From Isoetes taiwanensis (taxonomy: Eukaryota; Streptophyta; Lycopodiopsida; Isoetales; Isoetaceae), in the NCBI GenBank assembly GCA_021234155.1, contig JAJEKV010000006.1:7967003-8031002 (forward strand): DNA of 64,000 nucleotides, read 5' to 3'. Positions 1 to 64,000 of this stretch are shown here, piece after piece. Each line of letters starts with the position of its first letter. Positions within the stretch are counted from its first letter, which is position 1. The notes under the pieces are model-generated. The model searched no databases. It saw only the letters and a list, made by a program, of their open reading frames with translations, and had not been told where the DNA came from. The translations under genes and the position numbers were made by a program.

Positions 1-574
1 GGATGGTATTTGGCATTCTTGAGGATGATGTGGACAATTTGGCAACCAATTGAGCATTAGTGCATATATCAATAGATCTTTTATGCAATGGCTTGAATAA
101 TTTACTCTTCCATATTTGTTTGAAGAAAATGTGCACTTTATCTCTCTAGCTTAGCTTTTAGAAAGAGAAGACTTGTTGCAGCAACAATTGACAAAGAATC
201 AATGATTTTTCTTGGTGACGAGCCCCCCAGCATGACCCTTGTGCACAACCCCTTAAAACCCAAGTTTTCCCTTGAAAAGGCTTTCTAGACCTTCTTCTGC
301 AATGGTATAGAGTGAGGATTTCGAAGAAGAGGGAGCTAATGCTTGCAGCAGATTACAATTGCAGGTGGCCTTTGTACATTAGCAGTGCCTATTGGAGGCA
401 AGGATCAACTGACGTTAGTGAGTTCTGTATAACTCGAGAGAATGTCATCACCTTTGAGATACTTGCATCAGATATTCTACATCATGCATCCAGATCTTGG
501 ATGAACGAGAACCATGTTGGCTGCTATTCGATGTAAGTATTTGTGCTTGTCATTTGATTGCGAAATTTTATTTT

Positions 575-990
575 GATTGATTGATTGATTTAAATCACGC
601 CTGTTTAAAGACCCTCAGGTCCATAAGGCGACAAAAAATAGTATATCGATAATGTTATGTACTAACAACTTATTTGTGTCTGTTTCAATAAGATAAAGAT
701 AAGATAAGATAAGATAAATTTTTACGTCCACGGGAATTTCAATGTAAGACTCTATAAATGCTATAAGATCAAGAGTTTCCTTTCGGTAAGTCCACCAAGA
801 TTGTAAGTAGTCTCCAAGCTTGGACGGGTCGATCTTAAGGAGCTCAGAAAATCTAGATTCAGTGATCCCAAATTCTTCGCGCAGGTGTTGAAAGTTTGGA
901 CAATCTACGAAAGCATGTTGTTCGTCTTCGATCATCACGATCCGATATCCCATCATGTCTTCCCATTTCAATTTCAAGCCTGTGCGAAGA
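575..990 (-). mobile_element. 5'-truncated LINE 3' end with AATC-repeat tail
   Basis: This block is missing from the paralogous copy at 10.4 kb, which serves as an empty site. It is flanked by ATTTTATTTT (565-574) and ATTTTAATTT (991-1000), a 9/10 matching target duplication. On the minus strand it ends in a short (AATC)n tail at about 590-575, as expected for a non-LTR retrotransposon with a microsatellite tail. The 5' end is truncated at about 990. A run of GATAA repeats lies at 691-718. Confidence 0.75.
615..990 (-). pseudogene. C-terminal end of a LINE polyprotein
   Basis: An open frame enters from the truncated 5' boundary and runs to a stop at 615 (about 125 residues). It contains EDEQHAFVDCPNFQHLREEF, which resembles the short Cys/His region found after the reverse transcriptase in many LINE ORF2 proteins, where the pattern is roughly E-x-x-H-x-x-x-x-C-P. 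The rest is a hydrophobic, Leu/Ile-rich tail. The N-terminal endonuclease and reverse transcriptase are absent because the copy is 5'-truncated. The family resemblance is from memory, not from a search. Confidence 0.5.
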
Positions 991-1277
991 ATTTTAATTT
1001 ATAATGTCTGCAATATTTGTTCTCATACCATCCCATGCTCAACAAGAGGGCATCATGTCTGGTTTAATCCGAGGTCCTTCAAAAGCTTCATCTCCAAAGA
1101 AATGTTCTGGAGGTCACTGCTGCCCTCTAGATTGCAGACACACTAGGATCTCTGGAAAATCGATGCCATCTCATTTTACTGGATTCTTGTTGTTTCATTT
1201 AGCCTTTTTATATTTTGGTTTGTCAATTTTGTTCGGTTGTATAACACTAATTTAACGCATGAACCATTTGGTGTTTA

Positions 1278-4064
1278 CATGCGAAAGTCACCTCCATATC
1301 ATCCACATCACATTCACACCATCCACATCACCTCCATATCATCAGCACAACCATCATGTCTCATCCATGTCGCCAAAACATTTTGGCTAAGAGAAAAGAT
1401 GTTTGCTAATTTCCTTGCTACATGATCACCCTTAGATGGTCATGTCATCATTTTCTTGCCATGTCACCACATACTTTGCCATGTCTATTGCCCTTAGTCC
1501 ATTTTTTTACCAAAAATTAAAACAACTTATTTTCTATTTTTTTCCCCAAAGGCTGGAGCATGGAAAGGTATATAGAATGGGCTTTTAGAAAATTCGTTTT
1601 GGCTATACATATAGCCCCTCAAAATCAAGTTATTGGGATGCATGCCAAATTTAAACTTTAATAGAACTAGCCTGTTCTACTCCTAAACCTACCAAGCCTA
1701 TCTTTCCACCTATCACATCCAAATTACCGTGCCAAGACATCAAATCATGTTATGTACATGTTTGTGTGCCAATACACCTAAAAGAATGAAGCTGTTCACT
1801 AGAACTAAAATTGCAAAGTCCAAGTCACAAGTAGCCTTAACCTCGATCAACTAGCTGGGACATCTATCTAGATTAATCCTTATAGTAGTATTATCTGTCC
1901 ACACTAAGACAAATTGTCTTTAGTGTGCATTTGTTGTCCAAAACATCGAGTGAGCAACACATATCCATGACTAAACATCTAGAATCATATTATATGAATA
2001 TAATAAACAATGGCTTTAACATTTCCTTGGACATAAAGTACTATACTGTAAGTTCATATATAGAACCATCTAATAAATTAATAGCACGTGTTCATACCCA
2101 GTGTTTATCTAGGCTCGACTTGAATGGCTTTGGGGAATGTTTTTGTTTTATGAGGAGATGAAAGTTGGTATACAAAATGGCAACATAGAAGAGCTATATG
2201 CATGCTTGACACATTTGGCTAACATTTGACTTCATACAGCTGTGTGAGCTTATAGAGCATAAAGCTTGACGACATCCATATATCACTTGGCAACTTGTAG
2301 AAGAAATTTTGATATGAAAAACCAAGAAAGGACATTGATTTGGCATCATATATATAGGAATTTGAAGAAGCATTTTGATCATCTAAGGATCTTAAGGACT
2401 TGAAGTCAAGGTTTGAAAAGACCCCTCGAGTTTCATATTGGTAGTTTGCACGTCTTTGGCAGGATATTCTACTTCCCAAGCTATCATCATTCTATCCAAA
2501 AACCATGTCTCTCATACCTGATTGATCTCTCCTTTCATGCACCATTGCCATTTTCTAGGACCAAAAATTAGCAAGTCCATTTTTTCCTAGTAAACAATGC
2601 ATTCATCCATACACACGAAAAAATTGCTAAAATTCCATTTTGGCATTTATAAGGTCCAAAACCATATTCTCTCTTCAAAAACAAAGATAGAGAAAGAAGG
2701 GCACCTCTAATATAACATTTCTAGAAAAGGCAAAAAGTTGACCTTTGTGCCTACATGTCAAAGTTCTCCATGATTCTGCATCATCATATACCATCACATA
2801 TCATCATCACCACCACGTATCATCCCCATCACCTCAAAATCATCACCATGTTATATCCATGTGATGAAAGTTTTTTGATTAGGAAAAGAGTTAGGCCCAT
2901 TAGGCCAACAATTCTTTGTGTGGCTTAATTCGAGAGGAGCAGTGGCGACTATTCTTTGTTGTTGCGATACCTTTGCGGTGGAAGTTCCTTACATGGAGTT
3001 AGATATCCCAAAATTTCCTAACGAGGGATGTTGGTGGCAGATGCCCGAAAGATGCATGCAAAGCCCGCCACTAAGCTAAATAATGCTTGAATCTAGGAAC
3101 TACCATGACCTCAATGTTGATTCCTACGAGTTTGCTTCAAATTGCACGGTAGTTGATGCCAACACACGATCTGAATTTTGCCAAGTAGTGAAATCGGGCC
3201 TTATTTGTACATCACCACTTTACATTGCACATCACCAATTACTTGGCGGATCACCACATTTTTTTGTCAAATCATCCATCTTATAGCCATCTTTGCCCTA
3301 AAAACTAAAAAGTTAAGATTTTCTAAATTTCTTTTTCCATAAAGTAGAGCATGGAAAAAATTATAGTATAGGCTTTGAGAAAATTGATTATTGCCATATT
3401 TAGACCTCCAAAATCCATTTCTTGGTAAGCTGTCATAAATTAAAAAAAAAAAGAAAAAGAAAAAGGGGCCTAACTACTTCTACCCTACCTATACCCATTC
3501 TCCCTTTTACGGCGTACATCCGGGTGGGGTGGCATGGTGGATTCCCCATGTGGAAGTCCGTAACAAATCAAATATTTTGCTTAGGGATTCATTTTATATT
3601 CAATCCTCGCCAGATGATAGATCTTTATGAAGCAATGCTTCCCGTATGTTCTTTGGTGTAACGTCATCTCAAAATCGATGGATGTTTTTTTTTGCTATTT
3701 TTTTTCAACCATGGAACGATTTCGTGTCAAATCAAAGGCCACTTTGAAGGAAATTATCCACATGGCATATTTTTGATGCTCTACAAGATGGAAGAATCTT
3801 TTTGGCAAAAAAACTCTTTTGACTTTTTGGTGAAAAGAAAAATTTAAATTTGGTGAGGTGGCAAGGGTGAGTGAGAGGTGATGTGGCAAAGAAGTGGTCA
3901 CGTGACACAAATGAGATGATGATGTGTAGTGGGAAAGGATATTTTCTTAGTCTAAAACATTTTATCGTGAGTGATGTGCAAGTGATGTAGCAATCGCTAA
4001 GGTTGCTCTCTTTTCTAGTCCGGTAGGAACACATTGGTTTTGTACGATAAGATCCATCACATAC
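1278..4064. other. AT-rich transposon DNA, no gene seen
   Basis: No supported gene. The stretch holds CATCACC/CCATATCATC runs at 1290-1360, 2770-2860 and 3190-3260. Two diverged copies of one sequence lie at about 1440-1650 and 3240-3420 (both contain GAGCATGGAAA and GGCTTT...GAAAAT). A third related block at 3700-3920 resembles 9480-9720. The opposite orientations of the CCACATCATC and GATGTGG motifs suggest subterminal repeats of non-autonomous DNA transposons. Confidence 0.4.
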
Positions 4065-4075
4065 CACTACAAGAA
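4065..4075 (+). other. CACTA-type transposon terminus motif
   Basis: CACTACAAGAA is the typical end of plant CACTA (En/Spm) transposons. I found no matching TTCTTGTAGTG partner within a few kb, so this is an isolated or decayed end, or a chance match. Confidence 0.3.
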
Positions 4076-7000
4076 CAAGTTGCTTTGACACTATGCATAC
4101 CGTATCGTCCCCAACCCGGATGCCAATTCCACTAAGAAAAATTTTTCCATCCATTCAAAAAGCCTTGGATCCTTAATTCATAATAACCTACAAATGTTCC
4201 TACTTATGAAGTTATGTTGCCATCTTAGCTTAAACATGCCACATAATATCAAACATGCCACAAGGGTCATAAAAAATACTTTCAAATGATTTATTCTTTT
4301 GAAAGGATGAAATATGGTTTGGTATGTTTGTTTTTATATGGTTGAAAAATGTTGTGCCCCTGAGGCTCAAAGCATTCCCCTTAGGCTCGAATATGCCACC
4401 TTGGCTCATGAAATATGCTACATTGGCAGCGAACATAGTCTATAGATGCAACATAGCTTCATAACGCTTCCCATTTGGTCCTTGCATCGAATATTTTGAT
4501 CAGCTCTAAAGAAGGGGCACACGTCAGTAATTCCTAGAAACAAAAAGAAAAGAATTGTAAACAATAGGATCAGAAACCGAAAAGAAAGAATTAATCCTTA
4601 CCAACACGTGATCCCATTTTGACATCCCACCAAGAATTCTAATCGACATTGCCATCGTAAATTTTGTAGGAAAAAGTAGAGTGTAGGAAGTGAGCGAGTG
4701 TATTCGGCCACTGTATTCTTGGTAGATCGAGAAAAGACAACTTTAAGTCTAGAATTAGAGATAATTGATGCTACAATTCTGTATCTAGCTGCAGTATCTA
4801 GGCTACTATTTCCAATCATTTTTTTTTTAATATTCTTTTTTTTTTTGCCATTTTTTTCTCCTTTTCATAAAATAGAAAGTTATTGTATCCCTTATTTATT
4901 GCACCCTCCATTGCACACTTAGGATCGTTGGATCCCACGGTAGTACCAAGAATATTAAACAAACCTCGACTCATGTGAAAGAATTGATCCTCTATCTATA
5001 CAGGTATTAATACATAGAAACAAATTACAAAGGCCAAAGCATGGCAACGAATCAGGCTTGTCAAACATGCCTTCATATACAAACTCCACAAAACATGCTT
5101 CATATACAAGCTTTAAGTTTCAGAAAGTAGCCTCACAAACAAGCTGTTTACATAAGTTAGAATATGTATGCCTTCTGACTTCCTCATAGGAAAATGGTGC
5201 AAACAAGATAGGATTTGTGATCAAAAACAAAGGGCCTGATTGGGCTACGATGGACTATGCCAGATTTAGAGCCCTACAGTCGGATTTGAACACCCAAATC
5301 TAGGGCAATGATTTTACTTGCTTCAATCCAGCGAAAAGGGCTTCTCCAATGTGGAAAATCCAGAGGACAACTTTCCAAAAGAAATATAAACAGGCAATCG
5401 GATCCGGTTGATTGTCTCCAGAGCAACTGGTCGATTTTAGAAGGCCCATTTATTGGGGCCTCAACTAGAAGGCCCGCGTGCAATTCCTAAAAATGGAAAC
5501 GTTTACATTAAACAAGCACAAACAAATAGAAATAAAACCCCTTGATCGCTGGGGAAGCAAACTTGAGACACCACATCATCCATGTATAAAGAATGGGTCA
5601 ATAAAAAGTGGGTTGAATTTACATTTGTTGGATCATGAGGACCATTTCGGATTCTAGTAAAAATATGTGTGTTTTCACAAAGAGAGAACTTTGAGGATTC
5701 TTTACAAATAGTGTAGGTCTATAAGCTTTAATCGCCCTTTTCACAAATCATTCATGATCAAACCAGAAGAGCCTATGTGCCAAGACAAAACATTACATTT
5801 CATATGATGGCAATTTCATGTTGAAGAAGAGATTATGGGATGCTAGTTACATGCAGCCTCATTTTCGAATTATGATTATTCTCATGTAAAAGAGAATTTT
5901 TCTGACTCATTTCATAAATGCGTTGTGCTTAAAAATTATCCAAGAGTAGAAGGGTCCCTACAAATGAACTTATTGTCTTCCAGATGAGGTACCATTTCTC
6001 ATTCCCAGAAAGGTTGACACTGTTTGCAGTGATAGCTGCAATTTACTGATACATGGCATATCAAACTTGTCAAAAGTATTGCACTCACACTACGTGCTGG
6101 CACAAGAAGCACCAAGAGTGAAGAAAATACAAAAGAAATTATAATCGCTATATGGAATCTTTTAAGTGCTTCTTGCGATGAATTATAGCGATTGTTAGCG
6201 CTAGTATTTGTAACTCCAGTCCAGCATTTGGGGCATATAAAGCAGGACAAGTGAAACATAGTCTGATGTGATCAGGCGACCTTCAAAATTTGTCTTGGTA
6301 TATACCAGACTATATACAGGTTTACCTGTTTGCAGAACATTGTCAAAGAGATCAACAAAGACACTACATGGCATCTCCTTTTCTTTCATTATTATGCTTC
6401 ACACTTTTGATCGATATTGGAAATCTGTTGATGAAGGATGTTATGCCAGATCTAAAATCCAGGAATGTAACATTTTAGCCGGGCTTTACCAAAGCTTGTC
6501 CTAACCAAGCCCATGATGTTCATGATAACAAGCAAGGGAGTTGCAAGGGAAACTGAAGAGGAGAAAGGGAGCAAGCCGAGAAGGGATGGGAATCTTGTCA
6601 TCATTAATTATTTTGGGGAAGTTCAATCTAATCACTTGTCACCATTAATCTTTGCATCGATCAATATCGAGAAACTTGGGGCTGCCACTTGTGTTTGTTT
6701 AAGAATGCCTTCACGTTGCTTTGTTGGAATGCAATGGCTAAAGCACTTTCGGTGATATGATCTCAAGTTAAATAATGCTTGGCGGGACTATGTGATGCCC
6801 CATGCACCATATCATGTTATTCCATATTATAAATGGTCACTTTGTAGCTATCATCTAGCTAGTCTTTCATAAATATGCAAATATATGATGATTTAGAATG
6901 GGAAAGAATAGCACTTGTAGATCATTATCCATAGCAATCCATGAAGAAAATATGTTAAGGAAGAAAAGGTCACCAATGCAAGATGATTTTTGAAGTCGGG

Positions 7001-8740
7001 TGTGTTTCAAATAAGCACTCTGAGATCGGTGCGCCTTTTGGCATTGGTTTTAAATGGATCCTTTCACCATTTTTCTTGTACTTTAGCTTTGGATGTAAAA
7101 TTGCCTTTGGGTGTGTCATATTCGAGTTTGAGCGCATTGGAATAGGATATGGAGAGGATACGTAATATTGCAATTTAAGCTAGAGGTATCGGTTATGATG
7201 CTATTATAAGTCTTGAGCACTAGAAAATTTGTAGATGTTAGGCGGATGCCTTGAAATTCATGGACTTATAAATGAAAAACTTCTCGATTTAACACATCAA
7301 TTTATATTCTTGCTTATGCATTTCAATATATCTAAGGTCTTGTTTATGCAATCCAATAGACGATCTCATAATAAAAATAAGCCTTCCGGTATAGCACAAA
7401 GGCAAAGCCGCACACTTGCCCATTTTTGCCTCATTCCCCTCTTTTAAGAAGTGCATGCTATCAAGGCTTAGAGGTAGGCACATGGACTGAGGCGACCTCT
7501 AATGGAAAGTGCAAGCCTCAATTAGTGCAAGAATGCACACGAATACCGAGTTCCTAATATTTTTGGAGGTAATATATTCACATCCAAGAGACTATATCGT
7601 TACTAGTTTCTTTTTTATATTCTGAGGATACTTTGATGCTTGCATGCAAGTATAGATGGCCTCAATGTGTGGAGAAGCATTTGCTGCGATTTTGAATTGG
7701 ATGTTTTAATTTGGTATTTGCCTCTCCTTTAAGGAATGCTGGAACTAAATTGCTTAAGAGTTTTAGAATTTAAGGCTCTTATAATCTTAGTGTATGCAAT
7801 GCTAGTAAGTCCTAATGTTGTGCAATTCATGATTTCTTTGCACCTCTAGTAATTTGGGATGTGAACCACAAACTTGAATATTTCCCACCTCCTAGAGGAT
7901 TGATCTTATATTGTGGACAAGCAACCGCTTGAATAAAATTGTATAGTAGCATCATTTGTGCTCTAGACTGTTCTAGGAGTCTAGTATCTTCTCCTCAAGC
8001 CTGCTCAGTACAAGTTGCAAGACTCAACGTTGCCCGCAACTTTGAAGCTCCTAGTCAAAATTTCCTTTTTATTATATTATCTATAAGGAATTATCTCGGT
8101 GAGAAATAGATTTGGGACATCTTTTCTTATTTAGGCCCCCTTCTGACGTGGCATCAAATCTGGCCTCCAATTTAAGCATTCAACGGTTGGATACGATGCC
8201 ATGAGAATGGGGGGTTGAATAAGGAAGACTAATCTTAGATTCCACACCATTTTACAACCATAAGGAGGATTTGGTTTCCAACCATTTTACTCGAGATACA
8301 AAAGGTTGGTTGAATGTCATGCAGCATCAGATGCAACATGCAAGATTTCCACACAACTTTGTCGTTTTCTTAAGGTAATGGACTTTGTCACATAAACCCA
8401 AGTAACTTTCCTATTTAATTCTAAAGTTTTCTTGTAAAGATGTGTTGCAAAACTTGTTTCAAACCCTTCAAAACTTTCCTACTTAATTCTAAAGTTTCCT
8501 TTTAAAGATGTGTTGTAGAACTTGTTTCACAATTTGAAGGAAATGCATTCCAAGAAGATGTGTTGTAAAACTTGCACAACTTCACAACATTCAATTGGGT
8601 TAAAATTAATGAGCGCTAAATCTTTGTGAGCGAGAAAATGCAAACAATTCTTTTTTCTTTTTTTTCTTTTTATGTCCGGCTGTCTCGAAGATTGGAAAGA
8701 ACCCTAAACTTAGGTCCGCCAAGAATCGGCCTTTTAGGCG
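4076..8740. other. AT-rich intergenic DNA, no gene seen
   Basis: Only short open frames occur and none has a recognisable motif. Points of note: poly-T tracts at 4820-4855, and a GGGCC-rich block at 5232-5485 beginning GGGCCTGATTGGG that may be a hAT-type MITE (weak). A duplicated phrase about TTCTAAAGTTT and TGTAAAGATGTGTTG occurs at 8415-8455 and 8475-8520. Otherwise I see nothing. Confidence 0.3.
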
Positions 8741-8743
8741 GTT

Positions 8744-9061
8744 ATGCGGACCAAAAGCTCCGGGGATGATCCTATCTATGCCAAGATATCTACTTACACA
8801 TTAAAATCCAAACCAAAATTCACGGATCATGCATTAACTGCCAAAAAGGCCAATCCGCCGGGCGTTCTCGAATCTGAGGACATCAATCCGCATACATTAA
8901 TGCTCAACAAAGTCGATAATCTCGCCAAAGGCCTTCCAAAAAGTTCTCGAGGCGAAATCCCCTTTTTGGCAAATTCGGATCTAATCTCTATCTTTTTAAG
9001 AAAGGTTTGGGTTTCTTGGCATTCTACAGAGCTTAAATGGGAGCTCACGGGTGATGATTAA
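8744..9061 (+). CDS. Uncharacterised ORF, 105 residues
   Basis: An open frame of 105 residues with no recognised domain, rich in Lys and Ser. A frame on the opposite strand (8827-9048, non-ATG start) is also open, so coding is not established on either strand. Base composition is more GC-rich than the flanks, and a promoter-like cluster at 9169-9285 points leftward into it, which favours transcription of the minus strand if any. I list it because it is one of the longer frames in this AT-rich region. Confidence 0.15.
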   Translation: MRTKSSGDDPIYAKISTYTLKSKPKFTDHALTAKKANPPGVLESEDINPHTLMLNKVDNLAKGLPKSSRGEIPFLANSDLISIFLRKVWVSWHSTELKWELTGDD

Positions 9062-9168
9062 CACGCCTAATCCGCCAAAAGAGGCGGGACGCGTGGCCTG
9101 CCCTTTTAGGGTTCCTAGATTTTTCTTTGGAAAAATATCCCACAGGTCAAGACAAAAAGAAGCCAGGG

Positions 9169-9285
9169 TATATATAGATTGCTTTCAGATCACTATTAAA
9201 ATTACGTGCTACCTTCACGTGGGATTCGACATGTTGCCGCCCCACATGCCCGGAGGTACCACGTGGCGCGGGGAGATTGGATTGG
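9169..9285 (-). promoter_or_regulatory. Minus-strand promoter-like cluster: CCAAT, two G-boxes, TATA
   Basis: Read on the minus strand, two adjacent CCAAT boxes (9276-9285) are followed by G-box CACGTG cores at 9260-9265 and 9216-9221. A TATA box TATATATA lies at 9169-9176. The order and spacing fit a light- or ABA-responsive plant promoter. A leader with AACCCTAAA follows at about 9105-9113, but no convincing ORF. It may be a captured or orphaned promoter. Confidence 0.4.
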
Positions 9286-9851
9286 TTAAATACTAGGCTT
9301 GAGGGGATTAGATAGGAATTTTTCTTTTTTTCAAATTTGGTACGATTCCCAAACAATGAAGGTCAATAATATGGTTTTTTTCAAACATTCTTTTTGGATT
9401 AGATTTTTTTTTTTTTTTTCTTTCAAATTTGGCATGATTCCCAAGAAATGAAGGTCAATATGGTTCTTTTTCAAAAATTCTTTTTTCCAAAGGAATCTTT
9501 TTTGATTCTCTACAAGATGGGAGAATCTTTTTGCAAAAAAAGAGCACTTGACTTTTTTACTAAAAAGAGAGTGAAATTTGATGAAACATGGCAAATGGGT
9601 GGTGACATGGCATTATGAAGTGATGAAGTATCATGTAAAGGTGGCAAAATGAATTTTTTTCTAGTCAAAACTTGTAATGAAGTGGAGATGTGGTGATGAT
9701 GTGGAAGCACTTGGGATGATGTGGCACCATGGGATGATGGCGTGTCATCTAAGGTATAAAATGACATTACTTAGGTCAAAAGTTTGAAAAAAATAAGTTT
9801 TGTGGTAGGTGACACGTGTATGATGACATGGATGTGCTTAGGTGGTGATGT

Positions 9852-10693
9852 GGATGGTATTTGGCATCTTGAGGATGATGTGGACAATTTGGCAACCAAT
9901 TGGGCACTAGTGCATATACCAATAGATCTTTTATGCAATGGTTTGGATAATTTACTCTTCCATACTTGTTTGAAGAAAATGTGCACTTTTCTCTCTCTAG
10001 CTTAGCTTTTAGAGAGAAGACCTCATCAAACAACAATTGATGAAGAATCAATGATTTTTCTTGGTGATGAGCCCCCAGCATCCACCCCTTAAAACCCAAG
10101 TTTTTCCCTTGAAAAAGGCTTTCTAGACCTTCTTCTTCAATGGTATAGAGTGAGGATTCGAAGAAGAGGGAGCTAATGCTTGGCATGATTACAATTGCAG
10201 GTGGCCTTTGTACATTAGCAGTGCCTATTGGAGGCAAGGATCAGCTGACGTTAGTGAGTTCTGTATAACTCGAGAGAATGTCATCACCTTTGAGCTACTT
10301 AATGCACCAGATATTCCAGAGCGTGCATCCAGATCTTGGCTGAACGAGAACCATGTTGGCTGCTATTCGATGTAAGTATTTGTGCTTGGCATTTGATTAC
10401 AAAATTTTATTTTAGTTTATAGCGTCTGCAACATTTCTTCTCATACCATCCCATGCTCAACAAGAGGGCATCATGTCTGGTTTAATCCGAGGTCCTTCAA
10501 AAGCTTCATCTCCAAAGAAATGTTTTGGAGGTCACTGTTGCCCTCTAGATTGCAGGCACACTAGGATCTCTGGTAAAATTGATGCCATCTCATTTTACTG
10601 GATTCTTGTTGTTTCAGTTAGCCTTTCTATATTTTGGTTTGTCAATTTCTTCGGTTGTAACACTAATTTAACGCATGAACCATTTAATGTTTG
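9852..10693 (+). repeat. Duplicated transposon-like segment, copy B (empty site for the LINE)
   Basis: Paralogue of 1-1277 without the LINE. The exon-like frame reads ...ENVITFELLNAPDIPERA..., bounded by TTGCAG and GTAAGT. It is followed, after an intron-like gap, by IPSHAQQEGIMSGLIRGPSK. A further conserved frame runs to about 10763 (NLTHEPFNVCLSLVADDEIA). This looks like an exon-carrying (Pack-type) transposon, but the donor gene is not recognised. The left flank (9600-9850) is rich in GATGTGG, as in subterminal repeats. Confidence 0.6.
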
Positions 10694-11814
10694 CTTGTCC
10701 CTTGTGGCTGACGATGAGATTGCTGGTGCCTTGCGAAAAAGCACCAGTGATTCTCCACTTTGATAGCCTGGATGGCATGTATGTCTAGGCCTGGATGGCG
10801 GTCTGAGTACAGTCTGATGCTTTCATTTCCAAAATTTGTTAGTGATTTTTTCATTTTTTCATTTTTTCATTTCAATGCATGTTTTGGTGCAGTTATTTCG
10901 GGGAATCGTTTGGAAGTTGGGGCTATAACAATGACAGTGTCATAATTGTCCCCGTGCATCCACCCTCAACAATCCAATGGCTCAGAATGTGGTGTTTAGA
11001 CTATTTTATATGTCAAGCACTTCCTCGAAGATTTATATGTCTTCAAGAGAGGAAGGGGTAATTTCTTTACGGTGTGCACCCAGCAAACCTTTCCTGCATT
11101 TGAGCAAGGACATATGAGATGGCAATAGTGAGTGATGAGCGGCAATGATGAGTGATGAAGTAGCAAGGATAAATGATGGGGTGGCAATCGTGTAAGGGTG
11201 CTTTCCCATGGGCCCAAAATCTTGAGATTTTTCTTGGCCAGGCATACAAATGTCATGTTCCCATGAAGATCTGACCTTGAATTTTTTTGTGGCCAAGCAT
11301 CCAGATGATCCCATATGAAGATCCGACCTTGCTTGGTTCGGGTTTTGACCTTAACGAAAAATGTCGTAATGCGCAATTCTTTTTTGCCTGTGTCGAGACC
11401 CGATGACGACAATCGTGCCCCGGCTATCGTGTCGAACCCATGGGAAAGCACCTAAGCAAAAAAAAAAAATTATAGTCTTCAAGAACCTAAGTTAGATTGC
11501 ATTTCAAAATTCCTAAATTGCATTTCAATCTTAACCAAAAAAAATAAAATAAAATAAAAATAAAAAAAATAAAAAAAAAAGAATTGCATTTCAAAATTCC
11601 TTAATTCTCGCCATCTTAGTGTCCAATAATTTGCATGGTAGTGTTCAATTGTAAAGGCATGATTTAACAGTTTGTTATTCCTAAAAGGCCGTCGCTTGAT
11701 TCAAAAGAGCAGTCGATCTTCTGGTAGGCCGGTTCCTAAAAAGAGCAGGCGATCCTTCTGCTTGGCCGGATTCTTAAATTTTGAGCTTGATCAAAGCCAA
11801 GCTACACCAGGATA
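10694..11814. other. No gene; retroposon footprint at 11496-11601
   Basis: Mostly unassignable sequence. The 19-nt direct repeat ATTGCATTTCAAAATTCCT occurs at 11496-11514 and 11583-11601. It brackets a very A-rich block (AAAT/AAAAT runs, about 11537-11581). This is what a target duplication around the poly(A) remnant of a heavily truncated retroposon would look like. Confidence 0.45.
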
Positions 11815-14346
11815 ATGGCATCGAAGACTCAGATTTCCGTAGAGGAGTTTAATACGTGGGACTGGGAGAGAATCTATGATCATATAGCAAAAATGTTTGT
11901 TGGGGATAAATTTCGGGAAGACAGGGAGGATAATCAAGGAGGTTTTAGAAGGCGGGGGGTGAATGGCATGGCATTCCTCAACCTTGGAGTGGACCATTGG
12001 ATGAAGCTCCCAAATGTGCCAATAGGCATTGCAAGTACAATGGTGGGAATAGCCAATGAGATTCTCCAACCAAGAGACAATCGTTCTGGCTCTGGCGCTG
12101 CTACTACATCTCCCACATCTGTACCATCTTCAGCAGGTGGTTCTTCCTTGCAAGGTCCTGGAGGATTTGTTGCAAAAGACCCAAAAATGGTGTATGGGAA
12201 GTCAATGAAAAGAAGTTCCACACACCTTGATTTGAAGAGGGCGGGTATGATCAAGAAAAGTGCGGACATGCTTGCTCAAAATAGTACAATCAGAGAATGG
12301 GCTGACAAGCACTTCCCAATATATGATGAAGTTGATTTGGGAGGGAGAAGACCGGGGATAGGAACTTAAGAGACGAGGTGGCGCGAGAGATACTAGCAAG
12401 TGGATCTATGAGGCCTATTAGGTTCAAGGATGGAACGACCGACATGCCTAGCGCGGATGTCGTTGCACAAAAGTAAGAGCTTGTAATGTTTATTTCTCTT
12501 GGTTTTATATAGCTTTTTCTGTTTTTTTTGAATGGCTTGCTTTCTTGAATGGCAGGATCTCAAAATACTTGCATGATAAGAGAGCTCGGTTTAAAGATGA
12601 AGCAAAAACGCCTAAGACACCAAGGACCTATGACTTTGGTGACACTACTGTGTATTTATATGGAAGCCACCGAATTTTAGAGTTAAGAGAGATGAAATTT
12701 TGTGATCGCATCTTTCATGTGTATCACAAAAGAGAGAAATATTTTGATCGACTAACGTCTATTGTGGGATTCTGGGTTGTACTTGGCATTGTGGAGGCTG
12801 TGGAGGATAGTGAAGTGCGTGAACTTGAAGTGTCCATCAAGCTTTTAGTACCTGAAGAAGATCTAAACAAAGAAATGTTTGTGCCTGGCCAAGATTTATC
12901 AGTTTTTGATCTAAAACTTGAGGTAAGTTCAGAGGTTATCTTGCATTTGCCTTTTTTTTTGTTGTTGACTTCTAGCTTCTTGTATTATAATTCTGCCATA
13001 TAGGAGAGGATCTTTTGGCCCGAATGTATGACAGATTTGCATGGAGATGTCATAAAATGAGAGGGAAGAAACAGAAGGTTAGGTTACGAAAGGGAGGCGA
13101 CCATGCTACTGCCACTGGTAGTTCTAGGAGCAAGGACAAAGAACAGCTGTTACAGGTGAAGGAGAAGCAGGTACAGGTTGAGGACGAGAACATAACGGTA
13201 AGAACGTGTTGTTAAGAGTGAACAGAGAGTAAACGATCTCATTAGAATTCTCATTTGTGAACGATCTTGTTGTCCTCGTAATGACAGAGAGTAACACTGA
13301 ATTTGCTGATCCGTGTTGTCCTTGTAGGCTTCAACAATGGGTGTTCCAGCAATGGGCATTCTTTTGGACTCTCAAGATCCAGCAAAGGATGCTCCACTTA
13401 TGAATGTTGTTGAGAAGAGCCATGATTACGAGGATGACAGGATCGATGATGAATTCTTGGGAGGGCTGAAAAGGACGAATGTGATAAGGACATTCTAAAA
13501 CGAGCAACGAGAGCAACGGCGAAGAAGATGTAAGTGTTAGTGGCTTCATGATATGTATTTGGTAGCAACGTCATTTGTTGATACCTTAGTCTAATAGGAC
13601 GGTGAAGATAAAATGCATGAAGGAGACATACTAGTCTTGTCCAATGAAGATGGCGATGAGGTTGCCTATGGGAAGGTGCAGTCGGATGACGATGAGTTAT
13701 TAATTCTAATACAGGGCGTGACTGACAAAGCAGGAAGGGATCTCCTCATTGCAATGGTCTCTTATCCTCCGAAGGCTCTTAGTTGGTCTTACGATAAGGT
13801 ATACTTTTCTCTAAACCATATTCCATCTTAATTTTGCTGTCAACTCCATTAAATGTCTGTTTATGCCATGAAAATTTCTCATAGATCTAAAATACCAATG
13901 ACCTTCATCCACAAGGCCTGCATGAATGCATAAAATCAAAACACTTGTAAATACAGCCTCAAGCCCTTTGCTTGAATATAATCTAATTAAAGGAATTTCA
14001 CAGATACGGAAATGGAATCAGGATGAGGATGAGGACAAATTGATGTTCTGTTTACCATCTTCCGTGATGAGTGGAAGAATAAACCGCAGCGGCGAGAGGA
14101 GTCCCTTGAGATATAAGAGTTCTTGCTGCATTTGTTACTAATGATTATCATAGGCGTGTCTCAAAGGAACGATCGGGACTTTTCGCACCACGTAAGTACC
14201 CTTGCAAGTTCAATCTTACATCCAAGAACATAGACGACTTCTTGAGAGAGTTCATCGAGCAATGCTTGGAGTTCAAGCTGCTATTTGTGAAGACGAATGC
14301 ATGGGAGGCAGATAAATTTGAGGAAAAAGATCTTCTTATGATGTAG
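11815..14346 (+). CDS. Multi-exon gene-like unit, unknown function (frameshifted)
   Basis: Exons inferred from splice signals and open frames: 11815-12472, 12556-12922, 13009-13197, 13328-13529, 13598-13798, then about 14004-14140 and 14155-14346. The first three junctions splice in phase, with GTAAG donors and CAG/GAG acceptors. The N-terminus begins MASKTQISVEEFNTWDWER. Residues around 90-115 are Ser/Thr/Gly-rich, and a Lys-rich basic stretch follows exon 3. The fifth exon contains EGDILVLSNEDGDEVAYGKV, reminiscent of a short domain seen near the C-terminus of plant CACTA-associated proteins (weak). It ends KFEEKDLLMM-stop. Frame breaks occur near 12360, 13480 and 14140, so it may be decayed or mis-assembled. 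It may be a transposon accessory gene rather than a host gene. Confidence 0.45.
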
Positions 14347-14739
14347 TTCTGTTCTTACTCTTTGGGTCTCTACATTTTAAATCTAGTTTGGGCAGAAATA
14401 TCTTTTGTCACTTCATGTTTTTCTATTGGATCTTTCTATAACTTAAAGTTATAATGGCCATGTATAATTTTCGTATACAATATAGCTATACCTCTATTTC
14501 CATATATGAATGTTTTGCACCTCTGTAGTTAATTAAATCTGTTCCTGCCATTCTTGAACCATTAGTTCTGTCATTGGAAGTGAATGCATGCATGAATAAG
14601 TGAAAAGCACATATTCATGCAAGTGCTTTTAATAGTGATGTCATTGGAACTGCATTAATTCACATGTACACCTTATAGAGGTTCGTCTTGCATCAATCCC
14701 TCTATCAGTAATGCCCTTATCGACAGCAACGGCATTGGG

Positions 14740-16071
14740 ATGACGATCATTGGGGAATATAAACAAGCAAGCTACAGGTTTGTAGACATGGATATGATAA
14801 AGAATAGCCACCTTCAGCAAATAGGCGGTGTTACCCCTGAAACATTGAAAATGGAGGGTGCAAGCAGTCATATTCAAGATTCCAAAACTGTGGAAAGGAA
14901 AAGGTCTGTTACAGAGACAGATCCGGGTATATTGGAAGACACAGTCAGGAAACCAAAATTTCAGACAAGGTATGCAGCTTTTTCTACCCCTCTACTTCCT
15001 TCCAGTTTCATTAAGCAGTTGGACAGGGTAGTACTAAGTTCTTTGGTGACATGTTCCAATTGACCTTATCGAACAGCTGTTATGACTATAGAACTGAATG
15101 GTTGACATGACTCTTAATCTACTGTAAATATAAAGATGTCAGAGGAAATACTTAAGTTTCTACATTTTATATTCTTGATGGGAATTGTAAAAGTAATTGT
15201 CACTCAGTCAGTCAGCTTCTTTCCTTCATACTCAGTTGGCACAGAAACTAACCCTAAGCGTTTAAGCACTTTTCCTTTATTGGTGCTTAGGAATAACGAA
15301 GGCTTGTGTCACCTAGGAGTCCCAATGAGGCTTGATTTTGGCCAAAGAGACACCAAGTTTTCAGGTTTAGTCTGCATAAGTTTGGATACCTTGAGATTTA
15401 GTTGACTGAAGTATTGAGATTAGATTGTTTGTGGCATGGTTGCAGATGACTTATCAACTTGAATATGATGGTGCCTCAAAAGGAAATCCCGGAAAGTCTG
15501 GTGCAGCAGCTTTATTGCGTCACCCAGATGGCCATATTGTATGTTCTTAAAGTCAGTCTTAGTCTGCAGCATTTGAAGTATATCTAGTCTTGTTTCAAGA
15601 ACATTGCCAGACAAATTGTAGGTTGCAAGTGAATTATAAAGCATAGTCAATTCATCGCATTTATCTCAAGTAGTGCATTTGCAGGCGTGGAAGGTCATGC
15701 TGCCACTTAAAACAACACCTGATGTGCACCTAGCCACATTGATAAGTTATTTTTATTCTGTTTATTTATATGTATATTTTTCTGTTCAAAATAATGATGA
15801 CGTTGTGTGGTATGTCAAAATAGGTTCGTGGATGCTGGAAAGTCAGAAATATCACATTATTACACGAAGAAGCAAATAAGCTGATTAAGGGTTTTGACAA
15901 TTTCTCGATTCACCAGGTTAGAAGGGTAAGGCTTTGTACCTTGTTCTGTAGCGGCCAGCCATTGATGAGCAGAAGTATCATTTGTTTTGAACTCTATAAA
16001 TGACATGTCACTTCTGTAGGATTCAAATACAGCAGCAGATGCATTGGCAAATATTGCTGCCAGTTCTTCAG
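14740..16071 (+). pseudogene. RNase H-like (RVT_3 type) gene pieces
   Basis: Four exon-like pieces on one strand. 14740-14969 is a linker-like stretch ending before GTATGC. 15446-15538 reads MTYQLEYDGASKGNPGKSGA, the first beta strand of type-I RNase H with the catalytic Asp in YDGASKGNPG. 15824-15925 includes GCWKVRNITLLHEEANKLI. 16020-16071 reads DSNTAADALANIAA, with the conserved ADALAN ending. All are flanked by plausible AG and GT signals. The central part with the second and third acidic residues is missing, so the unit is probably non-functional. The family resemblance is to plant RNase H-like proteins of the Polynucleotidyl transferase superfamily. Confidence 0.7.
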
Positions 16072-16552
16072 GTTGTCATCAAAGATCTACAATACTCTTT
16101 TTAACTTAATTTTATAACTTTTGCCAGAATGCTATATTAGAAGGTAATAATTAAATTTTTGAAATGGCAGCAGTAACAAGTTAGAGTTAACAAAGGCAGA
16201 TGCTTGCAGCCTGAGACACTTGGCTAATAGCAAACTTGCTGTTAATGCAGAAACGGTTGAAAGCCCAAGGTGTGGAAATGACCACAGGATGTGGATGCCT
16301 AGAAACAGTTCATCAAAGGCAAATGCTTGCAACTTAAGACACTCGGCTAATAGCAAACTTGCTGTTAAGAAAGTATTTTATAAATGTGTATTGAGTTATT
16401 TGTGGATAATAGAATCGGAATAAATTAGACCAGCTTGGTGCAGCAATTTTGAATTACTGTCACGAATGAGACATTGTGATTTATGAAGCAATAATGGCTA
16501 ACTTATCTAAGAAAATGTGAATTCAAGTTCTTATTTTGTTGATTTGTATTGA

Positions 16553-16980
<428 letters not shown>

Positions 16981-17176
16981 ATATCATGAGAAATCTGTCT
17001 CGTAAAGGTGATGACCAGCTTATTAATTTCTGGATATTCTTTTGCTATATGGTATGTTGATATAACAGGAGCATTTGTTCAATGTTCTTTCACTTACACT
17101 GCTAAATAACTTGAATTGAAGAGTTGAAGCATAATTCGGAAAGCCACATTTCTTTAAGTTTGAACTGTTCTGTGAA

Positions 17177-17308
17177 ATGCAGCTACATGGACTGAAGCCA
17201 GATAAAGTCACATATGCAAACATTTTTGTTGCATGTGCAGATGTCAGAGCTTTAGGATTGGGTAAGCTCATTCACTCATATCTCTTGAAAGCTTACCTAG
17301 TTACTTAG
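17177..17308 (+). pseudogene. Pentatricopeptide repeat (PPR) fragment
   Basis: The frame contains LHGLKPDKVTYANIFVACAD followed by VRALGLGKLIHSYLLK. This is a typical L/S-type PPR motif junction (G-x-K-P-D-x-V-T-Y ... A-C-A ... G-K-x-I-H). Such proteins bind organellar RNA in plants. Only about one and a half repeats remain before a stop, so this is a fragment. Confidence 0.8.
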
Positions 17309-17526
17309 TAACCTCACTGCATCGCATGTCCTGTGTAGGCTAAAGAAGAACTAGCTATTCAAGGAAAAGAATGAATGGTAGTAGGCAGGCTATGCTGGTG
17401 AACTCCACTTTTGTATAAAAATATGTAAGTTGTTTTATCCCGGGGTGGCGTTCAGATTTAGTTTAATTTAACGGAAAAATATTTGATATAATCCATTAGC
17501 TCAATTAATTGTTTTGAAATCTACAG

Positions 17527-17616
17527 GTCTCTCTTTTGCATGGTGATGGTCTAGAGTCCAATACATTGTGGACCGTTTTACAAATATGGCCAGCTGGATC
17601 AATCAATCTTCCGGAT
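17527..17616 (+). pseudogene. Exon-like piece of unknown origin
   Basis: A clean open piece between a TCTACAG acceptor and a GTAAGT donor. It reads SLLHGDGLESNTLWTVLQIW and then PAGSINLPD. I do not recognise the family. It continues the series of same-strand exon pieces from 14.7 kb. Confidence 0.35.
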
Positions 17617-17805
17617 GTAAGTATCATTTTCATTTAAAAGAGGTGAGTACTTTTTGTGTCTTGGAAGGGAACATCTCAAAATTGCAGCATAGACATTCTT
17701 CGTTATAATGTCAATACTTTGATTGGATACTACTTCATCTACATTATCAAAAGAATTTAATGAAACCACACTTTTGTTCTTAATTTGAAGTGCTATTTTC
17801 CTGTG

Positions 17806-17810
17806 TAGAT
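17806..17810. other. Target-site duplication TAGAT, left
   Basis: TAGAT directly precedes the TGTTGATATT start of the 5' LTR. The same five bases follow the 3' LTR at 30531-30535. Confidence 0.8.
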
Positions 17811-18256
17811 TGTTGATATTTGGGGTTCTTGGCATCACCTTGCAGCAGCAGTCCATGACTGCCGGATGCCACAAGGCTGCCACAAATGCTCATGGATCAA
17901 CAAAAGAAGATGGGAAGAACTCCAAGAACAAGAACAAAGCAAAGAATGAACAAAACAGAATCATATTGATGCTCCAAAAGGAGGTGCTCCAAAACGTGAG
18001 CGAAAACCTAAACAATGAGAGGAAATGCTCTCTCTATATAGTAGAGCAAAACCCTAACCCTAACTCACATCTCACCTACCACAGATCTAGGCTAAATCTG
18101 GGCCATAGATCGTGGGGTCCAATATGACAAAGACATGTGGCCTATGCCACCTACCACATATGTGGGCTAAATCTGGGCCCTAGATCAAGTGGTCTAATGT
18201 GATAAATACATGTGGCCTATGCCACTCATACATATGTTTAGCCCAAAGGGCTAACA
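17811..18256 (+). mobile_element. 5' LTR of an LTR retrotransposon
   Basis: This begins TGTTGATATT and ends GGGCTAACA, giving TG...CA ends. It is nearly identical to 30082-30530: by eye about ten differences, most of them in one short block. It contains a TATA-like CTCTATATAG at about 18030 and an AACCCTAACCCTAA telobox at 18048-18062. Sequence just after it (CTCCCCCCCACCACACC) has no evident tRNA-primer-binding site. Confidence 0.85.
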
Positions 18257-21200
18257 CTCCCCCCCACCACACCAAACTATGTAGAACCTTTATAACATCA
18301 GGTTAAACATTTACAACAGTGGCCAAAGTGAGGGGAGATAATGATAATGTCGCCGAAAATTCTTGAAAAATGCAAATGTCGATGAAGTACAGAAATCATG
18401 AGAGGTTGAGAAGGCTGTCACCACTTCTCTTGAGCTTGCCACAAGCTCCTTTAAAGCCATAGAAGTCGAATCTAAGGTTGAGAAGGCTGTCACCACTTCT
18501 CATAGAGCTTGCCACTAGCTCCGAATACATGCGCCAATCAAAGTGTCTTGTAAGGAGTTGAACAAAAATTTGGAAAGAAAAATTGTGGAAGGAGCGGAAG
18601 GCCCTGAGTCATCTTCACGCCATTTGTTGAACTTGAAAGAGTTTGAGCAGATAGTTGAACTTGAAGGAGTTGAAATTGAAGGGGCGGAAGGTTCTAAGTC
18701 ATCTTCACGCCATTTGTTGAACTTGAAAGAGGCTCAACCGCCATGTATTATGGACGGATGTGGTTGATCAAAATGTTGAACTTGAAAAAGGTGACACCAA
18801 AGAGAAATTGTTGAAATTGGCACATATTAACGCCATGTGGCCATGTGAGGTTGATGTCGAGAAGGGCGGAAGGCAGAATTCATCTTCACGCCATTGCAGG
18901 AACTTGAAATTTGTTGGTACAAAGGTGCAAAGCAGATCTAAGAATCGGGCAAAAGATATGCTCCAGATGCTGCTTGCGTCAAAAGTGGATCGAAAGTTGT
19001 GCTTGAAATCACGCCTTGAGGGGCCGTGACAGATTGTTGAACTCACGCCGTTGGGCCGTGATATTTGAAGTCATAGTTGCATGAAATTTTACCTCCAAAG
19101 GCATAATGGTAGGACTAAATATGCTGGTATGTGAAAAAATGGCTTCAACATTAGAAGGGGTGAAAAACACCAAAAATGTGGGCCATGTGGAATATTCAAG
19201 TGTCGAATTCTTTCTAGAAAGAAAATCATAAAGGATGTCGTTAAAAAAAACATGACAATGTGTTGACATTAGAGAATTGTTCCACGCCAGAGGATGGGCC
19301 GTGGGGTTTGATGCCGTGAGGGCCGTGAGGTATGATGTTGAGGTATGATGTTGAGGCCACGCCGTGGGGCCGTGGTTCACGCTATGAAGATATTGCAGAC
19401 GCGAAGCCACGCCGTGATGGCCGTGGGCATCTACGAAGGTTTTGCAGATGCACGCCTGGTAAGGTTTTGCAGATTGAAGCCACGCCGTGAAGGGCCGTGG
19501 GAGCTCCGCTGACGAAATTGATTGCCCTGGTGAGGGAGGAGAAGCCACGCCGTGACAGGCCGTGAAAGAAAATGTCCACGCCAAAAGGGCCGTGGTGATG
19601 CGTTACCATCGTGAGTGGTGAGATCTATGCCAAGGGGCCCTGGAAATCCGTCTGGTGTGGATGATCATCCAGGCAAGGAAATGGGTCGTGGACGCTGAAG
19701 AGCAATGGACTCTGGGCCGTGGAAGGCCGTGATGAGAGCAAAGACATGTGATTGCCGTGGAGAGTGCGTAAAGGTGGGTCGTGGAGTCTTTTGAAGCCAA
19801 GGCCGTGGGTGGGTGAATTTCTTGAGGGAGGGCCATCGCCGTGGCGAGCCCCGGTCTTAGTTGCTTGTTTGTCGTGGAAGTTCGAAGGTCGGAGAAGCCA
19901 CGCCATGATGGCCGTGGGGTAGCAGTTGTTGGATTTGCCATGAAGGCCACCATATTTGGAGAAAATGCCTTCCACGCCGTGAAAGCAATGGATCAAATAT
20001 GCCTTGCTTGATTTGACACTAGGCAAGGCTTGATGGTGGAGCTATGGCCGCAAGCAAAAGCTTATGGCCTGAATTTTCTTGACGGCAATGATCGAGCAGC
20101 CTTGTTTCTTTGACGATTTGATATGGAACGGAAAAACACAGACTCGCCTGGTGTTGCTAATGGAATTTGAGCAGGGCAGAACGATTTGCCCCTATGTCTA
20201 TCATGTCATGAGTGGGGCGAAAATATGGAGGTCGAATGAATATGGTCCTCGGGTCGGAAAGCATAGCAGAAAAATCTCCTTGTGTTGAGCGGAACCGAGG
20301 GACCTTGAGCTAAAAATTGTCTCCACAAACTCAAGCGCTTGTGGCCATGAGTCTTGGGCTTCGTGTTACGAATGGTTCGAAAATGCCGAGAAAGGATCTT
20401 GGAGCTGAAGAATTTATCCGACCCGGGATCGCTTAATCGTGGTTTGAGATGAATACAAAAGGTCTTAAATGGCTTTTACTGACCAATATTGGCAAATCAG
20501 GCGGTAAGAATCGGCTCCAATGTTGAATGGTGATCGACCACCGTGGTTTCATTGCGTTGTGTAAAAGCCAAATAATTTGGGATCATATTGTTGAAAAATG
20601 TGTCGATTTTGCAACCGAAAACTCGTGAAAATGGGGAGGTGTTAGAAAAAAATGTTGCGATTGCCATTGATATAACTTAGCCATGATTGGCGGACACATT
20701 ACTCGAAACGTAACATTGAATAGAGCCTGCGCTCACGGTTGTGTGTCCGTGAGCGAGCAATATCAAACTTGCGGAAAAACTTACGAACAAGAACCCTTGT
20801 GCTTGAATCTGCGGATGGATTTGAGAAGAGCTAAAAATTCCTCACGGTGCTTTTGCAGGGTACAAAGGGACGGTGAAGTTGATTCGATTCGCTGGAATAT
20901 GGCTGATGAGATCGTGTATTTGAGCCGAAATTCTGAAAGAGCCGTTGGGCCTCCTTTGTTTTTGTGGCTCGGTTGCTGTGGCTGAGAAAAAAATCCCAAA
21001 CATCCTTGAAACTGCCCATTACCAGATCAGAAACACTTGAAGGTGCCTATTAGCAGATCAGTGTATATGCTGACATTGCAAGAACGCCGTCACACTAACC
21101 CCAACATTTGGTCCACGGCTGAAAACAACAGTAAAAACAAAATACGAGTTGTTTTTTTGAAGATTTGGAAAAAACCTACGCGTAGTTATATGGGGGTGTG

Positions 21201-21490
21201 GTTTTCCAAGGATATACTGTAGTTTTTCTTAAGAATATGTAGTTTTTTTTTTTAAGAATGGGTGGTTTCTTAAGGAGGTGTACTGTCTTTTTTAAGGATG
21301 TGTTGTTTTCTCAAGCAGTATGGTTTTTTGAAGGGATGTTTTTTTTAAAGGTGTTGTTTTTTAAGGTAGTGTTTTTTTGAGATGTGGTTTTTTAAGGTTT
21401 TCTAAAAATCCATGTATGACCAAGTTGTCCACATGCCATTATTGCCACAAAGTGGCAGCATACAAGAGTTATATATGCTTGACACACTTC
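18257..21490. other. Internal region of the LTR pair: GCCGTG-rich, no pol gene
   Basis: No gag, protease, integrase or reverse transcriptase was seen. 18340-18750 has duplicated phrases (for example GAGAAGGCTGTCACCACTTC twice and TCATCTTCACGCCATTTGTT twice). 19020-19990 is studded with CACGCCGTG and GGCCGTGG motifs at irregular spacing. 21220-21400 is T-rich with TTTTTTAAGG repeats. Long frames here follow repeat composition. The structure suggests a non-autonomous element carrying foreign DNA. Confidence 0.5.
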
Positions 21491-21499
21491 ACTAGCATT

Positions 21500-22150
21500 T
21501 GACTTCAAACATGCTACCTAGGCTCCAACATGCCAAGGTAGCTCAAACATGCTAAGGTGGCTCCAACATGGCAACTAGGCTTCAACATGCCAAGGTGGCT
21601 CAAACATGCCAAGGTGGCTCCAACATGGCAACTAGGCTTCAACATGCCAAGGTGGCTCAAACATGCCATATAGTCTCCAACATGCCAAGGTGTCTCAAAC
21701 ATGCCAAGGTGGCTCAAACATGACACCTAGGCTTCTACATGCCAAGGTGGCTCAAACATGCCAAGGTGGATCAAACATGCCATGGGGATCCAACTTGTCA
21801 AGGTGGTTTCAAACATGCCACCTAGGCTCCAACATGCCAAGGTGGCTCAGGCATGCCAAGGTGGCTCCAACATGCCACCTAGGCTCCAACATGCCAAGGT
21901 GGCTCCAACATGCCACCTAGGCACAAACATGGCAAGGTGGCTCAAAGATGCCACCTAGGCTCCAACATATGCCACGTGGGCTCCAACATGCCACCTAGAC
22001 TCCAACATGCCACTTAGGCTCCAACGTGCCAAATATGCCACTTAGGCTCAAACATGCCAAGGTGGTTGAAACATGCCATGTGGGCTCCAACATGCCACCT
22101 AGGCTCCAACATGCCAAGGTGGCTCAGGCATGTCACCTAGGCATTCCAAG
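21500..22150. repeat. 19-bp minisatellite (AACATGCCANN...GGCTC)
   Basis: A head-to-tail array of about 19-bp units alternating between AACATGCCACCTAGGCTCC and AACATGCCAAGGTGGCTCA, with many point variants. CCTAGG and CCAAGG alternate at the unit centre. The same family recurs at 24270-25850 and, more decayed, at 34010-34430 and near 4380. Confidence 0.9.
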
Positions 22151-22389
22151 CGGTGACATGGCATGCCAACTAAGCAAGGCCAAGTTTTGACTAGGCCAAA
22201 AATGAAAAGATGTCCATCTTTGGTCTTTTCATTGGGTGATGTTGGCAAATTCTGGTTGACATGGCTAGATGGTGGTGATGTGGACATGATGACTAGAACT
22301 TTATGCAAGAAATATGATAACCTTTAGAATTTTTTGGTAGAGGAGTTTGGCAAGGGATAGAATAGAGGGATCTTGAACAACTTAAACGC

Positions 22390-23300
22390 TAACGCCTTTC
22401 CCCAAATCGAACCAGGCCAGGACTTTGCACAGCTTCCTCACCAGAGGGAGAGCCCAGACCCCAGGAGACGAACCTCAAAAAGGTTGCGGCGGTAGCCTTT
22501 CCTGCCAACGATCCGGGAGGGCAAATGCCAATGCCCCCTCTTCCCCCCCTCCTGGAGCTCGGTTTTCCCTATCCGACTGTTGAATCCACCGTTCAAGTAA
22601 CCTGCTTCAAGTAAATTCAAAAAAATCCAAGATCTGTCTGAAAGAACTTATCAAACCGCGAAGCGTCCTATGGTCGACCGTGTAGAAACCCAAGTGTTTT
22701 GTCGTTCGAGCAGTACAAAGGCTCCAGAATGGAGATTTGACTTCGCCATGTAATCCGAAATAGCAAATTTACCCTAGGAATCAAGTTATACGTTCATTTT
22801 TGGCAACAAAAGAAACACGAACCTCTACATGGCGGTTATTCGCAGACCACCTCTTAGGCCAATTGACTACGAACGTATTGGACATAAGCTACCTTGGTGC
22901 TTCTTGGAGAAAGAGTGGTCTTCCGCCCACAAAATTTGGTCTCGAGGGTAATGTCGATGTTTTGAGTCCATTGGCAGAGTCAGTTTATAGTTCAGGAGTG
23001 GGAGAGTTGCCCATCCGCGGGCCAAGGGCCTTGGGAGAGGACCTTTGGGGCGAACCGCCTACGGAAGGTTTTAAGGGTCCATCTTCTGGCATCAACACCC
23101 TCCCTCTACGTGATCACATTGTGCAAGATCCTGGTCAAATCTGACTAGGATATGGCCTCCGAAACGTAAACCCTGTGGTTTGCTAGGTTATTGAGGGTTT
23201 ACGTTATGGAGGTCGCGATTTAGTCGGTTGCACTTGGGACATGGTCAAGAAGCTGCAGTTAAAAACATGAAGCAATAGGAACTGAAGGAATGGGGTTTGG
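22390..23300 (+). repeat. Long inverted repeat, left arm (1.1-kb satellite-related)
   Basis: This arm pairs with 23375-24275 on the opposite strand. It contains blocks typical of the 48-62 kb array units, such as CCAGGACTTTGCACAGC, GGCCAATTGACTACGA, AATGTCGATGTTTTGAGTCC and CTCCAAAACGTAAACCC-like sequence. A transcript through both arms would fold into a hairpin of about 0.9 kb. Confidence 0.8.
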
Positions 23301-23374
23301 ATCTATTGGCCATCCCGAATGATCCCAAACAATTTTGCTACTGCAAAAGGCGCTCTTGGCTTCTATCTGTCATT

Positions 23375-24275
23375 ATGGGAGGAGGATAAATCCAAACCCC
23401 ATTCCGTCAATTCCTATTGCTTCGCGTTTTCAATTGCAGCTTCTTGGCCATATCCCAAGTGCAACCGACAAAAACTCGGCCTCCAAAACGTAAACCCTTC
23501 AATACCCTAGCAACACACAGGGTTTACGTTTCGGAGGCCATATCCTAATCAGATTCGACCAGGATCTTGCACAATGTCATCACGTAGAGGGAGGGTGTTG
23601 ACGCCAGAAGATGGACCCTTAAAACCTTCCAGACAGTTCACTCCAAAGATCCTCTCCCAAAGACCCTTGGCCACGGACAGGCAACTCTCCCACTCCAAAA
23701 TTGTAAACTAACTCTGCCAATGGACTCAAAACGTCAAGATTACCCTCGGGACCAAGTTTCGTGAGAAGAAGACCACTCTTTCTCCAAGAAGTGCCAAAGT
23801 AGCTCATCTCCAATACGTTCCTAGTCAATTGGCGTAAGAGATGGCTGCAGAATATTGTCATGTAGAGGGTTCATGTTTCTTTCGTTGCCAAAAATGACCG
23901 TATAACTTGGTCCCTAGGGTAATGTCACCATTCCGGACGATATGGCGAAGTCGAATCTCCATTCCGGAGCCTTTGTACTGCTCGAACGACAAAACACTTG
24001 GGTTTCTACATGGTCGAGCGCAGGACGCTTCACGGTTTGATAAGTTTCCCCGGACAGATCTTGGATTTTTTTGAACATGCTCGAAGCAGGTTACTTGAAC
24101 GGTGGATTCAACGGTCGGATAGAGAAATTGAGCTCCGGGAAGGGGGGCATTGGCATTTGCCCGCCCGAAGGAGCGCTGGCAGGAAAGGCTGCCTCGGCAA
24201 CCTTTCTGAGCTTCGTCCCCTGGGGTCTGGCCTCTTCCCTCTGGTGAGGAAGCCGCGCAAAGTCCTGGCCACGTG
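23375..24275 (-). repeat. Long inverted repeat, right arm
   Basis: Reverse-complement partner of 22390-23300. Matching landmarks include GGGTTTACGTTTCGGAGGCC (23519), CTCAAAACGTCAAGATTACC-like sequence (23725) and CTCTGGTGAGGAAGC (24239). The spacer between arms is only about 75 bp. Confidence 0.8.
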
Positions 24276-25850
24276 GGCTCCAACATGCCACCTAGACTCC
24301 AACACACCAAGGTGGCTCAAACATGCCACCTAGGCTCCAACATGCCAAGGTGGCAAGAAAAATGCCGTGGGCTCCAACATGCCATCTAGACTCAAACATG
24401 CCAAGGTGGCTCAAACATGCTACGCAGGCGCAAACATGCCACCTAGGCTCCAACATGCCAAGGTAGCTCAAACATGCCACGTGGGTTCCAACATGCCACC
24501 TAGGCTCCAATACACCAAGGTGGCTCAAACATGCCATCTAGGCTCCAACATGCCACCTAGACTCAAACATGCCAAGGTGGCTCAAACAAGCCACCTAGGC
24601 TCCAACATGCCAAGGTGGCTCAAACATGCCACCTAAGCTCCAACATGCCACCTAGGCTCCAACATGCCAAGGTGGCTCAAACATGCCAAGTTGGCTCAAA
24701 CATGGCACGTGGGCTCAAACATAGCATATAGGCTCCAACATGCCAAGGTGGCTCAAACATGCCACCTAGGCTTCGATATGCCACCTAGGCTCAAACATGC
24801 CAAGGTGGCTCAAACATGCCACATGTGCTCCAACATGCCACCTAGGTTCCAACATGCCAAAGTGGTTCAAACATGCCAAGGTGCTAAAACATGCCACCTA
24901 GGCTCCAACATGCCACCTAGGCTAAAACATGTGAAGGTGGCTCAAACATGCCACGTAGTTTCCAACATGCCACCTAGGCTCCAACATACCACCAAGGCTC
25001 CAACATGCCACCTAGGCTCCAACATGCCACGTGGGCTGCAACATGCCACCTAGGCTCCAACATGCCGGAGTTGGTTCAAACATGCCACCTAACCTCCAAC
25101 ATGCTATCCAGGGCTCAAACATGCCAAGGTGGCTCAAACATGCCACGTGGGCTCAAACATGCCACCTAGGCTCAAACATGCCACCTTGGCTCCAACATGC
25201 CACCCATGCTCCAACATGCCAAGGTGGCTAAAACATGCCACGCTGGCTCCAATATGCCACCTAGGCTCCAACGTGACACCTAGACTCAAACATGCCAAGG
25301 TGGCTCAAACATGCCACGCTGGCTCCAACATGCCACTTATGCTCAAGCATGCCACCTAGGCTCCAACATGCCACCTAGGCTCCAACATGCGACATAGGCT
25401 CAAACATGCCATGTGTGCTCCAACATACCACCTAGGTTCCAACATGCCAAAGTGGCTCAAACATGCCACCTAGGCTCCAACATGCCAACTAGGCTCAAAC
25501 ATGCCATGTGGGCTCCAACATGTCACCTAGGCTCCAACATGCCAAGGTGCTCAAACATGCCACGCGGGCTCCAACATGCCACCTAGGCTCCAATATGCCA
25601 AGGTGGCTCAAACATGCCAGGGTGGCATGTTGGAGGCTAGATGGCTCACCTTGGCATGTTTGAGCCACCTTGGCATGTTGGAACCTAGGTGGCATGTTTG
25701 AGCCACCTTGGCATGTTGGAGCCTAGGTGGCATGTTTGAGACATATTGGCATGTTGGAGCCCATGTGGCATGGTTGAGCCACCTTGGCATGTTGGAGCCT
25801 ATGTGGCATATTTGGGCCTAGGTGGCATGTTTGAGCCTAGGTGCCATGTC
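24276..25850. repeat. 19-bp minisatellite, second block, with orientation switch
   Basis: Same unit family as 21500-22150, with about 80 copies. From about 25625 the units run in the opposite orientation (GGCATGTTGGAGCCTAGG...), making a head-to-head junction. CCTAGG and CCAAGG cores persist across the switch. Confidence 0.9.
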
Positions 25851-26440
25851 ACCCAAAATTGCCAATGTCACCTTGGCAAGATCCCCCTCTTGTAATTTTT
25901 GTGATATCTCACTCCACATCGGGAACTTCCACCCGTGGGCTTGATCGCGATTGAATCCCATCAATGATATTAATTAGACACTCGTGGCTCCCCAATTCGT
26001 CCCTGTAGCAATGGATGACGTAGTAGAATCTGGGCCTTAATTGGTGTCATTGACGAACAAATACTTTCATAAAGTTTATTGGACATTTTAAATTTTGAAT
26101 ATTGTCTAATAAATATCACTTATATAGAAACCCATGTATTCAACGGCCGAGATTAATGCCAAAATGAATGGCACGGATTTTGATCCGGTCTGTCATTCTG
26201 ATGATGTTCGCCAGTGTGAACTGTTCCCTTGCCGCTCTTTGGCAATAGCCTATTAAAACTCGAATGCTCTGCTTCATAGCAGTGCACCAATTTGCTTCAT
26301 CGTAGCTTTGCTTTAATTTCCACCCATCGTCGGATCTACTCCAGCTTTGTTTATTACATTACCTTCATATTTTTGAATCTTTGAAGTTGAACTCAACTCA
26401 ATCATTTTAAAATGCACAATGAGATTTGTGGTGAAGTTCT
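25851..26440. other. Unassigned sequence beside the minisatellite
   Basis: No gene. A phrase around 26137-26205 (CAACGGCCGAGAT ... GGATTTTGATCC) is echoed at 27149-27200, so this may be a repeat or promoter fragment. Confidence 0.25.
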
Positions 26441-26469
26441 TCATCCGTCTGCCTTTCGAAGTTTTAGAG

Positions 26470-26650
26470 CATGCTTTTCTTGATTGCTGGGTTTGTAGAT
26501 GCAATTTCGGTTGTTGCTATTGCAAAAGAAAGTTTGGAGCCCAGTTTAACGGCCCTAAAGCTGCTTCTTGAACAACTACGAGGAGTTATTGTGCAGTTGG
26601 AGGCAAAAAGCAGGAAGCCGGAGGTTTTGGAGCATGCCGTTTTGCTCTGA
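26470..26650 (+). pseudogene. Helical N-terminal-like fragment, possibly NLR-type
   Basis: A short open frame reads LFLIAGFVDAISVVAIAKES and then a Leu-rich helix with LTALKLLLEQLRGVIVQLEA, ending in a stop after EVLEHAVLL. The pattern resembles the helical (RPW8/CC-like) N-terminus of some plant immune receptors. The evidence is weak, and no P-loop or LRR region follows. Confidence 0.25.
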
Positions 26651-28739
26651 TACAAAGGTCGCAGGGTATTTCACTACGAAAAAAGGAAGGATCAGATATA
26701 TTTGTAGATTTCAGAGGTGGATTTATGCCCGGTCTATGTTTTAATTTTATTGCTCTGTCAAGGGGTTTTTATCAGATGGAACCAGTGAAAATCCTGCTAT
26801 GTACTTTTTACAGGCAAGCTTGGCCTTGGCTTCTTTCGAGCAAATATAACCAGGCTTGCAAAAACTGGAGTTATTGCACCTAATAGAGTTGGCAATGTCA
26901 TGTAATTTGGCCGAGTCAACAAATGTTCTACTTCAATGTCCATACATTTTAATGAAGTAAGGTTGCTTGGTGATGCGCGCCTCCGTTCCCACCTTGCCAA
27001 CATTTGCAACGAAGAATCATGCCACTAGATAAACGAGGCATATTCCGTTCCCACCTCCACTAGACCTAGGGTTGGCCATTCGGGCAACCCAAAAACAAAA
27101 AACCTTAATTCTAGCTTGGCAAAATCATAGCAAACAGATGTTATAATTCAACGGACGAGATGGTCCTAGATGAACGGCCTGGATTTCGATCCAGGCCCTC
27201 TCATCCTATTGGTTTTGCTTAAACGGTTTCATTTCCCGCCGGCCCTGTATCCCGCCTTGGCCGCTTTGGTATGTCTATGGCTATGGCGGTGACGATGGCT
27301 CCAGCGCTTTGGTATGGTATGGCTATGGCGATGGCTCCAACGATCCACGACGCCAGCAATGGCGATGGCGATGGCGCATGTAGCATCTTCTGAACTTAGC
27401 AGTAAACAGCGGCCAGAAAATAGTGTTTGCAAATTTGGTGGAGGATGAAGAAGTATTTGGATTAATACCTTGCTCGAAATCGGGTGAAGCTTGAAGCTTA
27501 GCAAAGGCATGAGGCCGTGAAATGGTCTTGGCAAACCGGTCCGGAATCCGGTTCACATCTATCTTCGGAATCCGTTTGAAGCATGAAGACGCCGATCTCC
27601 TTTCCTCTTCCCTTTTATTTTTCCTTGATTAATCATCGGATTTGTTTTATTTAAACGAGGGACATCCATGGAGTGAAGCATTGTGATTCATTGTGGCAAA
27701 GGCATTACGCTTTGCGTAAAGCTCATGAGAAAATGATCATCTACGGTAAGCCTACCATGCTGCTACCATTTCACTGATCTCTATTCCTTAACATTTTCAT
27801 CTTTCTTTGCAGAGAAGCATAAGGCCATAGATCTATGGCTGCTTGCAGCTGTAATCTGGTTGGAAATCTTCCTACGTAAGGCATTACAGCTTCGAAATGG
27901 ATCATGAAATGCTGCCCGGGGCTACCACATTGCTTGATTCACAAGCTTTCTAACATCTAAAGGTAATGACAGTCTGATATCTGTTTATTATATTTGGAGG
28001 ATAAAGTTGTGGCATTTTTGGTCGATTACCTGTTATGCAGGTTAGAATCAGTCCTTCAGAGCATATTTGTGCCTCACGACCAGATTAAGAAGTGCAATTA
28101 AAGAAGGTACTTTAACAACAACATCATTTCTGTTAGTATTTGACAAAGACTCATGTTCAATACTTCTTTGTATCAAATGTCCTGAATATTGAGTTCTTAT
28201 GTTAAATCCCTCTATCTTTATGCTTCTGTTTGAGCTTGCTTGTAAATTACAAGGTTATTTTTCTTTTTCTCTGTAGCTTGCAAATGCTTGCTTCTTTCTA
28301 CATTTCATTAACTTTGTCTTATCTATCTTTTCTCTGCAGGTTGCTGATAAATTAGTGTTGAAATCTTGGACATTCCCCATAATGTTGTCAAAGAAAGGAT
28401 TGACAGAAAGGAGCCAGGCATCGACCAGAGGAAGAAAAGGATGGTTCAGAAAATTTGTTCTTTATAAAGTAAGGATATATAGTGCCTATTTTTATTAACT
28501 AGGTTTACCATAACATTCTGTTTAGGTGGAAATACCCTAGAGTTGGATTAATAGGAATACCTGATAAACATTTGAGAGTGCTAGAGATGAATGAGCATCT
28601 TTTTAATTGTAGGCCAGAAGTTTCTTTAAAATTTCGCTAACATTTGCTTGAATGGATTTATTTGGGTTCAACTCCCAAACAACTTTATTAAAGCATAGTT
28701 CTAAGTGAAAAAAAAATTGTGAGTAGAACAATTGAAAAA
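26651..28739. other. No supported gene; GGCGAT/GGCTAT microrepeat
   Basis: Between 27270 and 27385 a GC-rich microrepeat of GGCTATGGC/GGCGATGGC occurs. 27720-28480 shows splice-like signals and short open pieces, but I recognise no protein. Confidence 0.3.
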
Positions 28740-29285
28740 ACAATGACTATGTGGAAATTTTTTATCTATGGTTATTTGATGCTGTTTTTTGTTTTTTTAT
28801 TAATATAGGTTTTCAACATGGTTTTCTTTAAAACCATGTATCTTTATTTGAGAAAGACCACATTTGAAAACAACTATTATAAAAAACCACACGTGGATGT
28901 TATGTTAAGCCACATGTTATTTTTCAGTAAAAACAACACTTAAAAACTATTATCCACGTGTATATTATATTAACACCACATGTTATTTTTTACTAAAAAC
29001 AATACTTAAAAACAACTTCTATTTTAAAAATGACATGTGGACATTCTGTTAAACCACATGTTGTTTTCTAGTAAAATAACACTTGAAAACAATACATCGA
29101 ATTTTTTTAAAAGACTATGTCAATTTCCTATGCATAGATTTTTTGGAGAAAAACTACACGTTATTTCTAGCATTTTCGGAACAAAACAATGGGTAATTTT
29201 TAAGTGTTGTTTTTTTGCAAAAAAGATACTAAAAAACTACACGTTGAGCAAATTTTGGGGTTATAGTGCGTGGTGTCGGTTTGAA
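28740..29285. repeat. ACATGT/ACACGT-rich block (inside the LTR pair)
   Basis: AT-rich DNA with repeated ACATGTGG, ACACGT and AACACTTGAAAAC phrases. Its end, about 29205-29285 (TTGTTTTTTTGCAAAAAAGA followed by ACTAAAAAAC), is repeated at about 32338-32400. This makes the block a relative of 30560-32420, outside the LTR pair. Confidence 0.6.
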
Positions 29286-30081
29286 CCATAGGAGGTTGCC
29301 CTTGTTTTTACAGAGATAGCGCCAAGGTTGTGGAGCGAAATCAGGTTGTGACGATAGACCTTCTTCACCTGAGGAAGGAAAATACTTCAACCAAGAAAAC
29401 TGATGGGCGGTGGGACGAGCGTAAGATATGAACAGAAAAAAAATATCCCCGTAGTATCCCGATGGGATTTCGCCTCGTTCGAACGATGGGGCTTAGCGAA
29501 GATCGAGAAGAAGGGCATCCGCAAAGACACAAAAAAGAGGATTCGTGAAGAATGGGTACAAATATGCAGAGCACAGAGTAAGGATATGTCCATGAGATAG
29601 TCGACGAAGAACCCAAGTGTTTGAGAAAAAGAATGGTGCAGAATTTGCCCCATTTTTGCAAATATCACAGAATATGGTGATGAAGAACAACTGAAGACCG
29701 AAGAGCATCTCCAAAGACCGCAACGAGAAGAACCGGAACATTTGAGGCAAAGATATCCGAAGAGAACCACATCTTTTTCTTTTTCATTGTAAACATGAAA
29801 CAAATAAGAAATGTTATCATGCAAGAGCCAACGTTGCACCTTTTTTAGACAATAGGCAGATATAAGAGATAACAAGCCAAAAAATTTGTCGATGAAGAAC
29901 CAAATAGGAACTGTATTTTGCCAAAAACCAGTTTTGCCCTAAATATGGGCAAATATCAGAAAGGTGAATCCAAGTAATTGTCGATGTAAAACCAATATTT
30001 TTGCTGAAAAACTTTTGGAGATGCTTGAAAAGAAAACAAAGGAGGATCATGAGCCCAAGAGACCCCGGCATAAGGCGCCAG
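29286..30081. other. Region upstream of the 3' LTR, no pol gene
   Basis: Imperfectly repeated phrases (GTCGACGAAGAACCCAAG, GTCGATGAAGAACCAAAT, GTCGATGTAAAACCAAT) occur at 29600, 29889 and 29980. No obvious polypurine tract lies directly before the LTR at 30082. No domain is recognised. Confidence 0.35.
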
Positions 30082-30530
30082 TGTTGATATTTGGGGTTCT
30101 TGGCATCACCTGCTTTGCAAAGAAGTCCATGACTGCCGGATGCCACAAGGCTGCCACAAATGCTCATGGATCAACAAAAGAAGATGGGAAGAACTCCAAG
30201 AACAAGAACAAAGCAAAGAATGAACAAAACAGGATCATATTGATGCTCCAAAAGGAGGTGCTCCAAAACGTGAGCAAAAACCTAAACAATGAGAGGAAAT
30301 GCTCTCTCTATATAGTAGAGCAAAACCCTAACCCTAACTCACATCTCACCTACCACAGATCTAGGCTAAATCTGGGCCATAGATCGTGGGGTCCAATATG
30401 ACAAAGACATGTGGCCTATGCCACCTACCACATATGTGGGCTAAATCTGGGCCCTAGATCAAGTGGTCCAATGTGATAAATACATGTGGCCTATGCCACT
30501 CATACATATGTTTAGCCCAAAGGGCTAACA
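30082..30530 (+). mobile_element. 3' LTR of the LTR retrotransposon
   Basis: Near-identical to 17811-18256 and in the same orientation, with ends TGTTGATAT and GGGCTAACA. The main differences are a short block after GGCATCACCT and single changes such as AACAGGATC versus AACAGAATC. It is followed by TAGAT. Confidence 0.85.
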
Positions 30531-30535
30531 TAGAT
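30531..30535. other. Target-site duplication TAGAT, right
   Basis: Matches 17806-17810, which shows the two LTRs came from one insertion event spanning about 12.7 kb. Confidence 0.8.
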
Positions 30536-31059
30536 CTTTGTTGTTTCAAGATTTCGTATAGTCGTTTTAAAATAGCTTAAAAGAGCACCTAATACAGAAA
30601 AAACAATAGGTAAGACCTACATGCTGTTTTTTAGGTTTTATTAAGAACCACATGTCTGTGAGGAAAGCAGCACTTGAAAACTGCAGCTACTATTAGAAAA
30701 GACATATAGAAACAGATGTTATACTACATGTAGATAAACCTTGAGAAAGTGAAACAACAGTTAAAACTTACACGTTATTTTTAAGTTATTAAAAGCCACA
30801 TGTCTACTGTAGAGGAAACCAACACTTGAAAACTGCACCTATTTTTAGAATCAACATGTAGAAATAGATGTTATTCTACATGTAGATCTTTGTAAAACCT
30901 ACACGTCATCTTTGTAAGGTTTATGAAGAACCACGTCTGCTTTGAGGAAAACAACATTTGAATACTACAGCTGTTATTAGAAACAACATTAGAAACAGAT
31001 GTTATCCTACATGTAGATTAATCTTGAGAAAGTGAAACAACAGGTAAATAATACATGTC

Positions 31060-32085
31060 TAACAAAAAGCCACATGTCTGCTTTGAGGAAATCAACACAC
31101 CTATTTTTATAAACAACATGTAGAAAGAGATGCTAATCCTACAGGTAGATAAATGTGCTCAAACAAAAACAACATGTAAAAACTACATGTCACCTTAACA
31201 AAAAAAAGCCACATGTCTGCTTTGAGGAAATCAACACACCTATTTTTACAAACAACATGTAGAAAGAGATGCTAATCCTACAGGTAGATAAATGTGCTCA
31301 AACAAAAACAACATGTAAAAACTACATGTCACCTTCTGAATTTAACAAAAAGCCACATGTCTGCTTTGAGGAAATCAACACACCTACTTTTAGAAACAAC
31401 ATGTAGAAAGAGATGCTAATCCTACAGGTAGATAAATGTGCTCAAACAAAAACAACATGTAAAAACTACATGTCACCTTCTGAATTTAACAAAAGCCACA
31501 TGTCTGCTTTGAGGAAATCAACACACCTACTTTTAGAAACAATATGTAGAAAGAGATGCTAATCCTAAGGGTAGATAAATGTGCTCAAACAAAACAACAT
31601 GTAAAAACTACATGTCACCTTCCGAATTTAACAAAAAGGCAACATGTCTGCTTTTGAGGAAATCAACACACCTACTTTTAGAAACAACATGTAGAAAGAG
31701 ATGCTAATCCTACAGGTAGATAAATGTGCTCAAACAAAAACAACATGTAAAAACTACATGTCACCTTCTGAATTTAACAAAAGCCACATGTCCGCTTTTG
31801 AGGAAATCAACACACCTACTTTTAGAAACAATATGTAGAAAAAGATGCTAATCCTACAGGTAGATAAATGTGCTCAAACAAAAACAACATGTAAAAACTA
31901 CATGTCACCTTCTGAATTTAACAAAAGGCAACATGTCTGCTTTGAGGAAATCAACACACCTACTTTTAGAAACAACATGTAGAAAGAGATGCTAATCCTA
32001 CAGGTAGATAAATGTGCTCAAACAAAAACAACATGTAAAAACTACATGTCACCTTCTGAATTTAACAAAAAGCCACACATAGTTT
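31060..32085. repeat. 144-bp tandem repeat, about 7 copies
   Basis: The landmark AACAACATGTAGAAAGAGAT (or close variants) occurs at 31112, 31251, 31395, 31538, 31683, 31827 and 31971, giving spacings of 139-145 bp. Units also share CTACAGGTAGATAAATGTGC and CCACATGTCTGCTTTGAGG. The array sits inside a wider ACATGT-rich region (30560-32420) that looks like the subterminal part of a large DNA transposon. Confidence 0.9.
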
Positions 32086-32420
32086 TTAGCAAATCCGGAC
32101 AAAACTCTACACGTAGTCTTTTGATGTCTTTTTTTGTAAAAGAACAACACTTGAAAACAACACTTGAAAACAACATGTTGACTTTTGATGTTTTTGCAAG
32201 AACCACATGTAGAGAAAGTTGCAAAATTCTACGTGTAGATTTTTGGAAAAAAAAAGACATGTCTAAAATTTATGCTAAAAAAACCACACGTCATTTCTAG
32301 CAAATCCGGACAAAAAACAACACTGTAGTTTTTTGGTGTTGTTTTTTTGCAAAAAAGACACTAAAAAACAACATGTGGACCCAGTTTTGGGGTGGTAGTG
32401 TATGGACGCCATGGTACGGA

Positions 32421-33079
32421 TGCGGGGGTCACTGATGTGGCACGTGTTCTCTAGCACACCCAGGGATCCATTATGCTCGGAGAGGAGACGCCTCTCTGAC
32501 CTGCCTCATCAGACCGGGGAGATGTAACCTGGAGTAGTCTCATAGGGTGATTCCATGGGATTGCATCTCCGGAGGCCTACAATTATGCCATAGCATGTTT
32601 CAGCCTATCTGCAAAGTGTTCACAGGAGGGGCGGATGGAGTGGACTACCCTAGCCATTGTTCTATGCCAGCCAATGCCATGTTATACCTCTGTCTGTTGT
32701 TATCTGGAGGCCTCGACCGTCAGTCGACCCCCTTGAGTCTGAGCCGGGGCTAGAAGCCTCATTTATGGTGCATTTGCATTTCCTTTGTTTTTTTTTTTAT
32801 ATTCTGTTGTATCCGTATTGATGATGATGGGCCACCCTTCGTAGTGGTATATTATTTATTTGTATTATTCCCAGGTGCTAATATCTATGTACGCTTCCGC
32901 TATATAGGATTTCCATAGAAGGCGTGGGACGAATGGCACCTCCGTGTCCTTCACCTGGACACTTGCCCATCACAGGTGGTCCGAGTCAGACGGAGGGTCT
33001 GGAGTCGCCATGGGAGGGGAATTTCCCATATTTATACGATGGGAGCATCGTATAGGGGAGCGTCACACTCGCTATCACT
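32421..33079. other. Unassigned, possibly LINE-derived
   Basis: No reading frame of note. It directly precedes the reverse-transcriptase piece and may be decayed 5' sequence of the same LINE, but I see no motif. Confidence 0.25.
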
Positions 33080-33460
33080 AAAAATCTCTGGTCTATATGT
33101 AGATACATTAGGGGCATTTGTAGAAGCAACGGGGAGGATTTATATGCACCTCAGGTGTGGGAAACTAGGGTCCCAAACATGTTATATGTAGATGATTTGT
33201 TTTTTATGACAAAGGACAAAAATGGCCTGGGAGTTATATTGAAGACACTAGAAGAATTCTGTGCGCATATAAGTCTAACAGTAAATCTAGAAAGAAGAAA
33301 AATGGTAAGCTTTGGGAAGACGATTGAGAAGGAAGAAGGAGCCAGGTACTAATAGTGGAAACAACAAATGTATACAAATATCTTGGATATAGAATAGGGG
33401 TAAGAAGGACTTGAAAGCAAGGGATGGAAGAGAGATGGCAAACATCAATAAACAATTATT
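33080..33460 (+). pseudogene. LINE reverse-transcriptase fragment
   Basis: The piece GLYVDTLGAFVEATG is followed, after a frame shift, by PNMLYVDDLFFMTKDKNGLG. The latter carries the YxDD catalytic box, here YVDD. LKTLEEFCAHISLTVNLE continues the palm domain. After another break near 33350, VETTNVYKYLGYRIG gives the usual downstream YLG block. This is a decayed fragment of a plant non-LTR retrotransposon. Endonuclease and fingers are missing. Confidence 0.8.
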
Positions 33461-33496
33461 ATAGATTACAATCTGTTTGTGCGGACAATATCATAT

Positions 33497-34525
33497 TCAC
33501 AACAAGAGAATGGACATATAGCGACGTGGGCTTGCGACGTCTGAATCACGTGACGTCGCAATTGACGTGACCATGCGACGTCAATCGCGGCGTCCGCCGC
33601 GCAGCGTGCACGCCACGGCGTGAATGCGACGTCGACATCGTGACTGGCGGATCTGTCCACGCCCGGTGGATGTCTGCGCGCCAGTGGACGACATGTGTCA
33701 CGCCGGCGGATGCTTGCGGCGCCACGTCGCATCGCGACGTCTGATGACTTGGCCCATCCGTCCACGCCCAGTGGACTTGGGCGCGTGTGGACGGCAGTGT
33801 CCGCGTCAGTGGATGCTTGCGGCGCCACGTTGCATGCAGCGTATAGTACTTGGCCCATCATCACGCGGTGGACTTGGGCCGTGTAAGCGGCATGTGTGTC
33901 ACGCCCGGTGGATGCTTTTAGGTCACGCCGCATGCGACGTCAAGATGCCAGCCCCTCCTTTTGGTATACATTATATCGGAGGAATAAAGAACGGGTGGAA
34001 CATGGGCTCAAAGAAGCCACATAGGCTCAAGCATTGCCCCTAGACTAGAACATGCCACCTAGGCTCCAATAGAAGATCAAATATATGCCACATAAAGTAG
34101 AGAAAAAAATATAACACATGACGTCACAATGACATGTTGCCACCTAGGCTCACATTACATGTGGCTAAAATATGCCACTTACATCAAACATGTCAACTAG
34201 GTTCAAACATGACATGTGACTCAAACATGCGACCTGGGATCAAACAGGTCACATACTAAAATAAAATATACGGTATATGACGTCGCATTAACAAAATACC
34301 ACGCGTAGGCGTTGCATTTCCCTTAGGGTCGAACATGCCACCTAGGTTCAAACAAGCCTCTTAGGCTCAAGCATTGCCACTAGGCTCAAACATGCCCCAG
34401 TATCAAACATGTCACAACTAAAATAAAAAATAATTTAAATGACGTCGCTATAACAAAATACGTCGCATGCGACGTATTGACGTCGCATGCGACATATACA
34501 GCGACGTCAAAAACTCATTTCTTAG
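33497..34525. mobile_element. CACTA-like non-autonomous element rich in GCGACGTC
   Basis: The left edge CACAACAAGAGAATGG, followed by CATATAGCGACGT, mirrors the right edge ACATATACAGCGACGTC...TTTCTTAGTTGGGTG. Dense GCGACGTC and GTCGCATGCGAC motifs lie at both ends, like CACTA subterminal repeats. The 16-bp palindrome ACGTCGCATGCGACGT occurs at about 34459-34474. Inside are a 100-110 bp tandem repeat and decayed 19-bp minisatellite units (34010-34430). A 3-bp target duplication was not found. Confidence 0.45.
33605..33945. repeat. 100-110 bp GC-rich tandem repeat, 3-4 copies
   Basis: The block GGCGCCACGT...GCATG/GCATCGCGACGTC recurs at about 33608, 33718, 33821 and 33921. Shared internal landmarks are ACTTGGCCCATC, GTGGACTTGGGC and GGTGGATGCTT. 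Confidence 0.7.
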
Positions 34526-34532
34526 TTGGGTG

Positions 34533-34625
34533 AACATGAGTGGTCTTCTGGCCACGGAAATTGGTCCCCAGGGCAATGTCGATGTTCTGAGTCCATTGGC
34601 AGAGACGAATCGCGGTTCCAGGGAG
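34533..34625 (+). repeat. Partial 1.1-kb satellite unit left of the nested element
   Basis: TGGTCTTCTGGCCACGGAAA and GAGTCCATTGGCAGAG are landmarks of the satellite unit (compare 51230-51310). The unit is cut at about 34626 by the TIR of the 13.4-kb element and resumes at 48004. Confidence 0.8.
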
Positions 34626-34626
34626 G

Positions 34627-34658
34627 CATTAGGGCGGATTTGGGGTCTGAAAATGGCC
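34627..34658 (+). repeat. Left terminal inverted repeat
   Basis: This reads CATTAGGGCGGATTT then GGGGTCTGAAAATGGCC. It is the reverse complement of 47974-48004 except for small indels. A weaker inverted match, ATTTCCGC(T/G)(T)CCC, lies further in on both sides (about 34684 and 47944). Confidence 0.85.
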
Positions 34659-35237
34659 TCCTATCAGCCATTCCACGTCATATTTCCGCTCCCTTTTTCC
34701 CATGCCACCTAGGATACCAAACTCTCATAATTACAGATTTGCTTGGAATATTCTTCCGGAATAAGGGGGATTGCACATTCATGGCGCCATATGTATTTAA
34801 TTACATTTGGTTGTCGACGGACCGATGCAACACGTGGCGCTTCTAAAATGCCACTTGCATTATAGCATACCGCAACTCATGACAGGTGTCTCTTGGTAAG
34901 CGTCTTGGCGTCACCGCCTTCTACATTTCAAAATTTGAATGTGTAGGTTGAAGCTTTGTATCGATCGGACTTTCATTTCGAGGGCCGCCATACGCTTTAA
35001 CCGATCTTCACTTCATCCTAATACGGGCTTCCGCCCCTACAATTTGAAATTTGAATTTGCTTAATGTATAAAAGCATGGATTGTAGGAGAATGGACTTTT
35101 CGATTTCCATATGCACGTTGCAAATTTCAAAAACGGTTAGTACGGACGTTCGCTCACACGGTTTAATTGTCTTGGGGCATAAAAATACCACACCTTGATT
35201 TCGCGAGTCGCGATCTACACAAGATGGAAGTTGCTTG
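34651..35237 (+). repeat. Duplicated promoter-like block, copy A
   Basis: Similar along its length to 36575-37186. Shared landmarks are AATGGCCTCCTATCAGCCA, CTACATTTCAAAATTTGAAT and TATAAAAGCATGGATTGTAG, with a TATA box at 35067-35073. Both copies end in ATGGAAG. Here that ATG opens only a very short frame, so the copy is an orphan promoter or an internal duplicate of the element's end. Confidence 0.75.
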
Positions 35238-35420
35238 TTGTCAAATTAAACTTAAACACAAGTGAGGTCGACACTTACGTGGTTTTTCGAGGAGGGTTGA
35301 GTGTTTTTTTTAAATCCCAATTATCGACATAGTGTAACGTAGCATCTTGGTATTAAATAGTATGTTAAATTCGAATTATATCGGTGTTCATTTTCAGGTT
35401 AAACTCAAATCATATAGGTT

Positions 35421-35528
35421 TAGGAATAAGGTTAAAAAAGAAAGATATTGGATATTTAGGAATAAGGTTAAAAAAGGAAGATATTGGATATTTAGGTATA
35501 AGGTTAAAAAGGGAAGATATTAGATATG
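35421..35528. repeat. 36-bp tandem repeat, 3 copies
   Basis: The phrase TAGGAATAAGGTTAAAAAAG with GATATTGGATAT is repeated at 35421, 35457 and 35493 with few changes. Confidence 0.85.
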
Positions 35529-35717
35529 ACTCAAATTTCGAGATATGCACATAATGGCATGTAATGATGGTTGATAGGACTGGAATACGAATCATTCCTA
35601 CGATTTTCACGTCTAATCCAGCCTATATCTATTCCAGCCTAGATTGGCGCCCATTCTCCCCCCAATCTCCGCCCAATCTTCGCTAGATCCTCCGCCCAAT
35701 TTCTCTAGTCCATCGCC

Positions 35718-36011
35718 ATGAAGAGATCAGCTACGGAAGAGCCGGAGGTGTCCTCCAAGAGGCGCCTATTACGGCTGGAAGAGGTGTTCCCTCCGCAGTT
35801 CCCTCCGCTGCCCACGGTTCTTGCTCTGAATGCCTCTGATTCCTTTGACGAGGAATCAGAGAATGAGGAATCAGAGGAAATTTCGGAGCAGGAGTTCATC
35901 ACAGGTGTTCTTGAAGGCTGGATAGGAGATTCTTCAGAAAATGAGTGGTCTACCGACGGAGAAGAAGCCGAAGATGATGAAGAAGATGAAGAAGTTGAAG
36001 ACAAATCCTGA
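35718..36011 (+). CDS. Small acidic nuclear-type protein, 97 residues
   Basis: An intact frame from ATG at 35718 after a C-rich leader. The N-terminus has a basic cluster (SSKRRLLR, about residues 13-20) that could be a nuclear localisation signal. A proline-rich piece (FPPQFPPLP) follows. The rest is strongly acidic, with Glu/Ser runs and a final Asp/Glu tail. No catalytic domain is seen. It could be a histone- or DNA-binding partner, by composition only. It lies on the left side of the TIR element, and hairpin 36427-36488 follows 0.4 kb downstream. The 3-periodic acidic repeats also leave the opposite strand open, but that frame is Ser-rich and less likely. Confidence 0.5.
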   Translation: MKRSATEEPEVSSKRRLLRLEEVFPPQFPPLPTVLALNASDSFDEESENEESEEISEQEFITGVLEGWIGDSSENEWSTDGEEAEDDEEDEEVEDKS

Positions 36012-36426
36012 CTTGAGGAGCTCATGGCGTTAGTTCATGGTACATGCATGTTTTCTTTCTTTTCTTAAGCATTCAACTAACGGTTATTTCTTTTTTTTTT
36101 TGCGGATGGTGAAGCGGATGAATGAAATTTTTGTTAGGCAGAGCACCTCTTATTTTTTTTCCTTGTTCTTAGCCTCCAGCTTGCCTCCAGCTTCTTACCA
36201 TATGACTGCAAGCCTCCGGGCTTTTTTGTTGTGAATAGTTGAAGCCTCCGGGCATTTAAATTTACAAAATGATGTAAAGCCATACGACCATAAAAAATTT
36301 TGAATGTAAAAAGTTTTTGCTTCTAATTCCATTTGAATACCTAACTTTTTTTTCTTGTACATGTGTTACCACTCTTAAGTACATAAGTCATTATCCCTTT
36401 TCAAAGAGCATATTATTTTTCAAGGA

Positions 36427-36488
36427 TCACACCAAGCGAATAGTACATATGCAACAAAAATGGAACACACTAAATTCGCATCGTGTGA
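36427..36488. terminator. Shared-arm hairpin H11
   Basis: Left arm TCACACCAAGCGAAT, right arm ATTCGCATCGTGTGA; two mismatches in 15 pairs. It lies downstream of the acidic ORF. Confidence 0.65.
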
Positions 36489-36574
36489 TCCACTTTCTTA
36501 TTTGTCCCTCATCAATAGTCTCCCATTTGCATATAAAATATCTATCATTCCAAGTTATATTATGTTTTATGAAC

Positions 36575-37186
36575 TAAAATGGCCTCCTATCAGCCACTCC
36601 ACGTCATATTTCCGCCCCTTTTTTCCCGTCCAGATTTGTTTTGAAATATTCTCGGAATAAGGGGAATCGCATATCTATGGCCATATGTATTTAATTACGT
36701 TGGTTGTCGGGCCAGATTGACGCAACACGGGCGCTTATAAAAAGCCACTTACATTATAGCATACCGGCAACTCATGACGGTGTCTCTTGGTTTGTCAGAT
36801 ACCAATCATGCGCATCACCGATTCTTGTCTTGCCCTATTTTCATTTAGAGTCCATTCCTTCTACATTTCAAAATTTGAATGTGTAGGTTGAAGCTTTGTA
36901 TTAGACTTTCGTTTGGTATTTGCGATTGCGCCTTAAAAGTAAAGTAGGGATCTTTACTTCATCCCAATACAGGGCTTCCCCCCCTACAATTCGAATTTTG
37001 AATTTGCTTTTGTATAAAAGCATGGATTGTAGGAGAATGGACTTTTCGATTTCCATATGCACGTTTAAAAATTTCAAAAACGAGGTTAATACTGACCGAG
37101 CCTCAAACGGTTTAATTGTCTTTGGGGCATACAAATTGTACACATTCATTTCAAGGCCGATGCGATCCACGCGGTATGGAAGCTCC
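36575..37186 (+). promoter_or_regulatory. Duplicated promoter-like block, copy B, upstream of the large ORF
   Basis: Second copy of 34651-35237. TATA box TATAAAA at 37013-37019, about 160 nt before the ATG at 37176. Because the duplicated unit ends at the start codon in both places, it probably carries the promoter and leader of the large ORF. Confidence 0.6.
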
Positions 37187-39609
37187 AAATGATGTGTGGA
37201 TAAGGATCCAACTGACTCAGGAATATGCTCCAGTCTTCAATCGCAAAAAAGGAGGTCTAAAAAATAAGAACTTAGACCTCGACATGTTGCGCCTTGCAGG
37301 CTCAAAAAGTGTCGACATCTGGGCGGATGGCAGTTTATATCCATTGGATCCGTTGAGTGGCAAGAAACCGTCATTTCGGGACGTTTCAAGTTTAGTCCGA
37401 TTTTGTGGTGACGGTAACTCTGGCCTCTTGGGATATTGTGAGAGATTGAGAGAGGATGAAGGCATTCGAATTGAATGAGTTCATTGAGATGAGTCTGCCC
37501 GATTGTCACAAAAGGAATGACGGCTTGGGGAGGGAAACCTCTTTGAGATACGAAGTGGACAAGTCCAAATTGGTGATAGGGCAGCTGCAAGAAAAGATCC
37601 AAGAGGTCGAAAGAGCAAACTTTGGGCTTCAATGTAAGTTAAAGAATTTGAAGAAAACACCCCTTGGCTTGCGAGAAAGGAAGAAGCATTATCGGCCGAT
37701 AGAGGAACCGAAGTTTGGATCAGGTGCATTCAGACGTGGTCACGCCACAAGGTCGGATTTACAACACTAGCAAAGGCCGGTTAAGATCCGGGGAAACTAG
37801 AAGCAATCTTGGTTACGTAGTGAAGAACCTAGCGACGAACAGGGGAGATAGTGGACATGATTTGTCAGCCCTACAACTCTCCTCTCAAGAAGATGGTATT
37901 GGAAATGGTACTAGGGGAGATCTACAAGAAGTTAGAAGCGGACGGATGATGTACACGACTGTTTGTGATGATGTAGGCATCAAGAGGGCTTGGTTACCGT
38001 TCTCTATTCAAGCCATTCCACGAAGCGTTGAAAAGAATGAGCACAAAAAGTATTCGCTCCACGTCCACAAATTGTCGAGAATACAAGGGTTACTAGGACA
38101 AAGATGGTGTATGCCATATTAGGAGAGATGCACCACGTTGAATGTCTTTGGTCCCGCCATAGCCATAAAAAGATAAGAATGGCAAGGATTGTTGTGATAT
38201 AGTTGGAATGAATGAGCATAATAATCTTTGGGTTGACCTGGTTACTCTCTTACAATTCCTTGTCAAATATTATGACTTAACAATTCTGCGAGAAACTAAT
38301 GGTGAGATTGAAGTTTGCATAAAATTGGATGAAATGGAACTGACCAAGTTTGAGAAGTATGAGAGGGTATCCATTGTCATCATGAATAGAGCAATTGAGA
38401 ATGCAATTGCACATGCTAAATCAAAGAGCAACAAGAATAATAAAAAAGATGTAGAGGTGACGGGGCCGAGGAGAAGAAGCGTATGAAAAATGGTTCTCAT
38501 GTCAATCTGGTTAGGTCTCTTTAAAGTTGAGAAAAGAAACCCACGAGGTATTGAAATGGGTGTTCAATCAAACCGACATCCCGAAGTCTAATATCTAGAT
38601 TCGAGGAGGGGAAAAATTGCAAGTAGATCACTATGGATCTTACAAAGTAATTTTTCACTTAAGCGCCCCGATTTAAAAACTAAGAAAGCAAAAACTAGGA
38701 GGACAAGGAACATGCAAAAGTTGTGCATCTTTGCAATCATGCAAAGGAAGTCAAATCTTTGGGGAAGACTGTTTCAACCTTGTCCCTTAACCAAGCAAAT
38801 GCTCCTAATAGAGGAGAAGAAGATCCCAAGTTCCATGGCATTTTCCCCATTCCATTAGAGAGGGTTCATATCCGCACTTTGCACGGCTTTGTGAGAATCA
38901 TCGACAAGATGATATTTTTGAGCCGCTGATTCGTGTGGAACATTTCGGACAAGAAGAGAAGAGAGGAAGGAATTCGTGAGAGTTGAACATGTTCTATCGA
39001 AGCGTGTTTGCATGGTGGCAATGTAAGATTAGAGCTCGATGAGAAACGGGCGGGAAGAACAAGTGTGCCTCGTAAGGTGTCAATTGGAGGGTGAAAGCTC
39101 GACGCTTCAGTAAAAGAATCATAGAGAGGCTCGAACGGAAACGGATGGGAGAAAAGGTCTATGAATTTGGAAAATTGCTGGTTGATGCGAGGAGCAGGAC
39201 CCGCACAGATGGCGTCTGCGCTCGGCATTGAGGAAAAAAAAAAAAAAAAGCATGGGATGCATTGTGCGAATTGTTCCCATACATTCGGAGAATGGACCTC
39301 ACAAGAGAAGATGCTGTGAAATTTTCGCAAGCGAATAACAAATTTATTAAAGCTTTCATAGACGCATGGGGAGAGAGTGAAGTCACGCACTACTTGCACA
39401 TCTTTTGGGCTCATGCACCTTGGTTTTTTAGGAAGTATGGAAGCCTAGCAGTGTGGAGTGCACAAGGCATGGAGAAGTCGCATAAACAAGCTAAAATAGC
39501 CTTTCATCGTATACGACAAGAAGATCGCTTTAAGGAGCAACCCAGAAGTCGTAAACACCATTGGCATAATGCTGAAGAGAAAACGGAAAGTTGCTTGGCA
39601 AAATTCTAG
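37176..39609 (+). pseudogene. Large frameshifted ORF of the TIR element
   Basis: It starts ATG at 37176 (MEAPNDVWIRIQLTQEY) and moves between frames near 37465, 37740, 38200, 38500 and 39230. It would be about 800 residues if continuous. Segments include a helical piece (KLVIGQLQEKIQEVERANFG), a middle piece with LWVDLVTLLQFLVKYYDLTI, and a C-terminal piece at 39262-39609 with VTHYLHIFWAHAPWFFRKYG and SAQGMEKSHKQAK. The last resembles a C-terminal block I recall from uncharacterised, transposon-linked proteins of fungi and cnidarians (HxPxFxxxxGxLxxFSxQGxEKxN). No DDE triad or polymerase motif is visible. An A-rich run at 39234-39249 is one frameshift site. Confidence 0.45.
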
Positions 39610-39685
39610 GGCCCCACTAGCATCGCAACAGTGGAGATCTAAGAGACAAAGAATCGGTAAAGTATACTTGTAATGTGTAGCATGT

Positions 39686-39748
39686 TCACACGACGCGAAG
39701 TACTTGCCTCCAACCTTGTTTGCACAACTGTAGCTTCGCGTCGTGTGA
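39686..39748. terminator. Shared-arm hairpin H1 (perfect 15-bp stem)
   Basis: TCACACGACGCGAAG pairs perfectly with CTTCGCGTCGTGTGA; the TAC/GTA next to the arms extends it. It lies 77 nt past the stop of the large ORF, in the gap between convergent genes. Confidence 0.8.
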
Positions 39749-39759
39749 TCTTATTTGTA

Positions 39760-39821
39760 TCATACGGCGCGAACAGTGGAGTTCGCTATTGCTTGCATTT
39801 ATGTGGCTTCGCGTCGTGTGA
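39760..39821. terminator. Shared-arm hairpin H2
   Basis: TCATACGGCGCGAA against TTCGCGTCGTGTGA, two mismatches. It lies 84 nt beyond the 3' end of the minus-strand gene at 39905-40381, so each convergent gene has its own hairpin. Confidence 0.75.
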
Positions 39822-39904
39822 AGCTTTACAAGATAATAATAAAAAAGGGTTACTTTTGATTAAAGTTGTGAAAGATGTTACATTGAAAAACAAAATACAA
39901 CGAC

Positions 39905-40381
39905 TCATTGTTGCTCCAGTGCGAGCTCTTCTTCATTATCTTCATCATCATCATCAGCTCCGCCCCTCGTCTTCGATCTTCATCTCTTCCCCTCAAGCGA
40001 GCAATCACCCTATCCAAACGTTCCTCAATCACCCGTCCACCATCTCTTTGTACATGTCCCGCTCCTGTCCCAATAGCACAACGTGTTCTTCTGCCTGAAT
40101 TAGCATCCTCGTTGCCGGGCCATAACCACCTCGGTCGCAGCTTGTTGGGGCATGTCATCCCGTCTCCACCTTCTATTCAAACCTTTGATTTGCCTCTCCC
40201 GGCTACGAAGCATGAGAAGGTTGAATTCATTCTCTTCTTCTTTCTCGCTGAATTGTAACGGCGTTTTTCCTTTAGAAGATCATCTTGCTCCTTCAACCTC
40301 TTCATTAGAACACCCAACACTATGTCGGAAGGGAGTTCTATCCTCTTCGTTTTCCTTATCGGTTGAGGATGTGGAGGCCAT
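39905..40381 (-). pseudogene. MAS(S/T)S coiled-coil family member 1
   Basis: It starts ATG at 40381 (MASTSSTDKENE) and soon shifts frame into ELPSDIVLGVLMKRLKEQDD. That matches the family signature of its neighbours (ELPADITLAVVMKRFKE in member 3). It continues as charged helix with EEENEFNLLML, LLGQERDMYKEM and ERLDRVIARLRGRDED pieces in different frames, and ends with an acidic tail DDDEDNEEELALEQQ. A TATA box (TATAAATT on the minus strand, about 40468-40475) lies about 90 nt upstream. It is likely a dimerising nuclear or structural protein; function unknown. Confidence 0.5.
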
Positions 40382-40616
40382 AGATGACAAATGGGAGGGA
40401 CGTTAAGATTATAGAAGTGAGGAGCAAAAGACTCTAACCCGTGGAAGGAGCACAATGCAAGGACCTCAATTTATACATATTAGCTTGAACATATTAAACA
40501 CACTCTTTCATTGCCGACGTGTCGGAAGCGAGATTCTCGGATTTGGTTGTCCGCTAGAACACATTAATGGTTGTCCATTTGGAACACATTAATAACTATT
40601 CTAACTACATCAGATA

Positions 40617-40676
40617 TCACACCCGCTGAATCGCGACACGAGCTTTAAAACCCTATGAAGGGTTTAAGCCGTGTGA
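40617..40676. terminator. Shared-arm hairpin H3 (diverged)
   Basis: Outer TCACAC/GTGTGA pair with a strong inner stem GCTTTAAAACCCT/AGGGTTTAAGC. It lies about 0.1 kb beyond the 3' end of family member 2. Confidence 0.6.
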
Positions 40677-40790
40677 TCCGCCTTTGTCATTCTCTCTACC
40701 ACGGATATTGAAAATTAAAAATAGGAAACGTAATATTCGGCACATTTGTCAAAAAACTTTTCCCATTGAGAAATAAAACCATTACAAACA

Positions 40791-41238
40791 TTAAAAAAAG
40801 CGGGCCCCCTCTAGGAGGAGCCCGATGCCTATGATCGTCGCAAGCTCTTCCCGGAGGGATCCATAATTTTGTTTCGCTCCTCCAACATGATTGCCTGCCC
40901 CCGCAAACCACGTTCTCATATTCCGCAACCTTATCTTCCCGCTCATCGAGTTGGGCTCGGCTGACCTCTCTCCCGATTGCGGCCCTAAGCCTCTCTTGGA
41001 GGTTATATCTCGTGGGCGCGCAATTCGCGGTCTAAGGCAGCCCCGATTGTCGCGCACTAAAATCACCTCCTCGTAGAAGGCGGCCTTTCCCTGCCGCAAC
41101 CAGCCTTGGCGGCGTCTTCATCATTCTTTTTCTTTTAGAAGGCGGATCCGTTCCTCCGCTTCAAGACGAATGTTTCAATTTCCTTGACCAAAACTTGAGA
41201 CAAGATCTCGGCGGGGATGGAACCGAGCTGGAGGCCAT
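40791..41238 (-). pseudogene. MAS(S/T)S coiled-coil family member 2
   Basis: ATG at 41238 (MASSSVPS), then a shift into IPAEILSQVLVKEIETF, matching the family block. Heptad-like pieces follow, EAEERIRLLKEKE and LQERLRAAIGREVSRAQLDE, then DKVAEYENVV, a classic coiled-coil pattern. A TATA box (TATATAAAA, minus strand, 41323-41331) lies about 90 nt before the ATG. Two or more frame breaks. The stop could lie slightly further left than given. Confidence 0.45.
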
Positions 41239-41701
41239 AGAAAGTGATGGGAGAACGGGGAGAATGAGGGCGGATGTGGTAGAACAGAGATGGCGGATAG
41301 GAGAAGACAAAGGCCTCCGACGTTTTATATAGAAACTAGAGATACGTTGGAATCTACGGTTGCAGTACCGAGATAAAGTTGTGTAATAATCCCACGAGGT
41401 GAAATTATAACATGCAATTAGGCAACGGTAGCCTATGTTAGCATCATGGGATCCGTCATATCCTAGTCGCATCGTATGCGGGCCGCACAAAAGATAGTGT
41501 TATTGTGGCAAATAAGATGCCCGCCCTTGGCATGACGTTGTCATCCACAAGCCACGTATGTGAATAGACGTTGTCATCCACATGCAAATTCGCATTTACC
41601 CGCAAGTTATCACATAATCTAGCTAGATATTTGTGTTACATATACTTTTCCATTAATAAATTAGAATTTATACATACAACGAGGTGTATGCGTTGTGGAG
41701 A

Positions 41702-41763
41702 TCATCTGACGTGAAATCCATTGATTGCTACCTAATTGCAAGAATGGCATTTCGCCGCGGTGA
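41702..41763. terminator. Shared-arm hairpin H4 (decayed)
   Basis: Its loop (CCATTGATTGCTACCTAATT) is the same as in hairpin H6, but the arms have decayed. It lies downstream of family member 3. Confidence 0.55.
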
Positions 41764-41849
41764 TCTTTTAATAAAACAAAACAAGAGAACGGATAGAAGC
41801 AAGAAACATAGCAAATTTTTCTTTGAAACAAAAAATATATATACAATGG

Positions 41850-42193
41850 CTACGGATCTTCATGATCCCGTAGTCGGCCGTAAAAGCTGCGTTCTCATCC
41901 TCCGGCCTCGGCTTCTTCTCCATATCTTCTAGCTTCGCGAAATATTGTGTGCGCTTAAACCGCCTCGACCCTACGCGCTATTGGCCTCTTGGTACTGGGT
42001 TAATGTTGCCATGAGCTCAAGGTCGCTCATGCCCTGACCCCTCGTGAATTCGATTGTCCCCAGCCTCCATCTTCGGCGGCGAGGCGGCATTTTCGTCGTG
42101 AACCTCCTTGAATCTCTTCATCACCACAGCAAGGGTGATGTCCGCGGGCAGCTCTGGGCGCGGTCGCTTGTCGGAGGAGGATGAAGATGCCAT
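41850..42193 (-). pseudogene. MAS(S/T)S coiled-coil family member 3
   Basis: ATG at 42193: MASSSSSDKRPRPELPADIT then LAVVMKRFKEVHDENAA. This is the clearest copy of the family signature: a Ser-rich start, a basic KRPR patch that could act in nuclear import, then a helix. The distal part, EDMEKKPRPEDENAAFTA, is shared with member 4. The frame breaks between these parts. The promoter has the phrase GGTCTTCTATTTATAA (plus strand, 42283-42298), identical in member 4. The leader is a CCGCCTTC-rich pyrimidine tract, also shared. Confidence 0.5.
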
Positions 42194-42324
42194 CGGGAGG
42201 AGAAGGCGGAAGGCGGAAGGCGGAGAAGATGAGCGTGTAGGCGGAAGGCGGAAGAGGATCGGAGGTCGAAGGCAAGATAGAAGGTCTTCTATTTATAACA
42301 GGGATTTCAGAGTAGTAGCTTGAG

Positions 42325-42386
42325 TCACACGACGAAAGGATGCCGTGGGTCGGGAAAATGGACCGATTACTTTCGGCGTCGTGTGA
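42325..42386. other. Shared-arm hairpin H5
   Basis: TCACACGACG...CGTCGTGTGA stem with TTTCGG beside the right arm. It lies upstream of family member 3, in the gap before member 4's 3' end. Confidence 0.65.
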
Positions 42387-42549
42387 GGAAAAAGGACCGT
42401 TACTTCTTCTAACGTCTTTTCTTCCGTAGAAAGCTCGTGTGATAATTTTTATTGATAATTTCGGTGATACAATCTATACATAAGTAATTTACTCGATACA
42501 TAACTAAAGATAGAACTTCTCATTGAAGCAAAATAGAGCGGCATGGAGA

Positions 42550-42613
42550 TCACACGACGCCGAAATCCATTGATTGCTACCTAATTGCAAGCAAGGCATT
42601 TCGCGTCATGTGA
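42550..42613. terminator. Shared-arm hairpin H6
   Basis: TCACACGACGCCGAAAT against ATTTCGCGTCATGTGA. It lies about 120 nt past the stop of member 4 and shares its loop with H4. Confidence 0.75.
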
Positions 42614-42734
42614 TATTTTAATAAAAAACGTAACATACATTGGAACAACGGGATAGATAGAAGCAAAAAATAGAGAAAACTTTTCTTTGAAGCAAAAATA
42701 GATAGATACAACGGCTAGGGATCTTCATGATCCT

Positions 42735-43111
42735 CTAGCTGATTTTCATGTCCCGTACCGAAGCCGTAAGGGCTGCGTTCTCATCCTCCGCAGCTCGGAG
42801 CTTCTTCTCCATATCTTCTAAGGCCTACGAAATCATGTGAGCGGTTTCAACGCTTTCCGCCCCGCTGGCTCGTCGCCTCTTGGTACATGGCGAATGTTTC
42901 CACGAGCTCAACGCCTCGCTTCGGCAGCAGCTCCCTCGTGAAGGCTAATCGCCGACCGCCTCATTGTTCGGCGGCAAGACGGTTGTTTTCATCATGGATC
43001 TCCTTGAATCTCTTCATCACCACTGCAAGGGTGATGTCCACGGGCAGCTCTCGGGCGCTGGGGAGTGCTATCTTGGCGTGGTCGCTTGCTAGAGGAAGAT
43101 GATGATGCCAT
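42735..43111 (-). pseudogene. MAS(S/T)S coiled-coil family member 4
   Basis: ATG at 43111 (MASSSSSSKRPRQDS). After a frame shift it reads VDITLAVVMKRFKEIHDEN, nearly the same as member 3. The distal helix LEDMEKKLRAAEDENAALTA, ending SVRDMKIS-stop at 42735, has leucine-zipper-like spacing. Promoter phrase GGTCTTCTATTTATAA at 43189-43204 as in member 3. Members 3 and 4 are a recent tandem duplication that includes promoter, leader and 3' hairpin. Confidence 0.55.
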
Positions 43112-43210
43112 CGGAGCGGTATGGAAGGCGGAAGCCGAAGTAGAAGATGAGCGTAAGGCGGAAGGCGACGGAGGTCGGCGTGGACATCGGTCTTCTATTT
43201 ATAATATGAG

Positions 43211-43240
43211 TCACACGAGTTGCTTCTCGGCGTCGTGTGA
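43211..43240. other. Shared-arm hairpin H7 (short)
   Basis: TCACACGA/TCGTGTGA, 8-bp stem with a 14-nt loop that still contains CTCGGCG. It lies just upstream of the member 4 TATA box. Confidence 0.6.
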
Positions 43241-43298
43241 GGAATAAATAAATTAATTGTTTTTTTCCAATAATATTTCATTTCTTTCGAGATAAATA

Positions 43299-43360
43299 TC
43301 ACACGACGCGAAAACCTAGATATGACAGAAAATCAGACTGATGTATTTCGCGTGATGTGA
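43299..43360. terminator. Shared-arm hairpin H8
   Basis: TCACACGACGCGAAA against TTTCGCGTGATGTGA. It lies about 0.4 kb past the stop of the 369-residue protein. Confidence 0.7.
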
Positions 43361-43775
43361 ATAAATACAAATAAAATAATTTTTATTAGGAATTTCGGAA
43401 GGACAATCCAGACATAAATAATTTTACCGATACAAGTTGGAAAACATATAACTTCCAATTTCTCAAGCTTCGTCGTCAATTTCATGCTCTTTCAATCCCC
43501 TCGCACAGACCGATCCAACAAGGCAATGACTTCCATGTTATCGACCCCACTTCCAACCTTGGGTGAGTCAAGCCGCCAGCCTAAAAAATTTAACATATTG
43601 CTTTCGCCTGCCAGACCGGCTTGGTCATCAAAATATTGTAACACAACATCCTACCGAATTGCTATCACCCTTTCGGTGTTTGATGCCAATTGGGAATGGT
43701 TCCCTAACATGCATAATGCATGGATGTAATAGACAAACTCGCACCTTTTGGTGAAAGTTCTGGCATTTAAGACGA

Positions 43776-44885
43776 TTATCTCCCATTAACGAATCTTGAG
43801 ATATATCGTAACAATGTAGAGTCCTTCAATCTTTCCTGTCCCCCGCGTGCATGTCGGCAAGAAAAATCATCTACTTCCCACAAATAAGAACCCTCAAGCT
43901 TATCTTCTTCACATTTATCCTCATCTACCAGGCTTATGCTGCCGCTGATTGATGAAGGGCTCGCCAAACTCAGAGATCCCTGTTGGCGACTTTGCACGGA
44001 GATCTTTGGAATTCTTCTTCCGATTGGTAGATTCGCCTCATCTTGAGCAAATCGAGACTCCAGCCTCTCATAGGCTTCTTTAAGCTTTATAGCATTGCCG
44101 GTATAATTAGACACTTCAAACATCTCTTTGTCCAAATCCTCTTCAAAATCTAGGCCTAAGTTTACCCATTCGGCCAAGGTACTGATAAGCTCGTCTTCCC
44201 TAGCACACATTCGTAACAAAGACGGGTTCCTCAGTATATCACTTAGCAATAGGTATTCTTTGCCTTCCACTAAAATTGGCGTTATGTCAGACAACTTCTT
44301 TTCATCCTCATCCCCATCCTCATCACCTTCAGAATCATCTCCTCCTCCCGGTTCACCCAAGGCCAGTGCGTCGAAGCTAAAACTCCTACATTCTTGCTCT
44401 TCTTCTTGTAGATCTATCTCCATTTCTACGTCATAGTCAGCATCATCACACATAACTGACCCCCCTTGGCTTAAAGATTTCATTGTTTCCAGTGTATCTT
44501 CGGTTTGGCCGAGCAGAATGCAATAACTAGCAAATGCAAACGGCAAAGAGAAATAAGATACCTTCTTAAGCACAAGGACGCAGCCAGGAGGAGCCCGTTG
44601 CGCAGCATTCTTGAAAAACATCTTCCCTGTTTGCAAATGGGAAGCCGCCTCCTCTAGAGCTGGTTTTGGAATCCACGAGCCAGGGACATCTGCAAAGGAC
44701 GTGCGCTGAGACCAAGCGGTCCGGGTGAAAGCTAAGGCAACCTCGCGATAGCATCCAAGCTCGCTATTGTTTGCCATGATGTCCAACTCCTTGCAATAGA
44801 ACGGATAAATCGCAGTCGGCGCAACTTCCTCGTTGTCATGAGGGGCGGATGCATACCATTCCAGGAACTTCACATAACAATCCAT
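43776..44885 (-). CDS. Intact acidic 369-residue protein of the TIR element
   Basis: The only long undamaged frame in the element. The frame is open up to 45026, but I prefer the ATG at 44885 (MDCYVKFLEWYASAPHDNEE): a TATA-like TTTTATAAT lies about 100 nt before it, the spacing seen in the sister genes. The N-terminal third looks globular, with Cys and aromatic residues (REVALAFTRTAWSQRTSFAD, FSLPFAFASYCILLG). A central very acidic stretch follows (GGGDDSEGDEDGDEDEKK, about residues 185-205). Then comes a helical part with LVEGKEYLLLSDILRNPSLL and YERLESRFAQDEANL, and a Ser-rich tail. No family recognised. The acidic tract would suit a histone chaperone, but this is only composition. Being intact amid broken genes suggests selection or good sequence here. 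Confidence 0.6.
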   Translation of the reverse strand: MDCYVKFLEWYASAPHDNEEVAPTAIYPFYCKELDIMANNSELGCYREVALAFTRTAWSQRTSFADVPGSWIPKPALEEAASHLQTGKMFFKNAAQRAPPGCVLVLKKVSYFSLPFAFASYCILLGQTEDTLETMKSLSQGGSVMCDDADYDVEMEIDLQEEEQECRSFSFDALALGEPGGGDDSEGDEDGDEDEKKLSDITPILVEGKEYLLLSDILRNPSLLRMCAREDELISTLAEWVNLGLDFEEDLDKEMFEVSNYTGNAIKLKEAYERLESRFAQDEANLPIGRRIPKISVQSRQQGSLSLASPSSISGSISLVDEDKCEEDKLEGSYLWEVDDFSCRHARGGQERLKDSTLLRYISRFVNGR

Positions 44886-45026
44886 GGCGAAGCAAACGAC
44901 GAAGACAAGATGTTTAGACGAAAACAAGATGTTCCAGGAGCGGTAAGGCGCTGTCACTTTTGAACTCAAGTAGCCGTTGTCGATTATAAAAGGGGACACA
45001 GTATTTGGGGAGATTTGTCCGCACAT

Positions 45027-45055
45027 TTTAGGGTTAGGGTTAGGGTTAGGGTTGG
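45027..45055. repeat. Telomere-like (TTAGGG)4 tract
   Basis: Four perfect TTAGGG units between the 369-residue ORF and hairpin H9; on the gene's strand this is AACCCTAACCCTAACCC. Plant promoters often hold one telobox (AAACCCTAA), but an uninterrupted run is unusual. It is the six-base form, not the usual plant seven-base telomere unit. Confidence 0.85.
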
Positions 45056-45056
45056 A

Positions 45057-45120
45057 TCACACGACGCGAAGACTACTATGTGCAACAAAAAGCACAATGC
45101 TTTCTGCTGGCGTCGTGTGA
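45057..45120. terminator. Shared-arm hairpin H9
   Basis: TCACACGACGC against GCGTCGTGTGA, 11-bp perfect stem. It lies about 170 nt beyond the stop of the histone H3-like gene. Confidence 0.8.
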
Positions 45121-45291
45121 TCCTCACGATAACATTAAAAAAAAATACAAAGTGAGAAGCTAGGCTTCTAAGAAAGAAATGGACTAAGAGATTGCTTATA
45201 AAGCCATTACATTAAGAAATATTATACATCTGAAAAAAACACAAAGGCACTTCACGGCCTTTTTTCCGGGGGTCTTTTCTTCTTGTTGTAT

Positions 45292-46116
45292 TCAGCCATA
45301 AAATTTTGACCATAGTACGGGATCCCTTATCGTAAGACGAGGCGCATGTCCTTGGGCATGACAACACCCGCTTGGCATGTATTGTCGCAAGTCGCGAGTC
45401 CTCGAACGTGACCGACACCAACCGCCCAAGCCATTTGAAGAGCATTTAAGGCGGTTGCTTGAATTTCTGTGAATCGGTATGATGTATCGCACCACACTCT
45501 TGCGTAATCTCTCTCACGAGCTCCCGCAAATGGGAGACGCGGAATGACCATCTCGGTGCTCTTCGATGCTTCTTAATCTCGCTGGAGCGCTTTAATGCCG
45601 GCCACTTTCTTAAAGCTTCCGGCCACTACCCTCACCACCCCCGGCATTTGGAGCACGTTGCTTTCGGCCGACTCTTCCCGTAGCCTACCTCACCCCCGGC
45701 ATTTGCAGGTTGTTCTCGGCCCGAGCTCTTCCTACCGCCTCCTCACATTGGAGTGCCTTCCCCTTTCTCGGCGTTGGGCTCCTCCTTTGATTTGAAGGTC
45801 TGGCACCTCCATGGGAGGAACAGGGAGGAAGAAGGAAAAACAGGCGGCTGCCCAATAATTAATCCAAGGTCATATTACGCTCGTAGGTCTCTCTCACATT
45901 TTCATCCTCGTCTCTCAACCGAGTGCACCTCCCTACTTACTCGAGCTGCTTCTCCGTAGACCATCATCGCGGTTCTTTTCCGGTCTTACGTTAGGCATGG
46001 TCGGAGGAGGAGAATCTCTATCGAGAGACTTGAGTCGATCATGAAGAAGGCTAATGTAATCACCTGGCCTTACACCACTGGATGGATCCTTAGTTTGTTT
46101 GTTTAGTTCTTGCCAT
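45292..46116 (-). pseudogene. Histone H3-like gene with long tail-fold insert (frameshifted)
   Basis: ATG at 46116 opens with MARTKQT, the exact start of histone H3, 30 nt after a TATA box (46139-46144). The histone fold follows far downstream on the same strand, spread over three frames: KSTEMVIPRLPFA (alpha-N, about 45551), LVREITQEC, RFTEIQATALNALQM (alpha-1/2), LVSVTFEDSRLATIHAKRV (45370-45426) and MPKDMRLVLR (45322-45351). Each has its counterpart, in order, in H3. Between tail and fold are about 400 bp encoding charged sequence with a twice-repeated AExNxLQMPGV-type phrase; canonical H3 has about 35 residues there. The whole would be about 275 codons against 136 in H3. MPKDM and the divergent fold recall centromeric H3 or virus-encoded H3. 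At least four frame changes and in-frame stops are present. Confidence 0.75.
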
Positions 46117-46359
46117 GGCTTCTCGGCCCGGATGGCGCTTTTATACTACTTAACACCGACAAAAAAATAGACAACCGGCAAGAGATAAATAGTAAAAAAT
46201 GTGGTTAAAGTAAAATATGATGAACGTTTTTTAAATAATTGTACGGAACCCTAAAAAAATATCGGACAAAATACGGAACCCTAAAAACATCGACAAAAAC
46301 ACAAATAAAACCGAGATTCAAAGCGCTAGCCGATAGACAATTTCTTGTTGATCGCGAAC

Positions 46360-46523
46360 TCATTTAAACTTTACATTTCCCTCTTGCATGTAACCAACCC
46401 TAATGCCATCAATAAAATAATGGAAGTCGCCAAGAATCTCCTCTGTCTCCATTAGCACTCTTAGCTCGATAATGGCCATTCGCTTTCCATGGTGGCTGTA
46501 TAAATGATTTCCTCCCTCTCCAT
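46360..46523 (-). CDS. Small unit G of the TIR element
   Basis: ATG at 46523 (MEREEIIYTATMESEW); after a one-base shift the frame continues as ELRVLMETEEILGDFHYFID then GIRVGYMQEGNVKFK-stop. About 55 residues, acidic, no family recognised. It sits between the H3-like gene and unit H. No shared-arm hairpin follows, only a duplicated ACGGAACCCTAAAAA phrase at about 46246 and 46276. Confidence 0.3.
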
Positions 46524-46694
46524 ACTCGAATATCCACGTGACGGAGTGTGCGAGTTATGGTCCTCAAACGGCTCCCAAAAAGTTGTGCGACCTTTTTTTC
46601 GTTTCCTTCGCTCTAGTTGACAATTAACATTATAAATATTGTTTTGGAAGAAAGTATCTGAACTTAAAGGAGGACTTAACTACGCGGACCTCTG

Positions 46695-47156
46695 TTAGTT
46701 GACCGGATGATTCGTGGAATCGAACATCCTAGGTCGGAACAAAAAAATAAGCCATCCACAAAATTGGCAGGGGGGAGAAAGCACGATATGTCTTCTGAGC
46801 TTTTCTAACTTCCCGCCCATCTGGAATATGTTAGCAAATACCTCAAACGGTGTGAAGATTTTGAAACTCATCCTCACGCCTCCGTTTTCAGACATTACCG
46901 CTTGCACCTCGTCAGCCATGCATTTCTTCATTGCAATTACATTGTTCTCATTAGTCTGTGGCTTACAATGTTCACTTAAAGGGGGCAATTCAACCGGCCT
47001 CAAGCCCGGTTTCCCCGACCTTTATGTTATAATCATGTTCGTAAAACCAGATGCCTATATAGCAAGGTCACGCATCCATACCTTGGAAAAGGACAATTCC
47101 GATGTCTATGTGATACACGACAAGTACACACTAATACTTTCGGGCCGGAATGACAT
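46695..47156 (-). CDS. Small unit H of the TIR element
   Basis: ATG at 47156 (MSFRPESISVYLSCIT). The frame has two stops before 47003, then is open to 46695. The open part includes NENNVIAMKKCMADEVQAVM and SFKIFTPFEVFANIFQMGGK. The plus strand is also open over much of this region (46714-47172), so the strand is uncertain. The minus strand is preferred because its neighbours run that way. No family recognised. Confidence 0.3.
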
Positions 47157-47242
47157 CCACGACGCCCGATAAACATAAACCCGCACAATAAATTTGTTTG
47201 TAAACACGTGTCAACGAAAAGAAATGAAAAGATAAAGTGAGA

Positions 47243-47312
47243 TCACACGACGCCGAAACTATCTCTACTACGCAGATTAAGTAGTCGACAGCCTAGCTTC
47301 AAGGCCGTGTGA
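47243..47312. terminator. Shared-arm hairpin H10
   Basis: TCACACGACGCCGAA against TTCAAGGCCGTGTGA. It lies about 150 nt beyond the 3' end of unit I. Confidence 0.65.
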
Positions 47313-47465
47313 TCCGATTAAGGTGGTTACCATTTAGGGCAATTTTGGGAAGCCGCTTTTGGTGGAGATTAGCTCTTTGGCCATATCGTAAGGGGTATAT
47401 GCATGTCTATTATTGTTATACTTTCCACTTTCCGCCGCTAGAATTCAACTTGAACTCTTTTTATC

Positions 47466-47636
47466 CTACCTATCCAATGTGTCCGCATCGACGTCGATCG
47501 CCTTTGTCGCTAACTCTATATGCTCCCTCGTTGATGGCAGCATACTCACCCACTAACCTATTGAGACAAAACCTCCCACTTCGGACATTGGGAGTTCCGT
47601 AAATGGGGCAAGAACACAGTAAATTACAGGAGACAT
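47466..47636 (-). CDS. Small unit I of the TIR element
   Basis: ATG at 47636: MSPVIYCVLAPFTELPMSEV, with one frame break near 47555, then EHIELATKAIDVDADTLDR-stop at 47466. About 56 residues, no family recognised. It is the gene nearest the right TIR. Confidence 0.25.
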
Positions 47637-47973
47637 GGATTGCAGATGAGGAGTGAAGGCGGAGAGGATGCACGAGAGGCGGCCGGAGTGACAAGATGTA
47701 AGTTTGGCGCCAAAAATTTGACAAGGGAGTTGGTGACGCCGACAAGAGGGCGGTCAAAGTCACCATTATTTTTTGGCGGCGACTCCCGAAAAATAATGGG
47801 CCATTAAAATGGTTGCAATAAAAGCGCAAGCATCCCCTATGAAAATACGCCATGTGGATGCCAAGTAAGCCCGCTCATCCTTCTACCCGCCAAGTAATAT
47901 TGACTTTCGAAAAAGGCGCAAACCTGATTGGTCCCGGGCGACCGGGACGCGGAAATCTTTAGCCCAAGATAAG

Positions 47974-48004
47974 GGCCATTTTCAGACCCCAACCGCCTCT
48001 AATG
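47974..48004 (-). repeat. Right terminal inverted repeat
   Basis: Reverse complement begins CATTAGAGGCGGTT then GGGGTCTGAAAATGGCC. It pairs with 34627-34658. Satellite sequence (GGGAGATCGCC...GTGGCCTTGGGGAG) resumes immediately outside. Confidence 0.85.
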
Positions 48005-51000
48005 GGAGATCGCCGTCCGTCCCCGTGGCCTTGGGGAGAGGAAATTCGGGGCAAGCGACTCGGGGATTTTAGGGTCTCGCCCGGCATCGCAACAACACTC
48101 CCACTCACGCCAAGTCGGCGCAAGGTCCCGCCGAATCCCGACAAGGAGATGGCCTCCAAAACGTAAACCCCGTGGGTTGTCGTTCTAGAAGGGTTTGGCG
48201 TTTTGGGGCCGAGACTTGGTATGTTGCACTTGGGACTGGCCGAGAAGCCGCAACCGAGATTGCGAGCAAGGAACCGATGGAGCGGAGTTTGGGCCCGTCC
48301 TCCTCCCGATGTGGCAAGTAGAAGTGGGGGGCTTTGCGATGGCAAGACATTCATAAATTGAAATTAATGCATTGTCTAAAATAAATTCTGATTTTTTGCC
48401 ACTGGATTCCTAATTCATCTCCAAAGAATGGCCCAATTTCGAAATTTTCGAGAAGGTCTAGCTCAAAGGGTTAGCATTAGAACGGTCGGGGCAGCCCGCT
48501 AGGTGGCAACCGAAAGCAGGCACCTTCCCCAAGTCAAACGAGGCCAGGACCTTGCAGGGATCCTCACTAGAGGGGGAGAGTCCGGACCCCAAGAGGCGGG
48601 ATCCAAAACCGCTCCCCAGGCAGCCCCTTCCCGCGGCAAAGGGCTCCCGGGGGGCTGACGCTTAATGACCACCCTCCTGTGAGCCGGTTCCCCTATCCGA
48701 CCGTTGGATCCTCCGCTCAGGGGCCCCTCTTTGGGAAGGCCAAAAAGATTCCAGATCCGCTCCGGGAGAACTTGTCAAACCGCGGGCGGCTTTGAGGTCG
48801 GCCTTGTAGAAACCACGTTGTTTTGTCGTTCGGGCACCGGGGAGGCTCAGGAATGGCAAATCGACCTCGCCAAGTCATCCGAATGGCTAAATTACCCCAC
48901 GGAGCAAGTTACAAGGTCGGTTTTGCAAAAGAAAGAAACACTCACGCCCTCCACGACAAGATCCCGCATCCACATCCTAGGCCAATTGACTACGAAAGTG
49001 TGATGGAAGTGAGCTACTTTGGCGCTACTTATAGGTCGGGTGGTCTTCTCGCCACGAACTTGCTCCTCGGGGCAATGTCGACGTTTCGAGTCCATTGGCG
49101 AGCCAAATCGCGATTCCCGAGAGGGGAGGTCGCCTGGTCCGGCCCCTGTGGCCTTGGGGAGAGGAAATTCGGGCAAAAGCAGCTTCGGGGGGTTTTAGGG
49201 TCCGCGGTTTCGGCTCAACACCCCCACTCCATCGCCAAGTCACGCGCAAGGTCCCGCTGAATCGACAAGGAGAGGGCCTCCAAAACGTAAACCCCGCGGG
49301 TTGCCGTGTTCTAGAAGGGTTTGCGCTTTGGGGGGGCCGGTGACTTCGTCAAGGCAATTTGGGACCCGGCCGAGAAGCCGCAGCCGGTGAATACGGAGCA
49401 AGGGAACTTACTTGAGCGGAGTTTGGGCCTGTCCTCCTCCCGATGTGGCAAGTAGAAGTCGTGGGGCGCTTTTGCAGTGGCAAGACATTCATAAATTCGC
49501 AATTAATGCATTGTACCTAAAAATAAATTCTCCGATTTTTGCCAATTTGGATTCCTAATTCATCTCCAGCACACAGCCCAATTTTCAAATTTTCGGAGAA
49601 GGTCTAGGTCAAAGGGTTAGCATTAGAACGGTCGGGTCTGTGGCAGCCTCGCGGGGTGGCAACCGAGTGGCACCCTTCCCCAAGTCAAACGAGGCCAGGA
49701 CCTTGCAGGATCCCTCACAAGAGGGGGGAGGTCCGGACCCCAAGAGGCGGGATCCAAAAACGTTCCCGGAGGCAGCCCTTCTCGGCGCCGGGGGGGCTGA
49801 CGCTAATGACCACCCTCCCGAGCCCGGTTCCCCTATCCGACCGTTGGATCCTCCGTCAGGGGACCCTCTTTGGGAAGGCCCAAAAGATTCCAGACGGTCC
49901 AGAGAACTTGTCAAAACCGGGGGCCCCCCGAGGTCGGCCTTGTAGAAACCGCAGTTGTTTTGTCGCTCGAAAGCACCGGGAGGCTCGGAATGGCAAATCG
50001 ACCGCCAAATCGTCCGGAATGGCTTAAATTATCCTAGGGAGCAAGTTACAAGGTCGGTTTTGCAAAAGAAAGAAACACTCACGCCTCCACGACAAAGATC
50101 CCGCATCCACATCCTAGGCCAATTGACTACGAGTGTGATGGAAGTGAGCTACTTTGGCGCTTTTGGAAGTCGGATGGTCTTCCGGGGCACGACCTTGGTC
50201 TCCAAAGGGCAATGTCGACGCTCGAGTCCATTGGCGTAGCCAAATCGCGATTCCGGAGAGGGAGGTCGCCGTCCCCCTCGTGGCCTTGGGGAGAGGAAAT
50301 TGGGGCAAGCAGCCTTCCTGGGGATTTTAGGGTCTCGCGGTTCAAGGCCAACACCCCCACTCCACGCCGCCAAGTCACCGCAAGGTCCCTACCGACCGAC
50401 AAGGAGAGGGCCTCCAAAAACGTAAACCATTGGGGCCGAGACTTAGTCTGCTGCACTTGGGACTGGCCTGCCGGCTGCGGAGAAAACGGAGCAAGGGGAA
50501 CCGACGGAGCTTAAGTTTGGGCCTGTCCTCCTCCGATGTGGCAAGTAGAAGTCGGGGGCGCTTTTGCAAAGGGCAAGACATTCATAAATTCGTAATTAAT
50601 GCATTGTACTAAAATAAATTCTGATTTTTGCCGCCTGGATTCCTAATTCATCTCCAAAGACATAGCCCAATTTTCGGAATTTTCGGAGAAGGTCTAGGTC
50701 AAAGGGTTAACTAAGGTCAAAGGAATGGAGTTTGTGGGATCGTTGTACTTGGGGTTGACCTTGGTCGGCCGGACATTATACTCGGCCTAAGATTGCATTG
50801 AGAATATAAGCATCATAACTATTAGAATGAAGATAAATGATTACAGAAAAGCATCATAACTACTAGAATGAAGATAAATGATTACAGAAAAGCAAAAGAC
50901 TACTGCGGGTTGGGGGGGGGGGGTTTTAGATTTGGTTGCTTGTGATGATGGTTGTGTTTCAAAGATCAAGGCATATGGATAGAGAGAATGCCCTTGTTCA

Positions 51001-54000
51001 ACGGATCGCTCCCTAAAGCTATTTGACATGGATGGCATAATTAACTTGTAATGAATCAATTAGGGGCAAGCAGCCTTAGGAGGGATTTTAGGGTCCCCGC
51101 CTCAAGGCCAACACCCCCACTCCACGCCAAGACACGAAGGTCCCGGCCGTCGACAAGGAGAGGGCCTCCAAACGAAACCCCGGAGTTGCGTGTTCTAGAA
51201 GGGTTTATGCGCTTTGGGGGCCGAGTTTTGGTCTTCTGGCCACGGAAATTGGTCCCTGTGGCAATGTCGATGTCCTGAGTCCATTGGCAGAGACGAATCG
51301 CGGTTCCGGGAGGGAGATCGCCTCGTCCGGGCCCCTGTGGCCTTGGGGAGAAGAAATTCGGGCAAGCGGCCCGGGGATTTTAGGGTCTGCTCAAGGTCAA
51401 CACCCCCACTCCACGTCAAGACACGGCGCAAGGTCCCGGCCTAATCTGACAAGGAGAGGGCCTCCAAAACGTAAACCCTGTGGGTTGCCAGGTGTCCTCC
51501 TCCCGATGTGGCAAGTAGAAGTCGGGGGGGCGCTTTTGCAGTGGCAAGACATTCATAAATTCGTAATTAATGCATTGTACGAAAATAAATTCTGATTTTT
51601 TGCCACCGATTCCTAATTCATCTCCAAAGACATAGCCCAATTTTCGGAATTTTCTGGAGAAGGTCTAGGTCAAAGGGTTAACTAAGGTCAAAGGAATGGA
51701 GTTTGTGGGATCGTTGTACTTGGGGTTGACCTTATCGGGTGGACGCTATACTCGGTCTAAGATTGCATTGAGAATATAAGCATCATAACTATTAGAATGA
51801 AGATAAATGATTACGAAAAAGCATCATAACTACTAGAATGAAGATAAATGATTAGAAAAGCAAAAGACTATCAAGGGTTGGGGGTTAGATTTGGTTGCTT
51901 GTGATGATGGTTGTGTTTCAAAGATCAAGGCATATGGATAGAGAGAATGCCCTTGTTCAACGGACCGCTCCCTAAAGCTATTTGACATGGATGGCATAAT
52001 TAACTTGTAATGAACTCAATTCGAGGGCAAGCCTTCCTGGGAGGGATTTTAGGGTCCCCGGCCTCAAGGCCAACACCCCCACTCCACGCCAAGACACTGC
52101 CAAGAAGGTCCCGCCAACTGACAGGAGAGAGGCCTCTCCAAACGTAAACCCCGGAGTTGCCGTGTTCTAGAAGGGTTTGGCGTTTTGGGGCCGAAGTTTT
52201 GGTCTTCGCCACTTTAAATTGGTCCCCTGGGGCAATGTCGATGTCCCGAGTCCATTGGCGAGACGAATCGCGTTCCGGAGGGGAGATCGCCTGTCCGGCC
52301 CCGTGGCCTTGGGGAGAAGAAATTCGGGCAAGCACGGGGATTTTAGGGTCTTCGCTCAATGCCAACACCCCACTCCATCGCCAAGTCACGGGTGCAAGGT
52401 CCCGCCGAATAATCGACAAGGAGAGGGCCTCCAAAAACGAAAACCCCGTGGGTTGCCAGTGTCCTCCCCCATGTGGCAAGTAGAAGTCGGGGGCTTTTGC
52501 TGGCAAGACATTCATAAATTCGCAATTAATGCATTGTACTTAAAATAAATTCTGATTTTTGCCATTTGGATTCCTAATTCATCTCCAAAGACACAACCCC
52601 AATTTTCGAAATTTTCGGAGAAGGTCTAGGTCAAAGGATTAGCATTAGAACGGTCGGGGCAGCCCGCTGTGGCAACCGAAGCCGGGGCACCCTTCCCCAA
52701 GTCAACGACGACTGGCCAGGGGGGGCTGCATGCTAATGACCACCCTCCCGGAGCCCCGGTTTCCCTATCCGACCGTTGGACCCTCCGTTCGGGGGCCCTC
52801 TTCGGGAAGGCCCAAAAGATTCCAGATCGGTCCGGAGAACTTGTCAAACCCCGGGCGTCTTTGAGGAGGTCGGCCTTGTAGAAACCGGGCAGTTGTTTTG
52901 TCGCTCGGGCACCGGGAGGCTTCGAATGGCAAATCGACCGCCAAATCGTCTGAATGGCTAAATTACCCTAGGGAGCAATTTACAAGGTCGGTTTTGCAAA
53001 AGAAAGAAACACTCACGCCCTCCACGACAAGATCCCGCATCCACATCCTAGGCCAATTGACTACGAGTGTGATGGAAGTGAGCTACTTTGGCTTCTTGGA
53101 GGTCGGGTGGTCTTCCCGCCACGGAACTTGCTCCCAAGGCAATGTCGACGCTCGAGTCCATTTGCGAGCCAAATCGCGATTCCAGAGGGGAGGTAGCCCA
53201 TCCGGCCCCAGCCTTGGGAGAGGAAATTGGGGCAAGCAGCCCGGGATTTTAGGGTCCGTGCTCGCCAACACCCCCACTCCACGCCAAGTCACGACGCAAG
53301 GTCCCGCTGAATCGACAAGGAGAGGGCCTCCAAAACGTAAACCCCGTGGGTTGCTGTGTTCTAGAAGGGTTTGGCGCTTTGGGGGCCGAGACTTGGTCTC
53401 AAGGCATTTGGGACTGGCGAGAAGTCATGCCGAGAAGTTGCGTGAGAATAGAATACGGAGCAAGGGGAACCGGGACGGAGCAGAGTTTGGGCATGTCCTC
53501 CTCCCAATGTGGCAAGTAGAAGCCGCGGCCGAGAATACGGAGCAAGGGGAACTGACGAGCAGAGTTTGGGCATGTCCTCCTCCCAATGTGGCAAGTAGAA
53601 GTGGGGCTTTTGGTGCTGGAAAGACATTCATAAATTCGCATTAATGCATTGTACGAAAATAAATTCCGATTTTTTGCCGCCTGGATTCCTAATTCATCTC
53701 CAAAGCACAATGCCCAATTTTCAAATTTTGGAGAAGGTCTAGGTCAAAGGGTTAGCATTAGAATCGGTCGGGCAGCCTGCTGTGGCAACCGAAGCTGGCA
53801 CCCTTCCCCAAGTCAAACGAGGCCAGGACCTTGCAGGGATCCCTCACAAGAGGGGGAGAGTCCGGACCCCAAGAGGCGGATCCAAAAAGTTCCCGAGGCA
53901 GCCCTTCCCGGGCAGCTCCCCGGGTCAAAGACGCTATAATGACCACCCTCCCGAGCCCGGTTGCCTCTATCCGACCGCTGGATCCTTCCGTTCGGGGGCC

Positions 54001-57000
54001 CCTCTTTCGAAGGCCCAAAAGCTTCCAGATCGGTCCGAGAACTTGTCAACCACGGGCGCCCCGAGGTCGGCCTTGTAGAAACCGGGCAGTTGTTTTGTCG
54101 CTCGATAACCGGGAGGCTCCTGAATGGCAAATCGACCGCGTTCGGAATGGCTAAATTACCCTAGGGAGCAAGTTACAAGGTCGGTTTTGCAAAAAGAAAA
54201 GAAACACTCACGCCCACGACAGTATCCCGCATCCACATCCTAGGCCAATTGACCACGAGTGTGATGGAAGTGAGCTACTTTGGCTTCTTGGAGGTCGGTG
54301 GTCTTTCTCGCCACTGAACTTGCTCCCATGAAGGCAATGTCAATGTTCCGAGTCCATTGACAGAGCCAAATCGCGATTCTCGGAGAGGGAGGTAGCCTGG
54401 GTCCGCCCCTGTGGCCTCGGGGAGAGGAAATTGGGCAAGCAGCTTCGGGGGATTTTAGGGTCCATGCTCAAGGCCAACAGCCCCACTCCACGTCAAGTCA
54501 CGCAAGGTCCCTACTGAACCGACAGGAGAGGGCCTCCAAAACGTAAAACCCCTGTGGGTTGCCGTGTTCTAGAAGGGTTTTGCGTTTTGGGGGCGAGACT
54601 TGGTCTGTTGCACTTGGGACCCGCAGCCGAGAATACTGAGCAAGGGAACCCGGCGGAGTGGAGTTTGGGCCTGTCCTCCTCCCGATGTGGCAAGTAGAAG
54701 TCGGGGGCGCTTTTGGTGGCAAGACATTCATAAATTCGCAATTAATGCATTGTAATAAAATAAATTACGATTTTTTGCCACTGGATTCCTAATTCATCTC
54801 CAAAGACACACAGCCCAATTTTTCAAATTTTAGGAGAAGGTCTAGGTCAAAGGGTTAGCATTAGAGCTGTCGGGGCAGCCCGCTGCGGGCAACCGAGCTG
54901 GCACCCTTCCCAAGTCAAACGAGGCCAGGACCTTGGGGATCCTCACAAGAGGGGAGAGTGGGACCCCAAGAGGCGGGATCCAAAAGTTCCCGAGGCAGCC
55001 CTTCCCTCGGCGGCTCCCGGGCCAAGACGCTTAATGACCACCCTCCCGGAGCCCGGTTCTCCCATCCAACCGTTGGATCCTCCGTTCAGGGGCCCCTCTT
55101 CGGGAAGGCCCAAAAGATTCCAGATCGGTCCGGGAGAACTTGTCAAACCGCAGGGCGTCATGAGGTCGGCCTTGTAGAAACCGCAATGTTTTGTCGTTCG
55201 GGCACCGGGGAGGCTCCGGAATGGCAAATCGACCGTGTCAAATTGTCCGGAATGGCGAATTTACCATAGGGAGCAAGTTACAAGGTCGGTTTTGCAAAAG
55301 AAAGAAACACTCACGCCCTCCACGACAATATCCCGCATCCACATCCTAGGCCAATTGACTACGAGTGTGATGGAAGTGAGCTACTTTGGCGCTTCTTGGA
55401 GGTCGGGTGGTCTTCTGGCCACGGAACTTGCTCCCCAAGGCAATGTCGACGTTCTGAGTCCATTGGCAGAGCCAAATTGTGATTCCGGAGAGGGGAGGTC
55501 GCCCGTCCGTCCCCAGGGCCTTGGGTAGAGGAAATTCGGGGCAAACAGCTTCCAGGGGGATTTTAGAGTCCGTGCTCTGGCATCAACACCCCCACTCCAC
55601 CTCAAGTCACGGCGCAAGGTCCCGGCCGAATCTGACAAGGAGAGGGCCTCCAAAATGTAAACCCTGTGGGTTGCAAGGTTCTAGAAGGGTTTGCATTTTG
55701 GGGGCCGAGACTTGGTCTGTTGCACTTGGGAACTGGCCCATAAGCTGCAGCCGAGAATACGGAGCAAGGGAACTGACGGAGCGGAGTTTGGGCCTGTCAT
55801 CCTCCCGATGTGGCAAGTAGAAGTCGGGGGCGCTTTTGCAGTGGCAAGACATTCATAAATTCGCAATTAATGCATTGTACGAAAATAAATTCTGATTTTT
55901 TGCCAGCTGGATTCCTAATTCATCTCCAGCACACAGCCCAATTTTCGAAATTTTCGGAGAAGGTCTAGGTCAAAGGGTTAGCATTAGAACGGTCGGGGCA
56001 GCCCGTTGCAGGGCAACCGACGAGGCCAGGACCTTGCAGGGATCCCTCACAAGAGGGGAGAGTCCGGACCCCAAGAGGCGGGATCCAAAAAAGTTCCCGA
56101 GGCAGACCCTTCTGGCGGCCCTCTGGGGAGACGCACGACCACCCTCCCGGAGCCCGGTTCCCCTATCCGACCGTTGGATCCTCCGTTCAAGGGCCCCTCT
56201 TCGGGAAGGCCCAAAAGATTCCAGATCGGTCCGGGAGAACTTGTCAAACCGCGGGGCGTGCCGAGGTCGGCCTTGTAGAAACCGCAGTGTTTTGTCGTTC
56301 GGGCACCGGGGAGGCACCGGAATGACAAATCAACCCTGCCAAATCGTCCGGAATGGTGAAATTACCCTAGGGAGCAAGTTACAAGGTCGGTTTTGCAAAA
56401 GAAAGAAACAATCCACGCCCTCCACGACAAGATATCCCGAGATCCACATCCTAGGCCAATTGACTACGAGTGTGATGGAAGTGAGCTACTTTGGCGCTTC
56501 TTGGAGGTCGGATGGTCTTCTGGCCACGGAACTTGGTCCCCAAGGCAATTTTGACGTTCTGAGTCCATTGGCAGAGCCAAATCGCGATTCCGGAGAGTGG
56601 AGGTCGCCCGTCCGTCCCCAGGGCCTTGGGGAGAGGAAATTCGGGGCAAGCGGCTTAGGGGGATTTTAGGGTCCGTTCTGGCGTCAACACCCCCACTCCA
56701 CGCCAAGTCATGGGCAAGGTCCCGGCCGACCGACAAAAGAGAGGGCCTCCAAAACGAAAACCCCCGTGGGTTGCCGTGTTCTAGAAGGATTTGCGCTTTG
56801 GGGGGCGAGACTTGGTCTCATTGCACTTGGGACCGCCGAAAGCCGCAGCCGGTGAATAAGGAGCAAGGGGAACTGACGGAGCGGAGTTTGGGCCTGTCCT
56901 CCTCCCCGATGTGGGCAAGTAGAAGTGGGGGGCTTTTGCAGTTGGCAAGACATTCATAAATTTGCAATAAATGCATTGTACTTAAAAAATAAATTCGATT

Positions 57001-60000
57001 TTTGCCACCGGATTCTAATTCATCTCCAAGACACAGCCCAATTTTTCAAAATTTTCAGAGAAGGTCTAGGTCAAAGGGTTAGCATTAGAGCGGTGGGGCA
57101 GCCCGCTGTGGCAAACCGAGCTGGCACCCTTCCCCAAGTCAAACGAGGCCGGGACCTTGCGGGGATCCCTCACAAGAGGGGGAGAGTCCGGACCCCAAGA
57201 TGCGGGATCAAAAAGTTCCCGAGGCAGCCCTTCCCGGCAGCTCCCGGGCTGCATCGCTAATGACCACCCTCCCGGAGCCCGGTTCCCCTATCCCACCGTT
57301 GGATCCTCCGATTCGGGGCCCCTCTTGGGAAGGCCCAAAAGATTCCAGATCGGTCCGGAGAACTTGTCAAACCGCGGGGTGTCCCGAGGTCGGCGTTGTA
57401 GAAACCGCGAAGTGTTTTGTCGTTCAAGCATCGGGAGGCTCGGAATGGCAAATCAATCGCCAAATCGTCCGGAATGGCTTAAATTACCCTAGGGAGCAAG
57501 TTACAAGGTCGGTTTTGCAAAAGAAAGAAACACTCACGCCCTCCCACGATGGTATACCGCGATCCACATCCTAGGCCAATTGACTACGAAAGTGTGATGG
57601 AAGTGAGCTACTTTGGCTTCTTGGAGGTTGGATGGTCTTCCGCCATGGAACTTGGTCCCTGTGGCAATGTCGACGTTTCGAGTCCATTGGCGAGAGCCAA
57701 ATCGCGATTGGGAGAGTGGAGGTGCCCATCCGTCCCGGGGCCTTGGGGAGAGGAAATTTGGGGCAAGCAGCTTCGAGGGGGGATTTAGGGTCCGGTGCTC
57801 AAGGCCAACACCCCCCCACTCCACGTCAAGTCACGGCATAAGGTCCCGCCCGAATCGACAAGGAGAGGGCCTCCAAAACATAAACCCCATGGGTTGCCGT
57901 GTTCTAGAAGGGTTTGCGTTTTGGGGGCCGAGACTTCGTCTGTTGCACTTGGGACTGGCCGGAAGGCGCAGCCAGAATAAGGAGCAAGGGGAACGGACGG
58001 AGTGGAGTTTGGGCCTGTCCTCCTCCCGATGTGGCACCGATTCCTAATTCATCTCCAAAGTAGAAGTCGGCGATTTTGGCTGTGGCAAGACATTCATAAG
58101 TTCGGCAATTAATGCATTGTCTGAAAATAAATTCTGATTTTTGCTAGCTGGATTCCTAATTCATCTCCGGCACAATGACCCAATTTTCTGAAAATTTTGG
58201 GAGAAGGTCTAGGTCAAGGGGTTAGCATTACTGGCGGTCGGGCAGCCCGTTGGAGGTTGATGGCAACCCAGCTGGCACCCTTCCTTAAGTCAAGCGAGGC
58301 GGGACCTTGCGGGGATCCCTCACAGAGGGGAGAGTCAGGACCCAAGAGGCAAGGGGATCAAAAAGTTCCCGAGGCAGCCCTTCTGGCGGCTCCGGGGCTG
58401 CATGCTAATGACCACCCTCCGGGGCCCGGTTCCCCTATCCGGCCGTTGGATCCTCCGTTCAGGGCCCCTCTTCGGGAAGGCCCAAAAGATTCCAGATCGG
58501 TCCGGAGAACTTGTCAAACCGCTGGCGCCCCGGGAGGTCGGCCTTGTAGAAACCAGTGTTGTTTTGTCGTTCGGGCACCGGGAGGCTCGAGAATGGCAAA
58601 TCAACCCTGCCAAATCGCCCAAAATGGCGTAAATTACCCTAGGAGCAAGTTACAAGGTCGGTTTTGCAAAAGAAAGAAACACTCACGCCCTCCATAAAGA
58701 GTATCCCGCATCCACATCCTAGGCCAATTGACTACGAGTGTGATGGAAGTGAGCTACTTTGGCGCTTCTTGGAGGTTGGATGGTCTTCCGCCGGGAACTT
58801 GGTCCCTGGGGCAATGTCGACGTTCTCGAGTCCATTGGCAGAGCCAAATCGTGATTAGGAGTGGAGGTGGAGGTCGTCCGTCCCCGTCCCCTTGGGGGAG
58901 GAAATTCGGGGCAAGCGGCTTAGGGGATTTTAGGGTCCGTGCTCAAGGGGCGTCAACACCCCCACTCCACGCCAAGTCACTACAAGAAGGTCCCGGCCAA
59001 ATCGACAAGAGAGGGCCTCCAAAGCGTAAACCCCGTGGGTTGCCAGTTATAGAAGGGTTTGCATTTTTGGGGCCGAGACTTGTCCATTGCACTTGGGAAC
59101 CGCCCATAAGTGTTTGCCGAGAATAACGGAGCAAGGGAACCGGCGGGCCGGAGTTTGGGCCATCATCCTCCCGATGTGGCAAGTAGAAGTCGGGGCTTTT
59201 GGTGGCAAGACATTCATAAATTCGCAATTAATGCATTGTACTAAAATAAATTCGATTTTTTGCCAATTTGGATTCCTAATTCATCTCCAAAGACACGACC
59301 CAATTTTCGAAATTTTTAGGAGAAGGTCTAGGTCAAAGGGTTAGCATTAGAAGCGGTGGGGCAGCCCGTTCTTGGGAACCAGCCGCACCCTTCCCCAAGT
59401 CAAACGAGGCCGGGGACCTTGCGGGGATCCCTCACAAGAGGGGAGAGTGGGACCCCAAGAGGCGGGATCCAAAAAGTTCCCGAGGCAGCCCTTCCCGGGG
59501 CCTCAGGGGCTGCGACGCCTAATGACCACCCTCTCGAGCCGGTTCCCCCTATCCCGACCGTTGGATCCTCCATTCAGGGCCCCTCTTGGGAAGGCCCAAA
59601 AGATTCCAGATCGGTCCGGAGAACTTGTCAAACCGCTGGGGTGTCCTGGGAGGTCGGCCTTGTAGAAACCAAAGTGTTTTGTCGTTTCGGGGCACCAGGG
59701 GGAGGCTCCGAATGGCAAATCAACATCAAGCTAAATCGCCCCGAATGGCTTAAATTACCCTAGGGGAGCAAGTTACAAGGTCGGTTTTGCAAAAGAAAGA
59801 AACACTCACGCCCTCCACGACAGTATCCCGCATCCACATCCTAGGCCAATTGACTACGAGTGTGATGGAAGTGAGCTACTTTGGCGCAGCTTCTTGGAGG
59901 TCGGATGGTCTTATGGCCACGGAACTTGGTCCCCAGGGCAATGTCGACGTTTTGAGTCCATTGGCAGAGCCAAATCGCGATTCCAGAGAGTGGAGGTCGC

Positions 60001-61160
60001 CTCGCCCGTCCCCCGGGGCCTTGGGGAGAGGAAGTCCGGGGCAAGCGGCCTTAGGGGGATTTTAGGGTCCGTGCTGCTCGGCGTTAACACCCCCCACTCC
60101 ACTTCAAGTCACGGCGCAAGGTCCCGGCCAAATCTGACAAGGAGAGGGCCTCCAAAATGTAAACCCTGTGGGTTGCCAGGTTCTAGAAGGGTTTGCATTT
60201 TGGGGGCCGAGACTTAGTCTCTGTTTTGGGACTGGCCGCCTGAAAGCTGCTTGGTAGAATACGGAGCAAGAGGAACTGACCTTTGTCCTCCTCCCGATGT
60301 GGCAAGTAGAAACGGGGGGCACTTTTTGCAAAGTGGCAAGACATTCATAAATTAAGTAATTAATGCATTGTAACGAAAATAAATTCGATTTTTGCGGTTG
60401 GATTCCTAATTTATCTCCAAAGACATAGCCCAATTTTTGGAATTTTCGGAGAAGGTCTAGGTCAAAGGGTTAGCTAAGGTCAAAGAAATGGAGTTTGTGG
60501 GATCGTTGTACTTGGGGTTGACCTTATCATTTTGGACGTTATACTTGGTCTAAGATTGCATTGAGAATATAAGCATCATAACTATTAGAATGAAGATAAA
60601 TGATTACGTAAAAGCATCATAACTACTACAATGAAGATAAATGATTACGTAAAAGCAAAAAGACTAACCGGGTTGGGGGGTTAGATTTGGTTGCTTGTGA
60701 TGATGGTTGTGTTTCAAATTATCAAGGCATACGGATAGAGAGAATGCCCTTGTTCAACGGACTGCTCCCTAAAGCTATTTGACATGGATGGCATAACTAA
60801 CTTGTAATGGCCGAACCGGGGCAAAGCGGCTTCGGGGGATTTTAGGGTCCCCGCCTCAAGCGTCAACACCCCACTCCACGTCAAGACACGGGCGCAAGGT
60901 CCCGCCAAATCGACAAGGAGAGGGCCTCCGAAACGTAAACCCTGTGAGTTGCCAGGTTCTAGAAGGGTTTTCGTTTTGGGGGCTGACTTTTGGTCTTCTG
61001 GCTACAGAACTTGGTCCCTAGGGCAATGTCGACGTTCTGAGTCCATTGGCAGAGCCAAATCGCGGTTCCGGAGAGGGGAGGTCGCCCGTCCCTCCCCAGG
61101 GCCTTAGGCAGAGGAAATTCGGGGCAAGCAGCTTCCGAGGGGATTTTAGGGTCCGTGATG
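48005..61160. repeat. 1.1-kb satellite array, about 12 units
   Basis: The landmark AGAAGGTCTAG(G/C)TCAAAG occurs at 48451, 49597, 50687, 51658, 52619, 53732, 54835, 55968, 57059, 58202, 59321 and 60450, so units are about 960-1146 bp. Each unit joins a GC-rich part (GGGATCCCTCACAAGAGG, GACCGTTGGATCCTCCG) to an AT-rich core (TTCATAAATTCGCAATTAAT). Copies differ mostly by short indels. Frames such as SYFGASWRSGG and NVDVLSPLAEPNRDS recur in many units but are broken often, so I do not call genes. Related single copies lie at 22.4-24.3 and 34.5 kb. Confidence 0.9.
50700..51060. repeat. Alternative module in satellite unit 3
   Basis: Here the common unit is replaced by AAGGTCAAAGGAATGGAGTT, then a duplicated GCATCATAACTA(T/C)TAGAATG, then CTATTTGACATGGATGGCAT. 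The same module is found at 51672-52015 and 60475-60810, and partly at 61152-61265. It lacks the CAAACGAGGCCAGGACC half of the normal unit. Confidence 0.8.
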
Positions 61161-61905
61161 ATGGTTGTGTTTCAGTATCAAGGCGTATGGATAGAGAGAA
61201 TGCCCCTGTTCAACGGACTGCTCCCTAAAGCTATTTGACATGGATGGCATAACTAACTTGTAATGAACTGGTTTTGTTTCTCAGAAATAATTGTACCTTG
61301 ATGAAAGATTGCTTCATAGTTTCCAAGTGGAAATTTTTTTAATGTGTCCGCACCGCCTTGTTGCCCCCCTGGTCAAAGACTCGCCTTTTTTCGATGCACA
61401 CTCTTTGCATTTATGGTTCATAAATTCGTAGTTAATGCATGGCATGGAATTAAATTATGGTTTTGGTGGTGGCTTCCGTGGTCATCACCGGCCTCTGAGG
61501 AAAAATTTCGAGGAATTTTTCGGATAAGGTCCGGACAAGCGTTGGGGTTAAAACGGTCCGGGCAGCCCGTTGTTGGGCAAGCATGACTGGCACCCTTCCC
61601 CAAGTCAAACAAGGCGAGGACTTTGAACGGCCACCTCACTAGAGGGGAGAGTCCTGTCCCCAGGAGACGGACCCCAAAAAAAAAGTTCGAGGCGACTGTC
61701 CCCGCACCGCCCACTGGGAATCAGATGCTAATGAACACCCTCCGGCTTCGGTTCCCCTATCCGACCATTGAATCCTCCGTTCAAGGATCCAGCTCCGAGC
61801 AGGACCAAAAAAATCCAAGATCGGTCCGGGAGAACCTGTCAAACCGCGAAGCGTCCTGGGGCGACCGTCCCTAGGAACGGCGATTCGACTTCGCTCATAC
61901 AAATA
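61161..61905. repeat. Diverged terminal satellite unit
   Basis: The array fades out here. CCCTTCCCCAAGTCAAACAA (61591) and CTATCCGACCATTGAATCCT (61758) are recognisable but diverged, and sequence between 61270 and 61340 is unrelated. Confidence 0.6.
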
Positions 61906-62079
61906 ATTGTTCTTTTCATGACGATATTTCAGAAAACCAACTTCACGTTCTGGTAGATATATTTAGGCCACTAAAATTTTCGCTGGTAGTAATAGAATCC
62001 GGAATGTGATTGATTGTATGCATGCCTCAGGACTGTTCAAATAAGCCTAGGGACAAACTTTAATGAGCATCAGATGCCA

Positions 62080-62220
62080 AAAAAAAAAATATAAAGTCCA
62101 TAACGTCGCTATAACAAAATACGTCGCGGGGACGTCGCATGCGACGTAGAACCGTATGCATACGGTTTTGAAATAACGTCGCATGCGACGTAACATCGCA
62201 TGCGACGCTCTGTAATTTTT
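62080..62220. repeat. GACGTCGCATGCGACGT palindrome cluster
   Basis: AACGTCGCTATAACAAAATACGTCGC matches 34442-34466 in parts. The 16-bp palindromes ACGTCGCATGCGACGT and ACCGTATGCATACGGT lie within 100 bp of each other. It is probably the end of another copy of the CACTA-like element at 33.5-34.5 kb. Confidence 0.6.
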
Positions 62221-62374
62221 TGAACCCGCGGGCGGCCGGCTTTTCCCTAACTTCTTTTTCCCCTACTTCTTCGATGTTCTTGGGCGATCCGCGGCGCTAG
62301 TACCCTGATCGATCTACAAGCAACTATTCTAAGGTTAGTATATCATATTTTTTAGATTGAATAGGTTTTTTGGA

Positions 62375-63290
62375 TTGAATGGTGCATGCCCAACCTTCCT
62401 CTTTTTTTGGTTTCCTTTCCTTCCTCTTCTTCTTTGTTCTTGATTTTTTTTCTTCCCATTCTTCCATGCCTCATTCATTCTTCCTCCTTCTTTCTTCCTC
62501 ATGCTTCATTTCTTCCTCCTCATTCTTCCTCATGCTTCATTTCTTCCTCCTTCTTCCTTCCTCATGCTTCATTTCTTCCTCCTCATTTCTTCCTCATGCT
62601 TCATTTCTTCTTCATTCTTCCTCATGATTCATTTCTTTCTCCTTCTTCCATGTTTTATTCTTTCCTCATTCTTTCTTCCCATATTTCTTCTTTCCTCATT
62701 TCTTTCTCATCTTTCTCATTATTTCTTCCTCATTCTTTCTCATTTCTTTCTTCCTCATGCTTTCTCATTCTTTATTCCTCATTCTTCCTCATTCTTTCTT
62801 ATTTCTTGCTTTCTCATTTCTTTCTCATGCTTTCTCATTTCTTTCTCATTTCTTTCTCATTTCCATTCTTTCTTATGCTTTCTCATTCCTCATTCTTTCC
62901 CCTCCCTTCCCTCATTTCTTTCTTCTCTTCCCTTCCTTATTCTTCATTTTTTTCATTTCTTATTCTTCATTCTTTTTAATTTCATTTCTTATTCTTCACA
63001 TTTCTTCCTCACTTTCCATTCGATCCTTTTCTTTCCCTTCCCTTATTTCTTCCTTCCATTCTATTCCCTTCCCTTCTCTTATTTCGTCTTATTTTTATTC
63101 ATTCTTTCTTGTTTCTTCTCTTATTTCTTCTCTATTCTATCCTTATTTCTTCCCTTCTATTCTCTTATTTCTTTCTCTTGTTTTATTTCTATCTCTTGTT
63201 TTCCCCCTTTTCCTTTCTTTCTTCTTCTTCGATCCTTTTCTTCTTTGTTCTTATTCTTCTAATGCTTTGTTACTTCTGTTGCAGCTTTCT
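62375..63290. repeat. 0.9-kb polypyrimidine tract
   Basis: Almost pure C/T on the plus strand, built from TTCCTCATTCTTTC-like words. It starts after a GTTAGT donor-like site (62334) and ends at CTGTTGCAG (63277-63285), so it may be the inside of an intron. Open frames across it encode only Ser/Phe/Leu low-complexity sequence. Confidence 0.85.
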
Positions 63291-63542
63291 ATTACGATTT
63301 GGACCCGACAGGATCTTGTACACAACTGGAACTTAAGGACAGCAGGGCATCCTATTATTTAGGCAAGTTGGAAAACTTTCTATATGAAGGGCATGCACGA
63401 TTTGACAAGTGGATATATCCAGGTTGATAAGAAAATATATAGATGAATGATTGTCATAGAAAATTAGGAGCTGAGTGCAGATACAGGTGCGTGTATGCAA
63501 ATATAGGTGCGGGAGGGGTTTGAAGGAGACAGAGTCTTGGCA

Positions 63543-63565
63543 TACTTGGGTTCGAATCCCAAGCT
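63543..63565 (+). other. tRNA T-arm-like sequence with B-box
   Basis: GGTTCGAATCC (63549-63559) is a perfect pol III B-box, set in a stem-loop CTTGGG-TTCGAAT-CCCAAG. No A-box or full cloverleaf is seen upstream, so this is likely a tRNA-derived SINE piece. Confidence 0.4.
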
Positions 63566-63636
63566 CTCGATTATAACATTCAGTATCGAGCTAACTAAAT
63601 CCTATGCCCCGTGATAATGACAACCATAGGGCAAAT

Positions 63637-64000
63637 CTATTGAACTATTGAAGTTTTTAAAGGAGATGGAGGATTTCAAATCTGGAAGGAGAGTATTAGA
63701 GCTGTACTGGAGTTTGAAAAATTGTGGTATTTGTTTGATGGTAGTCCAGTAAAAGGTGCAACTAGCTCAGGTGATTCAAGTCCTGCTGCTAGTAGTAGTA
63801 ATGCTCAATCTGGTGCAGGGGGAACTTCAGGTGAAGGTGTGTCTACTGCAAGGGCAACTTCTCTGAGTTCTGGAGCAGAAGATGAAGCTAAGATTATGGA
63901 GGCCAGTGCCATAATCATGTGTAAGGTAGGCACTTTTTAAAATCGAAGCTTCGAGGCATGAAGCCTAAGGAAATGTGGGATTATTTGATAAAGCACTATG
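63637..64000 (+). pseudogene. Copia-type gag (UBN2-like) fragment, cut by window edge
   Basis: The frame reads FQIWKESIRAVLEFEKLW then YLFDGSPVKGATSS, matching the start of Copia gag proteins (Y/F-x-x-W-K/R-x-x-x-x-x-L, then LW). A Ser/Gly/Ala-rich insert follows, then DEAKIMEASAIIM. After a stop/frame break at about 63937, KPKEMWDYLIKHY gives the conserved (A/P)KE-x-W-D-x-L block. The remainder would lie beyond 64000. Gag forms the particle of the retrotransposon; the break suggests an inactive copy. Confidence 0.65.

Follow-up and report, generated by a model that had tools for sequence, protein, structure and literature searches.

Results

A young, high-copy element with about nine genes

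Within the window (the whole stretch of 64,000 nucleotides of Isoetes taiwanensis DNA that was analysed), a 13.4-kb stretch is a young, high-copy transposon with about nine gene-like units, two on the + strand and seven on the − strand (Table 1). A preliminary description of the locus had counted about ten compact genes, mostly on one strand; their compactness and prevailing orientation stand, with the count corrected to about nine. The terminal inverted repeats (TIRs) reported there are likewise real (32 bp on the left, an imperfect 31 bp on the right), with the start of the element moved to 34627, base 34626 already being flank.

Table 1. Features of the element and its right flank, in window coordinates
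Feature	Position	Strand	Remarks
Left TIR, CATTAGGGCGGATTTGGGGTCTGAAAATGGCC	34627..34658	+	32 bp, begins CATTAG
~600-bp repeat, first copy; 5' region of gene A	34650..35230	+	contains TATAAAA; ~70-75% identical to 36576-37182
Inverted motif pair ahead of gene A	35153..35215	.	seen in 5 copies; degraded in window copy
Gene A region	35230..36070	+	acidic ORF ~35717-36070, frame broken in places
Inverted motif pair past gene A	36426..36489	.	64 bp
~600-bp repeat, second copy; 5' region of transposase gene	36576..37182	+	
Inverted motif pair ahead of transposase gene, weak	37102..37164	.	2 copies only; not in window
Transposase gene, DDE type	37176..39660	+	homologues P0001-P0027; frame broken in window copy
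First catalytic D motif (EVCIKLDEMEL)	38310..38342	+	motif placement on window copy
C(2)C zinc motif (CKSC)	38713..38724	+	motif placement on window copy
H(4)H and catalytic E region (THYLHIFWAHAPWF...QGMEKSHKQAK)	39385..39495	+	aligned to RAG1
Inverted motif pair past transposase gene	39685..39749	.	
Inverted motif pair past gene B (convergent neighbour)	39759..39822	.	
Gene B, coiled-coil protein (MASTSS..., IELPSDIVLGVLMKRLKEQ)	39908..40381	-	
Inverted motif pair, genes B/C gap	40616..40679	.	12 copies; degraded in window copy
Gene C, coiled-coil protein	40770..41330	-	
Inverted motif pair ahead of gene C	41389..41452	.	
Inverted motif pair past gene D	41701..41765	.	degraded in window copy
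Gene D, small coiled-coil protein (MASSSSS..., ITLAVVMKRFKE)	41860..42193	-	TATAAATA at 42290
Inverted motif pair ahead of gene D	42324..42387	.	upstream of TATA box
Inverted motif pair past gene E	42549..42614	.	
Gene E, tandem paralogue of D	42750..43111	-	TATAAATA at 43196
Inverted motif pair ahead of gene E, weak, shortened	43212..43240	.	upstream of TATA box
Inverted motif pair past gene F	43298..43361	.	
Gene F, acidic orphan protein, ~500 aa	43466..45026	-	start 45026 or 44885
Inverted motif pair ahead of gene F	45056..45121	.	
Gene H, histone H3 N-terminal tail start	45900..46116	-	starts MARTKQT; TATAAAA just upstream; 3' end not fixed
Gene G	46433..47150	-	no Pfam family above cut-off; ends not fixed
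Inverted motif pair ahead of gene G	47242..47306	.	
Right TIR	47974..48004	-	31 bp; imperfect copy of left TIR in window element
Right flank, satellite	48005..48304	+	~1.1-kb unit, continues unit broken at 34626

Exact matches to the TIR number 286 + 278 across the genome (control, 0), such that hundreds of dispersed TIR ends occur, with a transposase-like gene. The preliminary description had suggested looking for other TIR-bounded copies with the same gene order; these are present, the order being collinear in 17 of 20 copies. The ends are sharp: CATTAG...CTAATG termini are found in the window and in six of the eight copies whose right end was fetched (one of the other two has an N at its right end, and one has no right-TIR match in the stretch). 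Of the six other copies with the right end read, five have a right TIR that repeats the left one in inverse orientation without mismatch over 32 bp; the sixth (L021) carries small changes. Away from CpG, divergence amounts to 1.1-2.5% substitutions per copy, with changes concentrated at CpG, which makes the earlier term "decayed" doubtful.

A transposase whose relatives have a RAG1/Transib fold

In the window copy, ~100 bp are deleted close to the 3' end of the transposase gene. Among its relatives, K191, D193, E194, and E196 (P0002 numbering) are invariant in alignment A1; in alignment A2, C309 is invariant and C312 nearly so. The C(2)C and H(3-4)H motifs lie between the second D and the last E (CKSC / PCLYC and HIFWAH preceding QGMEKSHK), as in the CMCT clade, i.e., CACTA, Mirage, Chapaev, Transib, Plavaka, ESTA, and Lanisha, whose definition includes both motifs (PMC12730594). 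The element also has the 5'-CA..TG-3' termini of that clade.

No Pfam transposase family matched the protein at E <= 1. The RAG1/Transib core fold was found, with low TM-scores, in two relatives of the transposase rather than in the transposase of the element itself, and the nearest solved structures to these relatives are RAG1/Transib. The fold-search lists contained no CACTA, Chapaev, or Plavaka structure (to our knowledge, none has been solved), and the fold search thus cannot place the element within CMCT. In sequence, there is little similarity to RAGL and Transib outside the E region, and a profile of the 27 relatives recovered no RAG1 sequence. Since the RAG1 match of the window frame is partly due to the deletion (the undeleted reading weakens it to E 0.012-0.017), the RAG1 relation was rested on structure and not on that match. 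The transposase is probably a distant cousin of RAG1 that moves the element.

Inverted motif pairs on both sides of genes

The window contains 27 occurrences of TCACACGACGC at <=2 mismatches, of which 16 fall within the element; 6.5 would be expected window-wide, and 0 of 100 shuffles reached the observed count. At 14 places, including two weak ones, copies of it are arranged as inverted pairs, which measure 60-72 bp and in most cases 63-66 bp. The shared 3' hairpin of the preliminary description is therefore real, but its restriction to 3' ends is not, as the pairs flank genes on both sides. The exact hairpin pattern has 168 occurrences. An independent MITE was considered and rejected: the listed places, from which the loop types were taken (rather than from all 168), have the element's own three loop types (39685, 42549, and 47242) or variants of these, so the hairpin looks element-specific.

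Given their geometry (15-bp stems and ~34-base loops, at gene ends), the pairs could act not as DNA binding sites but as RNA hairpins of the type that, in some giant viruses, signals 3' ends or polyadenylation. We regard this as possible yet somewhat unlikely: the pairs before genes D and E lie upstream of the TATA box, outside the expected transcript, and where one arm deviates from the consensus, the other does not change to match (43 one-arm, 1 compensated, and 6 uncompensated at 14 sites, two of them poor, in a count blurred by base-call errors at CGs). These ~64-bp pairs, built of a 15-bp motif in inverted orientation and bracketing most genes, are most likely binding sites for an element-encoded (coiled-coil) or host protein, and such a binder might regulate, insulate, or end the transcripts of the element.

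Accessory genes

The TATA boxes noted previously hold up, with TATAAATA preceding two genes (D and E) in 19 of 19 aligned copies. The accessory genes look like orphans. Gene F had no homologue among 5156 candidates. Captured host genes were sought and rejected: besides the H3 start, no Pfam match exceeded the curated cut-off in the element frames scanned. A RAG2-like gene was looked for through kelch and PHD domains, with no match in the Pfam-scanned frames, which are broken and orphan. Ten window ORFs outside the element gave no Pfam family above cut-off. As to the host, a plasmid search with rbcL came back empty, and a GTDB scan returned prokaryote records alone, almost all of them cyanobacterial.

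Insertion without a clear target-site duplication

As previously described, a satellite (~1.1-kb unit) is interrupted at both element ends; the same stretch is uninterrupted elsewhere in the window. The proposed 5-bp duplication, GGGAG, is refuted: it is present on both sides, but one right-hand G is a TIR base, and the joined flanks have 33 bases between two anchors, the same length as in 5 of the 9 empty satellite copies that were usable. In the remaining 4, the spacing is 29-32 bases; an additional match, whose right anchor had been picked up too early, was left out.

None of 20 flank pairs shares 3-5 bp at the element ends. A 2-bp match was found in 4 of the 20, a slight excess over the 1.42 expected, and not in the other 16; given these four, a 2-bp target-site duplication (TSD) may exist at some sites. 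No TSD hidden by a misplaced TIR edge emerged at offsets of <=3 bp: 4 bp were common to 1 of 20 pairs (1.42 expected), 5 bp to 1 (0.47 expected), and 6 bp to none (0.32 expected). The element thus seems to insert without the usual target duplication. At one insertion pair (C919a), a tRNA had been suspected from GGGGTTGTAGCTCAGTGGGAG; ARAGORN found none in the joined flanks.

Discussion

In all likelihood, the locus holds a recently active DNA transposon of ~13.4 kb and about nine genes, most likely one that mobilises itself. Its own DDE transposase, which belongs to no Pfam family and has relatives with the RAG1/Transib fold, would recognise the 32-bp CATTAG...CTAATG ends and excise the element (or copy it, though we infer cut-and-paste). 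Joining at new sites with a stagger of zero or nearly zero would then leave no clear TSD. The earlier idea of a new kind of element finds support in the multigene make-up, the transposase outside Pfam, the orphan-like accessory genes, and the lack of a clear TSD.

It is unlikely that the element instead belongs to a named CMCT superfamily (CACTA/EnSpm, Transib/RAGL, Lanisha, or another) that took up many captured genes and lost or shortened its TSD. The order of motifs and the CA..TG ends match CMCT, the fold of the relatives is nearest to RAG1/Transib among solved structures, and the slightly raised number of 2-bp matches between flanks would be in keeping with a 2-bp TSD. CACTA elements are also large and carry accessory genes. 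However, the ends read CATTAG and not CACTA or CAC, no flank pair shares at least 3 bp while 16 of 20 lack even 2 bp, and no Pfam transposase family was matched.

The individual superfamilies differ in the same respects. CACTA/EnSpm elements (CMC group) have a CACTA terminus, a 3-bp TSD, and a TNP2-type transposase; the element has CA..TG ends and motif order in common with them, but neither that terminus nor that TSD, nor any Pfam transposase match at E <= 1. RAGL/ProtoRAG and Transib resemble it in the DDE transposase, the RAG1/Transib fold (in its relatives), C(2)C and H(4)H before the last E, TIRs, and CA..TG ends. They have a 5-bp TSD and a TIR starting with CAC (PMC7204232), whereas the element begins with CAT, here and in the copies fetched for comparison, has a 5-bp TSD in 0 of 20 pairs, has no RAG2L recognised in the Pfam-scanned, broken frames, and extends over 13.4 kb with about nine genes and little sequence similarity outside the E region. 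Across CMCT lineages, TSDs of 2-5 bp are found (PMC12730594); the 20 pairs and the satellite empty sites do not have these, except that 2 bp may occur at some sites. Lanisha, named as a CMCT lineage in PMC12730594, and ESTA, with a transposase recognised through RAG1 similarity and a TA TSD (PMC12730594), share the motif clade and differ by its 2-5-bp TSDs, the element being set beside both by description only. Spy (PHIS) is likewise a eukaryotic DNA transposon without a TSD, as the element appears to be (2 bp possible at some sites); Spy transposases, in contrast, are Harbinger/ISL2EU-like, a Pfam type that the element did not match at E <= 1, and the fold of its relatives is RAG1-like.

Blunt transposition is not the only conceivable source of such junctions: excised elements could be end-joined into chromosome breaks, or integrate by some other route. 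Ends made by a RAG-type enzyme can be joined by host repair, and the lack of a TSD of at least 3 bp in 20 pairs would follow; these pairs were found with the exact TIR, so that their precise ends are no argument against end joining. End joining usually nibbles or adds bases, though, and the satellite target has no measurable base loss, which makes this route rather improbable.

A Polinton-like virus, virophage, or giant-virus insertion, intact or decayed, can be given hardly any credence: such elements are alike in size (~13 kb here), TIRs, several compact genes, and gene-end hairpins, and one coiled-coil gene matched Phage_scaffold far under the cut-off (E 0.24), but the transposase is RAG1-like and accompanies hundreds of dispersed TIR ends, no replication gene was recognised, polymerase, integrase, capsid, and packaging genes of Polintons, virophages, and NCLDVs were unmatched above cut-off in the frames scanned with Pfam (some broken, not all scanned), as the preliminary description had already remarked, IMG/VR viral contigs contained no relative of two transposase alignments or of gene F, phage records contained none of the transposase, and viral structures (BFVD) gave no match at E <= 0.001.

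Tentatively, then, the self-mobilising transposon may represent a new superfamily of large, multigene, green-lineage elements, in which a RAG1-fold, zero-stagger transposase would leave no TSD, coiled-coil paralogues would act on the ~64-bp motif pair, and a mimic of the H3 tail (ARTKQTAR) would engage or blind host chromatin readers. RAG1, the antibody-gene recombinase, is derived from a transposon, and the family comprising RAG1, Transib, and CACTA has diverged widely; a relative in a green genome that is abundant, young, and multigene would be a new outgroup for the evolution of RAG1/Transib/CACTA. A RAG1 fold combined with insertion lacking a clear TSD would also make the relation of active-site geometry to TSD length testable. 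Lastly, the element is an example of a DNA transposon equipped with many accessory genes, among them one that begins as a histone H3 tail: the MARTKQTAR start of gene H was found in five of nine copies.

Copy number, ends and genomic setting

The element, a multigene TIR-bounded DNA transposon with a RAG1-like DDE transposase, is a high-copy mobile element. Its exact 32-bp TIR has 286 and 278 matches on the two strands of the 1.658-Gb genome, where a reversed-TIR control has 0, and its first 135 bases have 1700 candidate genomic places; all 40 scored of these (the window among them) are 100% identical, over 135 bases in 19 and 134 in 21. Other TIR-bounded copies with the same order, the check proposed in the preliminary description, do exist: 17 of 20 fetched copies align collinearly with the window element across their first 10 kb, some of them interrupted by gaps or insertions no longer than 0.9 kb. 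Of the other three, two lack large internal stretches and the third loses the match after ~6 kb. These 20 were picked by a perfect left end, and the sample is thus skewed to young copies. Among the ~100 of 564 TIR places listed, 20 inward-facing pairs lie at most 40 kb apart, 15 of them at 13.2-13.8 kb and the remaining five at 5.4, 15.5, 18.5, 24.3 and 29.8 kb.

The left end is CATTAGGGCGGATTTGGGGTCTGAAAATGGCC and the right end is CATTAGGGCGGATTTGGGGTCTGAAAATGGCC inverted, slightly damaged in the window copy; the right TIR is the exact inverse of the left in five of six other copies examined, with small changes in the sixth. The TIRs and mid-unit cut of the satellite described earlier stand, i.e., the ends are present, the satellite (~1.1-kb unit) houses the element, and unbroken versions of the insertion stretch lie nearby. 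The surroundings also hold two arrays of a 19-bp tandem repeat and a 75-bp tandem duplication present twice; the latter suggests a larger repeated unit in the window's left half. One copy (L016/L071-L072; C919:3558261-3571964) sits in tRNA-like sequence, GGGGTTGTAGCTCAGTGGGAG, perhaps a tRNA-derived SINE; ARAGORN found no tRNA in its joined flanks.

Positions of the element and associated features in the window
Feature	Position	Strand	Remark
Element	34627-48004		13,378 bp
Gene H start, MARTKQT	46096-46116	-	TATA box directly upstream
Motif pair common to B and C	40616
Four TTAGGG telomere-like repeats	45028-45053		Between motif pair and gene F start
19-bp tandem repeat GCCACCTAGGCTCCAACAT	24268-25849		Both orientations present
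19-bp tandem repeat GCCACCTAGGCTCCAACAT	34000-34415		Directly left of element
75-bp tandem duplication	18073-18225
75-bp tandem duplication	30347-30499		12 kb from the other
Satellite copy closest to left flank	51229-51310		31 bases between anchors

Insertion and target-site duplication

None of the 20 inward-facing pairs, whose sharp ends are built in by the use of the exact TIR to find them, has flanks with at least 3 bases in common; 2-base matches occur in 4 of 20 versus 1.42 expected from mismatched pairs, and 1-base matches in 6 versus 5.79. Six further pairs (eight fetched right ends minus one reading N and one without a right-TIR match) include none with 3 common flank bases, and L031 alone has 2. 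The GGGAG first put forward as a 5-bp duplication fails on length, as it predicts ~38 bases between two satellite anchors and the window's joined flanks measure 33. Empty satellite copies span 33 bases in five of nine usable cases and 29-32 in the other four (one additional anchor match being unusable), and the span of the copy closest to the left flank would fit a 2-bp GG duplication. Together, these flank counts and empty-site spans exclude a target-site duplication (TSD) of at least 3 bp as a rule, with 2 bp possible at some sites.

Most likely, the transposase would bring both element ends together, cleave at the CATTAG ends and join them to the two target strands at points that face each other exactly or almost exactly, such that little or no gap would be left to fill. 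Spy elements, named in PMC12730594, are a precedent for insertion without a TSD. That the element is instead end-joined into chromosome breaks appears unlikely to us. Low TM-scores, the 2-bp excess and a motif pair bracketing most, not all, genes slightly lower our confidence in the overall reading of the element and in its most novel form, and slightly raise two rival readings.

Relationship to known transposons

The published definition of the CMCT clade (CACTA, Mirage, Chapaev and Transib, with Plavaka, ESTA and Lanisha) rests on C(2)C and H(3-4)H motifs, on ends that are mostly CA..TG and on TSDs of 2-5 bp (PMC12730594); RAG-like transposons (RAGL) and Transib are characterised by 5'-CAC ends and 5-bp TSDs (PMC7204232, PMC9435367). 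The element has the clade's motifs and CA..TG ends but, on present evidence, not its TSD, and it lacks both the ends and the TSD of RAGL and Transib. We therefore call it a lineage beside CMCT/RAG1 elements, under no named superfamily. Transib-like proteins are reported from plants (39) in PMC9435367, so the presence of a relative in the green lineage is not in itself without precedent. The host belongs to that lineage: two of its loci match the rbcL family along the whole length of the family, and the 309-residue product of one differs from a solved Rubisco (PDB 4mkv) at 15 positions as counted in the alignment. Some residues may point to charophyte algae. Among the papers listed by full-text literature searches (outside Repbase and most subscription journals), none describes such an element in its title or the opening of its abstract.

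Two transposase relatives, P0007 and P0011, terminate at or just past ITHYMV, and a third, P0002, seems to run through an intron there; the element's gene has no interruption at this point, so these relatives probably represent eukaryotic genes with introns.

Motif pairs and CpG-clustered variation

The motif pair consists of ATCACACGACGCGAA, ~34 variable bases and TTCGCGTCGTGTGAT, with 14 sites in the element, two of them weak. It lies on both sides of A, the transposase gene, B, C, D, E and F (B and C having one site in common) and on the 5' side of G; none was found around H. The pair before the transposase gene is recognised in only two copies, and that before E is shortened. The shared 3' hairpin of the preliminary description is thus present at gene ends as an inverted pair, but it also lies 5' of genes. 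Arm changes over the 14 sites, two of them (43210, 47113) poor, comprise 43 in one arm, one compensated and six uncompensated. This dearth of compensating changes favours paired protein-binding sites rather than an RNA hairpin, an argument weakened by read errors at the motif's CGs. Genome-wide, exact matches to the pair number 168, and those listed bear the element's own loops or variants. Clearly altered loops at C919:9370347 and C946:1392457 of G000 hint at a diverged subfamily.

Across 19 aligned copies (the window plus 18 of 20 fetched, L028 and L029 omitted), substitutions per column average 2.48 at CG versus 0.29 at least 16 bases from CG, over 9790 columns present in at least 15 copies. 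Per copy, substitutions from the majority amount to 1.1-2.5% away from CG and 4.1-7.7% near it. Since C changes to G and A besides T, and adjacent bases are altered too, simple deamination fits poorly; base-calling error at methylated CpG is the likely cause. The frames are broken, but with changes clustered at CG the breaks probably do not reflect true decay, which makes the "decayed" part of the preliminary reading doubtful. Methylation-linked assembly errors, if so, would make gene prediction across this genome unreliable.

Accessory genes

Genes B, C, D and E encode small coiled-coil proteins on the - strand, with ELPxDIxLxVxMKRxKE common to B, D and E; D and E form a tandem duplication that includes the promoter and flanking motif pairs. 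The TATA boxes claimed earlier were borne out upstream of H and of D and E; before D and E, TATAAATA, downstream of the motif pair, is kept in 19/19 copies. Gene A (+ strand) is acidic, and a ~600-bp region is duplicated, one copy before A and one before the transposase gene. The gene F product is acidic and ~500 aa long, with no match in a homologue search; G has no Pfam family over the cut-off. The accessory proteins may act on motif pairs or host chromatin. Gene H starts as the histone H3 N-terminal tail, MARTKQTAR in five of nine copies, MARTKQTN in the window and broken in three, and, judged from sequence, may derive from capture of the start of an H3 gene or represent histone mimicry; agreement among its copies is no sign of selection, as they descend from one ancestor. 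Telomere-like repeats lie near the start of F.
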